A stretch of DNA of 64,000 bases from Parvularcula dongshanensis (GTDB taxonomy: Bacteria > Pseudomonadota > Alphaproteobacteria > Caulobacterales > Parvularculaceae): positions 248,001 through 312,000 of the forward strand of contig NZ_JACHOB010000005.1 in the NCBI RefSeq assembly GCF_014199615.1, written 5' to 3'. A program made the position numbers and the translations under genes. The notes under the pieces were generated by a model. It did no database searches. It saw nothing but the letters and a program-made list of their open reading frames with translations, and was not told where the DNA came from. Within the stretch, counting starts at the first letter, position 1, and every line of letters starts with the position of its first letter. Shown here piece by piece: positions 1-64,000 of this stretch.

Positions 1-1007
1 CGGGCGCACAGGACGATCGGGATCACGAGGAGGGTCAGGCCGAGCAGCGACGGCTCGAACCGAAGCACGATCACCTCGAGTCCGATCAGAAGGAAGAGAA
101 GCGAGTTCAGGATCTCATCCGTCAGGGTCCAGAAGCCGAAGAGGTAGCGCTCCGTCTGCCCGCTCAGCGCATCGACGGGGCCCCTGTTGCCGATGAAGAC
201 GCCAGCCACGACGACCGCGATCGGCCCGCTGATGTGAAGCTGGTCCGCGATCGCGTAGCTGCCGGTGACGAGGGCCAGCGAGATCAGGACCTCGATCGCG
301 TAGTCGTCGATCGCCCGCATCCCGCGATAGGCGAGGTAGCCCGTCACGAGACCGAGGAGCGCGCCGCCTAGCGCCTCGACGACGAAGAGTTCGCCGATCT
401 CGGCGAGATCGATGCCCTCCCCCGACATGCCGAGCGCCGCGGCGAGGAGGGCGGTGAAGATCACGACGCCGACGCCGTCGTTGAACAGCGACTCCCCGGT
501 CATCTCCGCTTTGAGGACCTCGGGAACGGGCGTGACGCGCAGGGTCGACAGGACCGCGACGGGGTCGGTCGGGCTGATCAGCGCGCCGAAGACGAGCGCC
601 CAGGGCAGCGGCAAGGCGATGCCCAAGACCTGCGCGGCGCCCCAAACCCCGAGGCCCACCACCGCCGTCGAGATCAGGACGCCGAGCGTCGCCATCGAGC
701 CGATCACCCAAGCCCGGTCGCGAAGCTTGCCGAGGTCGACGTGCAGCGAACCCGCGAAGAGCAGGAAGGCGAGCATGCCGCCCAAGACCGTCTCCTGAAA
801 GTCGATCCGCCGGATCACCGACGCCACGCGGTTCTGAAGGTCGAGATCGGGTAGCACGAGTTGAAGCCCGACCAGGACCAGCGACGAAGCGAGGCCCATG
901 ATGAGAAGGCCGATCGTGTGCGGCAGGTGAATGAAGCGATGATTCACCCAGGCGAAGCTCGCGGTCAGCACGAGGAGGATCGCGACCAGGTCGAAGAGCG
1001 ACAGCAT
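1..1007 (-). CDS. CPA1-family Na+/H+ antiporter, 3' end cut off by window
   Basis: Inner-membrane monovalent cation/proton antiporter exchanging Na+ (or K+) for H+. The frame opens at ATG (1005-1007, minus strand) and stays open to the window edge, giving about 335 visible codons of a protein usually 400-600 residues long. It is strongly hydrophobic with many transmembrane segments. Two family hallmarks are visible: the SPTDPVAVL motif and the GESLFNDGVGVV motif, which carry the acidic residues of the CPA1 transport site. Whether a cytoplasmic RCK or cyclic-nucleotide tail follows cannot be seen. An ORF in another frame over the same stretch is arginine/proline-rich and is a shadow. The family call is firm; the exact ion preference is not known. 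Confidence 0.9.
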   Translation of the reverse strand, partial: MLSLFDLVAILLVLTASFAWVNHRFIHLPHTIGLLIMGLASSLVLVGLQLVLPDLDLQNRVASVIRRIDFQETVLGGMLAFLLFAGSLHVDLGKLRDRAWVIGSMATLGVLISTAVVGLGVWGAAQVLGIALPLPWALVFGALISPTDPVAVLSTLRVTPVPEVLKAEMTGESLFNDGVGVVIFTALLAAALGMSGEGIDLAEIGELFVVEALGGALLGLVTGYLAYRGMRAIDDYAIEVLISLALVTGSYAIADQLHISGPIAVVVAGVFIGNRGPVDALSGQTERYLFGFWTLTDEILNSLLFLLIGLEVIVLRFEPSLLGLTLLVIPIVLCA

Positions 1008-1094
1008 GCGTGTTCCCCCGGGTCCGGTTACGCCCGAGTCGGGCTTTCGGAACGGTAGGGGTGCCAGGCGGCCCGCTCAACAGCGCTCAGGCGC

Positions 1095-3290
<2,196 letters not shown>

Positions 3291-3352
3291 TCAGGCTTGG
3301 CGCTTCCCTAGCGCGAGGCCGCACCGCCGCCCAAGCCGGGCTTTTACAGAAG

Positions 3353-5047
3353 TCAGGCCGCCGAACGCGCGGCCTCGCGACTGTCCGACAGAAGCGTCCG
3401 CGCCGCGGCCCGTGCCTCGTCGGTGACCTTGGCGCCCGAAAGCATCCGCGCGATCTCCTCGATCCGCGCGGGCTCGTCGAGCGGCGTCACGCTCGTCGTC
3501 ATCGACTTCTTGCCCGCCTTCGAGACCAGCCAGTGGTCCCGGCCCCTCGCCGCGACCTGCGGGCTGTGGGTGACGACCAGGACCTGGCTGCCGTCTGCGA
3601 TGCGCGACAGGCGCTCGCCGATCGCGTCGGCGACCGCGCCGCCGACGCCCGCGTCCACCTCGTCGAAGATGATGACGGTCTTGCCGTCCTTGGCGACCAG
3701 GCTCGCCTTCAGCGCGAGGACGAAGCGGGAAAGCTCGCCGCCCGAGGCGATCTTCGAGAGCGGCCCCAGCGGCGCGCCGGGATTGGTCGAGATCAGGAAC
3801 TGGACCTTGTCGATGCCGGACGGCCCCGGCTCGTCGGGATGTGGGTCGACGTCCGCGGCGAAGGTCGCGTGACCGAGCTTGAGGGGCCCGAGCTCGCCCT
3901 TCACCGCCTTGTCGAGTCCCTTCGCGGTCCGCCGCCTACGCTCGGACAGCTCGGCGGCGGCCTGGTCGTAGGCGCGGCTCGCTGCCTTCACGTCCGCTTC
4001 CAGCTTGCCGAAGCTCGCCTCGCCCTCATCGATCAGCGCGAGCTGCCGCTCGACCTCGTCCCGATAGGCGGCGAGGTCGTCCGGCGCGCGCGAGTGCTTC
4101 CGGCCCGCGGCCCTCAGCGCGAAGAGGCGCTCTTCGACGGTGTTCTGCTCTTCGGGGTCCTGGACGAAGGCGTCGGCCGCGTCGATCACGGCCGAGCGCG
4201 CCGCCGCGAACTCCGACAACGCCGCGTCGAGCCGCGTGATCGCCGCCGTCAGGGGCGCCGCATCCTCCTCGGGCAGGCGGCTCGCCGCGCGCTCCATCCG
4301 GCCCGCGGCGGAGGAAAGCTTCTGTTCCAAGCCGTCATCGCCCAGCATCTCGACCGCGTCGGCAAGGTCCGACGACACCTTCTCCGCCGCCATCAGGACC
4401 GCCCGCCTGTCGGCGAGCTGCGCCTCTTCGCCCGGCTTGGGATCGAGCTTCGACAACTCGTCCGCCACGTGCCGCAGGTAGTCCGCCTCGCGCAGCGCCT
4501 TCTCCCGGCTCGCCTGCCGCTCGGCCAGCGCCCGCTCCTTCGCGCGGCGCTCTTCGTAGAGGCCGCGGACCTTCTGCACGTCCGCGAGCAAGCCGCCATA
4601 GGCGTCGAGGAGGTCGCGGTGCGCCGCGACGTTGAGGAAGCCCTGGCTCTGGTTCTGACCATGCACCTCGATCAGCGCCTCGCCCACCTTGCGTAGGAGC
4701 GCGACCGAGACCGGCTGGTCGTTGACGAAGGCGCGGGAGCGGCCGTTGGCCTCCTGCACGCGGCGCAAGATCACGAGGTCGTCGTCCGTCTCGAGCCCGC
4801 CCTCGCTCATTACGTCCCAGACGACGTGGTCTTCGCCGACGTCGAAGGTCGCCGAGACGATGCCTTTCTCCTGCCCGATCCGCACGAGGCTCTTCTCGGC
4901 CTTGGCGCCGGTCGCGAGGCCGAGGCTGTCGAGCAGGATCGACTTCCCCGCCCCCGTCTCGCCCGTGAGCGCGGTGAGGCCGCCGCCGACCTGAAGCCGG
5001 AGCTTGTCGATCAACACGATGTCCTGGATGCTAAGCTCGCACAGCAT
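3353..5047 (-). CDS. recN: DNA repair ATPase RecN
   Basis: SMC-like ATPase that helps recombination repair of double-strand breaks. Of 564 residues, the N-terminus carries the Walker A motif GETGAGKS (residues 29-36). A long central region has coiled-coil character. The C-terminal half has the ABC signature SGGELSRF and a Walker B ending in IIFDEVD. I start at the ATG at 5045-5047 because the protein then begins MLCELSIQDIVLID, the usual RecN N-terminus; an upstream TTG at 5083 in the same frame adds residues without family support. ligA follows after about 75 bases, so the two may be co-transcribed. It is divergent from the exosortase gene. Confidence 0.96.
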   Translation of the reverse strand: MLCELSIQDIVLIDKLRLQVGGGLTALTGETGAGKSILLDSLGLATGAKAEKSLVRIGQEKGIVSATFDVGEDHVVWDVMSEGGLETDDDLVILRRVQEANGRSRAFVNDQPVSVALLRKVGEALIEVHGQNQSQGFLNVAAHRDLLDAYGGLLADVQKVRGLYEERRAKERALAERQASREKALREADYLRHVADELSKLDPKPGEEAQLADRRAVLMAAEKVSSDLADAVEMLGDDGLEQKLSSAAGRMERAASRLPEEDAAPLTAAITRLDAALSEFAAARSAVIDAADAFVQDPEEQNTVEERLFALRAAGRKHSRAPDDLAAYRDEVERQLALIDEGEASFGKLEADVKAASRAYDQAAAELSERRRRTAKGLDKAVKGELGPLKLGHATFAADVDPHPDEPGPSGIDKVQFLISTNPGAPLGPLSKIASGGELSRFVLALKASLVAKDGKTVIIFDEVDAGVGGAVADAIGERLSRIADGSQVLVVTHSPQVAARGRDHWLVSKAGKKSMTTSVTPLDEPARIEEIARMLSGAKVTDEARAAARTLLSDSREAARSAA

Positions 5048-5225
5048 GAAGAGCGATGTCGCCCTGCCCGTGAGCGCGGTCAAGAAGACGTGGTGCGACG
5101 AGAACCGAGCGTGGCGGCTTTCTTGCTAGCCCCGAGGCTGCACTCTAAGCAGTCCGGTATGTGCGCACCCGACGTGCCGCCAGGCAAATCAGAAGACGCT
5201 GTACGGCTAGGAAACGGCAGGGGTT

Positions 5226-6806
5226 ATGAACGCGTTGATCTCCACGGCTAGCAACGTCCTGCAGGACACTCGCGGCCGGGTCGCGACCTTGATCTTGACT
5301 TGCATCGCGCTCGCGATCGTCTTCAGCTTCTGGGACGGTCTCGGCGACCTTTGGATGCGATGGGGCCAGCAGCAGGAGCTGAGCCACTCCTACTTCCTGC
5401 CGCTCATCACTCTTTGGATGCTCTGGGAGCGGCGCGACGCCCTTACGAGGAGCGTCGGGGCGCCCGCGCTCTCCGGCTTCGTCGTCGCTGGCGCGGGGAT
5501 GTTCCTTCTCTTCCTCGGCGCGCTGACCCACATCATGGTGGCGGTCCACCTCGGCTTCGTTCTGACGCTCATCTCGCTGCCCTTGATCCTCGGCGGTTGG
5601 TCCCTGTTCGCGATCTCGGTGGTGCCCCTCGCCTACCTCTTCTTCATGGTGCCGCCGCCCTACTGGGTGATCACCCGGATGTCCCACAGCTTCCAGCTCA
5701 TGTCCTCGGCGCTGGGCGTGGACATGATCCGCATGTTCGGCATTCCCGTCGAGCTGTCGGGCAACGTGATCAAGCTGCCGACCGAGACCCTGCAGGTCGT
5801 CGAGGCCTGCTCGGGCCTTCGCTACCTCTTCCCCTTCCTCAGCCTCGGGGCGCTGGCCGGCTACTTCTACAAGGGCCCGCTGTGGCAGCGCGTGGCGATC
5901 TTCCTCTCCACGATCCCAATCACCATCCTGATGAACAGCTTCCGGATCGCGGTCACCGGCGTCCTCGTGGACCGCTACGGCACGGGGCATACCGAAGGCG
6001 CGCTGCACTTCTTCGAAGGCTGGGTCGTCTTCTTGATGTGCATCGCCTTCCTGATGCTCGTCATCTGGGCTTTCACCCTGCTGCGTGGCCAGAAGAGCCC
6101 GCTGGCCTTCGTCGGCTTCGAGACGGTCCCGGCGCGGACGCCTACGGGCACCTGGACCCAGCCCGCCTTCGTCCGCAACGGCGTGATCCTGACGGCGGTG
6201 ATCCTCGCCATGGGCGTCTTCGTGCACGCCGTCGGCAACCGCACGATCCTCATTCCCGAACGCGAGGACTTCGACACGCTGCCCTTCGAGTTCCCGGAAT
6301 GGACGTCCCGGCAGGCGACCCTCGACGTGGAGGTTGCCACCACGCTCGGCGCCGACGACTACATCATCGCCGACATGACTGGGCCCGACGGCCAGTACGT
6401 CAACCTCTACATCGCCTACCTCGACGCGCAGCGCGACGGCCGCTCCTGGCACTCCCCCGCGCAGTGCCTGCCGGGCGGCGGGTGGGAGCCGGTCCGGCAC
6501 GACATCGAGGCGACCGAGCGCCTCAACGGCGAACGCTACTTCCGCAACCGCATGGTCATCGAGCAAGGCGACGATCAGATGCTTGTCTACTACTGGTACG
6601 ATCAGCGGGGACGGAAGATCGCGAACGAGTTCATGATGAAGTTCGCCCTGATGTGGGACAGCCTCGTCAAACGGCGCTCGGACGGTGCGATGATCCGTCT
6701 GATGACGCCGGTCATGCCGGGCGAGACCGTCGGCGACGCCGAGGCGCGGCTAAACGCGATGCAGCGCGAACTCGAACCCAAGCTGCCGCGCTACGTCCCG
6801 AACTGA
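5226..6806 (+). CDS. Exosortase with fused EpsI domain
   Basis: Multi-pass inner-membrane transpeptidase predicted to recognise and cleave a short C-terminal sorting signal (PEP-CTERM-like) on exported proteins, linked to exopolysaccharide biosynthesis. The first roughly 300 of 526 residues hold about eight membrane segments with the catalytic triad of the family: Cys195 in EACSGLR, Arg240 in MNSFR and His261 in HFFEGW. Residues about 330-526 form a periplasmic EpsI domain with the SWHSPAQCLPGGGW motif. Exosortase-EpsI fusions are known in several Xrt subtypes, including the alphaproteobacterial XrtD type; I cannot assign the subtype because no target protein is visible in the window. The gene is followed four bases later by a glycosyltransferase, which fits a polysaccharide context. 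Confidence 0.9.
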   Translation: MNALISTASNVLQDTRGRVATLILTCIALAIVFSFWDGLGDLWMRWGQQQELSHSYFLPLITLWMLWERRDALTRSVGAPALSGFVVAGAGMFLLFLGALTHIMVAVHLGFVLTLISLPLILGGWSLFAISVVPLAYLFFMVPPPYWVITRMSHSFQLMSSALGVDMIRMFGIPVELSGNVIKLPTETLQVVEACSGLRYLFPFLSLGALAGYFYKGPLWQRVAIFLSTIPITILMNSFRIAVTGVLVDRYGTGHTEGALHFFEGWVVFLMCIAFLMLVIWAFTLLRGQKSPLAFVGFETVPARTPTGTWTQPAFVRNGVILTAVILAMGVFVHAVGNRTILIPEREDFDTLPFEFPEWTSRQATLDVEVATTLGADDYIIADMTGPDGQYVNLYIAYLDAQRDGRSWHSPAQCLPGGGWEPVRHDIEATERLNGERYFRNRMVIEQGDDQMLVYYWYDQRGRKIANEFMMKFALMWDSLVKRRSDGAMIRLMTPVMPGETVGDAEARLNAMQRELEPKLPRYVPN

Positions 6807-6810
6807 CCGT

Positions 6811-8052
6811 ATGAAGGTTCTTCTCTTCGCGCCCAACGCGTCCGAACGCATGGGTGGTGAAGCGGTGCTGCCGCTCCACTACCTACGCGAGTTCGAGGCG
6901 ATGGGTCTGCGCGTTTCGCTGCTGACCCACGCCCGTTGCCGCGCCGAGCTGACGTCGGGTCCTTACGCTCGCTACGACCTGCACTTCATCGAGGACTCGC
7001 CCGCCGAAAAGGCGATCTGGCGCTCCACGAAGGGCCTTCCCTCCCCCGTGCGCTCGGCCGGCGGGATCGCCACGGGCACGCTGACCGACTACCGCCTAGG
7101 GGCGGCTGCGCGGCGCCTCGCCGAGCGCAGTGGCTGCGACCTCATCCACCAAGTCACGCCGGTCTCGCCGCGAGCGCCGTCCTTCGTCACCGGAACCGGG
7201 CTGCCGCTCGTGATCGGACCGATGAACGGCAATATGAGCTACCCGGCAGGGTTCGAGGCGGGGTGGGGCGAAGGGACCGGCAAGGTGGTCGGCGCCGCGA
7301 GGGCGCTGTCGGATGGTCTCAACGCCGCCTTCCCGGGCAAGACGAACGCGGCGCGCCTCCTGGTCGCCAACGAACGGACGCGGCGCGGCCTGCCCGCCGG
7401 CATCGCCGACGCAAAGGTCGTCACGCTGGTCGAGAACGGCGTCGACCTTTCCCTTTGGCAGGCACCGGAACCCCTCGCCGAGACGCAGCGGGACCTCGTC
7501 TTCGTCGGACGCCTCGTGAAGTGGAAGGCCGTCGACATTCTGATCGACGCGGTGGCATCCGTTCCCGAGGTGAGGCTGCGGATTGTCGGTGACGGCGCCC
7601 AGCGCGCTGCGCTCGAGGCACAGACCAAGTCGCTCGGCCTTTCGGACCGCGTGCTGTTCGAAGGTTTCCAACCGAAGGAACGGGTCAGGTCGATGATCTC
7701 GGACAGCCGAGCGCTCGTCCTGCCCTCCGTCTACGAGTGCGGGGGGGCTGTGGTGCTCGAGGCCATGGCGTGCGCACGGCCGGTCGTCGCGACGGATTGG
7801 GGCGGTCCGGCCGACTATCTTGAGGACGGCGCGACCGGCTTCCTGGTCGCCCCCTCCTCGCCCGAAGGCTTGCGCGACGGGCTTGCCGAAGCGATCCGCA
7901 AGCTTGGCGATACGGAACGCGCTTGTGCGATGGGCCTCGCGGGTCGCCGCCGGGTGGAGGCCGACTTCTCGTGGAAGGCGAAGGCCGAGTTCGTGCGCGG
8001 CGTCTACGAGGACGTGCTGGCCGAACGCTCGGGCGTCCGGCCAGCGGCCTGA
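6811..8052 (+). CDS. GT4-type glycosyltransferase
   Basis: Transfers a sugar from a nucleotide donor during polysaccharide or glycolipid assembly, probably on the cytoplasmic membrane face. The 413-residue protein has two Rossmann-like halves. The C-terminal half begins near LVFVGRLVKWKA and contains the retaining-GT4 acidic motif in YECGGAVVLEAMACARPVV, followed by ATDWGGPADYL. The start ATG lies four bases after the exosortase stop, so translation is probably coupled. The donor and acceptor cannot be read from sequence. Its pairing with an exosortase suggests a role in an exopolysaccharide to which sorted proteins are linked, but the rest of such a cluster is not next to it. Confidence 0.9.
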   Translation: MKVLLFAPNASERMGGEAVLPLHYLREFEAMGLRVSLLTHARCRAELTSGPYARYDLHFIEDSPAEKAIWRSTKGLPSPVRSAGGIATGTLTDYRLGAAARRLAERSGCDLIHQVTPVSPRAPSFVTGTGLPLVIGPMNGNMSYPAGFEAGWGEGTGKVVGAARALSDGLNAAFPGKTNAARLLVANERTRRGLPAGIADAKVVTLVENGVDLSLWQAPEPLAETQRDLVFVGRLVKWKAVDILIDAVASVPEVRLRIVGDGAQRAALEAQTKSLGLSDRVLFEGFQPKERVRSMISDSRALVLPSVYECGGAVVLEAMACARPVVATDWGGPADYLEDGATGFLVAPSSPEGLRDGLAEAIRKLGDTERACAMGLAGRRRVEADFSWKAKAEFVRGVYEDVLAERSGVRPAA

Positions 8053-8053
8053 C

Positions 8054-8557
8054 TTAGAAGGTCACGTCGGTGCGGACGCCGACGTCCGGCACCTTGTCGT
8101 CCATCAGGTTCGACTTCGCGATCTCCCATCCGAACCGGGTCGAGCTGTCCGTTGAGCCCCAGATCGCGGCGTGCTCGAGCGTCATCTCGATCAGGGTCAT
8201 GCGGGGATCTTCCTTGCCGTGCTCGAACCAGGCCGCGACGATCGGGTCCCAGAACTGATCGACCTTGGCGGGGTCCTTGTTCTCGCGCAGCGTGCCCTTG
8301 GCGCAGGCGTGGTAGTCGTGGTCCTTGCCGACGACGCAGAAATGCGCCTCGGCGTGCCCGGCCTGAACCTGCTTGCAGAGGTCGGAATCGTTGTGGAGGT
8401 AGAACCACAGCTTCTTGGCCTCGGGCTCCTCGCGCGGGCTCATCGGCTGCATGTGGTCGGGCAGGCCTTTCACGCCGAGCATGCCGGCGCGGACCTTCTT
8501 CACCTCTTCCCAGAACTGCTTCTCGGGCGCTTCGCGCGTTTCCTTGAGATCGACCAT
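8054..8557 (-). CDS. Pyridoxamine 5'-phosphate oxidase-fold protein
   Basis: A 167-residue soluble protein of the split-barrel flavin-binding fold, of the kind often named general stress protein 26 or PPOX family. The order of elements is typical: an N-terminal helix, a strand block around MSPREEPEAKKLWFYLHNDS, then HFCVVGKDHDYHACAKGTL and a C-terminal IWGSTDSSTRFGWE segment. Proteins of this family bind FMN, F420 or haem, and the ligand here cannot be decided. It overlaps nothing and is convergent with the glycosyltransferase, with one base between their stops. The family call is good; no function should be assumed. Confidence 0.8.
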   Translation of the reverse strand: MVDLKETREAPEKQFWEEVKKVRAGMLGVKGLPDHMQPMSPREEPEAKKLWFYLHNDSDLCKQVQAGHAEAHFCVVGKDHDYHACAKGTLRENKDPAKVDQFWDPIVAAWFEHGKEDPRMTLIEMTLEHAAIWGSTDSSTRFGWEIAKSNLMDDKVPDVGVRTDVTF

Positions 8558-8587
8558 GAAGGCCTCCCTGATGCTTCGGGGGGAGAA

Positions 8588-8606
8588 CGGGAGGGCGGCC
8601 CTCCCG
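8588..8606. terminator. Strong GC hairpin between scoB and the PPOX-fold gene
   Basis: An eight-base stem CGGGAGGG/CCCTCCCG with a three-base loop, extended outward by GGGGA/TTCCCC-type pairing. It lies between the end of scoB and the start of the next minus-strand gene. There is no T-run on either side, so it may be an attenuator or a weak intrinsic terminator rather than a full one. Confidence 0.4.
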
Positions 8607-8627
8607 GTTCCCCTTCAGGGGCAGCGT

Positions 8628-9263
8628 TCAGGCGTCGAAGTCGGCCTCGGTCGCCTCGCGCAGGACGTCGAGCGTCACCTCTGGCGCCATCTCGACGAGC
8701 TTGAGGCGCCGTGCCGTCTTGTCGACGTCGAAGACCGCATGGCTCGAGACGACCCGGTCGACGCAGGCGACGCCGGTCAGCGGCAGCGAGCATTCGTGCA
8801 GGAGCTTCGGTGCGCCCGACTTCGAGACGTGGTCCATGAGGACGACGACGCGCTTGACGCCGGCGACGAGGTCCATCGCGCCGCCCATGCCCTTCACCAT
8901 CTTGCCCGGGATCATCCAGTTGGCGAGGTCGCCGCCCTCGGAGACCTCCATCGCGCCGAGGATGGAGAGGTCGATGTGCCCGCCCCTGATCATCGCGAAG
9001 CTGTCCGCCGAGCTGAAGAAGCTCGTCTTCGGCAGGGCGGTGATCGTCTGCTTGCCGGCGTTGATGAGGTCGGCGTCGACCTCGTCTTCGTAAGGGAACG
9101 GCCCCATGCCGAGCATGCCGTTCTCGGACTGCAAGGTCACGTCCATGCCCTCGGGGATGTAGTTCGCAACCAGGGTCGGGATGCCGATGCCGAGGTTCAC
9201 GTAGAAGCCGTCCTCGAGCTCGGAGGCCGCCTTCTGCGCCATCTGTTCGCGGGTCCAGGGCAT
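8628..9263 (-). CDS. scoB: 3-oxoacid CoA-transferase subunit B
   Basis: Beta subunit of a succinyl-CoA:3-ketoacid CoA transferase, which moves CoA from succinyl-CoA to acetoacetate or a related 3-oxoacid. The 211-residue protein starts [13 protein letters not shown] and contains the SENGMLG motif, whose glutamate forms the acyl-enzyme intermediate. The [13 protein letters not shown] stretch is also typical. The ATG (9261-9263) shares one base with the stop of scoA, so the two subunits are translationally coupled. A longer frame reading through into scoA is an artefact of the overlap. Use in ketone-body or short-chain fatty-acid metabolism is the usual role. Confidence 0.95.
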
Positions 9264-9997
9264 CACTCGCCTCCTGCGGCGGCTTGTTCGGGGTGCGAGG
9301 TCCGCTCGCGGACGGTGCGCTGCTCGATGCGCTTTTCTTGGGCCGCCTGGACGATCCGGTCGACGTAGATGCCGGGAGTGTGGATGGTGTCGGGGTCGAG
9401 CTCGCCCGGCTCGACCAGCTCCTCGACCTCGGCGACGCACACCTTCCCGGCGGTCGCCATCATCGGGTTGAAGTTGCGGGCGGTCTTGGAGAAGACGAGG
9501 TTTCCGGCCTTGTCGCCCTTGGCGGCGCGCACGATCGAGAGGTCTGCGACGAGGCCCGTCTCGAGGATGTAGCGCTCGCCGCCGAACTCGCGCTCTTCCT
9601 TGCCCTCCGCGATCAGCGTGCCGACGCCGGTCTTGGTGTAGAAGCCGGGAATGCCCGCCCCGCCCGCGCGGATGCGCTCGGCCAGCGTGCCTTGCGGGTT
9701 GAACTCGAGCGCGAGGTCGCCCGAGAGGTACTGCTCTTCGAAGGTCTTGTTCTCGCCGACGTAGGAGGAGACCATCTTCGCGATCTGGCGGGTCTGGAGG
9801 AGAAGCCCGAGGCCCCAATCGTCGACGCCCGCATTGTTCGAGACGACCGTCAGCCCCTTGGCGCCCGAATCCCTGAGCGCCAGGATCAGCGTCTCGGGGA
9901 TGCCGCAGAGGCCGAAGCCGCCCGCCATCACCGTCATCCCGTCCCGCGTCAGGCCTTCGAGCGCGGCCTTCGCGTCGGGGTACACCTTGTTCGCCAT
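9263..9997 (-). CDS. scoA: 3-oxoacid CoA-transferase subunit A
   Basis: Alpha subunit of the same CoA transferase, 244 residues. The [13 protein letters not shown] glycine-rich motif near residue 30 and the [12 protein letters not shown] and [13 protein letters not shown] blocks are diagnostic of the A subunit. It lies directly upstream of scoB with a one-base stop/start overlap (TGATG). It ends with a 20-30 residue low-complexity tail after [10 protein letters not shown] that looks variable. A gene-free stretch of nearly 600 bases precedes it. Confidence 0.95.
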
Positions 9998-10595
9998 GTC
10001 GCCTCCGATCTTGGAGGCGTTGTGACGGGGGCGCGGCGGCCCTTCAAGGTTGGAGTGCGGAAGGCGCGCACGCCGAAGCGGCTGAGTCTTTTGTGGCGCT
10101 ATCGCTCGCGATGCTCGCTACTTGAGCGCTGGCTGGCGGCACGGGCCTTCGGCCTGTGCGCCAGCGGGCGCGCAGCGGGCAGCCGTTCTCGTCCGCCCCG
10201 AGTGCGGTATGAGAAGGTCCGGGGTGTCCCGCGCGCGGCTCGCCGCAGTTCGGGGAGTGGTAAGGTTGTCTGCGGCGCAAGGGGTCCCAAACCCTCGCAA
10301 CGCGCGGTACGGGACCCTCCACCTCCCTCGAGGCGATCCGCCGGGGCCGTTCTTCAGCTCGCCCGGCGCGTGTCTGGCCCGATACGGCGGGATGCATTCC
10401 ATCACCCAGGCCGACCGGCACGTGGTCCCGCAGCGGCAGGCAGGAGAGACGTCAGCTGTCCGCCCCGCCCCGGCCCTGCCGCGACGAGGCAAGGATGGCA
10501 CGGGACGACAGGGCGGGGATAAGTCGTAGGGCGGGTCGCGGAACCGCTCGTTGACGACGACGTCGTAAGCTCTGCGACGACGAAAGGACCTCGCT
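9998..10595. other. Gene-free stretch with a strong hairpin
   Basis: No frame here has convincing protein character: the overlapping ORFs of 60-140 residues on both strands are arginine/proline-rich and unlike each other. The clearest structure is an imperfect stem of about 15 pairs at 10132-10165, GCTGGCGGCACGGGCC against GGCCTGTGCGCCAGC, with a TTC loop. A second inverted pair is GGGTCCC (near 10287) and GGGACCC (near 10311). The stretch could be a long leader, a structured RNA or a decayed mobile element; I cannot say which. I checked by eye for tmRNA, RNase P and SRP signatures and saw none. Confidence 0.4.
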
Positions 10596-11456
10596 TTGAC
10601 TGAACCAGCTCTTGCCCGGCAGCTTTGGACGTTCTCAGACCTCCTTGCGAAGGCTGGGCTCGATCCGGCTGAGGTTCGGCTGTTGCGGCATCAGACGGTC
10701 GCGGACACCGGGATGACGCCTTACCTTCTTTGGCGAGACGACAGGCCTGCTTTCGAAGATTATCAGGCTGTCCAGACGCTGGGCAATCGGGCCAAGCTCT
10801 CGGCGCCCTACTGGGCATGCTTCGTCTGCCCACCGGGAGAGACGCTTTTCGTCGGTGTTTACCGGGCCGAGCGCAAGGGCTTCGGCGATCAGGACCGGAC
10901 CGATCCCCTCACCGGCCGGACCGAGCGCGAGCTTGGGACAGGTGAGGTCGATGCCTACGACCTGGCGCCCGCCCCTACGCTGTCAGATTACATCGGTCGG
11001 CTGACGATCGATTGGGGCCTGGGCACAAGGAGCTGGATACAGCGGGGCGATGGGACGCCCAAGCCCGTGGCGGAGTTGCGACGTGAGTTCCGCGATCCGG
11101 CCTATCCTGGCCACAGCGAGCTTCTGCTTAAGCTGACGGACGTGCCAGGCCTTCCAGCCTCTTGGCGAGAGGTGCTCCGTAGCGCGCGGGGCGTGTACCT
11201 TCTGACCTGCCCCCGGACGAAGGAGCAGTATGTCGGCTCGGCCTGTGGCACGGGCGGCTTCCTGTCGCGATGGTCCGACTACGCCGCGAACGGGCACGGG
11301 GGGAACGTAGCGCTGAAGAGCCGGGAGCCGAGCGAGTATCAAATCAGCATTCTCGAAGTGAGTGCCAGCACAGCGACCGAAGGCGATGTGCTGGCGGCGG
11401 AGGGACGCTGGAAGCGGAAGCTGCAGAGCCGCGAGATGGGGCTGAACCGGAACTGA
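10596..11456 (+). CDS. GIY-YIG nuclease family protein
   Basis: A 286-residue protein whose last third is a GIY-YIG endonuclease-like domain. RGVYLLTC corresponds to the GIY strand, QYVGSACG to the YIG strand, the arginine falls in FLSRW, and an acidic residue falls in the EGDVLAAEGRWKRKL helix. The first 190 residues are not a domain I recognise. The start is TTG at 10596 with a good ribosome-binding site (GAAAGGA) eight bases upstream. It stands alone on the plus strand in a stretch whose base composition changes to lower GC downstream, beside a MITE-like repeat, so recent acquisition is plausible. Such proteins occur in restriction, repair and homing contexts; the substrate here is unknown. 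Confidence 0.8.
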   Translation: MTEPALARQLWTFSDLLAKAGLDPAEVRLLRHQTVADTGMTPYLLWRDDRPAFEDYQAVQTLGNRAKLSAPYWACFVCPPGETLFVGVYRAERKGFGDQDRTDPLTGRTERELGTGEVDAYDLAPAPTLSDYIGRLTIDWGLGTRSWIQRGDGTPKPVAELRREFRDPAYPGHSELLLKLTDVPGLPASWREVLRSARGVYLLTCPRTKEQYVGSACGTGGFLSRWSDYAANGHGGNVALKSREPSEYQISILEVSASTATEGDVLAAEGRWKRKLQSREMGLNRN

Positions 11457-11466
11457 TGCAGAGTCT

Positions 11467-11633
11467 GTAGGGTGGATAAAGCGAAGGGGATCCACCGTCG
11501 CGAAGCCCGAACCACCGAACCGCCCCCCCCGCCGGGGCGAGCACCCCGGGACGGCGACGCCCCCGGCGCGGGGCGTCACGCCCCTGCGGCGTGTGGCACC
11601 TGCGTAGATCCGCTTCGCTTGATCCATCCTACG
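11467..11633. repeat. MITE/REP-like element with about 30-bp terminal inverted repeats
   Basis: The left arm at 11467-11496 (TAGGGTGGATAAAGCGAAGG at its core) is the imperfect reverse complement of the right arm at 11604-11633 (GCTTCGCTTGATCCATCCTA at its core), with only about five differences over 30 bases. The 107 bases between are GC-rich and include a perfect 8-bp stem GACGCCCC/GGGGCGTC (11556-11577). The arm resembles the GTAGGGTGGATAAGCGAAGC-type repeats common in intergenic DNA of many proteobacteria. It has no coding capacity. It starts eleven bases after the stop of the GIY-YIG gene. Confidence 0.65.
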
Positions 11634-11742
11634 CGTGGTGGGCAGGGCCCAACTAGAAAAACTAACTATACTGTATGTGGAGATCACGGGCACGTTACCA
11701 TATACCTGTCCGCACCCACACTTTTGGAAAGGAGGTGATAAT

Positions 11743-11961
11743 ATGAACACGGAATATGCAACAAAGCTAGCTTCTACGGTTTCGCCGAGCTATCTAAGAG
11801 GCTGTCACGACGGTATCCGTCGAGCGTTGCAATGTGACTTGGATCCAGAATGTCAGGATCATTACGGCGTGCAGGAGTACGCTGACTGGTCCGAATGGCG
11901 AGACATTCTGGAAGCTGAGATGACATCGCGTAATATTTCCTTTGTACGGATAATTTTCTAA
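11743..11961 (+). CDS. Small protein of unknown function, 72 residues
   Basis: I do not recognise a family. The ORF is supported mainly by its translation signal: a near-perfect Shine-Dalgarno AAAGGAGGTGAT at 11728-11739 lies four bases before the ATG at 11743. The 72-residue product is acidic and aromatic in the middle, with two cysteines in a LQCDLDPECQDHYG segment that could bind metal or form a disulphide. A motif QEYADWSEWRDILEAE follows. Base composition is clearly lower in GC than the flanking core genes. A longer in-frame reading from 11635 would cross the repeat edge and lacks a ribosome-binding site. Confidence 0.55.
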   Translation: MNTEYATKLASTVSPSYLRGCHDGIRRALQCDLDPECQDHYGVQEYADWSEWRDILEAEMTSRNISFVRIIF

Positions 11962-11970
11962 ACAAGGGAC

Positions 11971-12258
11971 CTACAACACTGGTGGTTGCTCAGAAACGTC
12001 GTATCCGCGGTTCTGAGCTCCCAACTGATTTGCAGTATCCAATTCTACGGGAATACCCCGGATGGATGCGTTCCGCTCCTGGCGGGGTACCGGGTAAACC
12101 TCTACTTCGCGCGGCCGATAGATACGGGTCGCTGCGGCGTACTCGTCGCCGAGCCGGTCGTAACCCGCAGCCGTAAGATCGAGAGGACCGTCCGGTGCTT
12201 CCGCAAAGGCACTGATCATTGGAAATGCGTGCGGTGCGATTGGTTGATGACGCGGCAT
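11971..12258 (-). CDS. Small hypothetical protein, doubtful
   Basis: A 95-residue reading frame with plausible protein character: mixed charges, few arginine or proline runs, segments such as LTAAGYDRLGDEYAAAT and IRGIPVELDTANQLG. The frame stays open upstream for about 25 more codons without a start codon, which suggests either a wrong start choice or a gene that has lost its 5' end. The first ATG is at 12256-12258. No ribosome-binding site is obvious. A 116-residue frame on the opposite strand (11986-12336) looks less natural. I give this as a possible gene remnant. Confidence 0.3.
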   Translation of the reverse strand: MPRHQPIAPHAFPMISAFAEAPDGPLDLTAAGYDRLGDEYAAATRIYRPREVEVYPVPRQERNASIRGIPVELDTANQLGAQNRGYDVSEQPPVL

Positions 12259-12559
12259 GCCTACACGGCAGCACGCTCGCGACGCGACAAGAACGTAGGG
12301 CAGTTGCCCCGCATTGAAGCTAAAGCTGCCGCGTAAACGTTACGGGCAACCGCGTCGCTGCGTCCGCAGCCGTCGGAGCGTACGGTGGGAGCGGCACGTG
12401 GCTGCCTGCAACGTCGCACGGTCCCCATCGGCGTCAGGCACGGGCAGCCGCCCTACGGCGCAGGGCGTCCGTCTACTGCGAAGCGCAACACTCCCGCCGG
12501 AGCGAGCAATCCGCACGCAACGCCCGCGCTACGCACAGCGCTCGCCGAGCAGACACAAA
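12259..12559. other. Gene-free, arginine-codon-rich stretch
   Basis: The only long frame across this stretch on the plus strand is extremely rich in Arg, Ser and Pro and reads through the 3' end of the opposite-strand gene, so I treat it as non-coding. I see no terminator with a T-run and no clear repeat. Confidence 0.35.
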
Positions 12560-13090
12560 TTAAGGAGTGTGAGTAATAACCGTACGGAGAAAGAAAACAA
12601 TTTCCTGCTCCGCAGCGTGGCCAAATTTGCGCGCGGTGAAATCAGTATTGAAATCGAACATCGCTTTCCGTATACTGAGAGTATCAGCCTCGCGAATGAA
12701 TTCGGCAATCAATCCCCGTGGAATCTCCTCATGCGCTGAGATTTCGTCCGGTCGATACATTTTGCTACTGATCGTAAAATCTAAAGTAAACCAAGGTCCA
12801 TTCGGGGAGTCGTAAGCTTCAGGCTCTGCATAGATCCGCCCCCCACCGGAACCTTCTTCTAGCGCCGCACTACCGATACGGAAGAACAGAGCAACGGTAC
12901 CCTCAAGAGTTGCAACCTCTTCATCGTAATCGAAGCGATTAAATGCCGAGATAATCTTGTAATCCAAGACATTAGATTGATCAGATAACGCTTGTTTAAG
13001 ATGAGGTTGCTGCTGGGGAGGAGTTGAACAGCGCCAACCTGGTCTGATATCTAAGTACGCAAGTGCACTCTGTTTAAACTCTGCGCAATC
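12560..13090 (-). CDS. 3' part of a frameshifted membrane-protein gene
   Basis: This frame is open from 13090 down to the stop at 12560 and encodes about 176 residues. It picks up exactly where the upstream frame (13478-13089) ends, shifted by one base. The only start codon inside it is a TTG at 12967, with no good ribosome-binding site, so independent translation is unlikely. The product after the junction begins DCAEFKQSALAYLD and contains DYKIISAFNRFDYDEEVATL and FFRIGSAALEEG, a mixed alpha/beta soluble domain I do not recognise. Taken with the 5' part it would form the cytoplasmic C-terminal domain of a membrane-anchored protein of about 305 residues. Confidence 0.55.
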   Translation of the reverse strand, partial: DCAEFKQSALAYLDIRPGWRCSTPPQQQPHLKQALSDQSNVLDYKIISAFNRFDYDEEVATLEGTVALFFRIGSAALEEGSGGGRIYAEPEAYDSPNGPWFTLDFTISSKMYRPDEISAHEEIPRGLIAEFIREADTLSIRKAMFDFNTDFTARKFGHAAEQEIVFFLRTVITHTP

Positions 13091-13478
13091 AAAAAATCGA
13101 AACCATCATCTTATGCGCCGAGCGAGCAAGTACAGTCTCGTTCTTCTGACTAAACATATTCAACCAAGAAGACCATCGCTGAATCAAGTCAAATTTCGCA
13201 CCAGTCAATAAATACGATGATTGCGATTTGCTTTCAGCTGCGAGAGCTTTGATCTCCGCGCGCTGAAGTTCGAGCTCCTCTCTTTGCAGAAGAATAGTTG
13301 CGATAATCCATAAAAAAGAAAGTGATCCTGCGAACCCAGCAAGGAAGTCGCCAATTTCGTTGGCTGGCCGCGCCCACACGCAGCCACCCACGAAAATTGC
13401 GACCGCCCATAAAGCGACGGGCACGCTGATAACGGACGCCCAGAATACTGGCGAACGCCACCGCACCTTCCGTAGCAC
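13089..13478 (-). CDS. 5' part of frameshifted two-TM/coiled-coil membrane protein
   Basis: 129 residues to a TGA at 13089-13091. The protein starts from GTG at 13478 and has two membrane segments, about residues 11-33 and 45-64. A charged helix of coiled-coil type follows (LQREELELQRAEIKALAAE). This architecture is typical of small accessory membrane proteins seen in defence-like and phage-related islands, but I cannot name a family. The stop sits in the string ATT TTT TGA; a +1 shift there continues into the 12560-13090 frame. It begins 15 bases after the clpA stop on the same strand. Its lower GC differs from clpA. Confidence 0.55.
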   Translation of the reverse strand: MLRKVRWRSPVFWASVISVPVALWAVAIFVGGCVWARPANEIGDFLAGFAGSLSFLWIIATILLQREELELQRAEIKALAAESKSQSSYLLTGAKFDLIQRWSSWLNMFSQKNETVLARSAHKMMVSIF

Positions 13479-13493
13479 CTGCCTACAGTTACC

Positions 13494-15806
<2,313 letters not shown>

Positions 15807-15808
15807 GG

Positions 15809-16132
15809 TTATTCCTTCTCCATCGTGCACTGAAGCGGATGTTCGTTGCGCCGCGCGAGCTCCATCACCTGCGCGACTTTGGTCTCTGCGACCTCGTAGG
15901 TATAGACCCCGCAGATGCCGATGCCGGTCTGGTGGACGTGCAGCATGATGCGCGTCGCCTCCTCCCGGCCCTTCTGGAATACGGCCTCGAGCAGCCAGAC
16001 GACGAACTCCTGCGGGGTGTAGTCGTCGTTCAGCAGCAGAACCTTGTAGAGCGAGGGGCGCGCGACCTTGGGCGCCGTCTTGGTGATCGTGCCCACCCCT
16101 TCGCGTCGGTCGTCGTCTCTTTCGGTGCTCAT
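15809..16132 (-). CDS. clpS: ATP-dependent Clp protease adaptor ClpS
   Basis: Adaptor that binds N-terminal destabilising residues and hands substrates to ClpA. The 107-residue protein has a flexible N-terminal tail and the conserved core [20 protein letters not shown], then the [20 protein letters not shown] segment. It starts at ATG 16130-16132, and the upstream in-frame extension is a shadow of the next gene. It is two bases upstream of clpA and so co-transcribed. Confidence 0.97.
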
Positions 16133-16280
16133 GGGTCCTTCAGGTCTTGCCAGGAGGGGTACGGAGAATGGCGAGGGCCGGAGCGGCCCCGTCCTTCGAT
16201 TATCTGGGCTTTTTGCGATGGGCCGCAACCGGGTGCGGCAGGACGTCGGACCCGCCATTTGGGGGCGGCGCCGCACCGCA

Positions 16281-16679
16281 TCAAGAACCCGCGCCTTCGA
16301 GGCGTTCGCGCAGGGCGTCCGACCAGCGTGCGAGACGCTTCGCGTTGACGCCGAAATCGCCCTTACCGATCCGCGATGCCGAGTAGAGGAGAAGCCGCGT
16401 CCCCTCCCCTTCCGCCACCGCCTTGGCGTGCACGTCGTCGGGGAAGCGAAAGAGCCTCGAGCGCTGCACGCATGCATGGGTCCCCGCCTCGGGATCGAAG
16501 TCGGCGACCGTCACGCGCGGCTCTGCGCGCGCGGCCGCGTCCCAGGCCGCGATCACCTCGCCCGGGGGGCGGACGAAGCGCAGGGCCCCCCGGTCCGCAG
16601 CGCCCGGCGTGTCGCCCGGGTCCGCGTACAGCGCCGTGTTAGGGGTTCGAGGACGCTGAAGGCTTGCGAAGTCAAACAT
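16281..16679 (-). CDS. DUF1499 domain protein
   Basis: A 132-residue protein with the hallmarks of the DUF1499 family: an N-terminal PNTALYADP segment, a central [28 protein letters not shown] stretch (read in parts), and a C-terminal [22 protein letters not shown] motif. Members are often predicted lipoproteins or membrane-associated; no signal peptide is visible here. The start ATG at 16677-16679 follows the sequence CAGGACTCACAC, without a strong ribosome-binding site. Function is unknown. It lies upstream of clpS in the same direction, separated by about 150 bases. Confidence 0.75.
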
Positions 16680-16814
16680 GTGTGAGTCCTGGCCACTCGC
16701 CGCCCTGCCGCCGTGTTTAGAGCACATTAACCCTTTCGAGGCGCGCGGCCAGAGCGCGGCGTGCCATTCGCCCCCGGCCCTTCCGGCCGGGCATATTTCA
16801 GGAGGAGAGAGACT

Positions 16815-17678
16815 ATGAAGACCTACGCACTCATCGCCGCCAGCACCTTGGCCCTCGTCGCCTGCGGCGGCACGGACGCGCAGCAGAACGCCGATGCCGA
16901 CATGTCGCCCGACCAGACGGTCGCCCAACGCGACCGCAGCGGGTCGCCGAACGACACCCTCTCCGACGACGCCACGGCGCTCGACGACCCCGTCCTGGCC
17001 CGCACCAACGCACGCGAACGCGCGGACAGCGTCTACGAAGTCGGCTCGGACGATCCGGCCTACGACGTCGCGGATTCCGAAGAGACCCAAGACCGCGGCA
17101 TGACGTCGGGCAGCTACACGAGCGACCTCGACCAGGACATGGACGTCGCGGCGGACGACCGCATGGGCATGGACGGCATGTCGATGGACGGTAGCCAGTC
17201 GGCTCAGAACCAGTCGGGCACCGATCAATCGGTCGCGCCGCGCAACGACGACCTCTCCGCGTCGGCGTACACGGCGAACAACACGGACGCCTACACGCAG
17301 GACGGCAACCTGATCACGGGCTCCGAGGCCGAGCGTCTTTCCGGCACCTACGCGGCAACGGTCCCGACCGGCGAAGGCGATGCGACCGAAGACGTCATCC
17401 TGTACATCCAGGGCGACGGCGACCAGGCGGTCGGCACCTTCAACGGCGAGCCGATCCAAGTCGCGGTCACGGGCGGCAACTTCACCTTCGACGCCCCCCT
17501 GCCCGGCGTCGAGTCCGAAGACATCATGACCTTCACCGGCACCTTCATGGACGGCGAGATCATGAACGGCGTGGTCGAGAGCCAAGGCGACGGCACGACG
17601 ATGGACTGGTCGGCCGAGCGCATGAGCGACGGCGAGATGATGGACGAGGCCGGCAGCACGGACGAGAGCGAGATGTAA
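16815..17678 (+). CDS. Acidic, Met/Asp-rich lipoprotein
   Basis: A 287-residue predicted lipoprotein: signal MKTYALIAASTLALVAC with the lipobox cysteine at residue 17, and a clear ribosome-binding site GGAGGAGAGA before ATG 16815. Residues about 20-190 are acidic, low-complexity and probably disordered, with a Met/Asp stretch (DRMGMDGMSMDG). Residues about 190-265 look like a compact beta domain (YIQGDGDQAVGTFNGEPI, then FTFDAPLPG). The tail is again Met/Asp/Glu-rich. No family is recognised. It is monocistronic, ended by a strong terminator. A role in metal binding or envelope stress is speculation. Confidence 0.75.
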   Translation: MKTYALIAASTLALVACGGTDAQQNADADMSPDQTVAQRDRSGSPNDTLSDDATALDDPVLARTNARERADSVYEVGSDDPAYDVADSEETQDRGMTSGSYTSDLDQDMDVAADDRMGMDGMSMDGSQSAQNQSGTDQSVAPRNDDLSASAYTANNTDAYTQDGNLITGSEAERLSGTYAATVPTGEGDATEDVILYIQGDGDQAVGTFNGEPIQVAVTGGNFTFDAPLPGVESEDIMTFTGTFMDGEIMNGVVESQGDGTTMDWSAERMSDGEMMDEAGSTDESEM

Positions 17679-17708
17679 GCGTTCGAAGCTAGACCGCTTC
17701 AAAGAGAG

Positions 17709-17732
17709 AGCCCCGCTTCGGCGGGGCTTTTT
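17709..17732 (+). terminator. Intrinsic terminator of the lipoprotein gene
   Basis: Perfect 8-bp stem AGCCCCGC/GCGGGGCT with a TTCG tetraloop followed by TTTTT, 30 bases after the stop codon. It is one of the clearest Rho-independent terminators in the window. Confidence 0.93.
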
Positions 17733-17919
17733 CGCGTTTGGGCACCGGCGCTTCCGCCCCGCCCCCCGCGAGCGCGACGAGGGCCTCGCAGCAGCGCCGT
17801 GACGCGACGCTCGCGCCTCGAACAGTCCGCCCGCGCTTGTGGGTTCATGGGACGATCAGGACGCCCTCGAGGGTTTTCGGACGGCGCCATGCGCGCCCAA
17901 CACCGACCCGTCGTCCGGT

Positions 17920-18258
17920 TCAGTCGGTCGGCGTCAAATCGCGGATCGGCGCGCAGACCTCCGGATGTCCCCCACAGCAGTCCTGAACGAGCACCCGGAT
18001 CAAGCCCGCCACCTCGTCGATCCGGACCCCGTAGATGAGGTTTCGACCGTCGCGTCGCCTGCCGATCAGGCCCGCGTGCTGCAAGACCGATAGGTGCGAG
18101 GACAGCGTGTTCTTCGCGACGCCGAGGCGTTCGCCTATCTGCCCGGCCGCCATGCCCGTCGGTCCGGCTTGGACGAGCATACGGAACACGGCGAGGCGTG
18201 TCGTCTGCGCGAGGGCGGAGAGCTGCTCGACGGTCTTCTCGGTATCGGCGCTGGACAT
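17920..18258 (-). CDS. arsR: ArsR-family metalloregulator
   Basis: A 112-residue winged-helix repressor of the ArsR/SmtB type. The recognition region is GERLGVAKNTLSSHLSVLQHAGLI, followed by the wing RRDGRNLIYGV. Three cysteines near the C-terminus (DCCGGHPEVC) are the likely arsenite or metal ligands; this position differs from the ELCVCDL ligand site of the plasmid-type ArsR, as in the C-terminal-ligand subgroup. It is divergent from acr3-arsC and the intergenic region contains a palindromic operator. It probably represses both itself and the arsenic operon. Confidence 0.88.
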   Translation of the reverse strand: MSSADTEKTVEQLSALAQTTRLAVFRMLVQAGPTGMAAGQIGERLGVAKNTLSSHLSVLQHAGLIGRRRDGRNLIYGVRIDEVAGLIRVLVQDCCGGHPEVCAPIRDLTPTD

Positions 18259-18303
18259 GCCCCCGCTTCGTATGCCGCCGGACGCCAGACCCGCAACATT
18301 TCA

Positions 18304-18327
18304 ATTGTTCCAAGACTGTTGAACAAT
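18304..18327. promoter_or_regulatory. Palindromic ArsR operator
   Basis: ATTGTTC at 18304-18310 is the perfect reverse complement of GAACAAT at 18321-18327; CAA and TTG inside extend the symmetry with one base offset. It lies between the divergent arsR and acr3 genes, about 40 bases before acr3, the usual place for an ArsR site. Confidence 0.7.
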
Positions 18328-18368
18328 AAGGTTCTCGCCCTAGGATGGGGTGTCCGAGAGGAAGGTCC

Positions 18369-19388
18369 ATGGGACGGTTCGAACGATATCTCAGTCTATG
18401 GGTGGGTGTGGCGATCGCCCTCGGGGTCGGCCTCGGGCAGCTTGTACCGGGCGTCTTCGAGGCGTTGGCGGCCTTGCAGATCGCGCAGGTGAACCTCGTC
18501 GTCGCAGTCCTGATCTGGGCGATGATCTACCCTGTCATGCTCGGCGTCGACTTCGGCGGCCTCAAACGCGTGAAGGACGAGCCGCGTGGGCTCTTCGTCA
18601 CCCTGGTGGTCAACTGGCTGGTCAAGCCCTTCTCGATGGCCGCGCTCGGCGTCCTCTTCTTCCGCTGGATCTTCGCAGGCGCGATCCCGCCGGAAGACGC
18701 CGAGGGATACATCGCCGGGCTTGTCCTTCTGGGCGCTGCGCCTTGCACGGCCATGGTCTTCGTCTGGTCGCAGCTGACCCGGGGCGATGCGAACTACACC
18801 CTCGCCCAAGTCAGCGTGAACGACGCAATCATGGTCTTCGCCTACGCGCCGATCGTCGCCTTCCTCCTGGGGGTCACCGACATTCCGGTACCGTGGAAGA
18901 CGTTAGTCCTCTCGGTTCTCCTCTACGTCGTCGTCCCCCTCATCGCCGGCATCGCGACGCGGCGCGCTCTGATCGAGCGTGGCACGCTCGGCACCTTCAC
19001 CGAACGCTCGAAGCCCGCCGGGCCTATCGGCCTCGTCCTCACCGTCCTGATCCTCTTCGGCTTTCAAGGCCAAGTGATCGTGGACCGCCCACTGGTCATC
19101 GCGATGATCGCGGTGCCGATCCTCATTCAGTCCTACGGCATCTTCGCGATCGCCTACGGCGCGGCCTTCGCGCTCAAAGTGCCGCACCGGATCGCCGCGC
19201 CCTGCGCGCTGATCGGTACGTCGAACTTCTTCGAGCTAGCGGTCGCCGTCGCGATCAGCCTCTACGGCCTCGCCTCGGCCGCGGCCCTCGCGACCGTCGT
19301 CGGCGTTCTGGTCGAGGTACCGGTCATGCTTTCGCTCGTCGCCTTCGCCAACCGCACGCGGGACCGGTTCGCGGGGCGCCCATCATGA
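18369..19388 (+). CDS. acr3: ACR3-family arsenite efflux transporter
   Basis: Inner-membrane arsenite exporter driven by the proton motive force. The 339-residue protein has about ten membrane segments and the conserved cysteine of the family in [15 protein letters not shown] (Cys126). I choose the ATG at 18369, preceded by GAGAGGAAGG, over the in-frame ATG at 18345, whose eight extra residues are not membrane-like. The last base pairs overlap the arsC start (ATGA), so translation is coupled. Regulated by the adjacent ArsR. Confidence 0.93.
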
Positions 19389-19822
19389 CGGTCACCATCT
19401 ACCACAACCCCAACTGCGGAACCTCACGCAACGCGCTCGCCATCGTCAGAGCGAGCGGCGACGCAGCGCGAGGGATCGAGGTCATCGAGTACCTGAAGAC
19501 GCCGCCCACCCGCGAGCGCCTGGCGCAACTCTACGCTGCCGCTGGCCTCAGTCCCCGGGAGGGTTTGCGAACCAAGGGCAACGAGGCGATCCTCGAAGCG
19601 GAGGGCCTCACCCTCGCAGATGCCGACCCTTCGTCCGATGCGGAGCGCGTCCTCGCCGCGATGACCCGACACCCGATCCTCATCAACCGGCCCCTCGTCG
19701 AAGGCCCGCGGGGCACCGTGCTCGCGAGGCCGAGCGAGCGCGTCGCCGAGGTTCTGAAGGCGCCGCCGACGGCGTGGACCAAGGAGGACGGCGAGACCGT
19801 CCGCCTCGGGACCGACGAGTAG
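19385..19822 (+). CDS. arsC: Arsenate reductase (glutaredoxin-type)
   Basis: Reduces arsenate to arsenite for export by ACR3, using glutathione/glutaredoxin. The 145-residue protein has the catalytic cysteine Cys11 in [10 protein letters not shown] and the arginine-bearing segments GLRTKGN and [10 protein letters not shown] that bind arsenate. The start overlaps the acr3 stop by four bases (ATGA). Confidence 0.95.
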
Positions 19823-20002
19823 AAGAAACCCCGTTTGTCGACGGTCGATCCGCGGGCCGTGAAGGTCGGTCGGGCCGCCGGACCGATCCTTCGCGCGGAT
19901 GCCCGCGACGGTTCATCGGCTGTCTTGCGCGCACAGGAACCCGCGGCCGACGAGGTCGCGGCCGAACCATCGCCGCGTCAGGCCGAGTGGCTTCGCGAGC
20001 TG

Positions 20003-20037
20003 CGCTTCCGACCACGGTTCGTTTACCTTCGGAAGCG
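20003..20037. promoter_or_regulatory. Inverted repeat ahead of the copper locus
   Basis: CGCTTCCGA (20003-20011) and TCGGAAGCG (20029-20037) are exact 9-bp inverted arms with a 17-base spacer, in the 248-base gap after arsC and 34 bases before the next start codon. It may be an operator or a hairpin; no T-run follows. I see no gene in the rest of the gap (19823-20070). Confidence 0.4.
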
Positions 20038-20070
20038 ACGTGTTCCCCTCGCCGCGCGAACGGGGGGAAG

Positions 20071-20523
20071 GTGACACTCGCACAGTACGTCCGCCGTCGT
20101 ACCGGCCTGCCGCTCGGCGCGAACGGCTCGCTCGAGGCCATGCTCGGCCGGGCGTTCGGCGCGCGCTCGTTCGCGGGCTTCTGGCGGTATTGGAACCCGA
20201 TCTTCGGCTACTACCTGCTCTACCGCGTCTATACGCCCACTTCGAAGGTCGTGCCGCGGCCAGTCGCCCTCGTCGTGACCTTCCTCGCCTGCGGGGCGCT
20301 GCACGACGCGGTGACTTTGGCGGTGCGCGGCTCGACCGCCTTCTTGTTCACGACGATCTTCGCGTTCTTCGCCGGCGGCGTCCTGCTCGGCGAGGCGGCG
20401 CGCCTCGACCTGTCGCGGGCGCCGCGTCCGGCCCGGGCGGCCATCCACCTCGCCTACCTGGCGTCCTGCATCCTCGCCGCCTACGCCCTTCGCGCGGCGG
20501 TTCCGGGCTGGCTGTCGCTTTGA
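20071..20523 (+). CDS. Small MBOAT-like membrane protein
   Basis: A 150-residue integral membrane protein with about four hydrophobic segments. FWRYWNPIFGYYLLYRVY and the later CGALHDAV resemble the FWRRW and (L/W)H motifs of membrane-bound O-acyltransferases, but the protein is only about a third of normal MBOAT length. The start is GTG at 20071 with the ribosome-binding site GGGGGAAG directly ahead. It begins a co-directional run with the next small protein and copA-copB, so a copper-linked promoter may drive it. The function is not known. Confidence 0.65.
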   Translation: MTLAQYVRRRTGLPLGANGSLEAMLGRAFGARSFAGFWRYWNPIFGYYLLYRVYTPTSKVVPRPVALVVTFLACGALHDAVTLAVRGSTAFLFTTIFAFFAGGVLLGEAARLDLSRAPRPARAAIHLAYLASCILAAYALRAAVPGWLSL

Positions 20524-20585
20524 CGCGGCAGAAGGAAGCGCCGGCTCGGCTTGCCTCCCGCCCTTCCGATCGCCACCTTCTCCGC

Positions 20586-20996
20586 GTGTCCGGCCTACGA
20601 TCCGCCCCCGCGCCTCTGCGCGCTTCGCTGACCGCGTTCCTCGCGGCCGTGCTGGTGGCGGCGGCGATCGTCTGCGCTTGCGCGCCGGGCGCCGGACGGG
20701 CTGCGCCGCCGCTTCACCAGGCGGCGCAGGGACACAGCCACCATGACATGGCCTCGGCCGAGCCCGTGGACGCGCCGGCCGAGCACTGCGCGCAGTGCCC
20801 CGACCGCGAAGTCCTGCTCGCCGCCGCCCCGGTCCTGCCGACGGCGAGCCTGCCCTCCCCCGTGTTCGGCGTGACGATCGCGCCGATCCTGCCGGTGCCT
20901 GCGGAGGCGGAAGCCGCCTCGGCGCGGGCACCGCCGCGCAGCCTCGGGCCGCCCGCGCGGACGCCGACGGCACGGTACGACGTCCTCCTGACCTGA
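20586..20996 (+). CDS. Small exported copper-locus protein (DUF2946-like)
   Basis: A 136-residue protein with an N-terminal hydrophobic segment (LTAFLAAVLVAAAIVCAC) and a periplasmic part containing HQAAQGHSHHDM and EHCAQCPD. Histidine- and CxxC-bearing short proteins of this kind commonly sit upstream of copA in proteobacterial copper loci. The start is GTG 20586; no ATG is available nearby. It is followed 63 bases later by copA. It may be a copper-binding or maturation factor, but that rests on context only. Confidence 0.55.
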   Translation: MSGLRSAPAPLRASLTAFLAAVLVAAAIVCACAPGAGRAAPPLHQAAQGHSHHDMASAEPVDAPAEHCAQCPDREVLLAAAPVLPTASLPSPVFGVTIAPILPVPAEAEAASARAPPRSLGPPARTPTARYDVLLT

Positions 20997-21059
20997 GGAG
21001 CGGCTCGCCGCCTCGATGAGGCGTGCCCGCCGCTGTTCCCTCTATCAGGAGAGATTACC

Positions 21060-23027
21060 ATGCAGACCCGACGCGCCTTCCTCGGCAGTGCCGCAGGAAC
21101 CCTCGCCGCCTCCGCGCTCGTCCCCGCCTGGGCGCGGAGCGCCGTGCGCGGCAATACCGGCATCGCCGCCGAGCACCAGCATCTGTACGACTTCACGATC
21201 GCCAGGACGCCTTTGCGGGTGAACGGCCGGGCGACCGAAGCCGTGACCGTGAACGGCGGCGTCCCCGCCCCCCTGATGCGCATGCGCGAGGGGCAGGAGG
21301 TCGTCATGCGGGTGAAGAACACGCTCGATGAGCCGACCTCGATCCACTGGCACGGCCTTCTCGTCCCGTTCACCATGGACGGCGTGCCGGGCGTCAGCTT
21401 CCCCGGCATCGAGCCCGGCGAGACGTTCGAGTACCGCTTCCCGCTGCGCCAGTCGGGGACCTATTGGTACCACTCGCACTCCGGCCTTCAGGAGCAGATC
21501 GGACATTACGGGCCGATCGTGATCGACCCCGCGGGCCGCGACCCGATCGGCGCCGACCGCGAGTACGTGCTGGTGCTGGGCGATTGGACCTACATGGACC
21601 CTTACGTCCTGTTCCATCAGCTCAAGACGATGAGCGACTCGCTGAACTTCCAGAAGCGCACGCTCGGCGACCTGTTCGCGGACGCGGAGGAAGACGGGCT
21701 TGGCGCGGCGGTGAAGAACCGCATGGCGTGGGGCAAGATGCGGATGACCCCGACGGACATCGCGGACGTCACGGGCGAGACCTACACCTACCTCATCAAC
21801 GGGCACGGGCCCGAAGACGACTGGACGGCGCTGTTCGAGCCCGGCCAGCGGGTGCGGATGCGCGTCATCAATGCGAGCGCGATGAGCCTGATGAACGTGC
21901 GCATTCCGGGCCTGCCCCTGCGGATGGTGGCGTCGGACGGCAACCTCATCCGGCCGCTGATGACCGACGAGTTCCAGATCGGCCCGGCGGAGACCTACGA
22001 CTTCGTGGTCGAGCCGGAGGACCGGGCCTACCGCATCGTCGCGGCGTCGATCGACGGGTCGGGCCAGGCGCTCGGCACGCTGACGCCCCGGCTCGGCGAG
22101 ACGGCGGAGGCTCCGCCGCTGCGCCCGCGTCCCCTCCTGACCATGAAGGACATGGGAATGGCCGGGATGATGGGCATGGACGATCCGGACGCGCCCGGCA
22201 TGATCGGCCAGGGCCACGACCAGCCCGAGCCTGCGCGCGAGGGCGGACACGCGAGCATGGCCGGGATGGACCACGGCGCGATGGGGCATGAGGGCATGAA
22301 CCACGGCGCCATGGGGCATGAGGCGATGGCGGGCATGGATGCCGGGCCCAAGGGGGGCGACATGAAGGGCATGCACGACATGCAGAAGCACGACCACCCG
22401 ATGGGCCCGGGCGTGGCGTCGGTCGCGATGATGCCGGTGAACAGGCTCGATGAGCCCGGCATCGGCCTCGAGACCGTCCCGCACCGCACGCTGACCTACG
22501 CGCAGCTCGCCGCGCACGCGCCGAACCCCGACACGCGCGCGCCGGGGCGGGAGGTCGAGCTTCACCTGACCTCGAACATGGAGCGCTACATGTGGTCCTT
22601 CGACGGCGTGAAGTTCTCCGAGGTCACGCAGCCCATCACCTTCTACGAGGGCGAGCGGGTGCGCCTGACCATGGTCAACGACACGATGATGCCGCACCCG
22701 ATCCACGTGCACGGCATGTTCTTCGACGTCGTCGTGCCGGACGCGGAAGAGCCGGGGGTGGGCGAGCGTTACCTGCCGCGCAAGCACACGATCGTCGTCA
22801 AGCCCGGCGAGAAGCTGTCCGTGGACATCACCGCGGACGAGGTCGGCGACTGGGCCTTCCACTGTCACCTCCTCTACCACATGCACGCCGGCATGATGCA
22901 GGTCGTCAGCGTGCTGCCGAAGGAGCGGGGGCGGCCGATGACGATGCGCGAGGAGGCCTCCTCGCACGAAGGAATGGGCCATGACGGCATGGATCACGGG
23001 TCCATGGACCATGGGGGGCACCACTGA
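21060..23027 (+). CDS. copA: CopA-type multicopper oxidase
   Basis: Periplasmic copper-resistance multicopper oxidase that oxidises Cu(I). 655 residues, with a Tat signal (QTRRAFLGSAAG). The four copper-binding clusters are visible: HWHG (residues 96-99), WYHSHSGLQ near 140, HPIHVHGMFF near 560 and WAFHCHLLYHMHAGMM near 605. A Met/His-rich insertion at about residues 360-440 (repeats such as GMDHGAMGHEGMNHGAMGH) is the typical copper-sequestering part, and a second short one ends the protein. The gene ends one base into copB (TGATG), so the two are coupled. Confidence 0.96.
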   Translation: MQTRRAFLGSAAGTLAASALVPAWARSAVRGNTGIAAEHQHLYDFTIARTPLRVNGRATEAVTVNGGVPAPLMRMREGQEVVMRVKNTLDEPTSIHWHGLLVPFTMDGVPGVSFPGIEPGETFEYRFPLRQSGTYWYHSHSGLQEQIGHYGPIVIDPAGRDPIGADREYVLVLGDWTYMDPYVLFHQLKTMSDSLNFQKRTLGDLFADAEEDGLGAAVKNRMAWGKMRMTPTDIADVTGETYTYLINGHGPEDDWTALFEPGQRVRMRVINASAMSLMNVRIPGLPLRMVASDGNLIRPLMTDEFQIGPAETYDFVVEPEDRAYRIVAASIDGSGQALGTLTPRLGETAEAPPLRPRPLLTMKDMGMAGMMGMDDPDAPGMIGQGHDQPEPAREGGHASMAGMDHGAMGHEGMNHGAMGHEAMAGMDAGPKGGDMKGMHDMQKHDHPMGPGVASVAMMPVNRLDEPGIGLETVPHRTLTYAQLAAHAPNPDTRAPGREVELHLTSNMERYMWSFDGVKFSEVTQPITFYEGERVRLTMVNDTMMPHPIHVHGMFFDVVVPDAEEPGVGERYLPRKHTIVVKPGEKLSVDITADEVGDWAFHCHLLYHMHAGMMQVVSVLPKERGRPMTMREEASSHEGMGHDGMDHGSMDHGGHH

Positions 23028-23812
23028 TGCGGCGGGCGATGCTTCCCGCCGCCCTCGCCCTCCTCGCCGCGCCCGCCTTCGCCCAGGAAGGGCCGGAGGA
23101 CCCGCCGTGGAACCAGGCCGACGACACCTACGGCGCGGACGCCATGGCGGCGGCGCGCGCGCACGTGCAGTCCCATCACGGCGGTCAGCGCTGGATGCAG
23201 GTCATGGCCGACCGCCTCGAATGGCAGTCCGGTGACGAGGAGACCGCGCTTTGGGACCTCCAGGGCTACTACGGCGGCGACCTGTCCCGCGTCTGGCTGA
23301 AGTCCGAGGGCGAGTACGGCTTCGGCGAAGATGCGGTCGAGGACGCCGAGGTGCAGCTCCTCTACGGCCGCGCGATCAGCTCGTACTTCGACCTCCAGGC
23401 GGGCGTCCGGCAAGACTTCGAGCCCGATGGACGGACCTACGCGGTCCTCGGCGTCCAGGGCCTCGTGCCCTACTTCTTCGAGCTCGACGCGGCGGCGTTC
23501 CTCTCCGACGAGGGCGACCTGAGCGCCAGGATCGAAGCGGAGTACGACATTCTTCTGACCCAGCGGCTGATCTTGCAGCCTCGCGCCGAGATCGACCTGT
23601 CCGCGAGCGAAGTTCCGGAGCGGCAGGTCGGCGAAGGCGTCGCATCGGTTAGCCTCGGCGCCCGCTTGCGCTACGAGGTGAAGCGGTCCTTCGCGCCTTA
23701 CGTCGGCGTCGAATGGTCCGTCGCGCCCGGCGAGAGCGGAGCCCGGACCGAAGCGGCGGGCGGCGAGAGCGAGGATACGAAGCTGGTGGCCGGCGTCAGG
23801 GCCTGGTTCTAG
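23027..23812 (+). CDS. copB: CopB copper-resistance outer-membrane protein
   Basis: A 261-residue beta-barrel protein of the CopB family, with signal peptide MRRAMLPAALALLAAPAFA. The SHHGGQRWMQVMADRLEWQ and SRVWLKSEGEYGFGED segments are conserved, and alternating hydrophobic strands end in an aromatic residue (Phe), as outer-membrane barrels do. Unusually it lacks the long Met/His-rich N-terminal stretch found in many CopB proteins. The start codon overlaps the copA stop. Confidence 0.93.
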   Translation: MRRAMLPAALALLAAPAFAQEGPEDPPWNQADDTYGADAMAAARAHVQSHHGGQRWMQVMADRLEWQSGDEETALWDLQGYYGGDLSRVWLKSEGEYGFGEDAVEDAEVQLLYGRAISSYFDLQAGVRQDFEPDGRTYAVLGVQGLVPYFFELDAAAFLSDEGDLSARIEAEYDILLTQRLILQPRAEIDLSASEVPERQVGEGVASVSLGARLRYEVKRSFAPYVGVEWSVAPGESGARTEAAGGESEDTKLVAGVRAWF

Positions 23813-23992
23813 CGGGGTCCGCCGCAGCGGGGCCCTCATGTTTCAGAACGGGACGCCGCTGTGGCGGAATCGCCGCGGCGCCCGGTCCTATGCCGTGCGC
23901 CGCCTGCGCAGAAGTTGTGCGGCCCCACAGGTCACGATAGCTTTTCTTCCAACAGACGGCGTCAAGGCCGCGATCCTGGGAAGGAAACACCG

Positions 23993-26593
23993 ATGAAGAG
24001 AACGCTCCTCGCGACCAGCGGGATAATCGCCCTCACCGTGCCCGCCGCCGCGTCGGCGCAGATCGACGAGATCGTCGTCACCGCCACCAAGCGCGAGCAG
24101 ACCTTGCAGGAGGTGCCGGTCGCCGTCTCGGTCGTGCAGGAAGACACGATCGAGAACGCGCAGATCATCGACGTCTTCGATCTTCAAACGGTCGTCCCCT
24201 CCCTGCGGGTCAGCCAGAACCAGTCTTCGGGCAACACCACCTTCACCATTCGCGGCTTCGGCAACGGCGCGAACAATGTCGGCATCGAGCCGTCGGTCGG
24301 CGTCTTCATCGACGGCGTCTACCGCTCGCGTTCGGCCTCTGCGATCTCCGACCTCGCACAGATCGAGCGGATCGAGGTCCTGCGCGGGCCGCAATCGACC
24401 CTGTTCGGCAAGAACGCCTCGGCGGGCGTCATCTCGATCGTGACGGAGCGGCCGCAATTCGACCTCGGCGGGAACGTCGAGTTGACCTACGGCAACTACG
24501 ACCAGAAGATCGTCAAGGCCTACCTGACCGGCCCCCTGAGCGAGACCGTGGCCTTCAGCGTCCAGGGCTCGATCAACGGCCGCGACGGCTACGCGGAGAA
24601 CCTGACGAACGGCGACGACCTGAACGAGCGCGACCGGTGGGCGGTGCGCGGCCAGCTGCTCTTCGAGCCGACGGACAACCTGACCTTCCGGGCCATCGCC
24701 GACTACGATCAGCTCGAGGAGGCGTGCTGCTACACCGGGAACCTTCAGGCGGGGCCGACGACCGGCGTCATCCGTGCGCTCGGCGGGCAGGTCGTGACCG
24801 GAGACTTCTACGGCTACGACGCCTACTACACCTTCACCCCGCAGAACGACATCGAGAACAAGGGTTTGAGCCTTCAGGCGGACTGGGACGTCGGCCCGGC
24901 GCAGATCACCTCGATCACCGCCTATCGCGAGAAGTACGGTCAGGAGAACTTCGACGGCGACTTCACGTCGCTCGACGTGATCGGTGAGCTGAGCGCGATC
25001 AGCAACACCAAGACCTTCACCCAGGAGCTGCGCGTCACCGGCGAGACGGAGCGCTTCGGCTGGCTCGCGGGCGCCTTCTACTTCAACGAGGACGTGCGGG
25101 CGGACTCCTACGTGGCGTACGGCGCCGACCAGCGCGCCTACGTCACCGCACTCGCGCTGCAGGGCGCAGGGGTGGACATCACCGCACCCGGTATCATTCC
25201 CGCCATCCAGGCGGGGTCCGACCTCGGCGGGCAGAACCCGCTGACGACGATCGAAGGCGCGCTCGGCCTGCCGCGCGGTACGTTCTTCGCGGACGGGCAG
25301 ACCTTCGCGACGCTGTTCGACCAGGATGACGAGTCGCTGTCGCTGTTCGGGCAGCTGGACTTCGACGTGACCGACCGCCTGACGGCGACGGTCGGCCTGA
25401 ACTACACGACCGACAAGAAGGACGTGTCCCTGACGTCGTACAACCAGGACGTCTTCTCCTCCTTGAACCTCGTGCAGATCGGCGGCGGCCTGATCCAGCA
25501 GCAGGCCTTCGCGACCGCCTTCCAGGAGAACACGGGCCTCGCGCCGACGCCGGACAACATCGCCCTGATCGGTCAGCTGAACCCGCAAGGCCTCGCCGCG
25601 ATCCAGGCCGGCGCCCAAGCCTTCGCGGACGCGAACGCGGCGAACGCGGAGGTGAACCCCCTCCTCGCCCTCGTACCGCTTCAGTTCCTGCCCCCGCAGG
25701 TCGAGTTCCCGAACGCCGTCGAGGGCGGCCAGACGGACGACGACGACCTCTCCTACACGCTCCGCCTCGCCTACGACGTGACGGACCGGGTCAACGTCTA
25801 TGGTTCCTACGCGACGGGCTTCAAAGCATCGTCCTGGAACCTGACCCGCGACAGCAGGCCCTTCCCCTCCGACACCGGCGCGCTGCAGGCCGCGGACCTG
25901 CTGCCGAACACGACGACGGCGGCGCTCGGCACCTATGCGGGCACACGCTTCGCCGGGCCCGAGGAGTCCAAGGTCTGGGAGGTCGGCGCCAAGGCGCAGT
26001 TCGCCTGGGGCGCGGTGAACCTCGCGCTCTTCGATCAGACGATCGAAGGCTTCCAGTCGAACCTGTTCCAAGGAACGGGCTTCGTCCTCGCGAACGCCGG
26101 CAAGCAGTCGGTCCAAGGGGCAGAGATCGAAGTCAGCGCCACGCCCTTCGACCGGCTGGACGTGAACTTCGCCGCGACGCTGCTCGACCCGGAATACGAC
26201 CGGTTCGTCGGCGCGCCGGGCCCGAACGGCCCGACGGACCTGTCGGGCGAGAAGCCAGACGGCATCTCGGAGGTGTCGACGAGCACCTCCTTCACCTATC
26301 ACCAGCCGACGCCCTGGGGCGAAGCGTTCCTGCGCGGCGAGTGGCAGTACGAGAGCGACACCAGCACGGCCGACAACGTGCCCGACACCGTCGAGGGCCG
26401 CGAGGTGAACCTCTTCAACGCTTCGCTCGGCCTGACCATGGACAACGGGTTCGAGGCGCTTCTGTGGGGCCGGAACCTGTTCAACGACGAGTGGGTGCAG
26501 GTCGCCTTCCCCGGCACCGCGCAGGCGGGCACCTATTACGGCTATCCGAACGCGCCGCGGACCTGGGGCGTGACGGTGCGCAAACGCTTCTGA
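23993..26593 (+). CDS. TonB-dependent outer-membrane receptor
   Basis: An 866-residue receptor: signal peptide MKRTLLATSGIIALTVPAAASA, TonB-box region IDEIVVTATKREQTLQEVPVAV, plug domain to about residue 155 and a long 22-strand barrel ending in VRKRF. It imports a large or scarce substrate with energy from TonB. No fixed substrate can be assigned: it is preceded by the copper genes and followed by the xylan region, and lacks a SusD partner. The ATG at 23993 has an upstream site GAAGGAAACACC. A huge antisense frame (about 900 codons) over the same stretch is a shadow. Confidence 0.93.
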   Translation: MKRTLLATSGIIALTVPAAASAQIDEIVVTATKREQTLQEVPVAVSVVQEDTIENAQIIDVFDLQTVVPSLRVSQNQSSGNTTFTIRGFGNGANNVGIEPSVGVFIDGVYRSRSASAISDLAQIERIEVLRGPQSTLFGKNASAGVISIVTERPQFDLGGNVELTYGNYDQKIVKAYLTGPLSETVAFSVQGSINGRDGYAENLTNGDDLNERDRWAVRGQLLFEPTDNLTFRAIADYDQLEEACCYTGNLQAGPTTGVIRALGGQVVTGDFYGYDAYYTFTPQNDIENKGLSLQADWDVGPAQITSITAYREKYGQENFDGDFTSLDVIGELSAISNTKTFTQELRVTGETERFGWLAGAFYFNEDVRADSYVAYGADQRAYVTALALQGAGVDITAPGIIPAIQAGSDLGGQNPLTTIEGALGLPRGTFFADGQTFATLFDQDDESLSLFGQLDFDVTDRLTATVGLNYTTDKKDVSLTSYNQDVFSSLNLVQIGGGLIQQQAFATAFQENTGLAPTPDNIALIGQLNPQGLAAIQAGAQAFADANAANAEVNPLLALVPLQFLPPQVEFPNAVEGGQTDDDDLSYTLRLAYDVTDRVNVYGSYATGFKASSWNLTRDSRPFPSDTGALQAADLLPNTTTAALGTYAGTRFAGPEESKVWEVGAKAQFAWGAVNLALFDQTIEGFQSNLFQGTGFVLANAGKQSVQGAEIEVSATPFDRLDVNFAATLLDPEYDRFVGAPGPNGPTDLSGEKPDGISEVSTSTSFTYHQPTPWGEAFLRGEWQYESDTSTADNVPDTVEGREVNLFNASLGLTMDNGFEALLWGRNLFNDEWVQVAFPGTAQAGTYYGYPNAPRTWGVTVRKRF

Positions 26594-26603
26594 TCCCGAG
26601 CAT

Positions 26604-26635
26604 GCGGGGGTTCTGGCACGCGCCATGGCCCCCGC
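26604..26635 (+). terminator. GC hairpin after the TonB receptor gene
   Basis: GCGGGGG (26604-26610) pairs with CCCCCGC (26629-26635); an inner TGGC/GCCA pair lengthens the stem. There is no T-run, so a Rho-independent role is only likely. Confidence 0.35.
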
Positions 26636-26678
26636 CCCGCTTTCGCGCTAGGCGTGCGCCTTGTCATAGAGTCTTGTC

Positions 26679-26694
26679 TTGTTACCGCTAACAA
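26679..26694. promoter_or_regulatory. LacI-type operator upstream of the transaldolase-like gene
   Basis: TTGTTA-CCGC-TAACAA, with six-base arms in perfect inversion around a CG-centred core. It sits about 50 bases before the start codon and covers the likely promoter. It closely resembles the operator at 32000 and the XylR-type boxes reported for xylan regulons; the LacI gene at 36243 is the obvious candidate binder. Confidence 0.65.
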
Positions 26695-26743
26695 CGGGGC
26701 CAGATAGCCTAGTGTAGAGATCGCTTCCGGAGGAGCGCACGCC

Positions 26744-27397
26744 ATGAAGATCTTCATCGACACCGCAGAGACGACCGAACTGAAGGAGGCCTTCGCGACC
26801 GGCCTCGTCGACGGCGTCACGACCAACCCCTCGCTGATCGCCAAGTCCGGCCGCGACTTCAAGGAAGTCATCCGCGACATCTGCGAGATGACGGACGGCC
26901 CGGTCTCGGCCGAAGTCGCCAGCACCGACTACGACACCATGCTCAAGGAAGGCCGCGTCCTCGCGGACATCGCGGGCAACGTGGTCGTCAAGCTGCCGCT
27001 GACCTGGGACGGCCTCAAGACCTGCAAGGAGCTGACGGGCGACGGCATCGACACCAACGTCACGCTCTGCTTCTCGGCGACGCAGGCCTGGCTCGCGGCG
27101 AAGGCCGGCGCGACCTACATCTCGCCCTTCCTCGGCCGCGTGGACGACACGGGCTGGCCGGGCATGGACCTGATCGCAGAGATCCGCGCGATCTACGACC
27201 AGTTCGACTACGAGACCGAGATCCTGGCCGCCTCGATCCGCTCGCCCCTGCACGTCAAGGAAGCCGCCCTCGCCGGCGCGGACGTCTCGACGATCCCGTT
27301 CAAGGTGTTCCAGTCGCTGCTCGGCCACCCGCTGACGGAGAAGGGCCTCGACGCCTTCACCAAGGACTGGGCCGGGACGGGTCAGTCGATCCTGTAA
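26744..27397 (+). CDS. fsa: Fructose-6-phosphate aldolase / small transaldolase
   Basis: Class I aldolase-type enzyme that moves or splits a dihydroxyacetone unit in the pentose-phosphate route. The 217-residue protein is of the short single-barrel type: it starts MKIFIDTAE, has DGVTTNPSL near residue 25, the Schiff-base lysine in VVKLPLT (about Lys86), [10 protein letters not shown] and SPFLGRVDD. The short form can be a transaldolase or a fructose-6-phosphate aldolase. A LacI-type operator upstream links it to sugar induction; xylulose-5-phosphate metabolism after XylB is a natural role. Confidence 0.92.
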
Positions 27398-27414
27398 GCG
27401 CCGATCAAGACGAA

Positions 27415-27444
27415 CGGGGCGGGCCCAGGCCCGCCCCGACTTTT
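27415..27444 (+). terminator. Probable terminator after the transaldolase-like gene
   Basis: An 11-bp perfect stem CGGGGCGGGCC/GGCCCGCCCCG with a two-base loop region, followed by AC and TTTT, begins 18 bases after the stop codon. It separates this gene from the GH115 gene. Confidence 0.75.
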
Positions 27445-27487
27445 AAGGGCCAAATTCCAGAACAGGCCCTCGCCCCCCGGAGGAAGA

Positions 27488-30376
27488 ATGACGACCCGCA
27501 TCCGCGCCGCCCTCCTGGCATCCGCCGCCCTCGCAGCCGCCCCCGCCCTCGCCCTCGCGGCGCCTTCCTGTGACGGCGCGGCCGCGCTCTGCACGGAAGG
27601 AAGCGAAGGGCAGTTTGCGCTGATCGCGAACGGTATGCCGACAGCGATCCATGCGGACGCGGAGGATCACTCGGGCGTGCGGGTCGCGGTCGAAAACCTT
27701 CGTGGCGACCTCGCTTCGGTGGCAGGCCGAGAGGGGGCGCTCGCGATCGGCGCCGTGCCTCGGGAAGGCATGCCGGTCATCATCGGCTCGCTCGACGCGT
27801 CGCCCATGATCCAGAAGCTGGTCTCGGACGGCAAGCTCGACACGGACGGCGTTGAGGGCGTCTGGGAAGCGTACTCGATCCAGACGGTCGAAGACCCCTT
27901 CCCCGGCGTGGAGCGCGCCTTGGTCGTGATGGGTGCGGACGAGCGCGGCACGATCTACGGCGCCTACGACCTTTCCGAGCGCGCGGGCGTCAGCCCCTGG
28001 CACTACTGGGCGGACGTGCCCGCCGAGAAGCACGCTACGCTGACGGTGACCGAAGGACGTCGCGTCGAGGCGCCGAGCGTCAAGTATCGCGGCATCTTCC
28101 TCAACGACGAGGAGCCCGCGCTCGGCAACTTCGCGCGCGAGACCTTCGGCGGGATCAACGCGGACTTCTACGAGAAGGTGTTCGATCTGATCCTGCGCTC
28201 GAAGGGCAACTACCTCTGGCCCGCCATGTGGGGGAAGGCGTTCTACGACGACGATCCGAAGAATCCTCAGCTTGCGGACAAGATGGGCGTCGTCATCGGC
28301 ACCTCCCACCACGAGCCCCTGATGCGCGCCCATGTCGAGTGGGAGCGCTATGGCGAGGGCGACTGGAACTATCAGACGAACGCCGAGGCGCTGCGGACGT
28401 TCTGGCGCGGCGGCATGGAGCGGATGGGTGACGAGGAGGCGCTCGTCACGGTCGGGATGCGCGGCGACGGCGACGAGGCGATGACGGAGGGCACCGCGAT
28501 CGACCTCCTCGAGACGATCGTCGCGGACCAGCGCGAGATCATCGCGGAGGTGACCGGCAAGCCCGCAGCGGAGACGCCGCAGGTCTGGGCGCTCTACAAG
28601 GAAGTCCAGGACTACTACGATCAGGGCATGGAGGTGCCGGACGACGTCACGCTCCTCTTCGCCGACGACAATTGGGGGAACATCCGCAGGCTGCCCGAAA
28701 TGGGCGCCGAGCGGCCGGGCGGCTACGGCGTCTACTATCACTTCGACTATGTCGGGGGTCCGCGGAACTACAAGTGGCTGAACACGACGCAGATCGAGCG
28801 GGCGTGGCAGCAGATGGACGTGGCGTGGGACCGCGGCGCCGACCGGATCTGGATCGTCAACGTCGGGGACCTCAAGCCGATGGAGTTCCCGATCAGCTTC
28901 TTCCTCGACCAGGCCTGGGACCCCGAGGCGATGACCGTCGAGCGGGTGGACACCTACGCCCGCGACTGGGCAGCCGAACAGTTCGGGGAAGAGCACGCCG
29001 ACGAGATCGGCGAGCTTCTCGAGACGTACACGAAGTACAACGCGCGGCGGAAGCCCGAGCTTCTGGACGCGGACACCTACGACGCGGCGTCGGGCGAGTG
29101 GGCACGGGTCGCAGGCGACTACGACGAACTCGCGAAGCGGGCCGATGTCCTGCGCGAAGAGATGCCGGAGGGGTATGACGATGCCTTCGTCCAACTCGTC
29201 TGGTTCCCGATCCAAGCGAGCGCGAACCTCTACGACCTTTACTACGCCGTCGCGATGAACCGGATGCTGGCCGAGCAGGGCCGTCCGTCCGCGAACGAGT
29301 GGGCGGACCGCGCCGAGGCGGCCTATGCGCGCGACGCGGAGCTCACGCGGCTCTATCACGAGGACGTCGCGGGCGGGAAGTGGGACCACATGATGTCCCA
29401 GACCCACATCGGATACACCTACTGGCAACAGCCCGAAGAGCAGACTATGCCCGAGGTAACGCGGGTGGACGCCGAGGGCGAGGACGCGCTGAAGGTCGCG
29501 GTCCAGGGCAATGCTGGGACCTACGGCGCGGGCGAGGACGCACGCCTGCCGATGATGACGGAGGGGGGCGGCCCGGTCCGCTTCACCCTCTTCACGACGG
29601 GCACGGACGAGCTTCGCTACCGCATCCGGCCGTCCGAGCGGGCGGTGAAGGTCTCGACCAAGCGCGGACGCCTGTCCGGCGAGGAGACGGTCGAGGTCAC
29701 GGTCGATTGGGACCGTGTGGACGAAGGCTCGACCGAGGCGCTCATCGCCGTCGACGGGCCGGACGATCAGGACCTGACGCTGACCCTGCCGCTCTACAAG
29801 GCGGCCGAGGACGCGGCCGGCTTCGTCATGGCGGGCGGCGCGGTGTCGATGGGTGCGGCGAGCGCGAGCTGTACGGCCGACGCGGGCGCCCTCTCCTGGC
29901 TGACCGTGCCAAACCTCGGCCGGACGGACGACGCGGTGGCCGTGGTGCCCGCGGACGCCGAGCCTGCGGCGCCGGGCGAAGGGCCGCGCATGGACTACGT
30001 GTTCACGACGACCGAGGGCGGCGAGGCGACGCTGACCGCTACCCTCTTCCCCACGCTCGATCCCGATGGCGGCGAGGGCCTGCGCTACGCCGTCTCGCTG
30101 AACGGCGGTGAGCCGCAGACCGTCACGCTCGGCACCACGCCCGACGAGGCGGAGTGGGGCCAGGCGGTGTCGGACTACGCGCACAAGGCGACGACGCGCC
30201 TCGGGCGGATCGAGCCCGGCACGCACACGCTGAGCCTCTACGCGGTCGACCCCGGCATCGTCGTGCAGCACCTGACGGTCGCGACGGGCGAGACGGGCGA
30301 GACGCCGGAGATGTATCTCGGCCTGCCGGAAAGCCCGATGGCCGGCACGCCGGACTGCGGCACGGCGGCGGACTGA
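27488..30376 (+). CDS. GH115 xylan alpha-1,2-glucuronidase
   Basis: Removes (4-O-methyl-)glucuronic acid from the xylose backbone of polymeric glucuronoxylan. 962 residues, which is the usual GH115 length, with a signal peptide ending near ALALAAPS. Diagnostic segments are RGIFLNDEEPALGNFARETFGG, read here in short parts, SKGNYLWPAMWGKAF, GTSHHEPL, LFADDNWGNIRRLP and WIVNVGDLKPMEFPI. The C-terminal 330 residues form the beta-rich C domain of the family. It is preceded by a terminator and by GGAGGAAG before ATG 27488. It has no obvious operator of its own and is convergent with the serine hydrolase. Confidence 0.93.
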   Translation: MTTRIRAALLASAALAAAPALALAAPSCDGAAALCTEGSEGQFALIANGMPTAIHADAEDHSGVRVAVENLRGDLASVAGREGALAIGAVPREGMPVIIGSLDASPMIQKLVSDGKLDTDGVEGVWEAYSIQTVEDPFPGVERALVVMGADERGTIYGAYDLSERAGVSPWHYWADVPAEKHATLTVTEGRRVEAPSVKYRGIFLNDEEPALGNFARETFGGINADFYEKVFDLILRSKGNYLWPAMWGKAFYDDDPKNPQLADKMGVVIGTSHHEPLMRAHVEWERYGEGDWNYQTNAEALRTFWRGGMERMGDEEALVTVGMRGDGDEAMTEGTAIDLLETIVADQREIIAEVTGKPAAETPQVWALYKEVQDYYDQGMEVPDDVTLLFADDNWGNIRRLPEMGAERPGGYGVYYHFDYVGGPRNYKWLNTTQIERAWQQMDVAWDRGADRIWIVNVGDLKPMEFPISFFLDQAWDPEAMTVERVDTYARDWAAEQFGEEHADEIGELLETYTKYNARRKPELLDADTYDAASGEWARVAGDYDELAKRADVLREEMPEGYDDAFVQLVWFPIQASANLYDLYYAVAMNRMLAEQGRPSANEWADRAEAAYARDAELTRLYHEDVAGGKWDHMMSQTHIGYTYWQQPEEQTMPEVTRVDAEGEDALKVAVQGNAGTYGAGEDARLPMMTEGGGPVRFTLFTTGTDELRYRIRPSERAVKVSTKRGRLSGEETVEVTVDWDRVDEGSTEALIAVDGPDDQDLTLTLPLYKAAEDAAGFVMAGGAVSMGAASASCTADAGALSWLTVPNLGRTDDAVAVVPADAEPAAPGEGPRMDYVFTTTEGGEATLTATLFPTLDPDGGEGLRYAVSLNGGEPQTVTLGTTPDEAEWGQAVSDYAHKATTRLGRIEPGTHTLSLYAVDPGIVVQHLTVATGETGETPEMYLGLPESPMAGTPDCGTAAD

Positions 30377-30388
30377 GCGGGCGGAAGG

Positions 30389-31570
30389 CTAGCGTTCGAG
30401 TTTCAGGGACGAGTACTCCCATGCCCAGGGCGCACCCGTCTCGCCGAGCGCCGCCTCGACGATCGACGGGAACGCCGCCTCCGCGCGGACGTCGTTCGAC
30501 AAAATGACGACGCAGTCGCGGCGCTCCTTCAGGCAGACCAGGGTGTTGCCCGTGTTCTCGTCGTGCCCGCCCTTGTAGAAGGCCGGCCCTTGCGGCCCTT
30601 CGAAGGTGACGACGCCGAGACCGGCGGAGAGGTCGGCCCTGCGCTCGTCCGCCGGCAGTTCCTCCGTCAGCGTCGGGAACTGCGCTGGCGTGGTGATCGG
30701 CAGGGACGGCGCGGTGAGTTGCGCGCAGCTATCGGACGAGAGGTTCTCGCAACGAACCAGGCCAGCGGCGAAGCGGGCGACGTCCGTGATCGTCGTGTCC
30801 ATCGAGCCCGCCGCGCGCACCTTGCTACGGTCGTCGTGCGGGACCGGCTCGCCCTCCATCGTCCAACCGTCGGCGAGGTCGTCCGCGAAGTCCTCGCGCC
30901 AAATCATGCCGGTGCGCGTCATGCCGAGCGGTTCGAACACGCGGGCATCCATCTCCTCGCCGACGTCGAGGCCGAGCCCCTTCTCGAGGACGTACTGCAT
31001 GAGGATGAAGCCGTCGCCCGAGTAGGCGTAGCGGCTGCCCGGCTCGAAGTGGATGTGCAGCCCCCGGTCGGGTTCCAGGAACCAGAAGTTCGCGAAGCCC
31101 GCGCTGTGCATGAGCAGCATGCGCGGCGTGATCCGCCGCCATCGGTCGTCGCCCGCGAGCGTGGCGTAGGGCGCGTAGACCCAGGGATCGCCATCATAGG
31201 CCGTCAGCGGCTCGGAGAGGTAAGTCGGGATCGGCTCGTCGAGGTCGATCACGCCTTCCTCGGCCAGCTGCACGACCATGTAGGCGAAGGCGGCCTTGGT
31301 GAGCGAGGCGCCGTACATGACGGTGCGCCCGGTGAGCGGCTCTCCGTCCGCGTTGCGGTCGCCGAGCACGCGGACGCCGACGACCTCGCCGTCCTCGACG
31401 AAACCGAAGGCGAGACCCTTCGCACCGGTCGCGTCCATACCTTGGCGCGCGGCGGCTTCTATTGCGTCGAGGGGCGTCACCTCGGGTCTCTCTTGCGCCG
31501 CTGCAGACCCTAGCAGGACCACAGCGACGGCGGACGCCTTCGATAGGGTTCGCAGGTTCTTCGCGATCAC
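30389..31570 (-). CDS. Exported serine hydrolase of the beta-lactamase/esterase VIII type
   Basis: A 393-residue enzyme of the class C beta-lactamase fold, exported by a signal peptide (SKASAVAVVLLGSAAAQE). The catalytic SxxK is in GASLTKAAF. The second motif is YSGDG instead of Y-x-N, and the third is KGGHDENTGN rather than KTG, so it is likely an esterase or peptidase rather than a beta-lactamase. I start at GTG 31570, which has GAGGGAGACG upstream and gives a clean signal peptide; the extra residues from 31636 do not. Its place between GH115 and GH10 suggests de-esterification of xylan side groups, but that is inference. Confidence 0.8.
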   Translation of the reverse strand: MIAKNLRTLSKASAVAVVLLGSAAAQERPEVTPLDAIEAAARQGMDATGAKGLAFGFVEDGEVVGVRVLGDRNADGEPLTGRTVMYGASLTKAAFAYMVVQLAEEGVIDLDEPIPTYLSEPLTAYDGDPWVYAPYATLAGDDRWRRITPRMLLMHSAGFANFWFLEPDRGLHIHFEPGSRYAYSGDGFILMQYVLEKGLGLDVGEEMDARVFEPLGMTRTGMIWREDFADDLADGWTMEGEPVPHDDRSKVRAAGSMDTTITDVARFAAGLVRCENLSSDSCAQLTAPSLPITTPAQFPTLTEELPADERRADLSAGLGVVTFEGPQGPAFYKGGHDENTGNTLVCLKERRDCVVILSNDVRAEAAFPSIVEAALGETGAPWAWEYSSLKLER

Positions 31571-31702
31571 GTCATCGTCTCCCTCGCGGGAGAGCCTGAC
31601 ACGAACGACGCGCCGTGCAATCTGCGCCTGCAGCACGGTCAGCTGTCGGCTGCGTGGCGGTTCGTCCGAGGGAACATCTCGGTTGCAGCCTGGATCGCCC
31701 CC

Positions 31703-31969
31703 CTACTCTCGCTTCTCCGCATACATGCAGGGCGTCGTCCGCTTGCCCTCCCCCAAGGGACGGCAGGCGAAGTCGTAGTCGGTGCCGTCGGAGGCAAGGC
31801 GGAGTTCGAGCGGCTGGCCGATTAGGCCTTTCCCGCCGGCCCCCGCGACCCCCTCGCCTGCTTCGGGTGCGTCGTCACCGGCACGGGCCGCAGGCGGGGC
31901 GGGTAAGCAGAGCGATGAGTGGAGCCGATGTCGTGCGGCTATATAGTCGGCAAGGTTCGCTTCGGCCAC
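31703..31969 (-). CDS. Possible small protein ahead of the xylanase, doubtful
   Basis: The last 40 codons read like real protein (LIGQPLELRLASDGTDYDF, then CRPLGEGKRTTPCMYAEKRE), with two cysteines, but the start is unclear. GTG at 31969 is one option; an ATG further up would lie inside the LacI-type operator. It is divergent from GH10 and may be a small exported protein or the remnant of a larger gene. The rest of the gap 31571-32131 holds the operator at 32000 and nothing else I can name. Confidence 0.3.
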   Translation of the reverse strand: MAEANLADYIAARHRLHSSLCLPAPPAARAGDDAPEAGEGVAGAGGKGLIGQPLELRLASDGTDYDFACRPLGEGKRTTPCMYAEKRE

Positions 31970-31999
31970 GTTTGTCGCCTGGACAACGACATTGGGAGG

Positions 32000-32013
32000 T
32001 GATAGCGCTAACA
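32000..32013. promoter_or_regulatory. LacI/XylR-type operator upstream of GH10
   Basis: TGATAGCGCTAACA, palindromic at all but one position pair around a TAGCGCTA core. It matches the operator upstream of the transaldolase-like gene and XylR boxes described for xylan genes in other proteobacteria. It lies about 120 bases before the xylanase start. Confidence 0.7.
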
Positions 32014-32131
32014 TGTCGGGAACCTTCTGAACAGCTGGGCCACTCGCTTTGGTCGCAGAGTTTGGTAAGGCGTTCCAAGAACTACGCGTCACGCAGCCGG
32101 TAAGAGCGCGGGCGCTATGGGAGGAAGACGG

Positions 32132-33280
32132 ATGGCGAACTACTCGCGACGCGAGACGCTCGGACTTCTTGCAGGCGCGACCGCGCTCGGCGCTTGCGCG
32201 ACGGGCAGGCCGGACGGTTCGGCGCAGGCCGTTCAAGGCGCGGGCGATTCCGTCTCCTTGGACGCGCTCGCGCGTCAGAAGGGCCTTCGCTTCGGCACGG
32301 CCATCAACGCGCGGCAGCTCCGCGATCCCCGCTACGCCGAGATCGTCAAGGCGGAGTGCGGCGGCCTCGTCGCCGAGAACGAACACAAGATCTACGTCAT
32401 CAAGCCCGAGCCGGACGCGTGGAACTTCGCGCCGGCGGACGCGATCGTCGACTTCGCGAAGTCGAACGACCTGGCCATGCGTGGTCACACCCTGATCTGG
32501 CACCATCCCCGCTGGCTGCCGCAATGGCTGAACGAGACCGAGTTCGGCAGCGCGTCCGAGGCGGAAGGTTTCCTCCAAGACTACATCGGCCGCGTGGCGG
32601 GCCGGTACAGCCCGTTCCTCTACTCCTGGGACGTCGTCAACGAGACGATCGACGACGAGACCGGCGAGATGCGCGAGACCTCTTTGTCGCGCGCGATGGG
32701 GCCCGAAGTGATCGACGCCTGCTTCCGCATCGCGAAGGAACACGCGCCGAACGCGACCCTCGCCTACAACGACTACATGTCGTGGGAGACGACGAGCACG
32801 GCGCACCGGCGCGGCGTGCTGCGCCTTCTCGAGCGGCTGGTCGGCAATGGCGTGCCGATCGATGCGCTCGGCATCCAGTCGCACTCGAACTACGAGATGC
32901 CGGACGAGTTCACGCCGCAGAAGCAGCGCGAGTGGCGCGCCTTCGTCGACGAGGTCGTCGGCATGGGGCTCGACATCTACCTGACCGAGTTCGACGTGAA
33001 CGACACGCGGCTGCGCCCCGACACCGCCTATCGTGACGAGCTGATCGCGTCCTACACCAAGGACTATCTCGACATGATGCTCTCCTACGAGGAGACGAAG
33101 GACGTGCTCGCCTGGGGCATGGTGGACAAGGACAGCTGGCTTCAGACGTTCCTTCCGCGCGAGGACGGGGTGGAGAAGCGTCCCACCCCCTACTCTTCCG
33201 ACTACCAACCCAAGGCGATGCGCGAAGCGATCGCGCAGGCGTTCCGTGACGCGCCGACACGCACGCCGCTTCGCAGCTAA
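32132..33280 (+). CDS. GH10 endo-1,4-beta-xylanase
   Basis: Cuts internal xylan linkages with retention of configuration. The 382-residue protein has a Tat-type lipoprotein signal (SRRETLGLLAGATALGAC) with a lipobox cysteine at 22. The acid/base glutamate is Glu171 in WDVVNETID and the nucleophile Glu286 in YLTEFDVND. The (alpha/beta)8 segments GLRFGTAIN and RGHTLIWHH are also present. The start is the ATG at 32132; an extension to 32117 would spoil the signal. The membrane-anchored enzyme would work at the cell surface with GH115. It is controlled by the upstream LacI-type operator. Confidence 0.95.
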   Translation: MANYSRRETLGLLAGATALGACATGRPDGSAQAVQGAGDSVSLDALARQKGLRFGTAINARQLRDPRYAEIVKAECGGLVAENEHKIYVIKPEPDAWNFAPADAIVDFAKSNDLAMRGHTLIWHHPRWLPQWLNETEFGSASEAEGFLQDYIGRVAGRYSPFLYSWDVVNETIDDETGEMRETSLSRAMGPEVIDACFRIAKEHAPNATLAYNDYMSWETTSTAHRRGVLRLLERLVGNGVPIDALGIQSHSNYEMPDEFTPQKQREWRAFVDEVVGMGLDIYLTEFDVNDTRLRPDTAYRDELIASYTKDYLDMMLSYEETKDVLAWGMVDKDSWLQTFLPREDGVEKRPTPYSSDYQPKAMREAIAQAFRDAPTRTPLRS

Positions 33281-33343
33281 TACCCAGTCAGTCCCCTTGG
33301 CCGCGGCGGCGTCCCGGTCCTAGGAGCAGTCAAGGAGTTCCAC

Positions 33344-34798
33344 ATGTTCCTCGGCATCGACATCGGCACGTCGGGCGTGAAGGTCGTCGTCACCAACGAC
33401 GACAGCGACGTCATCGAGCAGGCCGTCTCGCCGCTTCCCGTCTCCCGCCCCCATCCGTCCTGGTCCGAGCAGGATCCGGCCGATTGGTGGAAGGCGACGC
33501 AGGAGGCGGTTCTCCAACTCTCGCCGGATCGCCGGGCGAAGATCGAGGCGGTGGGCCTGTCCGGTCAGATGCACGGCGCGACGCTTCTGGGCGCGGGCGA
33601 CGAGGTCCTGCGGCCCGCGATCCTTTGGAACGACGGGCGCAGCGCGGCGCAGTGCGTCGAGCTCGAACGGCGCGAGCCGAAGACGCGCGAGATCACGGGC
33701 AACGCGGTCTTCCCCGGCTTCACCGCGCCGAAGCTTCTCTGGGTCGCCGAGAACGAGCCCGAGGTCTTCTCCAAGGTCGAGAAGGTCTTGCTGCCCAAGG
33801 ACTATGTCCGCCTCCTGATGACGGGCACCTACGGCTCGGACATGTCCGACGCGTCGGGTACGTCCTGGCTCGACGTCGGCAAGCGGGCCTGGTCGCCCGC
33901 CATGCTGGAGGCGACGGGCCTCACCGAAGCGCACATGCCCGAGCTTTTCGAAGGCTCGGACGCCACCGGCACGCTGCTGCCCGAGGTCGCGAAGGCCTGG
34001 GGCATGAACGCGGTGCCGGTCGCGGGCGGCGGCGGCGACAACGCGGCGGGCGCCGTCGGCGTCGGCGTCACGGGCCCTGGCGACGCCTTCATGTCGCTCG
34101 GCACGTCGGGCGTCCTGTTCCTAGCGGGCGAGGCGTTCTCGCCGAACCCGGACTCGGGCGTTCACGCCTTCTGCCACGCCCTTCCCGGCCGCTGGCACGA
34201 GATGACGGTGATGCTGTCGGCGGCCTCCTGCCTCGACTGGGCGATGCGCCTGACGGGCACGCCGGATGCGGGGAGCCTCGTCGCGGCGGCGGAGAAGAAG
34301 GGCCGCCTCGACGCCTCGCTCTTGTTCCTGCCCTACCTTTCGGGCGAGCGGACGCCGCACAACGACCCTCATGCGCGCGGCGTCCTCTTCGGCCTCGACC
34401 ATGACAGCGGCACGCCGGAGGTGGCGCAGGCCGTACTCGAAGGCGTCGCCCTCGCCTTCGCGGACGGGCTCAACGTCCTTCGCGATCCGGGCCGCGTGTC
34501 CGAGGTCACCGTGATCGGCGGCGGGGCGCGGTCGTCCTATTGGGGCCGCATCCTGTCGGCGGCGCTCGACAGGCCGCTCGCCTATCGCCGCGACGCGGAT
34601 GTCGGCCCGGCCTACGGCGCGGCGAAGCTCGCGCAGCTCTGCCTCGGGAATGCCGACGCGGACAAGGTCCTCGCCGCGCCGCCCGTCCTCTCCGTCGTCG
34701 AGCCGAACAAGGACGACGTCGCGATCCTGGCGGAGAAGCGCGAACGCTTCTCCGCTCTCTACTCAACCCTTAAAGACAGCTTCCCGAAAGGAGCCTGA
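33344..34798 (+). CDS. xylB: Xylulokinase
   Basis: Phosphorylates D-xylulose to xylulose-5-phosphate. The 484-residue FGGY kinase starts MFLGIDIGTSGVKVVV (nucleotide-binding phosphate-1 motif). It has QMHGATLLGAGD and ILWNDGRS in the sugar-binding half, and DAFMSLGTSGV and VIGGGARSSYWG in the C-terminal half. It is followed by xylA one base after its stop, so the two are an operon, 63 bases after GH10. Confidence 0.96.
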   Translation: MFLGIDIGTSGVKVVVTNDDSDVIEQAVSPLPVSRPHPSWSEQDPADWWKATQEAVLQLSPDRRAKIEAVGLSGQMHGATLLGAGDEVLRPAILWNDGRSAAQCVELERREPKTREITGNAVFPGFTAPKLLWVAENEPEVFSKVEKVLLPKDYVRLLMTGTYGSDMSDASGTSWLDVGKRAWSPAMLEATGLTEAHMPELFEGSDATGTLLPEVAKAWGMNAVPVAGGGGDNAAGAVGVGVTGPGDAFMSLGTSGVLFLAGEAFSPNPDSGVHAFCHALPGRWHEMTVMLSAASCLDWAMRLTGTPDAGSLVAAAEKKGRLDASLLFLPYLSGERTPHNDPHARGVLFGLDHDSGTPEVAQAVLEGVALAFADGLNVLRDPGRVSEVTVIGGGARSSYWGRILSAALDRPLAYRRDADVGPAYGAAKLAQLCLGNADADKVLAAPPVLSVVEPNKDDVAILAEKRERFSALYSTLKDSFPKGA

Positions 34799-34799
34799 G

Positions 34800-36119
34800 A
34801 TGTCGAAGTCTTCCGAGTACTTCTCGTCGGTCGAGCCCATCAAGTTCGAAGGGCCGGATACGGACAAAACGCTCGCCTACCGCTACTACGACAAGGACCG
34901 TGTCGTCATGGGCAAGACGATGGAGGAGTTCCTCCGTCCGTCCGTCTGCTACTGGCACACCTTCTGCTGGAACGGCTTCGACGTCTTCGGCGCGGGCACG
35001 TTCGACCGCCCGTGGCAGAAGCTGAGCGGTCAGGAGATGGCCGAAGCCAAGCTCGACGCGGCCTTCGACTTCTTCGCGCGCCTCGGCCTGCCCTTCTTCG
35101 CCTTCCACGACGTCGACGTCATGGCCCCGGCGTCGAACATGAAGGAGCACACGGAGAACTTCGCGCGCATCCTCGACCCGATGGAACAGAAGATGGAGGA
35201 GACCGGCGTCAAGCTCCTCTGGGGTACGGCGAACATGTTCTCCGACCCGCGCTACATGGGCGGCGCCTCGACCAACCCGGACCCCGAAGTCTTCGCCTGC
35301 GCGGCCGTTCAGGTCCGCCAAGCCATGGACGCGACCAAGCGCCTGAACGGCGCGAACTACGTCTTCTGGGGCGGCCGCGAGGGCTATGACACCCTCCTCA
35401 ACACCGACCTCAAGCGTGAGATGGATCAGCTCGGCCGGATGCTGTCCATGGCGGTCGACTACAAGCACAAGATCGGCCTCGAAGGCCCGCTCCTGATCGA
35501 GCCCAAGCCGCACGAGCCGACCAAGCACCAGTACGACCGCGACGTCGCGACGGTGTACGGCTTCCTCGAACGCTACGGCCTGACCAACGACGTGAAGGTC
35601 AACATCGAGACCAACCACGCGACGCTCGCCGGCCTCTCGATGGATCACGAAGTCGCCGCGGCCTACGCGCTTGGCATCTTCGGCTCGATCGACGCGAACC
35701 GCGGCGATCCGCAGAATGGTTGGGACACCGACCAGTTCTGGAACGACCCGCTCGACATCACGCGCACGATGATCCACCTGCTGCGCAATGGCGGCTTCAC
35801 GACCGGCGGCTTCAACTTCGACGCCAAGGTCCGCCGCCAGTCGATCGACGCCGAGGACATCTATCACGGTCACGTCGGCGGCATGGACATGCTCGCCAAG
35901 GGCCTCCTGTCCGCCGCGGCGCTCATCGAGCACGGCGAGGCCGACAAGTTCCTCTCCGACCGCTATGCGGGCTGGGACGGCGACCTCGGCAAGTTCATCA
36001 TGGCCGAGGGCACGACGCTCGACGCCGTGGCGGACCGCGCCCTTTCCGACGGCGTGGACCCCAAGCCGCGCTCGGGCCGTCAGGAGCACCTCGAGAACCT
36101 GGTCAACCGGTTCCTCTAA
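34800..36119 (+). CDS. xylA: Xylose isomerase
   Basis: Isomerises D-xylose to D-xylulose. The 439-residue protein has the catalytic histidine in AFHDVDVM, metal-binding residues in IEPKPHEPTKHQYD and IETNHATL, and the C-terminal metal site in DIYHGHVGGMD (with DANRGDPQNGWDTD before it). The ATG at 34800 overlaps the end of the spacer after xylB, with a ribosome-binding site AAAGGAG. This is the second step of xylose catabolism after import. Confidence 0.96.
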   Translation: MSKSSEYFSSVEPIKFEGPDTDKTLAYRYYDKDRVVMGKTMEEFLRPSVCYWHTFCWNGFDVFGAGTFDRPWQKLSGQEMAEAKLDAAFDFFARLGLPFFAFHDVDVMAPASNMKEHTENFARILDPMEQKMEETGVKLLWGTANMFSDPRYMGGASTNPDPEVFACAAVQVRQAMDATKRLNGANYVFWGGREGYDTLLNTDLKREMDQLGRMLSMAVDYKHKIGLEGPLLIEPKPHEPTKHQYDRDVATVYGFLERYGLTNDVKVNIETNHATLAGLSMDHEVAAAYALGIFGSIDANRGDPQNGWDTDQFWNDPLDITRTMIHLLRNGGFTTGGFNFDAKVRRQSIDAEDIYHGHVGGMDMLAKGLLSAAALIEHGEADKFLSDRYAGWDGDLGKFIMAEGTTLDAVADRALSDGVDPKPRSGRQEHLENLVNRFL

Positions 36120-36126
36120 GAACGGC

Positions 36127-36152
36127 GAGGGCCGCGCTCCGGCGCGGCCCTC
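36127..36152 (+). terminator. Hairpin after xylA
   Basis: An 11-bp perfect stem GAGGGCCGCGC/GCGCGGCCCTC with a four-base loop, seven bases after the xylA stop. No T-run follows, so termination may be partial; the LacI gene starts 90 bases later. Confidence 0.5.
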
Positions 36153-36242
36153 ACGCACTGGCGTTGTCAAAAGTTTCAACCCAAGGCAAGATTTGGGACA
36201 ACGCCGGGACGGCACGAAGCCCGGGCACGACGGAGGGCACCG

Positions 36243-37280
36243 TTGGCTGACGGGCAGGAAGGCGGCCGCAGGCCGCAAGCGACGATCCGAGAGGTGGCCG
36301 AGCGCGCTGGCGTCTCGCAGATGACCGTCTCGCGGGTGCTCAACTCGCCCGACCTCGTCAAGCCCGAGACGCGCGCCCGCGTTCAAGAAGCCATCGAAGC
36401 GCTGCGCTACCGACCGAACATCCTTGCCCGGACGCTGGCGGGGGGTCGAGCGCTCTTCATCGGCCTTCTCTACGACAACCCTTCGCATGGCTACCTGTCC
36501 GAGTTGCTGCTGGGCGCGCTGGAGCGCTGCCGGCAGGCCGGCCATCACCTGGTCGTCGAGGACCTGTCGGGCGACGAGGCGGCCAAACCTTCGATCATCG
36601 TCAACCGCGCGCGTGACGGCGGCCTCGACGGCGTCATCATCATCCCGCCGCTCAGCGACGATGCGAGCGTCGTTCGCGCCCTGCGCGAGGCGGGCATCGC
36701 CTGCGTCCTCATCGCGCCGAGCAACCCCGAGCACGGGGACGGCGCCGTCAGCATAGACGACGCGGAGGCAGCGGCGAGCATGACGCGCTACCTGATCGAG
36801 CGCGGGCACGAGCGGATCGGATTCATCAGCGGGCCGGTCGGCCACAGCGCGGGCGTGATCCGGCAGGAAGGCTACCGCGCGGCGCTGGAGGCGGCGGGTC
36901 TGCCCTACGAAGAGGCCCACGTCGCGAAAGGCGCGTTCACCTACCGGTCGGGCATGATGGCCGCGGAGCACCTTTTGCGGACGCCCGTCCGGCCGACCGC
37001 GATCTTCGCCGGGAACGACGACATGGCCGCCGGCGCGATCGCCGCCGCGCATCGCCTCGGCCTCAAAGTCCCCGAGGACGTGTCCATCGCAGGGTTCGAC
37101 GACACCGCCATCGCGAGCACCGTCTGGCCGCAGCTGACGACCGTGCGCCAGCCCATCGCCGAGATGGCGGCCCGCGCCGTGTCGATCCTCGGTCGCGAGG
37201 AAGGCGCGGAGGCGCAAGGGCCGCTACCGACCTCGATCATCGAGCGGGCGTCGGTCGGACCGCCTCACGTCAAGGCGTGA
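36243..37280 (+). CDS. LacI-family sugar-responsive repressor (XylR-like)
   Basis: A 345-residue repressor with the N-terminal helix-turn-helix (TIREVAERAGVSQMTVSRVLN) and hinge segment (YRPNILARTLAGG), then a periplasmic-binding-like sugar domain. Start is TTG at 36243 with GGAGGG upstream, since no ATG fits. Its place after xylBA and the two palindromes at 26679 and 32000 make it the probable regulator of the xylan/xylose genes, with xylose or a xylo-oligosaccharide as inducer. The next gene ends eleven bases inside its 3' end on the other strand. Confidence 0.9.
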   Translation: MADGQEGGRRPQATIREVAERAGVSQMTVSRVLNSPDLVKPETRARVQEAIEALRYRPNILARTLAGGRALFIGLLYDNPSHGYLSELLLGALERCRQAGHHLVVEDLSGDEAAKPSIIVNRARDGGLDGVIIIPPLSDDASVVRALREAGIACVLIAPSNPEHGDGAVSIDDAEAAASMTRYLIERGHERIGFISGPVGHSAGVIRQEGYRAALEAAGLPYEEAHVAKGAFTYRSGMMAAEHLLRTPVRPTAIFAGNDDMAAGAIAAAHRLGLKVPEDVSIAGFDDTAIASTVWPQLTTVRQPIAEMAARAVSILGREEGAEAQGPLPTSIIERASVGPPHVKA

Positions 37281-37875
37281 CGCTGCCGGAGGGAAGCCCG
37301 GCGGGATCGGCGTTCTGTCCCATGTTCATGACGTAGTACTGACCGATCTCCACGGTCTGTCTGAGGCCGCCGACGTTGAACGACATGCCGATCTCGCCCG
37401 GCGCGTAGGCCTTCTGCGCCGTGCCGTTCAGGTAGTGGAGCTGCCAGTCCTCGGACAGGGGAACGAGGCGCGAGGCGAGCGCCGTCCAGGGCTCGCTCGT
37501 CTCTTGCAGGCGCATGTCGGCCTCGGCACGGTCCTGGTCCGGATCCATCTTCTCCGCCCGGGCCCAGACGGCGATCAGGACCACGTCGCCCGCCTCGACG
37601 CCGCCCTGAACGGGAGCGGCCGCGGAGATGCGCCAGGCGTCTGCGGCGGGACGCTTGACCTTGACCCGGAAGGCGGTGCCGCCCGCGACGTCCGCCTTGG
37701 CGACCCGGCCGCTCGCGCCCTCGCCGTAGACGTTCCAGTTCACTTCGAGCGGGTTGTTCACGAGCGTGCCGGGCAGCGCCTCTTCGAGCGCCGCGAGCGC
37801 CTCGTCCTCGGTTTGAGCCGCCGCTGGGCTCGCGAGCGCGAGGCCCGCGAGCAGTATGATCAGTCTACCTCTCAT
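37270..37875 (-). CDS. Secreted carbohydrate-binding-module-like protein
   Basis: A 201-residue protein with a signal peptide (LIILLAGLALASPAAA). The rest looks like a single beta-sandwich of the CBM4/9/22-like type: TAFRVKVKR, VLIAVWARAEK and EIGMSFNVGG are strand-like segments seen in such modules. No catalytic signature is visible. It is 36 bases downstream of GH9 on the same strand, so they are probably co-transcribed, and the protein may bind or present a polysaccharide for GH9. Confidence 0.65.
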   Translation of the reverse strand: MRGRLIILLAGLALASPAAAQTEDEALAALEEALPGTLVNNPLEVNWNVYGEGASGRVAKADVAGGTAFRVKVKRPAADAWRISAAAPVQGGVEAGDVVLIAVWARAEKMDPDQDRAEADMRLQETSEPWTALASRLVPLSEDWQLHYLNGTAQKAYAPGEIGMSFNVGGLRQTVEIGQYYVMNMGQNADPAGLPSGSVTP

Positions 37876-37911
37876 CCTTCTCCTCCCATGTCACCGCCTC
37901 TGCCCGGACGG

Positions 37912-39789
37912 TCAGTCCTCCGCCAGGAAGGCGGTGATCCAAGCGAACGGCGCGTTCCAGTTGATCGCGACTTCGTTCAGCGCGTAGGCGCGCTCGTCGT
38001 CGCGGTAGCAAGTCATCGGCGCGCAGCTGTCCGCGATCTCCCTTGCGACGTCGTCGGCGGGGCTCGTCTTGTTGGCGCCGCCAGCCAGCGCGCCGGGCGG
38101 CGGGAGGGGCAGGCCCTCGACGGTCGCGCCCATCCAGAAGCGGTGATGGGGGCGCCGGAGCGCGTTCTCGCCGTAGCCCGCCACGTAGGAGAAGCCGAGC
38201 GGGTTGCGGCCGAGGAGGTAGTCCTCGATTCCGAGGACCGCCGTCCGGTAGCGCTCGTCGCCGGTGAGGTCGTAGGCGTAGGCGAGGACGATGCCGCGGT
38301 TCGCCATGTCGCCGTTCGACCCCCAGCCATAGGACCGGTCGAAGGGCACGCCGTACCCCTCGCGCTCGGCCTCCGCCACGAGGGCGTCGCCCGCCGAGAC
38401 GACGCTCTGACGCAGAAGGTCCCGATCGGCCTCGGGCAGCGCGTCGCTGCCGAGGAGAAGCGAGAGGCTCGCCAGGCCTTCGACCGAGCCCCAGCCAATG
38501 TCGCGGGCCGGACCGGCCGCGCCGGGGACGGCGAGGAAGGTCCGCGACGCGCGCATGTCCTCTTCGTAGTCGGCCTCGCTCGTCGTCAGCCACAGCTCCG
38601 TCGCGGCCCAGGTGAACTCGTCCGTCAGGTCGGCGTCGCCGTAGGGACCGCTGCCGCCGGGGGTCACGTCGTAGGCGAGGACGTCCGGGACGCGCTGCGC
38701 CGCCGCGTAGGCGCGCCGGGCGGCGCTCAAGCAGCGATCCGCATAGGCATCGTCGACCCCCCGGAAGACCCGCGCGCACTGCGCAGCGGTCGCCGCGAGG
38801 TCGAGGGTCGCCGCCGTCGAGGGGTAGGAGAGGTAACGCGTCTCGGGGTCCTCGTGCGGAGGCATTGGAAGGCCCGTCCAATGCTCGTCGCCAATCTTGT
38901 GATGGACCATGCCGGAGGCGTCGACGGTATCGAAGTCGAGGCTGTCCTGATCGGCGTACTGATTGCCGCGCGGCAGGCGCAGCGTCGTGCCGTCCGGCAC
39001 TTGCATCGCCAACATGAAGTCCAGGTTCCAGCGCGCCTCGTCGAGCGTGTCGGGCATGCCGTTGCCGGCCTCCGGAATGCGCAAGGCGCCGTCGGGCAGA
39101 CCGCCGCCCGTCCGCTCGGCGTAGTTCAGGAGCGTCCAGGTCGAGATGCCGGAGTTGACCACGTACTTTCCGTGGTCCCCCGCATCGTACCACCCCTTGG
39201 AGACGTCGAGGCTGTAGGGGCAGCCGCCCCAGTCGTTGCCGCGCGCGTCCTTCGGTCCGTAGCAGGTGGCGGCGTCCGGCGCGTGGGCGGCGGGGCGGGC
39301 CCACGCGCTGCCCACATAGGCGGCCTGGATCGGGGTGCTCGCCCGCTGATGGTAGAAGAAGGCCATCGCGTCCCGAGCGAGCGGACCGTAGAGCCCCGGC
39401 TTGATGTCGAAGGGCTCGCTATGCGCGCCGCCGGCGGTCAGGACGAAGCCCTCCCCTGTCCGGTCGACCGTATCGAAGTCGAGGATCTGCACGCGCTGAC
39501 CGGAGGCGTCGTCCGCGCCGAAGGGCACCGTCTGCCCCTGCGCCACCGGCGCGCCGGCGGCATCTTGCAGCGTCCATTGCAGGGGGGTCGCCGCATCCGT
39601 CACCACGGTCGCCCGCTTCGCGCCGGCCGGCAGGTAGCCGGTCATGTTGACGTGGATCGCGCTCGCCCGCTCTGCGACGGGTGAACCGCCCGGGCCGGTC
39701 GGCTCGGACGCCGAACGGTCCGGGGCGCCATCGCTGGCACAGGCGGCGAGCACGAGCAGGCTCGCCCCGATGAGGGGTCGCAACGTCAT
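37912..39789 (-). CDS. GH9 endoglucanase, lipoprotein
   Basis: A 625-residue enzyme acting on beta-1,4-glucan (cellulose or mixed-linkage glucan). Lipoprotein signal with the lipobox cysteine at residue 17. An N-terminal immunoglobulin-like cellulase domain (INHVN-like start, IHVNMTGYLPAGAKRAT) precedes the GH9 catalytic domain. The nucleophile/base aspartates are in KGWYDAGDHGKYV, the conserved histidine in ALRRPHHRFWMG, and the proton-donor glutamate in LNEVAINWNAPFAW. A GGAGG site lies directly ahead of the ATG at 39789. It is divergent from the GH3 gene at 40019. Confidence 0.93.
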   Translation of the reverse strand: MTLRPLIGASLLVLAACASDGAPDRSASEPTGPGGSPVAERASAIHVNMTGYLPAGAKRATVVTDAATPLQWTLQDAAGAPVAQGQTVPFGADDASGQRVQILDFDTVDRTGEGFVLTAGGAHSEPFDIKPGLYGPLARDAMAFFYHQRASTPIQAAYVGSAWARPAAHAPDAATCYGPKDARGNDWGGCPYSLDVSKGWYDAGDHGKYVVNSGISTWTLLNYAERTGGGLPDGALRIPEAGNGMPDTLDEARWNLDFMLAMQVPDGTTLRLPRGNQYADQDSLDFDTVDASGMVHHKIGDEHWTGLPMPPHEDPETRYLSYPSTAATLDLAATAAQCARVFRGVDDAYADRCLSAARRAYAAAQRVPDVLAYDVTPGGSGPYGDADLTDEFTWAATELWLTTSEADYEEDMRASRTFLAVPGAAGPARDIGWGSVEGLASLSLLLGSDALPEADRDLLRQSVVSAGDALVAEAEREGYGVPFDRSYGWGSNGDMANRGIVLAYAYDLTGDERYRTAVLGIEDYLLGRNPLGFSYVAGYGENALRRPHHRFWMGATVEGLPLPPPGALAGGANKTSPADDVAREIADSCAPMTCYRDDERAYALNEVAINWNAPFAWITAFLAED

Positions 39790-40018
39790 TCATCCTCCCG
39801 GCGGGCGTCGCCCGTTCGAACTCTTTGGACGAAGAGTGCCCGGGCGGGACGTGACTCGCAAGCAAAGGGGGAAGCCAAGTTGATCCGGGAGTGGGTTCGG
39901 CTAAACCTCGTCGTGAACGGCGTGGGACTGTCGTCCCGAAACGCGAAAGGCGCCCGACAGAAGGCGCTGCGCGGAGTGCCGATGGTTCGACGTGGAAACG
40001 CTCAGGAAGGGGTGTCGG

Positions 40019-42580
<2,562 letters not shown>

Positions 42581-42586
42581 CGAAGC

Positions 42587-42618
42587 GAAGGCCTGGGGGC
42601 GACCGTTCCCAGGCCTTC
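42587..42618. terminator. Bidirectional-type hairpin after GH3
   Basis: An exact 11-bp inverted repeat GAAGGCCTGGG/CCCAGGCCTTC separated by ten bases, six bases after the GH3 stop codon. It lacks a T-run. The remaining 240 bases to the end of gntP hold nothing I can support. Confidence 0.5.
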
Positions 42619-42857
42619 GGCCCTAAGACGACGCGCTTGCCGATCACGGCCCCCGCGGCCGTGGCGAGCGCGCCCCGGACGGTGACGCGGACGACCGCGC
42701 TGCCTCAAGGCGCCTTTCCGACCCCTGCCCTCAAGAAGCCCGAGGACGCGCAGCGAGACGACGCCGCGTTCGTTCCGGGGTGCGAGCGTGCGAAGCCGCT
42801 TGTCCTAACGCCTCGGACGCCTGCGCGGACTATGGGGCGCGCAGGCGCGAGGCTCGG

Positions 42858-44210
42858 TCACACGAAGAGGGATATGAGACAGGTGACGAGGAACCCCGTC
42901 ACGCCGATCAGCGTCGTGCAGACCGTCCAGCTTCGCAAGGTGAGCGCCTCCGATAGGCCCAGATAGCGGCTGACGAGCCAGAAGCCCGAATCGTTGACGT
43001 GGCTCGTCAGGCTCGCGCCCGAAGCGATGGCGACGACGACGAGGCCGAGCTCGGGGCCCGAGAGGCCCGCGAGCTCCGCGACCGGCGCGGTCAGGCCTGC
43101 GCCGGTGATCATCGCGACCGTGGCGGAGCCCTGTGCGATCCGTACGATCCCCGCCGAGAGGAAGGCGAAGGCGAGGACGGGCATGCCGCCGCTCATCAAG
43201 GCCTCGGCGAGGGTTCGGCCCGCGCCCGAGTCGACCAGCACCTGCTTGAAGGCGCCCCCTGCCCCGGTCACGAGGACGACGAGGCCCGCGGGTTCGAGCG
43301 CCCGGGTCATCGCCTCGCGCAGCTCGGGCGCGGGCACGCCGCGCCTGACGCCGAAGAGGCCCCAAGCGAGGAGGCAGGCGATCATGAGCGCCGTGAAGGG
43401 GTGACCGAGGAAGAGGAGGCCTTGCGCGACCGGGCCCGCCGTCCCCTCGCCCACCATGGCGGCGGTGACCGTCGCGCAGACGATCAGCGCGACCGGAGCG
43501 AAGATGACGAGCATCGCCTCCCCGAAGCCGGCAGCCTGACGGTCGGCAGGGACCGAAACCGGGGCCGCATGGGCAGGTGCGCCGGCCTCGGCGAAGGCTT
43601 TTTGCTTCTCCAAGGCGCGGCCGAGGACCGGTCCCGCGACGAAGGCGGCGGGCAGCCCTGCGAGCGCGCCGAACAGGATGACCCAGCCAAGGTCGGCGGA
43701 CAGGATCTCCGCCACGGCGATCGGTCCCGGGGTCGGCGGCACGAAGGCGTGGGTGACGGCGAGGCCTGACAGGAGGGGGATCGCGAAGCCGATCAACGGC
43801 CTTCCCGTCCGCTCGGACAGGCCGATCAGGACGGGCATCAGGATGATCAGCGCCACGTCGAAGAAGACCGGGATCGAGACGAGGAAGCCGATCAGGGTGA
43901 GCGCGGCGGGCGAACGCTCCGGTCCGAAGCGGGTGAGGAGCGTGTTCGAGATCGCGTCGACACCCCCTGAGTGCTCGAGCAGCGCGCCCATCATCGCGCC
44001 GAGGCCGACGACGACGGCGACGAAGCCGAGCGTGCCGCCCATGCCGTTCCGGACCGACTCGACCACATCGGTCGGCGTCATCCCGATCGTCAGGCCGAAG
44101 CCGAGCGAGACGAGGATCAGCGACAAGAAGGCCGGTAGCCGGACCCACAGGACGAGGACGAGGAGGGCCGCGACCGCGGCCCCCGTCACCAGGAGCGGAA
44201 AGAGGACCAC
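42858..44210 (-). CDS. Gluconate:H+ symporter (GntP family)
   Basis: A 450-residue inner-membrane permease with about twelve membrane segments. Family segments are visible: LEHSGGVDAISNTLL, PVFFDVALIILMP, HAFVPPTPGP, RIAQGSATVAM and SHVNDSGFWLV. It imports gluconate or a similar sugar acid. Start GTG 44210 is preceded by GGTAGGGAC. Only four bases separate it from the stop of the GH3-SMP30 gene, so the two are an operon and functionally linked. Confidence 0.92.
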   Translation of the reverse strand: MVLFPLLVTGAAVAALLVLVLWVRLPAFLSLILVSLGFGLTIGMTPTDVVESVRNGMGGTLGFVAVVVGLGAMMGALLEHSGGVDAISNTLLTRFGPERSPAALTLIGFLVSIPVFFDVALIILMPVLIGLSERTGRPLIGFAIPLLSGLAVTHAFVPPTPGPIAVAEILSADLGWVILFGALAGLPAAFVAGPVLGRALEKQKAFAEAGAPAHAAPVSVPADRQAAGFGEAMLVIFAPVALIVCATVTAAMVGEGTAGPVAQGLLFLGHPFTALMIACLLAWGLFGVRRGVPAPELREAMTRALEPAGLVVLVTGAGGAFKQVLVDSGAGRTLAEALMSGGMPVLAFAFLSAGIVRIAQGSATVAMITGAGLTAPVAELAGLSGPELGLVVVAIASGASLTSHVNDSGFWLVSRYLGLSEALTLRSWTVCTTLIGVTGFLVTCLISLFV

Positions 44211-44214
44211 GTCC

Positions 44215-47200
44215 CTACCCGCCGAGCTTCACCCGCGCGAGGAAGGAACCGGAGGTGATGTAGATCGCGTCCTCCGTGTCCGTCAGCGCGACGTTCGCCG
44301 CCGCCGTCCCCGTGCGGACGAGCGCGAGGCGCTCGCCTTCGGGGGAAAGAAGGTGGATGCCGCCGGGCCCTGCGAGCCAGATGTTTCCCGACTGCGAGAC
44401 CGCCATGCCGTCGGGCAGACCGGGCTCGCCTGCCTTCACCATCGCGGTCAGGTCGATCAGGACTCGCCGGTTCGTCACGTCGCCATCCTCGCCGACGTCG
44501 TAGGCGTAGAGCCTCGCGGCGTCCGGATCGGAGACCGCGACGTAAAGCGTGCGCTCGTCCGGTGAGAGGCCCACGCCGTTGGGCCGGGTCAGTTCCCGGT
44601 CGATCAGGCTCACCGTTCCGTCGGGCGAGAGGCGGTAGACACCGTTGAAGTCGAGCTCCTTGAGCTCGGACTCGTCTCCGTCCTGAAGGCCGTAGGGCGG
44701 ATCGGTGAAGTAGATCGTGCCGTCCTCCGCCCGGACGAGGTCGTTGGGGCTGGAGAACCGCTTGCCTTCGAATTGCTGCGCGAGGAACGTCCGCTCCTTG
44801 GTGCCGAGGTCGACACGCGCGATCGCGCGGTTGCCGTGATCGCCCATCAGGATGGCGTTCGGGCCGTCCGCGATCAGACCGTTCGATCCCGGTTCCCTGA
44901 AGGCGGGCGGCACCTCGCCGGCAAGGCCCGAAGGCTGCAGGACCACTTCGAGCCCGCCCTCTTCGGACCATCCGTAAAGCGTGTTGCCGGGCACGTCGCT
45001 GAAGAGGACCTCGCTGCGGTCCGGCATCCAGACCGGCCCCTCGGACCAGCCGAAGGTGTCGTCGGTCAGCTTCTCGATGGCGGCGTTCTCCGGGATGACC
45101 TCGTCCGCGCGGGGGTCCAGGCGGTCTATCGATCCCACGCTCACGGGCTCACTCTCCGCATTGCCGCCGCTGACGGTGGTCACGGTCTCGATGGCGGCGG
45201 CGGGCTCGTCCGCGGTCACGCCCTCTTCGATCGTGAAGCTGCCCTCGCCGCGGATGTCGGCGGAGGTCGAGCCTATCATCCAGCGGATCTCGCCAGCGTC
45301 GACCCGCCAGGCGCCCTCCTGCCCCCAATAGGCGAACTGCTCCGGGCGCAGCTTGAAGCTGACGGTCTTCGTCTCGCCAGGATCGAGCGAGACGCGCGAG
45401 AAGCCGCGCAACTCCTGGACGGGGCGCGCGACGGTCGCCAGCGGGTCGCGGGTGTAGAGCTGCACGACCTCGTCGGCGGCCATCTCGCCCGCGTTCGTCA
45501 CATCGGCGGAGATGGTGATCGTCCCGCCGGCGCCGACCGTCTGCGTGTCCTGCGAGATCCCGGCGTAGTCGAAGCTCGCGTAGGAAAGCCCGTGCCCGAA
45601 GGGGTAAAGCGGCGTGATGTCGACGTCCGTGTAGCGCGAGCTGTCGTTCTCGAGGTCGGGGTCCGCCGGCCGTCCCGTCGGGTAGTGGCCCATGAAGATC
45701 GGCACTTGCCCCGTTCGGCGCGGGAAGCTCGCCGGTAGGCGGCCGCCCGGGCTCTCCTCGCCGAAGAGGACGGAGGCGACGGCGGGGCCGGTCTCGACGC
45801 CGAGGAACCAGGTCTCGAGGATCGCGTCGGCCTCCGCGTCGAGCGAGGAGATGTCCAAGGGGCGCCCGTTCATCAGCACGACGACGACCGGGGTGTCGGT
45901 CGCCAGGATCGCTTCGGCCAGGGCCGCCTGCCCTGCGGGCAGCGTGATGTCCGAGCGGCTCCGCGCCTCGCCGGAGTAGTTCCAGTCCTCGCCGATGACG
46001 AGCACGGCCACGTCCGCCCGCTCCGCCGCGCGCACGGCGTCGCGCAGGTCGCGGCGGTCGGGCATGCTGCGGGCGTCGGCACCGGGGACGTAGTCGATCC
46101 GTACCCCTTCGGGCAGCGCGGCTTCGAGCCCTGCGCGGATCGTCACGACGTCGCCCGAGCTGCCCTGCGCCGACCAGGAGCCGAGCGGCGAGTAGGGATC
46201 GTCCGCCAGCGCCCCGATGAGCGCAACGCGGCCCGCCCCCTCGCGGATAGGCAGCGTCTGGTTCTCGTTCTTCAAGAGGACCATGGACTTGACCGCGGCG
46301 TCGCGGGCGACGGCACGGTGCTCTTCGGACAGCATGACCGCCGCCTCGCGGTCGGTGTCGTGATAGGCGTAGGGATCGTCGAAGAGGCCGAGACGGTCCT
46401 TGGCGAGAAGGACGTGGCCCACCGCATCGTCGAGCGACGCCTGGAGCGTCTCGTCGCCGCGCACCGCCTCGGCGAGGTCTTGGGCGTAGATGCCAGAGGT
46501 CATCTCCATGTCGACGCCGGCCTCGAGGGCGAGCGTGCCCGCCCCGACCCTGTCCGCTGCGACGCCGTGGTTCGTCAGCTCGAGGACGGCGTTCCAGTCG
46601 GAGACGACGAGGCCGTCATAGCTCCAGGCCTTGCGCAGGACGTCCTGCAGCAGGGGCGCGTTCGCCGTCGCGGGCACCCCGCCGATGTCGTTGAAGGCGA
46701 CCATGACGCTGCCCGCGCCCGCCTCCACCGTCGCGGCGTGGAAGGGCGGCAGGTAGGTCTCGTGCAGCGTGCGCTCGGAGATGTCGGCGCTGTTGTAGTC
46801 GCGGCCGCCCTCGCCCGCGCCGTAGGCGCCGAAGTGCTTGGCCGTCGCGATGATCGTGTCGGGCGCGGTCAGGTCGCGCCCCTGATAGCCGCGCACCTGC
46901 GCCGCGGCCATGCGAGCGCTCAGATAGGGCTCTTCGCCCGCCCCCTCGACGATGCGGCCCCAGCGGGGGTCGCGCGCGATGTCGATCATCGGCGCGAAGG
47001 TCCAGTGCAGCCCCGCCGCCGAAGCCTCTTCGGCCGCGATCCGCGCGGTCGACTGGCCGACTTCGTCAGAGAAGCTCGCGGCGAGCGCGAGGGGGACGGG
47101 GTAGATCGTACGGTAGCCGTGGATCACGTCCATCGCGAAGAGGAGCGGGATGCCGGTCCGGCTCTCTTCGACCGCCGTGCGTTGCAGCTCTTCGAGCGGG

Positions 47201-47511
47201 CCCGCGCCCGCGACGTGCAGGTAGGAGCCGACCTTGCCCTGGCGGACGCGGTCGAACTCGCCGTCGTCCAGGCGGGAGTTGAGGTTCTTCTGACGCCCGC
47301 CCGCCATCTGATGGAGCTGGCCGAGCTTCTCCTCGATCGTCATGTTCGAGATCAGGAAGTCGATGCGCTCCTGCCCGGTAAGGCCCTGCGCCGTCGCCTG
47401 GACGGCGAGCGTCTGCGCGTCCTGTTCGTTCTGGGCTTGGGTGAAACCGCTGCCGAGCGCGGCGAGGCTCAAGCCCGCAGCGAGTGCCGCGAGCCGGTGA
47501 CGGTGAAGCAT
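44215..47511 (-). CDS. GH3 beta-glucosidase fused to SMP-30/gluconolactonase domain
   Basis: A 1098-residue exported two-enzyme fusion. After a signal peptide (AALAAGLSLAALGSGFTQA), residues 45-760 are a full GH3 beta-glucosidase of the BglX type. The nucleophile is Asp305 in VVSDWNAV, KHFGAYGAGEGGRDY is present, and a fibronectin-like tail includes PFGHGLSYASF. A linker at about 762-800 leads to a six-bladed SMP-30/gluconolactonase domain (about 805-1098) with likely metal ligands Glu824 (SEGPVW), Asn978 (RPNGV) and Asp1034 (LPDGM). Neither half looks damaged. GntP follows immediately, so the natural product is probably gluconate. The fusion is unusual; GH3 and SMP-30 are normally separate proteins. 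Confidence 0.93.
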   Translation of the reverse strand: MLHRHRLAALAAGLSLAALGSGFTQAQNEQDAQTLAVQATAQGLTGQERIDFLISNMTIEEKLGQLHQMAGGRQKNLNSRLDDGEFDRVRQGKVGSYLHVAGAGPLEELQRTAVEESRTGIPLLFAMDVIHGYRTIYPVPLALAASFSDEVGQSTARIAAEEASAAGLHWTFAPMIDIARDPRWGRIVEGAGEEPYLSARMAAAQVRGYQGRDLTAPDTIIATAKHFGAYGAGEGGRDYNSADISERTLHETYLPPFHAATVEAGAGSVMVAFNDIGGVPATANAPLLQDVLRKAWSYDGLVVSDWNAVLELTNHGVAADRVGAGTLALEAGVDMEMTSGIYAQDLAEAVRGDETLQASLDDAVGHVLLAKDRLGLFDDPYAYHDTDREAAVMLSEEHRAVARDAAVKSMVLLKNENQTLPIREGAGRVALIGALADDPYSPLGSWSAQGSSGDVVTIRAGLEAALPEGVRIDYVPGADARSMPDRRDLRDAVRAAERADVAVLVIGEDWNYSGEARSRSDITLPAGQAALAEAILATDTPVVVVLMNGRPLDISSLDAEADAILETWFLGVETGPAVASVLFGEESPGGRLPASFPRRTGQVPIFMGHYPTGRPADPDLENDSSRYTDVDITPLYPFGHGLSYASFDYAGISQDTQTVGAGGTITISADVTNAGEMAADEVVQLYTRDPLATVARPVQELRGFSRVSLDPGETKTVSFKLRPEQFAYWGQEGAWRVDAGEIRWMIGSTSADIRGEGSFTIEEGVTADEPAAAIETVTTVSGGNAESEPVSVGSIDRLDPRADEVIPENAAIEKLTDDTFGWSEGPVWMPDRSEVLFSDVPGNTLYGWSEEGGLEVVLQPSGLAGEVPPAFREPGSNGLIADGPNAILMGDHGNRAIARVDLGTKERTFLAQQFEGKRFSSPNDLVRAEDGTIYFTDPPYGLQDGDESELKELDFNGVYRLSPDGTVSLIDRELTRPNGVGLSPDERTLYVAVSDPDAARLYAYDVGEDGDVTNRRVLIDLTAMVKAGEPGLPDGMAVSQSGNIWLAGPGGIHLLSPEGERLALVRTGTAAANVALTDTEDAIYITSGSFLARVKLGG

Positions 47512-47573
47512 GAGTGGTTCCCTTCCCTGTCTCTTCCTAACCTGCCGCGCGCTTCTTCGTCGCTTTCGGCGTC

Positions 47574-49958
47574 CTATTCCATCTCGAGCCGCACGTCGGA
47601 GACACGCAGGGTCAGCCGCCCAGCGGTCTTGATGAAGAGCGGCGCTCTCGTCTCGGCGAGATCCCCCTCGCGCAGGCCGGACCCGGAGAGGGGAAGCAAG
47701 AGCCGGACCCAGCCCTGCCCCGCCGCGCCCCGCAGCCGGTCCGTCACGTCCCCGGCGCCTTCGCCCGAGGCCGTCAGTACGCCCATGCGGACGGGCGCGC
47801 CCGGCGCCTCGCGGACCTCGCAGTGAACGGCGACCATCAGGCGGCCGTTCGCCTCCCGCGTGAGGTCCTGGCCCGGACCTTCGAGAACGAAGCGTGCAGG
47901 GCCAGTGAAGGTCAGTTCGCGCGCGTCCTCCTGCGCCGCCCGGTCGACGGAGCGGACGGACAGCGCGCCGTCCGTCGTCTTGGCAGCGGGGCCGGTCAGT
48001 AGGACGTCCTCGCCCTGCGACGAGAGCACGATCTTGTAGGGCGGGCGGGCACGGCCAGCGCGCAGGTACTCCGTCCCGCCGCGCGCGTTGGCCGCGTCGC
48101 GGCCGCTCTCGTCGAGCCGCGCGAGCGCGCCGTCATCGGCGTAGGTGAGGCCGAAACCGTAGGCGAAGAGCGGATCGCCATCGCCTTCACCGGCGTTGAG
48201 AGGCGTCTGATGCGGGTGCCTCGGCCAGGAGAACGAGAGCTTGCCCGCGAAGTCGCGGCGGGGCCGTCCGTCCGCGTCGCCGACCAGCACGTCCGCCACC
48301 CCGCCGCCCTCGCTTCCCGGCAGCCAGGCGGCGACGAAGGCGTTCGAGGCGTTGATCTCCGGGTTCAGGTGAAGAGGCCGGCCCGACAGGAAGACGGAGA
48401 CCGTAGGGATGCCGTCGGCCCGAAGGCGCTTCAGGAGCGCGAGCGGGGCGTCGTCGGTGAAGTCGAGGTTCTCGCGGTCGCCCTGGAACTCGGCATAGGG
48501 CTCCTCGCCGAAGACGACGATGGCGACGTCGGGGCGGGTCTCGGTGCGTCCGTCTTCGGAGAGCTCAGGCGTGCCGCCGCCCGCCTCGACGGCCTCCCGC
48601 AGGCCGTCCCAGATCGACTGGCCGTTCGGGAAGCGGTCGTTCGTGTTCCCCTCCCCCTGCCAGGTCAGGGTCCAGCCGCCGCAGGCTTTCTGGATCGAAG
48701 CCGCGTCGCCCGCGACGAGGACCCGTGCGGACGGCTTGATCGGGAGGACACCGTCGTTCTTCAGGAGGACGAGGGACTTGGCGACGGCTTCGCGCGCGAC
48801 GGCTCTGTGCGCGGCGCGGCCGGGAACGCTCCCGTTCCCCGCGCCGGGCCGTTCCGTCGGGCGCGGCCTGTCCCAGAGGCCGTAGCGCAGCTTGACCCGC
48901 AGGACCCGGCGGACAGCATCGTCTATGCGCGCCTCGGCGATCTCTCCTTCGCGGACCTGCTCCAGCGTGTTGCGGAAGAGCGCGCGCCAGTCGTCGGGCG
49001 CCATGATCACGTCGACGCCCGCTTCGTAGGCGGCCGGGCAGCTGTCATTGCGGCAGCCCTCGACCCCGGCATGGCCGTTCCAGTCGCCGATGACGACGCC
49101 GTCGAAGCCCATGCGGCCCTTCAGGACCTCGGTCAGCAAGTAGCGGTGGCCGTGGAGGCGCTCGCCGTGCCAGCTGTTGAAGCTCGCCATGATCGTCTGG
49201 ACGCCCGCTTCGATCGCGGGCGGGTAGCCCGCGGCGTGGACCTCGCGCAGGGTCGCCTCGTCGCAGAGCGTGTCGCCCTGGTCCTTGCCGCCCTCGGTGC
49301 CCCCGTCGCCGACGAAGTGCTTGGCGGTCGCGATCAGGCCGTGGCCGCGAAGGAATCCTTCCGTGCCCGCCGCGCCCTGTAGCCCCTCGACCATGGCAGC
49401 GGCGTAGTCGCGTACGATGCGCGGATCTTCCGAGTAGCCCTCATAGGTCCGCCCCCAGCGGTCGTCGCGCGGCGTCGCGAGGGTCGGCGCGAAGGTCCAG
49501 TCCATGCCGCAGGCCTGGACCTCGCGCGCGGTGACCTCGCCGATGCGGCGGATGAGGCCCGGGTCGTCCGCGCAGCCGAGGCCGATGTTGTGGGGGAAGA
49601 TCGTCGCGCCGACGAGGTTGTTGTGCCCGTGGACCGCGTCCGTACCCCAGAGGATCGGCACCTTCGTCCCCCCGCGCCGAAGGGCCGCCTGATGGAACGC
49701 GTCGACCGTCTCGAGCCACGCTTCGAGGCCCGCATAGTTGTCGCCGCCAGGGGCGGAGTTCCCGCCGCAAAGGACAGAGCCAAGCGGCACCTCGAGGAGG
49801 TCGTCCGGCACGATCGAGGCAAGGTCGGCCTGGATCGTCTGGCCGACCTTCTCCTCGAGCGTCATCCCGGCGAGAAGCGCGTCGATGCGCGCCTCGACCG
49901 CCTCGTCCCTGCCGGGACGAGGGCTCAGCTCCGGCCAGTCCTCGGGGCGGCGCTCCAT
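47574..49958 (-). CDS. GH3 glycosidase without signal peptide
   Basis: A 794-residue GH3 enzyme with the same motif order as the lipoprotein GH3 at 40019 (GTDAVHGH, FPHNIGLG, KHFVGDGGTEGG, nucleophile aspartate in IGDWNGHAG) and the same C-terminal beta domain. It begins directly with ERRPEDWPELSPRPG and has no signal peptide, so it probably acts in the cytoplasm on imported oligosaccharides. It starts one base after the aldo/keto reductase stop. Specificity may be beta-glucoside or beta-mannoside; the mannan context makes either possible. Confidence 0.9.
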   Translation of the reverse strand: MERRPEDWPELSPRPGRDEAVEARIDALLAGMTLEEKVGQTIQADLASIVPDDLLEVPLGSVLCGGNSAPGGDNYAGLEAWLETVDAFHQAALRRGGTKVPILWGTDAVHGHNNLVGATIFPHNIGLGCADDPGLIRRIGEVTAREVQACGMDWTFAPTLATPRDDRWGRTYEGYSEDPRIVRDYAAAMVEGLQGAAGTEGFLRGHGLIATAKHFVGDGGTEGGKDQGDTLCDEATLREVHAAGYPPAIEAGVQTIMASFNSWHGERLHGHRYLLTEVLKGRMGFDGVVIGDWNGHAGVEGCRNDSCPAAYEAGVDVIMAPDDWRALFRNTLEQVREGEIAEARIDDAVRRVLRVKLRYGLWDRPRPTERPGAGNGSVPGRAAHRAVAREAVAKSLVLLKNDGVLPIKPSARVLVAGDAASIQKACGGWTLTWQGEGNTNDRFPNGQSIWDGLREAVEAGGGTPELSEDGRTETRPDVAIVVFGEEPYAEFQGDRENLDFTDDAPLALLKRLRADGIPTVSVFLSGRPLHLNPEINASNAFVAAWLPGSEGGGVADVLVGDADGRPRRDFAGKLSFSWPRHPHQTPLNAGEGDGDPLFAYGFGLTYADDGALARLDESGRDAANARGGTEYLRAGRARPPYKIVLSSQGEDVLLTGPAAKTTDGALSVRSVDRAAQEDARELTFTGPARFVLEGPGQDLTREANGRLMVAVHCEVREAPGAPVRMGVLTASGEGAGDVTDRLRGAAGQGWVRLLLPLSGSGLREGDLAETRAPLFIKTAGRLTLRVSDVRLEME

Positions 49959-49959
49959 C

Positions 49960-50808
49960 TCACGGCAGCCTTTCGCCCAGAGACGCTTCGAGGACCTCGT
50001 ACCACTGCCGGCGGGTGAGCTTGAGCTCGCTCGCGCGTGCAGCGTCGCGCAGGCGCTCTTCCTTCGTGGTCCCGATGATCGGCACGACGCCGGAGGGGTG
50101 GGCGAGCAGGAAGGACAAAGACGCGGCAGAGACGCTGATCCCCGCCTCGTTCGCCAGGCGTTCGAGGACGGGGCGCACCCGCGCCGCGCGCTCGCCCTCG
50201 CCGGTCGGCACGCGCCCGCCGCCCAAGGGAGACCAGGCGAAGAGGTCGAGGCCCATCGCCATCGCCTGATCCGCGGTCCCGTCGTAGAGGGGGGCGGGCT
50301 CTAGGACCGAGAACTCGACCTGCTGCGCGGTCAGCGGCGCCTTCAGATGTGCCTTCAGCGCACGGACCTGCTCTACCGTGTAGTTCGAGACGCCCACCCG
50401 GCCGACCTTGCCCGAGGAGACGAGTCCGTCGAGGGCGTCTGCGACCTCGGCCGGATGCGCGAGGAAGTCGGGGCGGTGGACGTAGAAGAGGTCGACGCGC
50501 TCCGCCTTCATGCGGCGCAGGGACTCGTCGCACGCACGGGTCAGGTAGTCCTTCGAGTTGTTGTAGGGCGTGCCGAACTCGACGCCCGCCTTGGTCGCGA
50601 CCTCGAGCCCGTCGAGGAAGCGGGGGTCGCGATCTCTGATCTCGCCGAGCAGGACCTCCGCCGCGCCGAACTCGCCGCCGCCATAGACGTCCGCCGTGTC
50701 GAGGTGGGTGATGCCGAGCGAGCGGGCGGTGTCGACCATCCGCATGGCCGTCTCGGCCTCGCCGGGACCGTAGCGCCAGAAGCCGTAGGCGAGCGTGTGC
50801 TTGGTCAT
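49960..50808 (-). CDS. Aldo/keto reductase
   Basis: A 282-residue NAD(P)H-dependent oxidoreductase of the AKR superfamily. The catalytic tetrad is readable: Asp in THLDTADVYGGG, Tyr in the same motif, Lys in VATKAGVEF, and His in VHRPDFLAH. The C-terminal NADP site is in PIIGTTKEERL. The ATG 50806-50808 overlaps the upstream epimerase stop by four bases. It sits in the mannan operon; a role in reducing a sugar intermediate is plausible, but the substrate is unknown. Confidence 0.9.
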   Translation of the reverse strand: MTKHTLAYGFWRYGPGEAETAMRMVDTARSLGITHLDTADVYGGGEFGAAEVLLGEIRDRDPRFLDGLEVATKAGVEFGTPYNNSKDYLTRACDESLRRMKAERVDLFYVHRPDFLAHPAEVADALDGLVSSGKVGRVGVSNYTVEQVRALKAHLKAPLTAQQVEFSVLEPAPLYDGTADQAMAMGLDLFAWSPLGGGRVPTGEGERAARVRPVLERLANEAGISVSAASLSFLLAHPSGVVPIIGTTKEERLRDAARASELKLTRRQWYEVLEASLGERLP

Positions 50809-51992
50809 GTCGTCTCCTTCAGGCGGCGGATCATCTCCATCATCGCCCGTCCGTTGTGGTAGGGCCCCTTCCAGAACCCTGACTTGTAAGGACCGCGCGC
50901 GGGCAGGTCGGCGCGAGAGAACCAGCCCCACTCGCCGTGCTCGGGGTCGATGACCTCCGCCCGGATGAAGTCCCAGAGGCCCGCGGCCGTGTCGCGATAC
51001 TTCGCCTCGCCGCTCAACGCATAGGCGTTCTCGAAGCCGACCATGGCCTCGGCCTGGACCCACCAATGGCGTTCGCCGACGGACGTGCCGTCCTCGTGCC
51101 GTTCGTAGGCGAGGCCCCCACCCTGCGTGTAGGCCGTCAGCGCGGCGTCGGCGGTTCTGATCGCAAGCGTTTCGGCGCGCGACAGCCGCGCTTGGTCGCC
51201 GAGCGCGACGGCGGCCTCGTGGAGGAGCCAGCTCGCCTCGATCCCGTGCCCGTAGCTCTCCCCACCGCCCTGGTCGTTCCAATCGTCGTCGTAGAAGAGC
51301 GCGAGGTGGCCGTCGTCCCGTGCGCCCGAGAAGCGGTCCGCGAAGAGGTCGATGCTGTCCGCGAGGACGCCCGCCGTGAACTCGCTGCGACAAAGTGCGT
51401 GAAGCGCCGTGTACCCCTCCAGCACGTGAAGGTGCGTGTTCATCGTCTTGGGTGCGTTCATGTCCTTCGCGCTGAGGCGCTGATCGGGGATCGCCGACCA
51501 GTCCTGCGCGAACGCTTCGAGGTAGCCGCCCTTGGCGCGGTCGACCGTGCGCTCCTCGAGGAGGCGCGCGAGCGTCAGCGCCTCTTCCTTCGCGGCCTCG
51601 TCCTCGAACGCCGCCGCATAGGCCGAGAGCGCGTAGATCGCGAAGGCCTGGGCGTAGGTCTGCTTGCGGGTCTCGGACGGCGTGCCGTCCGCGTCCAGCG
51701 CCCAGAAGACGCCGCCGTGATCCCGATCGAAGAAGGGGGCGAAGCCTCGGCGCGTCGCGTGCGCCGCTTCGGCCGCCTTCGGATCGTCCCTGAACCCTGC
51801 GAGGGCCGAGAAGAACCAAAGGGCGCGCGCGTGCTGGACCGAGCCGCGCGGGGCGCTCTTGTCGGGGCGGTTCTGGTCGTCGACGGCGCCGTGGAGCCGT
51901 CCCTCGGCATCCATACCGTGCGCGATCCACCAGTCGCGGATCTGGTCCAGCTCCGCCTCGAAGGCGGCAGGCGTGTAGGCGTGGTTCGTCAC
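50805..51992 (-). CDS. AGE-family cellobiose/mannobiose 2-epimerase
   Basis: A 395-residue (alpha/alpha)6-barrel protein of the AGE family. The segments [36 protein letters not shown] and KGPYHNGR match cellobiose 2-epimerases rather than the N-acylglucosamine enzymes. It would convert beta-1,4-mannobiose to 4-O-beta-D-mannosyl-D-glucose in the cytoplasm. This is exactly the substrate of the GH130 phosphorylase that overlaps its start by four bases. Confidence 0.88.
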
Positions 51993-53167
51993 GCCCGTTC
52001 CATCAGAGCCAGATTGCCCTTCGCAAGGGCGACGCGTTGCTGCACGGAGGCGCCGGAGGTGAGCGGGTCCTCGGGCGTGTTCTTCACGTAGTCGAGGAGG
52101 CGCGAAATGTCCGTCGTCGCGACGTGCATCCGCGTGTCGGACGAGCCGTAGTAGATGAAGACGCGGCCGTCGGGCTCTGCGATCCAGCCATTGGTGAAGA
52201 CGACGTTCGAGACGTCCCCGACCCGCTCTTCGCCCTCGGGCACGATCAGGGCGCCCGCCGGGCGGTGGGTCACGCGCCAGGGCTCGCCCAGCGCGGTCAT
52301 GAACATGTAGCAGGTGTAGCGCAGGCCCGCGGCGGTGTTGCGGACGCCGTGCGCGAGGTGGAGCCAGCCTTCCTCGGTCTTGATCGGCGCCGGCCCCTGC
52401 CCGTTCTTGGTCTCTTTGATCGTGTGGTAGACGCGGGGGTCCACGATGTTCTCCTCGCCCACCGTCGCGCTTTCGAGGTCGTCGGTCAGGCCGTAGGCGA
52501 TACCGCCCCCCGACCCTGCGTCGATGAAGCCGTCCTGCGGGCGCGTGTAGAGCATGTACCGTCCGTCCACGAACTCAGGGTGGAGGACGACGTTGCGCTG
52601 CTGCGAGGAACGGGTCTTGAGGTCGGGCAGGCGTTCCCAGGTCGCAAGGTCCTTCGTCCGCACGATGCCCGCCGCCGCGACCGCCGCCGTGGGGTCCGAA
52701 GGCTTCGCGTCGTCGTGCCGCTCGGCGCAGAAGATGCCGTAGACCCAGCCGTCCTCGTGGCGCGTCAGCCGCATGTCGTAGACGTTGGTGGTCGGCGCCC
52801 CCGCCTCGGGCAGCTCGAGCGGCAGGTCGCGGAAGCGGAAGCCCTCCGTAGCCGTATCGCTCTCGGCGATCGCGAAGAAGCTCTTCCGGTCCGCACCCTC
52901 GAGCCGGACGACGAGGCAGTACTTGTCCCCCCACTTGATCGCGCCCGCGTTGAAGGCGGCGTTCACGCCCATCCGCTCCATCAGGTGCGGGTTCGTTCGG
53001 CGGTCGAAGTCGTAGCGCCAATGGAGCGGCGCGTGGGCGGCGGTCACGACCGGGTTGCGCCAGCGCTCGTAGATCCCGTTGCCGGGCAGGACGGCTGCGT
53101 TCCGCCTGGTGATCAGCGCCTCGTGCTCGGCCCTAAGGGCCTGCATGCGGGTGTCGAAACTGGTCAT
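51989..53167 (-). CDS. GH130 4-O-beta-D-mannosyl-D-glucose phosphorylase
   Basis: A 392-residue five-bladed propeller enzyme that phosphorolyses beta-1,4-mannosyl-glucose to mannose-1-phosphate and glucose. Typical segments are [32 protein letters not shown] (in parts), [32 protein letters not shown] and [12 protein letters not shown]. They place it with the mannosylglucose phosphorylases (GH130 subfamily 1 type). No signal peptide, so cytoplasmic. Coupled by overlap with the epimerase and 39 bases after the symporter gene. Confidence 0.9.
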
Positions 53168-53206
53168 GATCTCGTCCGTAGGAGGGAGAAGAAGGGAAAG
53201 AAAAGC

Positions 53207-55120
53207 TCAGAGCGCAGCGCCCGCGCCCTGGGGGACGGCGGGGCCGCTGGCCTTCGCCTCGGCGGCCGCCTCGCTCACGTCGTCGGGGTAGTCCTTCAGC
53301 CTGTCGTACCAGGTGAACTTGAAGACGACCGTGAGAGCGACCGCGAGCAGGAGCGCCATCCACATCATCGCCATCTCGCCGATGACGAGGAAGACCGGCA
53401 CGGCGACGAGCGAGGTCTGCCAGACGATGCCGAGCCCGACGTTCATCATGTCGATGCCGAAGTCGCGGTTGGGCTCGACGGCACGGCCCTCCGCCTCTTC
53501 GAGCGCACGGTGGACCGGCCCCCAGAAGCCCCAAGGCCGCGTGCGGCGGTAGAACTCGACGAGTGCGGGCATCTCGGTCGGCGGGGTCATCAGCGTGCCC
53601 GCGATGCTGGCGGCGGTCGTGATCGCGAGCATGATCGGGAAGAACTGCCACGGGTCGAGCGCGGCAACACCCCCAAGGCCCAAACTCTCGCCGATGGGCA
53701 GGAGAAGCGCGGTGATCACGCCCGACGCCATGCCCCAGAAGTAGCCGAAGCCGTTGAAGCGCCACCAATACCATTTGAGGACGTTCGCCGCGGCGTAACC
53801 GCCGTAGAGCGCGGAGACGAGCCAGTCGATGATGGAGGAGAGGTCCGGCACGAAGAGGCCGATCGCCGTGCCGAGAACGACGAAGACGGTCGCCGTGATG
53901 ACCGACAAGCGGACGTAGTGCTTCTCCGTCTCGTCGGGCTTCAGGTAGCGGCGGTAGACGTCGTTGACGACGTAGGCGGGCGCCGCGTTCACCGCCGCCG
54001 CGAAGGACGACATGAAGGCCGCGAGGAGCCCCGCGATCAGGACGCCGAGGAGGCCGACGGGCACGAACTCCCGCATCGCGAAGGGCAGGATCAGCTCGAA
54101 GTCCACGTCCTCGCCCATGCCGCGCAGTTCGGGCGCGAAGTAGACGAGCGCGAGAACGGAAAGCCCCGCGATCAGCAGGTAGCGCGGCGGGTTGAGAACG
54201 ATCGAGACGAGGCCCGACATCATCGCCGCCTCTCGCGGGGTCCGCGCCGACAGGATGCGCTGCATGTCGTAGTTGGGCGCAGGACCCGCCGCCGAGACGA
54301 AGACGCCCTTCACGAGGATCATCAGGAAGAAGAAGGTGAAGAGCGAGTAGCCGTCGCCCGCGATCTTCCCGTCCGCCGCGGGCAGGATGTTCGACCAGTC
54401 GAGGTCCAGCCTCCAGCCGAAGAAGGGGTTCGTCCACCCTTCGGGCACGGCCGCGGCGAGCATGTCGGGACTGACCGCCTCGATCGCGATCCAGGCGATG
54501 ACCACGCAGGCGACCGTCATGATGAAGAACTGCATCACCTCGGTGATGACGACACTCATCATTCCGCCCTTGACGACGTAGAGCGAGGTAATCGCGACCA
54601 CGATCAGCCCCCAGAGGGTCGCATCCACGTTCGGGTCGGCGGAGAGGTGGATCGGCAGGAAGGTCGCCGCGAACTTGCCGATGCCGATGAAGCTGTAGGC
54701 GAGGTAGGCGAGCACGACGACGAGCGCGAAGGCGACCACGACGAGGTGGCTGAGCCGCGCGCCCCGCCCCTCGCCGAAGCGGAAGGTGATCCACTCCGCC
54801 CCCGTCACGACGCCCGACCGGCGCAGCCACATCGACAGGAACATCATCAGGAAGATCTGGTTGAAGACCGGCCAGAGCCAGGGAATCCAGACGCTCTTCA
54901 GTCCGTAGACGAAGAGGAGGTAGACGAGCCACATCGTGCCGGAGATGTCGAACATGCCCGAGGCGTTCGAAAGGCCGAGCGCGTACCAGGGCAGCTTGTT
55001 GCCGCCGAGGAAGTAGTTGCGCGTGCTCTTGGACGCCGCCCGGCTGAAGACGACGCCTATGCCGACCGACAGCACGAAGTAGGCGATAATGATCGCAAGG
55101 TCGATCGTCGTGACGCCCAT
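53207..55120 (-). CDS. Na+/solute symporter of the SSS family
   Basis: A 637-residue inner-membrane symporter with about 14 membrane segments. It starts MGVTTIDLAIIIAYFVLSVG and has the SSS signature regions NASGMFDISGT and GLLAAFMSSFAAAVN. It is longer than most sugar SSS members, with a C-terminal membrane segment and an alanine-rich tail. Its place between GH5 and GH130/epimerase makes mannobiose or short manno-oligosaccharides the likely substrate. Confidence 0.9.
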   Translation of the reverse strand: MGVTTIDLAIIIAYFVLSVGIGVVFSRAASKSTRNYFLGGNKLPWYALGLSNASGMFDISGTMWLVYLLFVYGLKSVWIPWLWPVFNQIFLMMFLSMWLRRSGVVTGAEWITFRFGEGRGARLSHLVVVAFALVVVLAYLAYSFIGIGKFAATFLPIHLSADPNVDATLWGLIVVAITSLYVVKGGMMSVVITEVMQFFIMTVACVVIAWIAIEAVSPDMLAAAVPEGWTNPFFGWRLDLDWSNILPAADGKIAGDGYSLFTFFFLMILVKGVFVSAAGPAPNYDMQRILSARTPREAAMMSGLVSIVLNPPRYLLIAGLSVLALVYFAPELRGMGEDVDFELILPFAMREFVPVGLLGVLIAGLLAAFMSSFAAAVNAAPAYVVNDVYRRYLKPDETEKHYVRLSVITATVFVVLGTAIGLFVPDLSSIIDWLVSALYGGYAAANVLKWYWWRFNGFGYFWGMASGVITALLLPIGESLGLGGVAALDPWQFFPIMLAITTAASIAGTLMTPPTEMPALVEFYRRTRPWGFWGPVHRALEEAEGRAVEPNRDFGIDMMNVGLGIVWQTSLVAVPVFLVIGEMAMMWMALLLAVALTVVFKFTWYDRLKDYPDDVSEAAAEAKASGPAVPQGAGAAL

Positions 55121-55192
55121 CGGTGTTCCCTTCCCTGCCCGCGGCCCTGACCGCTTGTAAGTATCACGGCGAGGTTCGCCCCCGCTCTTTCG

Positions 55193-56536
55193 TTACTGCG
55201 CGGAGATCGCCTCCGCATGGTCCTCGATGATCGCGAGCGTCGCCTCGTCCACGTCGAAGACGGAGTTGCGTCCCTGCGGCTCTTGCGGCGGGTCGCCCGT
55301 GTAGCTCGTGTCGCCCGGCTGCCACTCGCCGTCCGCGTGCTGCGCCCGGCCGTAGCCGCCCCAGGCCCAGAGGTTCGTGCCGACGAGCGGGCCGCCCGAC
55401 GCCGCGCTTCGCTCGACGCGGTCGTAGACGGCGCGGAGCAGGCGGTCGCGGTGCGGGCTCGGACTGCCGGGGGTCAGTACCTCGTCGGCGCGGTCGAGAC
55501 CGAACTCCTCGAGGACGATCGGTTTGCCGAGCTCCTCGGCCAGCGCGATGTGCTGGTCGATGTAGGCGCCGACCTGAGCCATCGCGCCGTCGATCGTCCC
55601 GTCCGCATCCATCGGATCGAACCAGGACCAGTTGCGCGGCCACATGTGGAAGGTCGCGTAGTCGATCGCATCGCCGTCATGGGCGCCCGTGAAGCAGAAT
55701 GCCGAGCCGTTGCAGCCCATCATCCCTTCATTGCCGGTCGAGACGAGGTGGTTCCGGTCGAGCGACTTGATGAAGCGGGCCGTCTCATCGATCCAGGCGT
55801 GGAAGGCGGCCATCTCCGCGTTGCCCTGCGCCGCGTCGGGATCGGGCCGCGGCTCGTTCGCGAGTTGCCAGGCCATGATCGCCGGGTCGTCGACGTAAGG
55901 GGTGCCGGTCACCGAGTTGGTCCGGGTCACGACGGCCTCGGCGTAGTCGCGGAAGAGCGCGTTCGCCTCGTCGTTGGAATAGAAGTCCGCCACGAAGTTC
56001 GGGAAGGCCGGCCACGGATAGGCCGGGTCGCCGAGGTCGATATACTCGCCGCCATTGACGTAGGACAGGTAGGTGCCCATCCCGCCGGACCACTCCCAGA
56101 AGTTGTTCAGGTAGATGACGGCGGTCATTCCGCGCTCGCCGATCTCGGCGAGGGCGGTGTCGAGGCCTTCGAGCAGGGTCTCGTCGTAGTCGCCGCTCTC
56201 GTCCCGGAAGGTGACCTTCAATGACTTGCCGAAGGGAGAGGTCTCCGAGGCGCCGAGGATGCGCAGGTTGGTGACGCCCAGCGCCTTCAACCGGTCGAGT
56301 TCGCGTCCGAGCCGCTCGCGGTCGCCGTATGGCGCGTCCGCGCCGAGATAGGCGGCGTACCACATGTTGACGCCGACATAGGGGTAGGCCTCGCCGTCGC
56401 GGATGAAGCTCATGTCGTCGACTTCGACGAAGCCGGGATCAGCCTCCGCCTGCTCGTCCCCCTGCCCGCCCGCGGCGCAGCCCGCCAGGAGCGCAACCGC
56501 GCATGCCAGGAGCGGCAGGATAGACAGACGTTTCAT
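55193..56536 (-). CDS. GH5 endo-beta-1,4-mannanase-like lipoprotein
   Basis: A 447-residue lipoprotein (lipobox LAGC, Cys20) with a GH5_7-like mannanase barrel. The acid/base glutamate is Glu228 in WQLANEPRP and the nucleophile is one of Glu343/344 in VLEEFGLD; YPYVGVNMWY at the start and YVGVN-like strand are typical. I start at ATG 56536 because GAGGGG lies seven bases ahead; the GTG two codons up is the alternative. It would cut (gluco)mannan at the cell surface and feed the symporter. Confidence 0.9.
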   Translation of the reverse strand: MKRLSILPLLACAVALLAGCAAGGQGDEQAEADPGFVEVDDMSFIRDGEAYPYVGVNMWYAAYLGADAPYGDRERLGRELDRLKALGVTNLRILGASETSPFGKSLKVTFRDESGDYDETLLEGLDTALAEIGERGMTAVIYLNNFWEWSGGMGTYLSYVNGGEYIDLGDPAYPWPAFPNFVADFYSNDEANALFRDYAEAVVTRTNSVTGTPYVDDPAIMAWQLANEPRPDPDAAQGNAEMAAFHAWIDETARFIKSLDRNHLVSTGNEGMMGCNGSAFCFTGAHDGDAIDYATFHMWPRNWSWFDPMDADGTIDGAMAQVGAYIDQHIALAEELGKPIVLEEFGLDRADEVLTPGSPSPHRDRLLRAVYDRVERSAASGGPLVGTNLWAWGGYGRAQHADGEWQPGDTSYTGDPPQEPQGRNSVFDVDEATLAIIEDHAEAISAQ

Positions 56537-56652
56537 GAGCACCCCTCGCTTGGTGGAAGCTGCTTACAGGCAATCCGTAGCGCAGGTCGAGCGTTCGGGC
56601 GGACTCGTCCCAAATGAGGACAACGGCGCCCGCTTCCCCTACCCGCCCCTCC

Positions 56653-57711
56653 CTACTCGGCGACGCGGAACCTGAACTCCGTGGTGCTCTCGTAGAGCTC
56701 TCCCGGTCGCAAGGCGGTGTCCGGGAAGCCAGGTTGGTTGGGGCTATCGGGGAAAGCCTGGGTCTCGAGGCAGACCCCGGTGCGCCAGCCCAGCGTTCGG
56801 CCTTTCCCGTGCGACGTGCCGTCGAAGTGGTTGCCGGAGTAGAACTGGATGCCCGGCTCGGTCGTGTGGACTTCGAGCACGCGGCCGCTCGCCGGGTCCG
56901 ACAGAACGCCAGCGAGCCGCAGGCCGCTTCCTGACAGGACCAGGTTGTGGTCGTAGCCGCCCGCAAGGCGGAGCTGCTCGTCCTCCGCATCGATCCGGTC
57001 AGCGATCCCCGTCGGCTCTCGAAAGTCGAAGGGCGTTCCGTCGACCGAGCGGACCTCGCCGGTCGGGATCGCCGTCTCGTCGATCGGCGTGAAGGCGTCC
57101 GCGGCCAGCCGCAGCACCTGCGCCATCGGATCGCCGGCCCCGCCCGTCAGGTCGAAGTAGCTGTGCTGAGTCAGGGCGACGGGCGTCGGCGCGTCGGTCT
57201 CGGCACGGTAGTGGACCACGAGCGTGTCGTCCTCGCGCAACAGGTAGGTGACCTGGACCTGCAACGTGCCGGGAAAGCCTTCTTCCCCGTCGGGGCTCAC
57301 GTAACGCAGGATCAACTTCGGACCCGCCTCGCCCTCGCGGGCTTCGGCCTCCCAGACGCGCTTGTCGAAGCCGCGCGCCCCGCCGTGAAGCGTGTTCGGC
57401 GGGTCGTTCGTCTCGAGCGTGTAGGCGTGTCCGTCCAAACTGAAGCGCCCGCCCGCGATCCTGTTCGCGTAACGGCCGATCAGCGCGCCGAGGAAGGCGG
57501 TGTTCGCCTCGTAGGCCGCTAGGTCGTCGAGGCCGAGGACCACGTCGGCGAAGTGACCGGCCCGCCCCCTCGCCGTCAACGCGGTGATCGTGCCCCCGTA
57601 GTCGAGCACGGACATCTGCATGCCGGTCGCGCCCGTCAGGGTGAAGCAGGTGACCGCCTCGCCCGTCTGCGTCGTGCCGTAGGCCGTTCGTTCGATACCG
57701 CTCGCGGACAT
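56653..57711 (-). CDS. galM: Aldose 1-epimerase
   Basis: A 352-residue mutarotase interconverting anomers of aldohexoses. NRIAGGRFSLDG, LHGGARGFDKRVW and TQHSYFDLTG hold the catalytic histidines, and the general-base glutamate is in CLETQAFPD near the C-terminus. No signal peptide. It is the first gene of the co-directional block leading through the mannan genes, 116 bases upstream of GH5. Confidence 0.95.
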   Translation of the reverse strand: MSASGIERTAYGTTQTGEAVTCFTLTGATGMQMSVLDYGGTITALTARGRAGHFADVVLGLDDLAAYEANTAFLGALIGRYANRIAGGRFSLDGHAYTLETNDPPNTLHGGARGFDKRVWEAEAREGEAGPKLILRYVSPDGEEGFPGTLQVQVTYLLREDDTLVVHYRAETDAPTPVALTQHSYFDLTGGAGDPMAQVLRLAADAFTPIDETAIPTGEVRSVDGTPFDFREPTGIADRIDAEDEQLRLAGGYDHNLVLSGSGLRLAGVLSDPASGRVLEVHTTEPGIQFYSGNHFDGTSHGKGRTLGWRTGVCLETQAFPDSPNQPGFPDTALRPGELYESTTEFRFRVAE

Positions 57712-57774
57712 GCCGCCTCCGTGCTTGGCGTCGCCGGGGGGCTTAGCCCTGCCCGGCGTGCCGCGTCACGGGGG

Positions 57775-58452
57775 TCAGAAGCGGTAGCCGAGACCCACCG
57801 TCACGACCGGCCAGTAGGCGTACTCGTCGATGTCGTTCTGCAGCTGGAGCGCCTCTTCGTCGAGTTGGCGGCGAAGCTCCGCGGCGAGCGTGGGATCGGC
57901 GCTGTCGAGGCCCGTCGCGTCGAGCGCGACATCGGGCTCCCCGGCGAACATCACGCCCGCCCGCGCGATGAAGGACAGGCGGCCTTGCTTGTAGAGGGCG
58001 TTGTCCCAGCCGAACCCGGCGAAGAAGGCCGTGTCCGAGAACTTGGCAGAGCCGGTCATGACGCCGACCTCTTCGGGGGTGAAGACTCGGTCGCCGATCT
58101 CGACGTCCGTCTGCGGCTCCGCATCGAGGCGAACCGACTTGTCACCGACGAAGACGCCGCCCGACACGGTGAAACCGTTGGCGAAGGGGTGCAGGTCCGC
58201 GAAGCCGCCGAAGCCGGAGAACTCGAGGTCGCCGTCGTAGAGGATGTCGTCGTACTCCTGCTCGTCGGCGGAGTAGTCGAGCCAGTTGTAGCCGGCACGC
58301 AGCGCCAGCCGGCTGGTGAGCCCGACCTGCGCGTTGCCGCTGATGCCGGTGGTTCCGGCGCTCACGTCGAACGCAGCGTTGCCCGGCACCTGTGCCGACG
58401 CGACGCCGATCAGGCTCAACGCCGCCAATCCGCTCGCAATCAGTCGAATCAT
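57775..58452 (-). CDS. Outer-membrane beta-barrel protein
   Basis: A 225-residue protein with a signal peptide (MIRLIASGLAALSLIGVASA) and alternating beta strands ending in GLGYRF, with a terminal aromatic residue as in outer-membrane barrels. Segments such as TSRLALRAGYNWLDY and FANGFTVSGGVFVG match the small OmpA/OmpW-like barrels. No function is assigned. It is upstream of galM on the same strand but with 63 bases between. Confidence 0.8.
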   Translation of the reverse strand: MIRLIASGLAALSLIGVASAQVPGNAAFDVSAGTTGISGNAQVGLTSRLALRAGYNWLDYSADEQEYDDILYDGDLEFSGFGGFADLHPFANGFTVSGGVFVGDKSVRLDAEPQTDVEIGDRVFTPEEVGVMTGSAKFSDTAFFAGFGWDNALYKQGRLSFIARAGVMFAGEPDVALDATGLDSADPTLAAELRRQLDEEALQLQNDIDEYAYWPVVTVGLGYRF

Positions 58453-58585
58453 GTCTCTGCCCCTCTCAAACTTGACGGGCGCGGGGTTAGCCCTGCCCAG
58501 TGAGTATTCCGTTACCGACGAGCGGGCGCGCTTTCCGCTCAGAACCGTCTTGCAATACCAGCCCCCCTCCGCCAGTGTCCGCGAC

Positions 58586-58678
58586 GGGCAGGTGGCCGAG
58601 TGGTCGAAGGCGCTCCCCTGCTAAGGGAGTAGGCGGCTTATACCCGTCTCGAGGGTTCGAATCCCTTCCTGCCCGCCA
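58586..58678 (+). tRNA. tRNA-Ser(GCT)
   Basis: A 93-base serine tRNA with encoded CCA. The acceptor stem GGGCAGG pairs with CCTGCCC, the anticodon stem CTCCC/GGGAG encloses the loop CTGCTAA with anticodon GCT (58620-58622), and a long variable arm follows, as in type II tRNAs. The T loop GGTTCGAATCC is standard. It is directly followed by accessory DNA, so it is a likely integration site. Confidence 0.97.
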
Positions 58679-58841
58679 GCTTCCGAAAAATCTCCGAGCT
58701 AGATCAGCACTCTAGGTGCTTATGAGATCTCATTTATCTTTCGATCCCACCATTCTACCCACCATCACCCTCTGACTGCTAATGCTCGTGAATGTGATGA
58801 CTTGGCATGAGTTTTGAGTGGTCGGTCTCGGGAGCGAGACC
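58679..58841. other. Left edge of the integrated element
   Basis: Gene-free stretch of lower GC directly after the tRNA 3' end. It contains GGTCTCG-GGAG-CGAGACC, a perfect 7-bp inverted repeat at 58824-58841 that abuts the next start codon and could be an operator for it. A partner copy of the tRNA 3' end is not present in the window, which fits an element continuing past the right edge. Confidence 0.55.
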
Positions 58842-59210
58842 ATGCCGATCGAAGAAACTCCGCAATTGCCTGGACTCGAAGACGAAGCGAGTCTGAAGCC
58901 GGTTCGCGTTAAGCCTGCCTGCAACTCCTCCACACGAGCGTTCGAGCGACAGGCGCATGTCTCCGCCGTCACCGTACGCGAAGCCGAGCCGACGGCGACC
59001 CCGTCCAGTTCCGAAGCGACGCCGCGCAAGGAGAGTCCCCAATCGCGACGGCAGCTACAGTTCAGCCTGCCGTGCGAGGTCCATACGCGGTTCAAGACCC
59101 AGGTGTATGAACGCTACGGCATGGAGCATGGCGGGAGCACCAAACTCTTCCTCGACATGCTCGAGCTTCTGGAAGCAACGAAAGGCTCGCTGAGAGGGCG
59201 CTCGCCGTGA
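58842..59210 (+). CDS. Small basic protein of the mobile element, unknown
   Basis: A 122-residue protein. The first 70 residues are low-complexity and the C-terminal 50 (RRQLQFSLPCEVHTRFKTQV, then YERYGMEHGGSTKLFLDMLELLE) resemble a short ribbon-helix-helix or partition-type DNA-binding segment; I do not recognise a family. It begins right after a 7-bp inverted repeat, so self-regulation is possible. Its stop overlaps the next GTG start (GTGA). Confidence 0.55.
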   Translation: MPIEETPQLPGLEDEASLKPVRVKPACNSSTRAFERQAHVSAVTVREAEPTATPSSSEATPRKESPQSRRQLQFSLPCEVHTRFKTQVYERYGMEHGGSTKLFLDMLELLEATKGSLRGRSP

Positions 59211-60175
59211 TTGCCCGGCAGCAAGCAGATACGTGCAAATCAGCGCACGTATCGTCCTTCTTGTTACGGATGCAACCCCTTGTCTGGGCTCCTGCCTACA
59301 ATCTTATCGCCCGATTGAACCTCTCGTGCGAGAACTTACCTGCCTCGTTCATTGCGCTTGTCACTGCCGCGGCGGTCGCCGCCCTTGCCGTACGCTTCAC
59401 CGATTGGCCCCTCCTGCCCTCTCTCGCCACTACGGGGTCTGTAGCTTTCCTCGCTTGCGCGGCGCTCGCGACCATCGGGAGTGATTGGCGTTTGAGATTG
59501 TCGTTCGATGACGCCGAACGCAGTCGTGCCCGTCAGTTGACGTCGATGCTACCGGCCGGGCTTGTGCGCCATGTGAAGAGCGCAGAATTCGGGGACGATC
59601 GCAGAAATTGGCACCGTAATCAGGGGGCTGAGCTTGACGGCAGGCTAACGCTTACAAGCGCAGACGCCTCAGCTAGGAAACAAAGATCGGACGCACGGAC
59701 GACGACGAACGCTTCGTTGCTCGTAGGGCGGGTGAGCGCTCATTTTGTGTCTACAGTGGTTCCGTTTCTCCAGCAGGTCGAGCCGTCCAGCCGCACTGCG
59801 CGAGCCGCTTCACGAGGTAGCCTTGCTCACGATCGCCCTCGACAGGGGGATCATCAAGTCGATCGCCCGGCCGATCGCGTTGCGTTGCTTCAGTCGTCTC
59901 CCGCTCTGGCGACCGCTATGATCCTGCGTGCAGAACGGCTCTGTTCGGCGACGAAATCTCCCGACTTTGGTGAGCAACTCCGACGCTACCACGTCTTGAT
60001 GGTGCTGCCGGTCCGGGACCGCACGAGATGGAAGGTTGCGTCCCGTCAGCTCGCCGAGCATGGCATCGACGTCGATCCGGAAACACTTCGTAAGTTCTTC
60101 AAGGGGAGAGGCGGCACCGCGTTCCAGCGATGGCTCGATGCTGCCGCTGCCGAATTTGATACCGTCGTCCGATAG
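59207..60175 (+). CDS. Membrane-anchored protein of the mobile element, unknown
   Basis: A 322-residue frame from GTG 59207. Residues 45-95 carry two hydrophobic segments (LPASFIALVTAAAVAALAV, TTGSVAFLACAALATIG). The C-terminal 60 residues (RRYHVLMVLPVRDRTRWKVA to FQRWLDAAAAEFD) look like a genuine soluble domain. The middle (about 130-240) is poorly protein-like and could contain compensating frameshifts. No family is recognised; a role in transfer is suggested only by location. Confidence 0.45.
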   Translation: MIARQQADTCKSAHVSSFLLRMQPLVWAPAYNLIARLNLSCENLPASFIALVTAAAVAALAVRFTDWPLLPSLATTGSVAFLACAALATIGSDWRLRLSFDDAERSRARQLTSMLPAGLVRHVKSAEFGDDRRNWHRNQGAELDGRLTLTSADASARKQRSDARTTTNASLLVGRVSAHFVSTVVPFLQQVEPSSRTARAASRGSLAHDRPRQGDHQVDRPADRVALLQSSPALATAMILRAERLCSATKSPDFGEQLRRYHVLMVLPVRDRTRWKVASRQLAEHGIDVDPETLRKFFKGRGGTAFQRWLDAAAAEFDTVVR

Positions 60176-60392
60176 ATCCTAACTGATCACCGGCGCGGAC
60201 GCACACCTGCGTCGACGCGCAGCCGCGCATATGCGCCGATATGCAAACCTTTTTAGGTTTGCCGAGGGTACGGCAAAGGCTCGGCAACCTATTTGCTGGT
60301 TATCGCCTCCGGTATACTCCGGTTTTGCCAACTACATTCCGCGGCTCTGATCTGATCCGCTTGTCCTGTTCATCAAACGACAGGAGCGAACG
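60176..60392. other. Non-coding region with repeats, candidate oriT/regulatory region
   Basis: A 217-base stretch of mixed composition between two mobile-element genes. It holds the palindrome GCGCATATGCGC (60225-60236), a perfect hairpin CAAACCT-TTTT-AGGTTTG (60244-60261), an inverted pair GCCGAG/CTCGGC just after, and a direct repeat CTCCGGT (60307-60313 and 60317-60323, ten bases apart). MobF relaxases act at oriTs with such repeats, but no nick-site sequence can be assigned. Confidence 0.4.
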
Positions 60393-60713
60393 ATGACGAT
60401 CAACTGGAGCACGCCCGAGGCGGAGGCGGGGGCCAACGGCCCCTTCCGCGAACTCGTATCGAAGAAGGAGTTGATGCGGCGGCTCGGGGTGAAGTCCCCA
60501 ACGACCATCTACAACATGGTCGCCCGCGGCGAGCTGCCGCCCGCGATCGAGATCGGGCGAGGCACGAAGCGGTGGGACTGGGCGGCAGTCGTCCGGAAGG
60601 TCGCAGCAGCTCAAGAACGCGCCTTCGAGGCGCTCATCGCCCGCCAGGCTCGCGCTCGCGAAGAGCGTCAGAAGCGTCTGTTCGGCGACTCGCGCACGGA
60701 GGCCCGGTCGTGA
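60393..60713 (+). CDS. AlpA/excisionase-type helix-turn-helix protein
   Basis: A 106-residue DNA-binding protein. Its central part (VSKKELMRRLGVKSPTTIYN then GELPPAIEIGRGTKRWDWA) is the winged helix-turn-helix of AlpA-like regulators and excisionases of integrative elements. The ATG at 60393 has ACAGGAGCG ahead of it. Its stop overlaps the next GTG start (GTGA), so the pair is coupled. Confidence 0.75.
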   Translation: MTINWSTPEAEAGANGPFRELVSKKELMRRLGVKSPTTIYNMVARGELPPAIEIGRGTKRWDWAAVVRKVAAAQERAFEALIARQARAREERQKRLFGDSRTEARS

Positions 60714-61057
60714 GCCTTCATAAGGTGACGATCACGCTGACCAAAACGGAGCGGGACGCTCTGAGTGCGGTTACCAACAGAACCGGAGAGACGGTGCAGA
60801 GCTTCTGCGCCGCCGCCATCGCGGACGCCGCCCTTCGGATCCTCGATCCTTCACCACCCGCGATCACCTATGCCGAGATCGCGGCGGAGAACTCTCTCTG
60901 GATCCGATCGCTCCTGGCCGACTCCTGGCTCGAAGGCGGGGACGAGGCCCTAGCCGCGAAGGCGACCAAGACCATGGACGCGATCCGTCAGTCGCGAGGC
61001 TGGCCGGAAATGCGGTGCGGCTACCTGCCGCCGCACCGCGAGAGCCAGTCGCGCTGA
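60710..61057 (+). CDS. Small protein upstream of the relaxase
   Basis: A 115-residue protein, beginning with GTG 60710, whose first half (KVTITLTKTERDALSAVTNR) resembles the ribbon-helix-helix/MobC-type accessory proteins that help relaxases bind oriT. The second half is helical and acidic. It is translationally coupled to the AlpA-like gene and 31 bases upstream of the relaxase, consistent with a relaxosome role; that is inference. Confidence 0.55.
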   Translation: MSLHKVTITLTKTERDALSAVTNRTGETVQSFCAAAIADAALRILDPSPPAITYAEIAAENSLWIRSLLADSWLEGGDEALAAKATKTMDAIRQSRGWPEMRCGYLPPHRESQSR

Positions 61058-61088
61058 GGCGCGGCTGCGCAAGCGCGCGGGTGCGCAG

Positions 61089-64000
61089 ATGCTTTCGATT
61101 GGCAAGCTTGGCTCGGCAGGCGCCGCGGCGCAGTACTACCGCGCCGATGACTACTACGGGCGGGACGGCGAAGCAGAAGCGCCGTCCCGCTGGCACGGCC
61201 GCGGCGCCGCGGCGGCGGGACTGACCGGCGACGTCCGTGCCCACGACTTCGCGAAGGTCATGGACGGACAAGTGCCGGGGGGTCCGCTTCTCGGCCGGAT
61301 CATCGCCGGCGAGCGGCAACATGCACCTGGATGGGACCTCACCTTCTCCGCGCCGAAGAGCGTCTCGGTCTACGAGGCGTTGCTGACGGACGAGCATCAG
61401 CGGCAACAGCTAAGAGAGGCGCACCGCGACGCGGTGACCGCGGCGCTCGGCTGGGCGGAGCGTTCGGTCGAGGCACGGGTCTGGGACCCTGCCGAGCGGA
61501 AGCAGGTTCCAACCGGCGATCAGGGCGCGGTCATCGCGACCTTCGAGCACGACCTCAGCCGCGATCAGGACCCGCAGCTTCACACTCACTGCGTCGTCGC
61601 CAACATGGCGCTCGGCGACGACGGGCAGTGGCGCAGCGTCGACTCGCGGCGGCTCTTCTCGGACAAGATGCTGCTCGGATCGGTCTACCGATCCGAGCTC
61701 GCGAGCAACCTCCGCGACCTCGGCGTTGAGATCGAGCCGACGGGCGGACGCGGTGCCTTCGAGGTCGCAGGCTTCGACAAGACGCTCGGCCACGCCTTCA
61801 GCACGCGGCGCGAAGCGATCGAGGCCCGGCTCGAAGCGACAGGCCGGTCAGGTGCGAAGGCGTCTGCCGAAGCCGCCCTCGCGACGCGGCAGCGGAAGGG
61901 TAAGGCAGACCCTGACGCACTTCGCGAGCGTTGGACCAGGACGGTCAGCGAGCACGACCGCGACCTCGATCGAGACTACACCGCTGCTCTCAGCGATCGG
62001 GACCGAGGTACGACCGACCGGCTCCCGTTCGAGGCGGCCCGCGACGCCGTTCTGCAGGCGGCCGAGCATTTGTTAGAGACCGAGTCCTCGTTTGCCGAGC
62101 GTGATCTCCTTCGGCAGGCGCTCACCTTCTCGCTCGGAGAGGCACGGTCGCGCGACGTGGCCGCTGCCGTCTCCCATCACGTCAGGTCCGGGGAACTGAT
62201 CGCGGCGCGGACGGGAAAGGGAGACTGGACCTACACGACGGCGGAGAGCGTCCTGGCGGAGAAGGATGTGATCGCACTCGAAGCGAGGGGCCGTGGCGTA
62301 GCCCGTCCGCTCGCGAGCGGACGGCAATTGGACCGCCGCCTCGGACGGGACAGCTTCACGGACGGTCAGCGCAGCGCGGTGCGCGACGCTGTCCTCACCT
62401 GCAGCCGCGTCGTCGGCGTGCAGGGCTACGCCGGCACCGGCAAGACGACCGCGCTTCGAGCGATCGCGGACCTCGCTCGGGCGGGGGGCTACGAGGTTCG
62501 GGGGCTCGCGCCCTCCCATCAGGCTTCGGCCGAGCTCGCGAAGGGGGCGAAGATCGAGACCGAAACCGTGCAGCGCTTCGCCCTGCGCGAGACGAACGCA
62601 GCCGAGCCTTCGGATCTTCGCCGCACCGTCCTGATCGTTGATGAGAGCTCGATGCTGTCGACGCGGATGATGCGCGACGTGCTGCGGATCGCGGAAGAAG
62701 GACGCGCGGCCCGCGTCGTCCTCGTCGGCGACACGCAGCAGCTGCAAGCCGTCGGGGCGGGCACACCGTTCCGGGCGCTGCAGGACGCAGGAATGGCGAC
62801 CGCGCGGATGGACGAGATCGTCCGGCAGCGCTCTTCCGAGCAGAAGGCGTCGGTCGAGGCGGCGATCACGGGGAGCGCGCGAGAAGCGCTCGAGAGGCTC
62901 GACGGCGTCCTGATCGAGACGAAGCGTTCCGACCTCGCCGAGCAGGCAGCGCGATCGTTCCTATGGCGCGGCCAGCGACAGCGCGAGGAGACCGGCGTCA
63001 TCGTGCCGACCAACGCGCTGCGGCGGGAGGCGAACGCTTTCATCCGCGCCGGGCTCCGAGCCGAGGGCACGCTCACTGGCGAGGAGACGGCGCTCGCGAT
63101 CCTCTCGCCCCTCCACCTCAGCAAGGCCGAGCGCGAACGCGCCGAGAGCTACGCGCCCGATCAGGTCGTGACCTTCGCGCGGGACTACAAGCGGCTTGGG
63201 ATCGAGAAGGGCGACCGTTACCTCGTTGCCGGGGTGGATCGTGACGCTTGCACCGTGTCCCTCGCGACTGCCGACCGGAGGATTGAGTGGGCGCCAGCGC
63301 GCTTGGGCGCGGTCGGTGCTCAGGTCTTCGAGCTCGCGGAGCTGCAGATCGCAAAGGGAGACGACCTCCGCTTCACGCAGAACGATCCCGAGGGACGCTT
63401 CGTCAACGGTGGCCGGTGCTACTACCTCGGCAAGAGCGGACCCGATCATTTGATACATGACCGGACCTCCGGGCGGCTCTTCGAGCTCGCCCCGGGTGAC
63501 CCCGCCCTCGCTACCCTCGACCACGACTACGCTCACACCACGCACGCCTTCCAGGGGCGGACGGTGGATCAGGCGGTCATCGTGATGGACAGCCTCAGCC
63601 GCCGGCTCACGACCCAGGAGAGCCTCTACGTCGGCCTCTCCCGCGCACGGGACGACGTCACCTTCATCACTGATGACCGCGCCGAACTCGTCAGGACTCT
63701 CGAGAGAGCGGGCAATGCCAAGCTGTCCGCGATCGAGGTCGCCGGTATGGCCGCGCGCGGCGCCGACGCGAAGGCAGCAGCGGACCGAAGCGACGCCTTC
63801 CGGCGCCGGTTCGAGAAGGAGGACGACGAGCGGAAGGACGATGGCCGAAGCTCGGGCAGCACGGCAGGACGAGATCGCGACGGCAAGACGGGCCGATCTC
63901 TCGATTCGATCCTCAAGGCCTCTCGGAAAGGCGGCAAGTTGCAGGAGAAGGCGTCCCGGGCTGAGGAACGGGATGGCTCGCGGTCGTCCGGCTACGACTT
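61089..64000 (+). CDS. MobF-family conjugative relaxase-helicase (TrwC/TraA-like), 3' end cut off
   Basis: Nicks oriT and unwinds DNA for transfer. At least 970 codons are visible before the window ends. The N-terminal relaxase domain has tyrosine pairs at residues 16-17 and 22-23, WDLTFSAPKSVSV and the metal-binding HTH motif in DPQLHTHCVV (His165, His167). A RecD/TraI-like helicase follows, with Walker A GYAGTGKTT near residue 450 and VDESSML. A final helicase motif includes DYAHTTHAFQG. The C-terminal tail is charged and low-complexity. The start at ATG 61089 follows a weak site. It was not closed by a stop in the window. Confidence 0.95.
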   Translation, partial: MLSIGKLGSAGAAAQYYRADDYYGRDGEAEAPSRWHGRGAAAAGLTGDVRAHDFAKVMDGQVPGGPLLGRIIAGERQHAPGWDLTFSAPKSVSVYEALLTDEHQRQQLREAHRDAVTAALGWAERSVEARVWDPAERKQVPTGDQGAVIATFEHDLSRDQDPQLHTHCVVANMALGDDGQWRSVDSRRLFSDKMLLGSVYRSELASNLRDLGVEIEPTGGRGAFEVAGFDKTLGHAFSTRREAIEARLEATGRSGAKASAEAALATRQRKGKADPDALRERWTRTVSEHDRDLDRDYTAALSDRDRGTTDRLPFEAARDAVLQAAEHLLETESSFAERDLLRQALTFSLGEARSRDVAAAVSHHVRSGELIAARTGKGDWTYTTAESVLAEKDVIALEARGRGVARPLASGRQLDRRLGRDSFTDGQRSAVRDAVLTCSRVVGVQGYAGTGKTTALRAIADLARAGGYEVRGLAPSHQASAELAKGAKIETETVQRFALRETNAAEPSDLRRTVLIVDESSMLSTRMMRDVLRIAEEGRAARVVLVGDTQQLQAVGAGTPFRALQDAGMATARMDEIVRQRSSEQKASVEAAITGSAREALERLDGVLIETKRSDLAEQAARSFLWRGQRQREETGVIVPTNALRREANAFIRAGLRAEGTLTGEETALAILSPLHLSKAERERAESYAPDQVVTFARDYKRLGIEKGDRYLVAGVDRDACTVSLATADRRIEWAPARLGAVGAQVFELAELQIAKGDDLRFTQNDPEGRFVNGGRCYYLGKSGPDHLIHDRTSGRLFELAPGDPALATLDHDYAHTTHAFQGRTVDQAVIVMDSLSRRLTTQESLYVGLSRARDDVTFITDDRAELVRTLERAGNAKLSAIEVAGMAARGADAKAAADRSDAFRRRFEKEDDERKDDGRSSGSTAGRDRDGKTGRSLDSILKASRKGGKLQEKASRAEERDGSRSSGYD

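Follow-up and report, generated by a model that had tools for sequence, protein, structure and literature searches.

Here, we report a 1098-residue protein of Parvularcula dongshanensis that is likely to be an exported bifunctional enzyme, in which a BglX-type beta-glucosidase carries its own aldonolactonase. Both halves are complete and keep their catalytic or metal-binding residues, and a GntP permease gene follows. GH3, lactonase, and the gluconate permease recur together in relatives as a conserved unit with repeated fusion, which in our best reading is probably part of a periplasmic oxidative glucose route running from GH3 through an oxidoreductase, the lactonase, and GntP to gluconokinase.

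Architecture of the fusion protein and its neighbors

The window is the whole 64,000-nucleotide stretch of DNA analyzed (assembly GCF_014199615.1, contig NZ_JACHOB010000005.1, positions 248,001 to 312,000). Its features, in window coordinates, are as follows.

42858..44210, minus strand: GntP-family permease, 450 aa, 4 nt past the fusion stop (ORF, Pfam, NCBIfam)
44215..47511, minus strand: GH3-SGL fusion protein, 1098 aa (ORF with ATG start; Pfam, NCBIfam)
44248..45048, minus strand: SGL (SMP-30/gluconolactonase) domain, residues 822-1088, with E824, N923, N978, and D1034 (Pfam, alignment, model)
45145..45165, minus strand: linker joining the two halves, residues 783-789 (short and low-confidence, pLDDT <50)
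45262..45471, minus strand: Fn3-like domain, residues 681-750 (Pfam)
45580..46284, minus strand: GH3 C-terminal domain, residues 410-644, with position E515 (Pfam and alignment)
46408..47340, minus strand: GH3 N-terminal domain, residues 58-368, with nucleophile position D305 (Pfam and alignment)
47434..47511, minus strand: putative signal peptide, residues 1-26 (sequence judged by eye)
47574..49958, minus strand: second GH3, with Exop_C domain, immediately upstream of the fusion (Pfam)
49960..50808, minus strand: aldo/keto reductase (Pfam)
50805..51992, minus strand: GlcNAc 2-epimerase family protein, closest in NCBIfam to cellobiose 2-epimerase at a score below the cut-off (Pfam, NCBIfam)
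51989..53167, minus strand: GH130 phosphorylase family protein (Pfam)
53207..55120, minus strand: sodium:solute symporter family protein (Pfam)

Both GH3 domains, the Fn3-like domain, and the SGL domain exceed their Pfam cut-offs. The first-pass annotation had described a complete GH3 (Asp305) joined to a complete SMP-30 propeller, with Glu824, Asn978, and Asp1034 as plausible metal ligands and a GntP ORF beginning four bases later. ORF, Pfam, and aligned residues agree with that architecture, and the ORF coordinates bear out the spacing; the three residues match metal-ligand positions and, together with N923, are identical in all 18 lactonase domains aligned.

The GH3 half appears to be a BglX-type GH3 beta-glucosidase and is predicted to hydrolyze beta-glucosides; it scored 708.6 bits against the BglX equivalog NF011678 (cut-off, 666) and fell far below the beta-xylosidase cut-offs (NCBIfam). 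In a fold search, BglX from P. aeruginosa (6r5i) and B. thetaiotaomicron (5xxl) and the metagenomic JMB19063 (3u48) were 39 to 42% identical to the whole GH3 half, which retains their catalytic positions; their solved chains (733 to 775 residues) end near the lactonase start, and the fusion protein is ~310 residues longer. By alignment, D305 is the GH3 nucleophile position, facing an Asp of 3u48 whose equivalent in chain 3u4a is Asn, and E515, which we take to be the acid/base, is aligned with a Glu in the corresponding motif of 3u48.

The SGL half (PF08450, 151.4 bits; gathering cut-off, 26.3) appears to have the six-bladed SMP-30/gluconolactonase propeller fold and is a putative metal-dependent gluconolactonase. 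An AlphaFold2 model of the isolated domain (mean pLDDT, 95.1; pTM, 0.93) was closest in Foldseek to gluconolactonases 3e5z and 3dr2 (TM, 0.82 to 0.89), which were also nearest by sequence. PMC9795676 gives metal-ligand roles to the positions of E824, N978, and D1034 and describes N923 as a conserved fourth Asn. The propeller and metal-ligand positions are common to the SGL half and XC5397 of Xanthomonas campestris (3dr2), named an exported gluconolactonase, but XC5397 is a stand-alone protein, whereas the SGL half is the C-terminal part of a glucosidase. An SGL propeller is likewise C-terminal to another enzyme in the Deinococcus radiodurans SOD-lactonase fusion (DRA0202), whose operon includes a predicted glucose dehydrogenase; there, the partner is SOD, not GH3, and little gluconolactonase activity is reported (PMC12362111).

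The permease scored 398.2 bits against TIGR00791 (GntP; cut-off, 292.75) and was below every single-characterized-transporter cut-off tested (best, PRK10472, 388.8 versus 625); because it exceeds only the broad subfamily cut-off, gluconate is its putative substrate. A relative (44%) of the window aldo/keto reductase lies upstream of the fusion in genome G025. The window also holds xylose genes and GH115, and xylose isomerase and xylulokinase are encoded in it.

Spread and origin among relatives

The relatives sample comprised 299 genomes of the order, the window genome included; because the genomes are related, counts across them are not independent. A full-length fusion was present in 5 of the 298 other genomes (57 to 71% identity), which makes an assembly error very unlikely. 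The close GH3 set held 38 matches scoring 850 bits or more, the P. dongshanensis GH3 among them. In 30 of these, a same-strand lactonase lay no more than 2 kb away; the two were fused in 6 and separate in 24, and GntP was next in 18 of the separate pairs. Eight had no adjoining lactonase, one of them at a contig end. None of the following 23 GH3 matches (<850 bits) had a lactonase so placed. GntP directly followed the fusion in four of six fusion carriers; it lay ~7.6 kb further on in G284 and was not found in the 20 kb fetched for G279. Counted from the lactonase, 29 of 75 fetched loci, plus the window, had a same-strand GntP at most 2 kb away, and in 26 of the 75 that range contained, on the same strand, neither GH3 nor GntP nor a relative of glucose-fructose oxidoreductase or aldose-aldose oxidoreductase (GFOR/AAOR). 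Of 18 genomes, 12, including that of P. dongshanensis, had a gluconokinase over the cut-off, and in 6 of the 18 the gene lay directly beside the set. IlvD, FAA, or ALDH genes adjoined it in some genomes, which suggests other aldonates as substrates.

Two sets of candidates were discarded. The long lactonase ORFs L245 (1336 aa), L246 (1183 aa), L204 (752 aa), and L227 (698 aa) look like chance open frames rather than fusions (first 400 residues of each, by reading), and the FGGY kinase adjoining Caulobacter-like loci is a glycerol kinase, not a gluconokinase (checked in L191).

The six fusions did not form one clade in the GH3-half tree or in the lactonase-half tree, so a single origin was rejected and the fusion would have arisen at least twice, unless genes split again. 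Grouping the window-genus and G279/G284 fusions gave a p-AU of 0.0007 with the five fused sequences alone and 0.425 with the free copy L113 included, so these may be one event or two. The free lactonase of G109 is nested among fused lactonases and may be a split product of a fusion. No GH3-lactonase fusion was found among the open-licence literature matches listed.

Proposed route and source of the lactone

In the route that we favor, the GH3 half would act in the periplasm on cello- or gluco-oligosaccharides to release glucose. An oxidoreductase of the same compartment, with its gene elsewhere in the genome, would convert glucose or the oligosaccharide reducing end to the lactone, which the SGL half would open by means of a bound divalent metal; gluconate would be imported via GntP, and gluconokinase and Edd (961.5 bits in the P. 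dongshanensis genome) would channel it into the Entner-Doudoroff pathway. Fusion would hold the lactonase beside the glucosidase, replacing the lipid anchor of stand-alone versions, of which 42 of 66 had an apparent anchor by lipobox pattern.

The best candidate oxidoreductase is a GFOR homologue (G000:C1:121281-122486) on another contig than the fusion, with an RR motif near its start (twin-arginine-type N terminus, by eye); its closest solved relatives are GFOR 1h6a (329.7 bits) and AAOR 5a02 (280 bits). Three strong PF07995 sugar dehydrogenase-like genes in the same genome compete with it, so the oxidase is not settled. Neighborhoods elsewhere tie such enzymes to the lactonase: immediately upstream of GH3-SGL, G124 and G104 carry a GFOR-like gene with an RR N terminus, a GFOR/AAOR relative is directly beside the lactonase at ten other loci, and of 76 lactonase hits, 13 lie within 3 kb of GFOR/AAOR. 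The neighbor at one locus (L212) aligns end to end with the solved Caulobacter AAOR (769 bits). A lactonase was present in 33 of 34 genomes with GFOR/AAOR versus 38 of 265 without. GFOR over 400 bits was not found in 6 of 18 genomes (G030, G089, G155, G070, G113, and G188), and G089 is a fusion carrier.

The GFOR homologue is similar to that of Zymomonas mobilis, in which GFOR oxidizes glucose to the lactone in the periplasm, followed by lactonase and gluconate use; we know of no glucosidase fusion in that route. According to PMC4628093, CC1224-CC1226 of Caulobacter crescentus are a predicted gluconolactonase-AAOR operon. The adjacency of CC1224 (gluconolactonase) and CC1225 (AAOR) is matched in the ten relatives' loci; the CC1224 lactonase is separate, beside its oxidoreductase, whereas the window lactonase is joined to GH3, with the oxidoreductase gene located elsewhere.

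The first-pass annotation had considered its layout to fit oxidized cello-oligosaccharides made by an LPMO or a cellobiose-oxidizing enzyme, or glucose oxidized by a periplasmic dehydrogenase. The LPMO source was rejected: LPMO_10 (PF03067, AA10) was found in none of the 18 genomes tested, P. dongshanensis included. The periplasmic dehydrogenase stands in part, through the candidate GFOR homologue outside the window; a membrane PQQ glucose dehydrogenase had no match in a search of the P. dongshanensis genome and was dropped there, whereas fusion carrier G279 has a membrane PQQ dehydrogenase over the cut-off (926 bits). The predicted order from glycosidase through lactonase to gluconate import is partly supported, by gene linkage that in several genomes extends to gluconokinase.

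Alternative readings and implications

A tentative alternative, compatible with the oxidative route and differing on the reason for fusion, is that the main benefit of tying the lactonase to GH3 is the removal, near the GH3 active site, of gluconolactone, which inhibits beta-glucosidases; carbon flow to gluconate would then be a by-product. Inhibition of beta-glucosidase by gluconolactone is described as well established in PMC3268779, according to which a lactonase should relieve it; GH3 relatives were crystallized with gluconolactone (5xxm and 4zob, by structure titles). All six lactonase fusions found have GH3 as partner without being one clade, and at the 13 loci where an oxidoreductase lies within 3 kb, lactonase ORFs are 338 to 394 aa long and so are not fused to the oxidoreductase. 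However, GntP and gluconokinase adjacency fits plain carbon flow too, and stop-codon loss can fuse abutting genes without selection. It is conceivable, if somewhat doubtful, that a self-protecting beta-glucosidase, which destroys its own inhibitor on the same chain and stays active during glucose oxidation in the same compartment, evolved, judging by the trees, at least twice through the fusion of adjacent genes.

A pentonolactone (xylono- or arabinono-lactone) is unlikely to be the substrate instead, with its product entering a non-phosphorylative pentonate route. The presence in G284, G124, G104, G046, and G140 of genes for an IlvD-type sugar acid dehydratase, FAA hydrolase, and/or ALDH close to the set, the xylose genes and GH115 of the window, and the reported carriage of D-xylonate by GntP in Pseudomonas taiwanensis (PMC11252243) would fit it, but gluconokinase directly adjoins the set in the six genomes above, the xylose isomerase and xylulokinase of the window constitute the other xylose route, and the GH3 half scores as BglX, not as beta-xylosidase. 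That the propeller is another SMP-30 superfamily hydrolase or a noncatalytic module is very improbable. In its favor, the superfamily is broad, and the Deinococcus SOD SGL half acts on 2-coumaranone and hardly at all on gluconolactone (PMC12362111), but the nearest relatives in sequence and fold are gluconolactonases, the metal ligands are invariant, and GntP, gluconokinase, and aldose oxidoreductases recur as neighbors.

The fusion couples aldonolactone metabolism physically to an enzyme of polysaccharide degradation, and a gluconolactone-tolerant glucosidase would interest biomass conversion. The fusion also suggests a physiological context for this group's periplasmic aldose oxidoreductases; in 2015, the role of Caulobacter AAOR was called unclear (PMC4628093). 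Two ideas become testable: that these bacteria take up the glucose of cellobiose as gluconate and that inhibitor removal can drive the fusion of glycosidase and lactonase.

A predicted GH3-lactonase fusion beside a gene for a probable gluconate permease

The reading frame at 44215-47511 (-) encoded 1,098 residues, along which lay four Pfam domains in the sequence listed below; together they form two complete enzyme domains in a single chain, with catalysis predicted. GntP started 4 bases past the fusion stop codon.

Features of the fusion protein and its gene run
42858-57711 (-): nine genes in the order aldose epimerase, GH5-like, SSF, GH130, cellobiose 2-epimerase-like, AKR, GH3, GH3-SGL, GntP
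44215-47511 (-): GH3-SGL fusion
residues 58-368: GH3 N (Pfam)
residues 410-644: GH3 C (Pfam)
residues 681-750: Fn3-like (Pfam)
residues 822-1088: SGL (Pfam), the SMP-30/gluconolactonase (lactonase) half

The GH3 half passed the NCBIfam BglX equivalog (708.6 bits; cut-off, 666), and BglX-type beta-glucosidases were its closest solved relatives; comparison with solved GH3s placed the nucleophile at D305, and we take E515 to be the acid/base position. The SGL half was closest by sequence to the exported Xanthomonas gluconolactonase 3dr2 and by fold to 3e5z and 3dr2, and E824, N923, N978, and D1034 were unchanged in 18 of 18 aligned relatives. A passage of a review (PMC9795676) gives the metal ligands of the Caulobacter xylonolactonase as the Glu, Asn, and Asp equivalent to SGL-half positions, with an extra conserved Asn that does not bind metal there. 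The complete domains, predicted metal ligands, and close permease gene of the first-pass annotation were borne out in the details checked (Pfam, NCBIfam, and alignment). AlphaFold2 modeled the lactonase domain by itself at 95.1 pLDDT (pTM, 0.93); the full-length model (25 rows) was uneven (mean pLDDT, 78.1; pTM, 0.58; lactonase half, ~95; low in places within the GH3 half; residues 783-789, <50) and gives no reliable relative placement of the halves.

The nine-gene run, ended by the fusion and GntP, looks like a mannan/glucomannan-use operon, as predicted from its genes. Elsewhere in the window were a copper-resistance pair (multicopper oxidase then CopB; 21060-23812, +) and, near the contig end, a TrwC relaxase with helicase domains (61089-63998, +), which suggests a putative mobile element beside the sugar locus.

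Recurrence, linkage, and origin

Every part of the fusion is a known family; among the open-licence papers listed in literature searches, none was seen to describe the GH3-lactonase fusion, its repeated occurrence, or the wider gene set, which leaves absence unproven. A known lactonase propeller fusion, described in part of PMC12362111, has superoxide dismutase as its partner, in contrast to GH3 here. A search for the same domain order, which the first-pass annotation had recommended, was run on genome sets. The whole protein was searched against 299 genomes of the order, with no more than two candidates scored in each; matches spanning the full length of both halves came from the window’s own genome and from five more (G114, G025, G279, G284, and G089; 57 to 71% identity). 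Its own genome excepted, the fusion was not found in 385 genomes of the class (lactonase profile, E of 1e-60 or better; 25 genomes with a match, its own among them; longest other open frame, 621 amino acids) or 398 of the phylum (whole protein, E of 1e-180 or better; 21 genomes with a match). Scanning a named genome collection by pattern, a non-exhaustive approach that may miss near relatives, gave 69 lactonase relatives (30 to 51% identical), with the window’s GH3 half and GntP absent from the fetched flanks at E of 1e-15.

Linkage of GH3 and lactonase was conserved. Thirty of the 38 GH3 matches of at least 850 bits (own included) had a same-strand lactonase no more than 2 kb away, six of them fused; none of the next 23 rows did (0/23). 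The eight exceptions were G169 (contig end), G066, G091, G141, G101, G211, G161, and G288; in G066, G091, G141, G101, and G161, the lactonase lay elsewhere, adjoining a relative of glucose-fructose oxidoreductase (GFOR) or aldose-aldose oxidoreductase (AAOR). Surroundings of lactonase matches in the order were fetched and their neighbors mapped (75 loci, window uncounted): 29 had GH3, 29 GntP, and 10 GFOR/AAOR on the same strand at a distance of 2 kb or less, and 26 had none of these. Loci L245 and L246 likewise had none, and their apparent fusion came only from long open frames that look like chance. GntP directly followed the fusion in four of six carriers and lay ~7.6 kb on in G284; it was not found within the 20 kb fetched around the G279 fusion. 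In another order of the same class, G893 also had consecutive GH3, GntP, and lactonase genes, G1007 had GH3 and GntP without lactonase, and loci in G540 and G932 had GH3 without either.

The six fusions are not one clade. Forcing them into a single clade was rejected for the lactonase half (tree of 38 of the 76 rows; p-AU, 4.9e-9) and for the GH3 half (tree of 33 rows; p-AU, 5.6e-6), and the G089 fusion branched separately from the rest in each. The window-genus and G279/G284 fusions may represent one event or two. We infer that several fusions are a simpler account than one fusion and several splits, because each split would need a signal peptide regained; a free lactonase of G109, nesting within the fused clade, runs counter to this. 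At L109, L111, and L112, separate GH3 and lactonase ORFs, each read from its first start codon, meet in the same frame with zero gap, so that one stop-codon loss would nearly yield a fusion. A lipobox pattern was found in the first 70 residues of 42 of 66 stand-alone lactonase ORFs, many of which, their sequences suggest, are anchored lipoproteins; the fusion was without an internal lipobox signal.

The closest free-standing lactonase (73% identity) was in G109 (L113 9251-10282 and L179 4185-5372), with KDG kinase-like, ManD mannonate dehydratase, GFOR, and GH115-like genes nearby; neither the fused GH3 nor GntP had a match in the fetched stretches. From these neighbors, uronate use may be a further role of this lactonase.

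Candidate lactone makers and the product acid

An LPMO (AA10) had been proposed as one lactone source, and LPMO_10 was absent from all 18 genomes searched; a candidate oxidase elsewhere in the own genome was a GFOR homologue (C1:121281-122486; 63% to the query; 549 bits). A second GFOR/AAOR-like gene was at C1:416260-417408 (41% to the query; 279.6 bits). GFOR/AAOR-type genes lay within 3 kb of 13 of 76 lactonase matches. Lactonase occurred in 33 of the 34 genomes (of 299) with GFOR/AAOR at 1e-75 or better versus 38 of 265 without (Fisher p of 6e-23, overstated by kinship of the genomes). Immediately upstream of GH3 in G124 and G104 was a gene with a twin-arginine N terminus; the G124 product was nearest to Zymomonas GFOR, at 347.6 bits, and to Caulobacter AAOR, at 286.6 bits. 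The latter enzyme also oxidizes cello-oligosaccharides. L212 held a near match to Caulobacter AAOR, which makes Caulobacterales the probable identity of the order searched. An FGGY kinase-like match lay upstream of lactonase-AAOR on the same strand at L190-L193, L197, L201, L208, L212, and L214 (that of L191 being glycerol kinase GlpK). One section of PMC4628093 describes a Caulobacter operon in which the predicted gluconolactonase CC1224 adjoins AAOR CC1225 and calls the AAOR role unclear; a passage of PMC4565883 reports conversion of lactose to lactobionic acid by GFOR.

Three findings count against GFOR as the lactone maker: GFOR above 400 bits was missing from 6 of 18 genomes, the own genome has three strong PF07995 sugar dehydrogenase-like genes (C1:653598-654578, C7:34388-35374, and C1:977949-978935) as alternative candidates, and fusion carrier G279 has a membrane PQQ dehydrogenase over the cut-off.

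Gluconate is favored as the probable product acid by gluconokinase genes beside the set and by Edd/IlvD-family genes. Of 18 genomes searched, 17 of which carry the GH3-lactonase set, 12 had gluconokinase (TIGR01313) over the cut-off, and in G124, G104, G279, G284, G030, and G155 it directly adjoined the set (three checked as proteins); in the own genome it was on the same contig ~265 kb off (118 bits; cut-off, 113.75), with a strong Edd match also present. IlvD/Edd-family genes lay upstream of lactonase on the same strand at L217, L234, L238, L240, and L241; the only one scanned (L234) was a true Edd. Sugar-acid dehydratase, FAA hydrolase, or ALDH genes near the set (G284, G124, G104, G046, and G140) and a Pseudomonas GntP reported, in a passage of PMC11252243, to carry xylonate too count against gluconate exclusively.

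Predicted pathway and a possible role in self-protection

The GH3 half would free glucose, a periplasmic oxidoreductase would make the lactone, the SGL half would open it, and GntP and then gluconokinase would follow. Alternatively, the oxidoreductase might act on cellobiose first, with GH3 then releasing the gluconate unit. It is a puzzle that the lactonase is joined to a glucosidase and not to the producer of its own substrate. Relatives of the GH3 half have been crystallized with gluconolactone, and a passage of PMC3268779 states that gluconolactone inhibits beta-glucosidases and proposes that lactonase relieves the inhibition. On these grounds our boldest reading, which we hold tentatively and as somewhat improbable, is that the lactonase was fused to clear gluconolactone, the glucosidase’s inhibitor, and so may protect its own partner.
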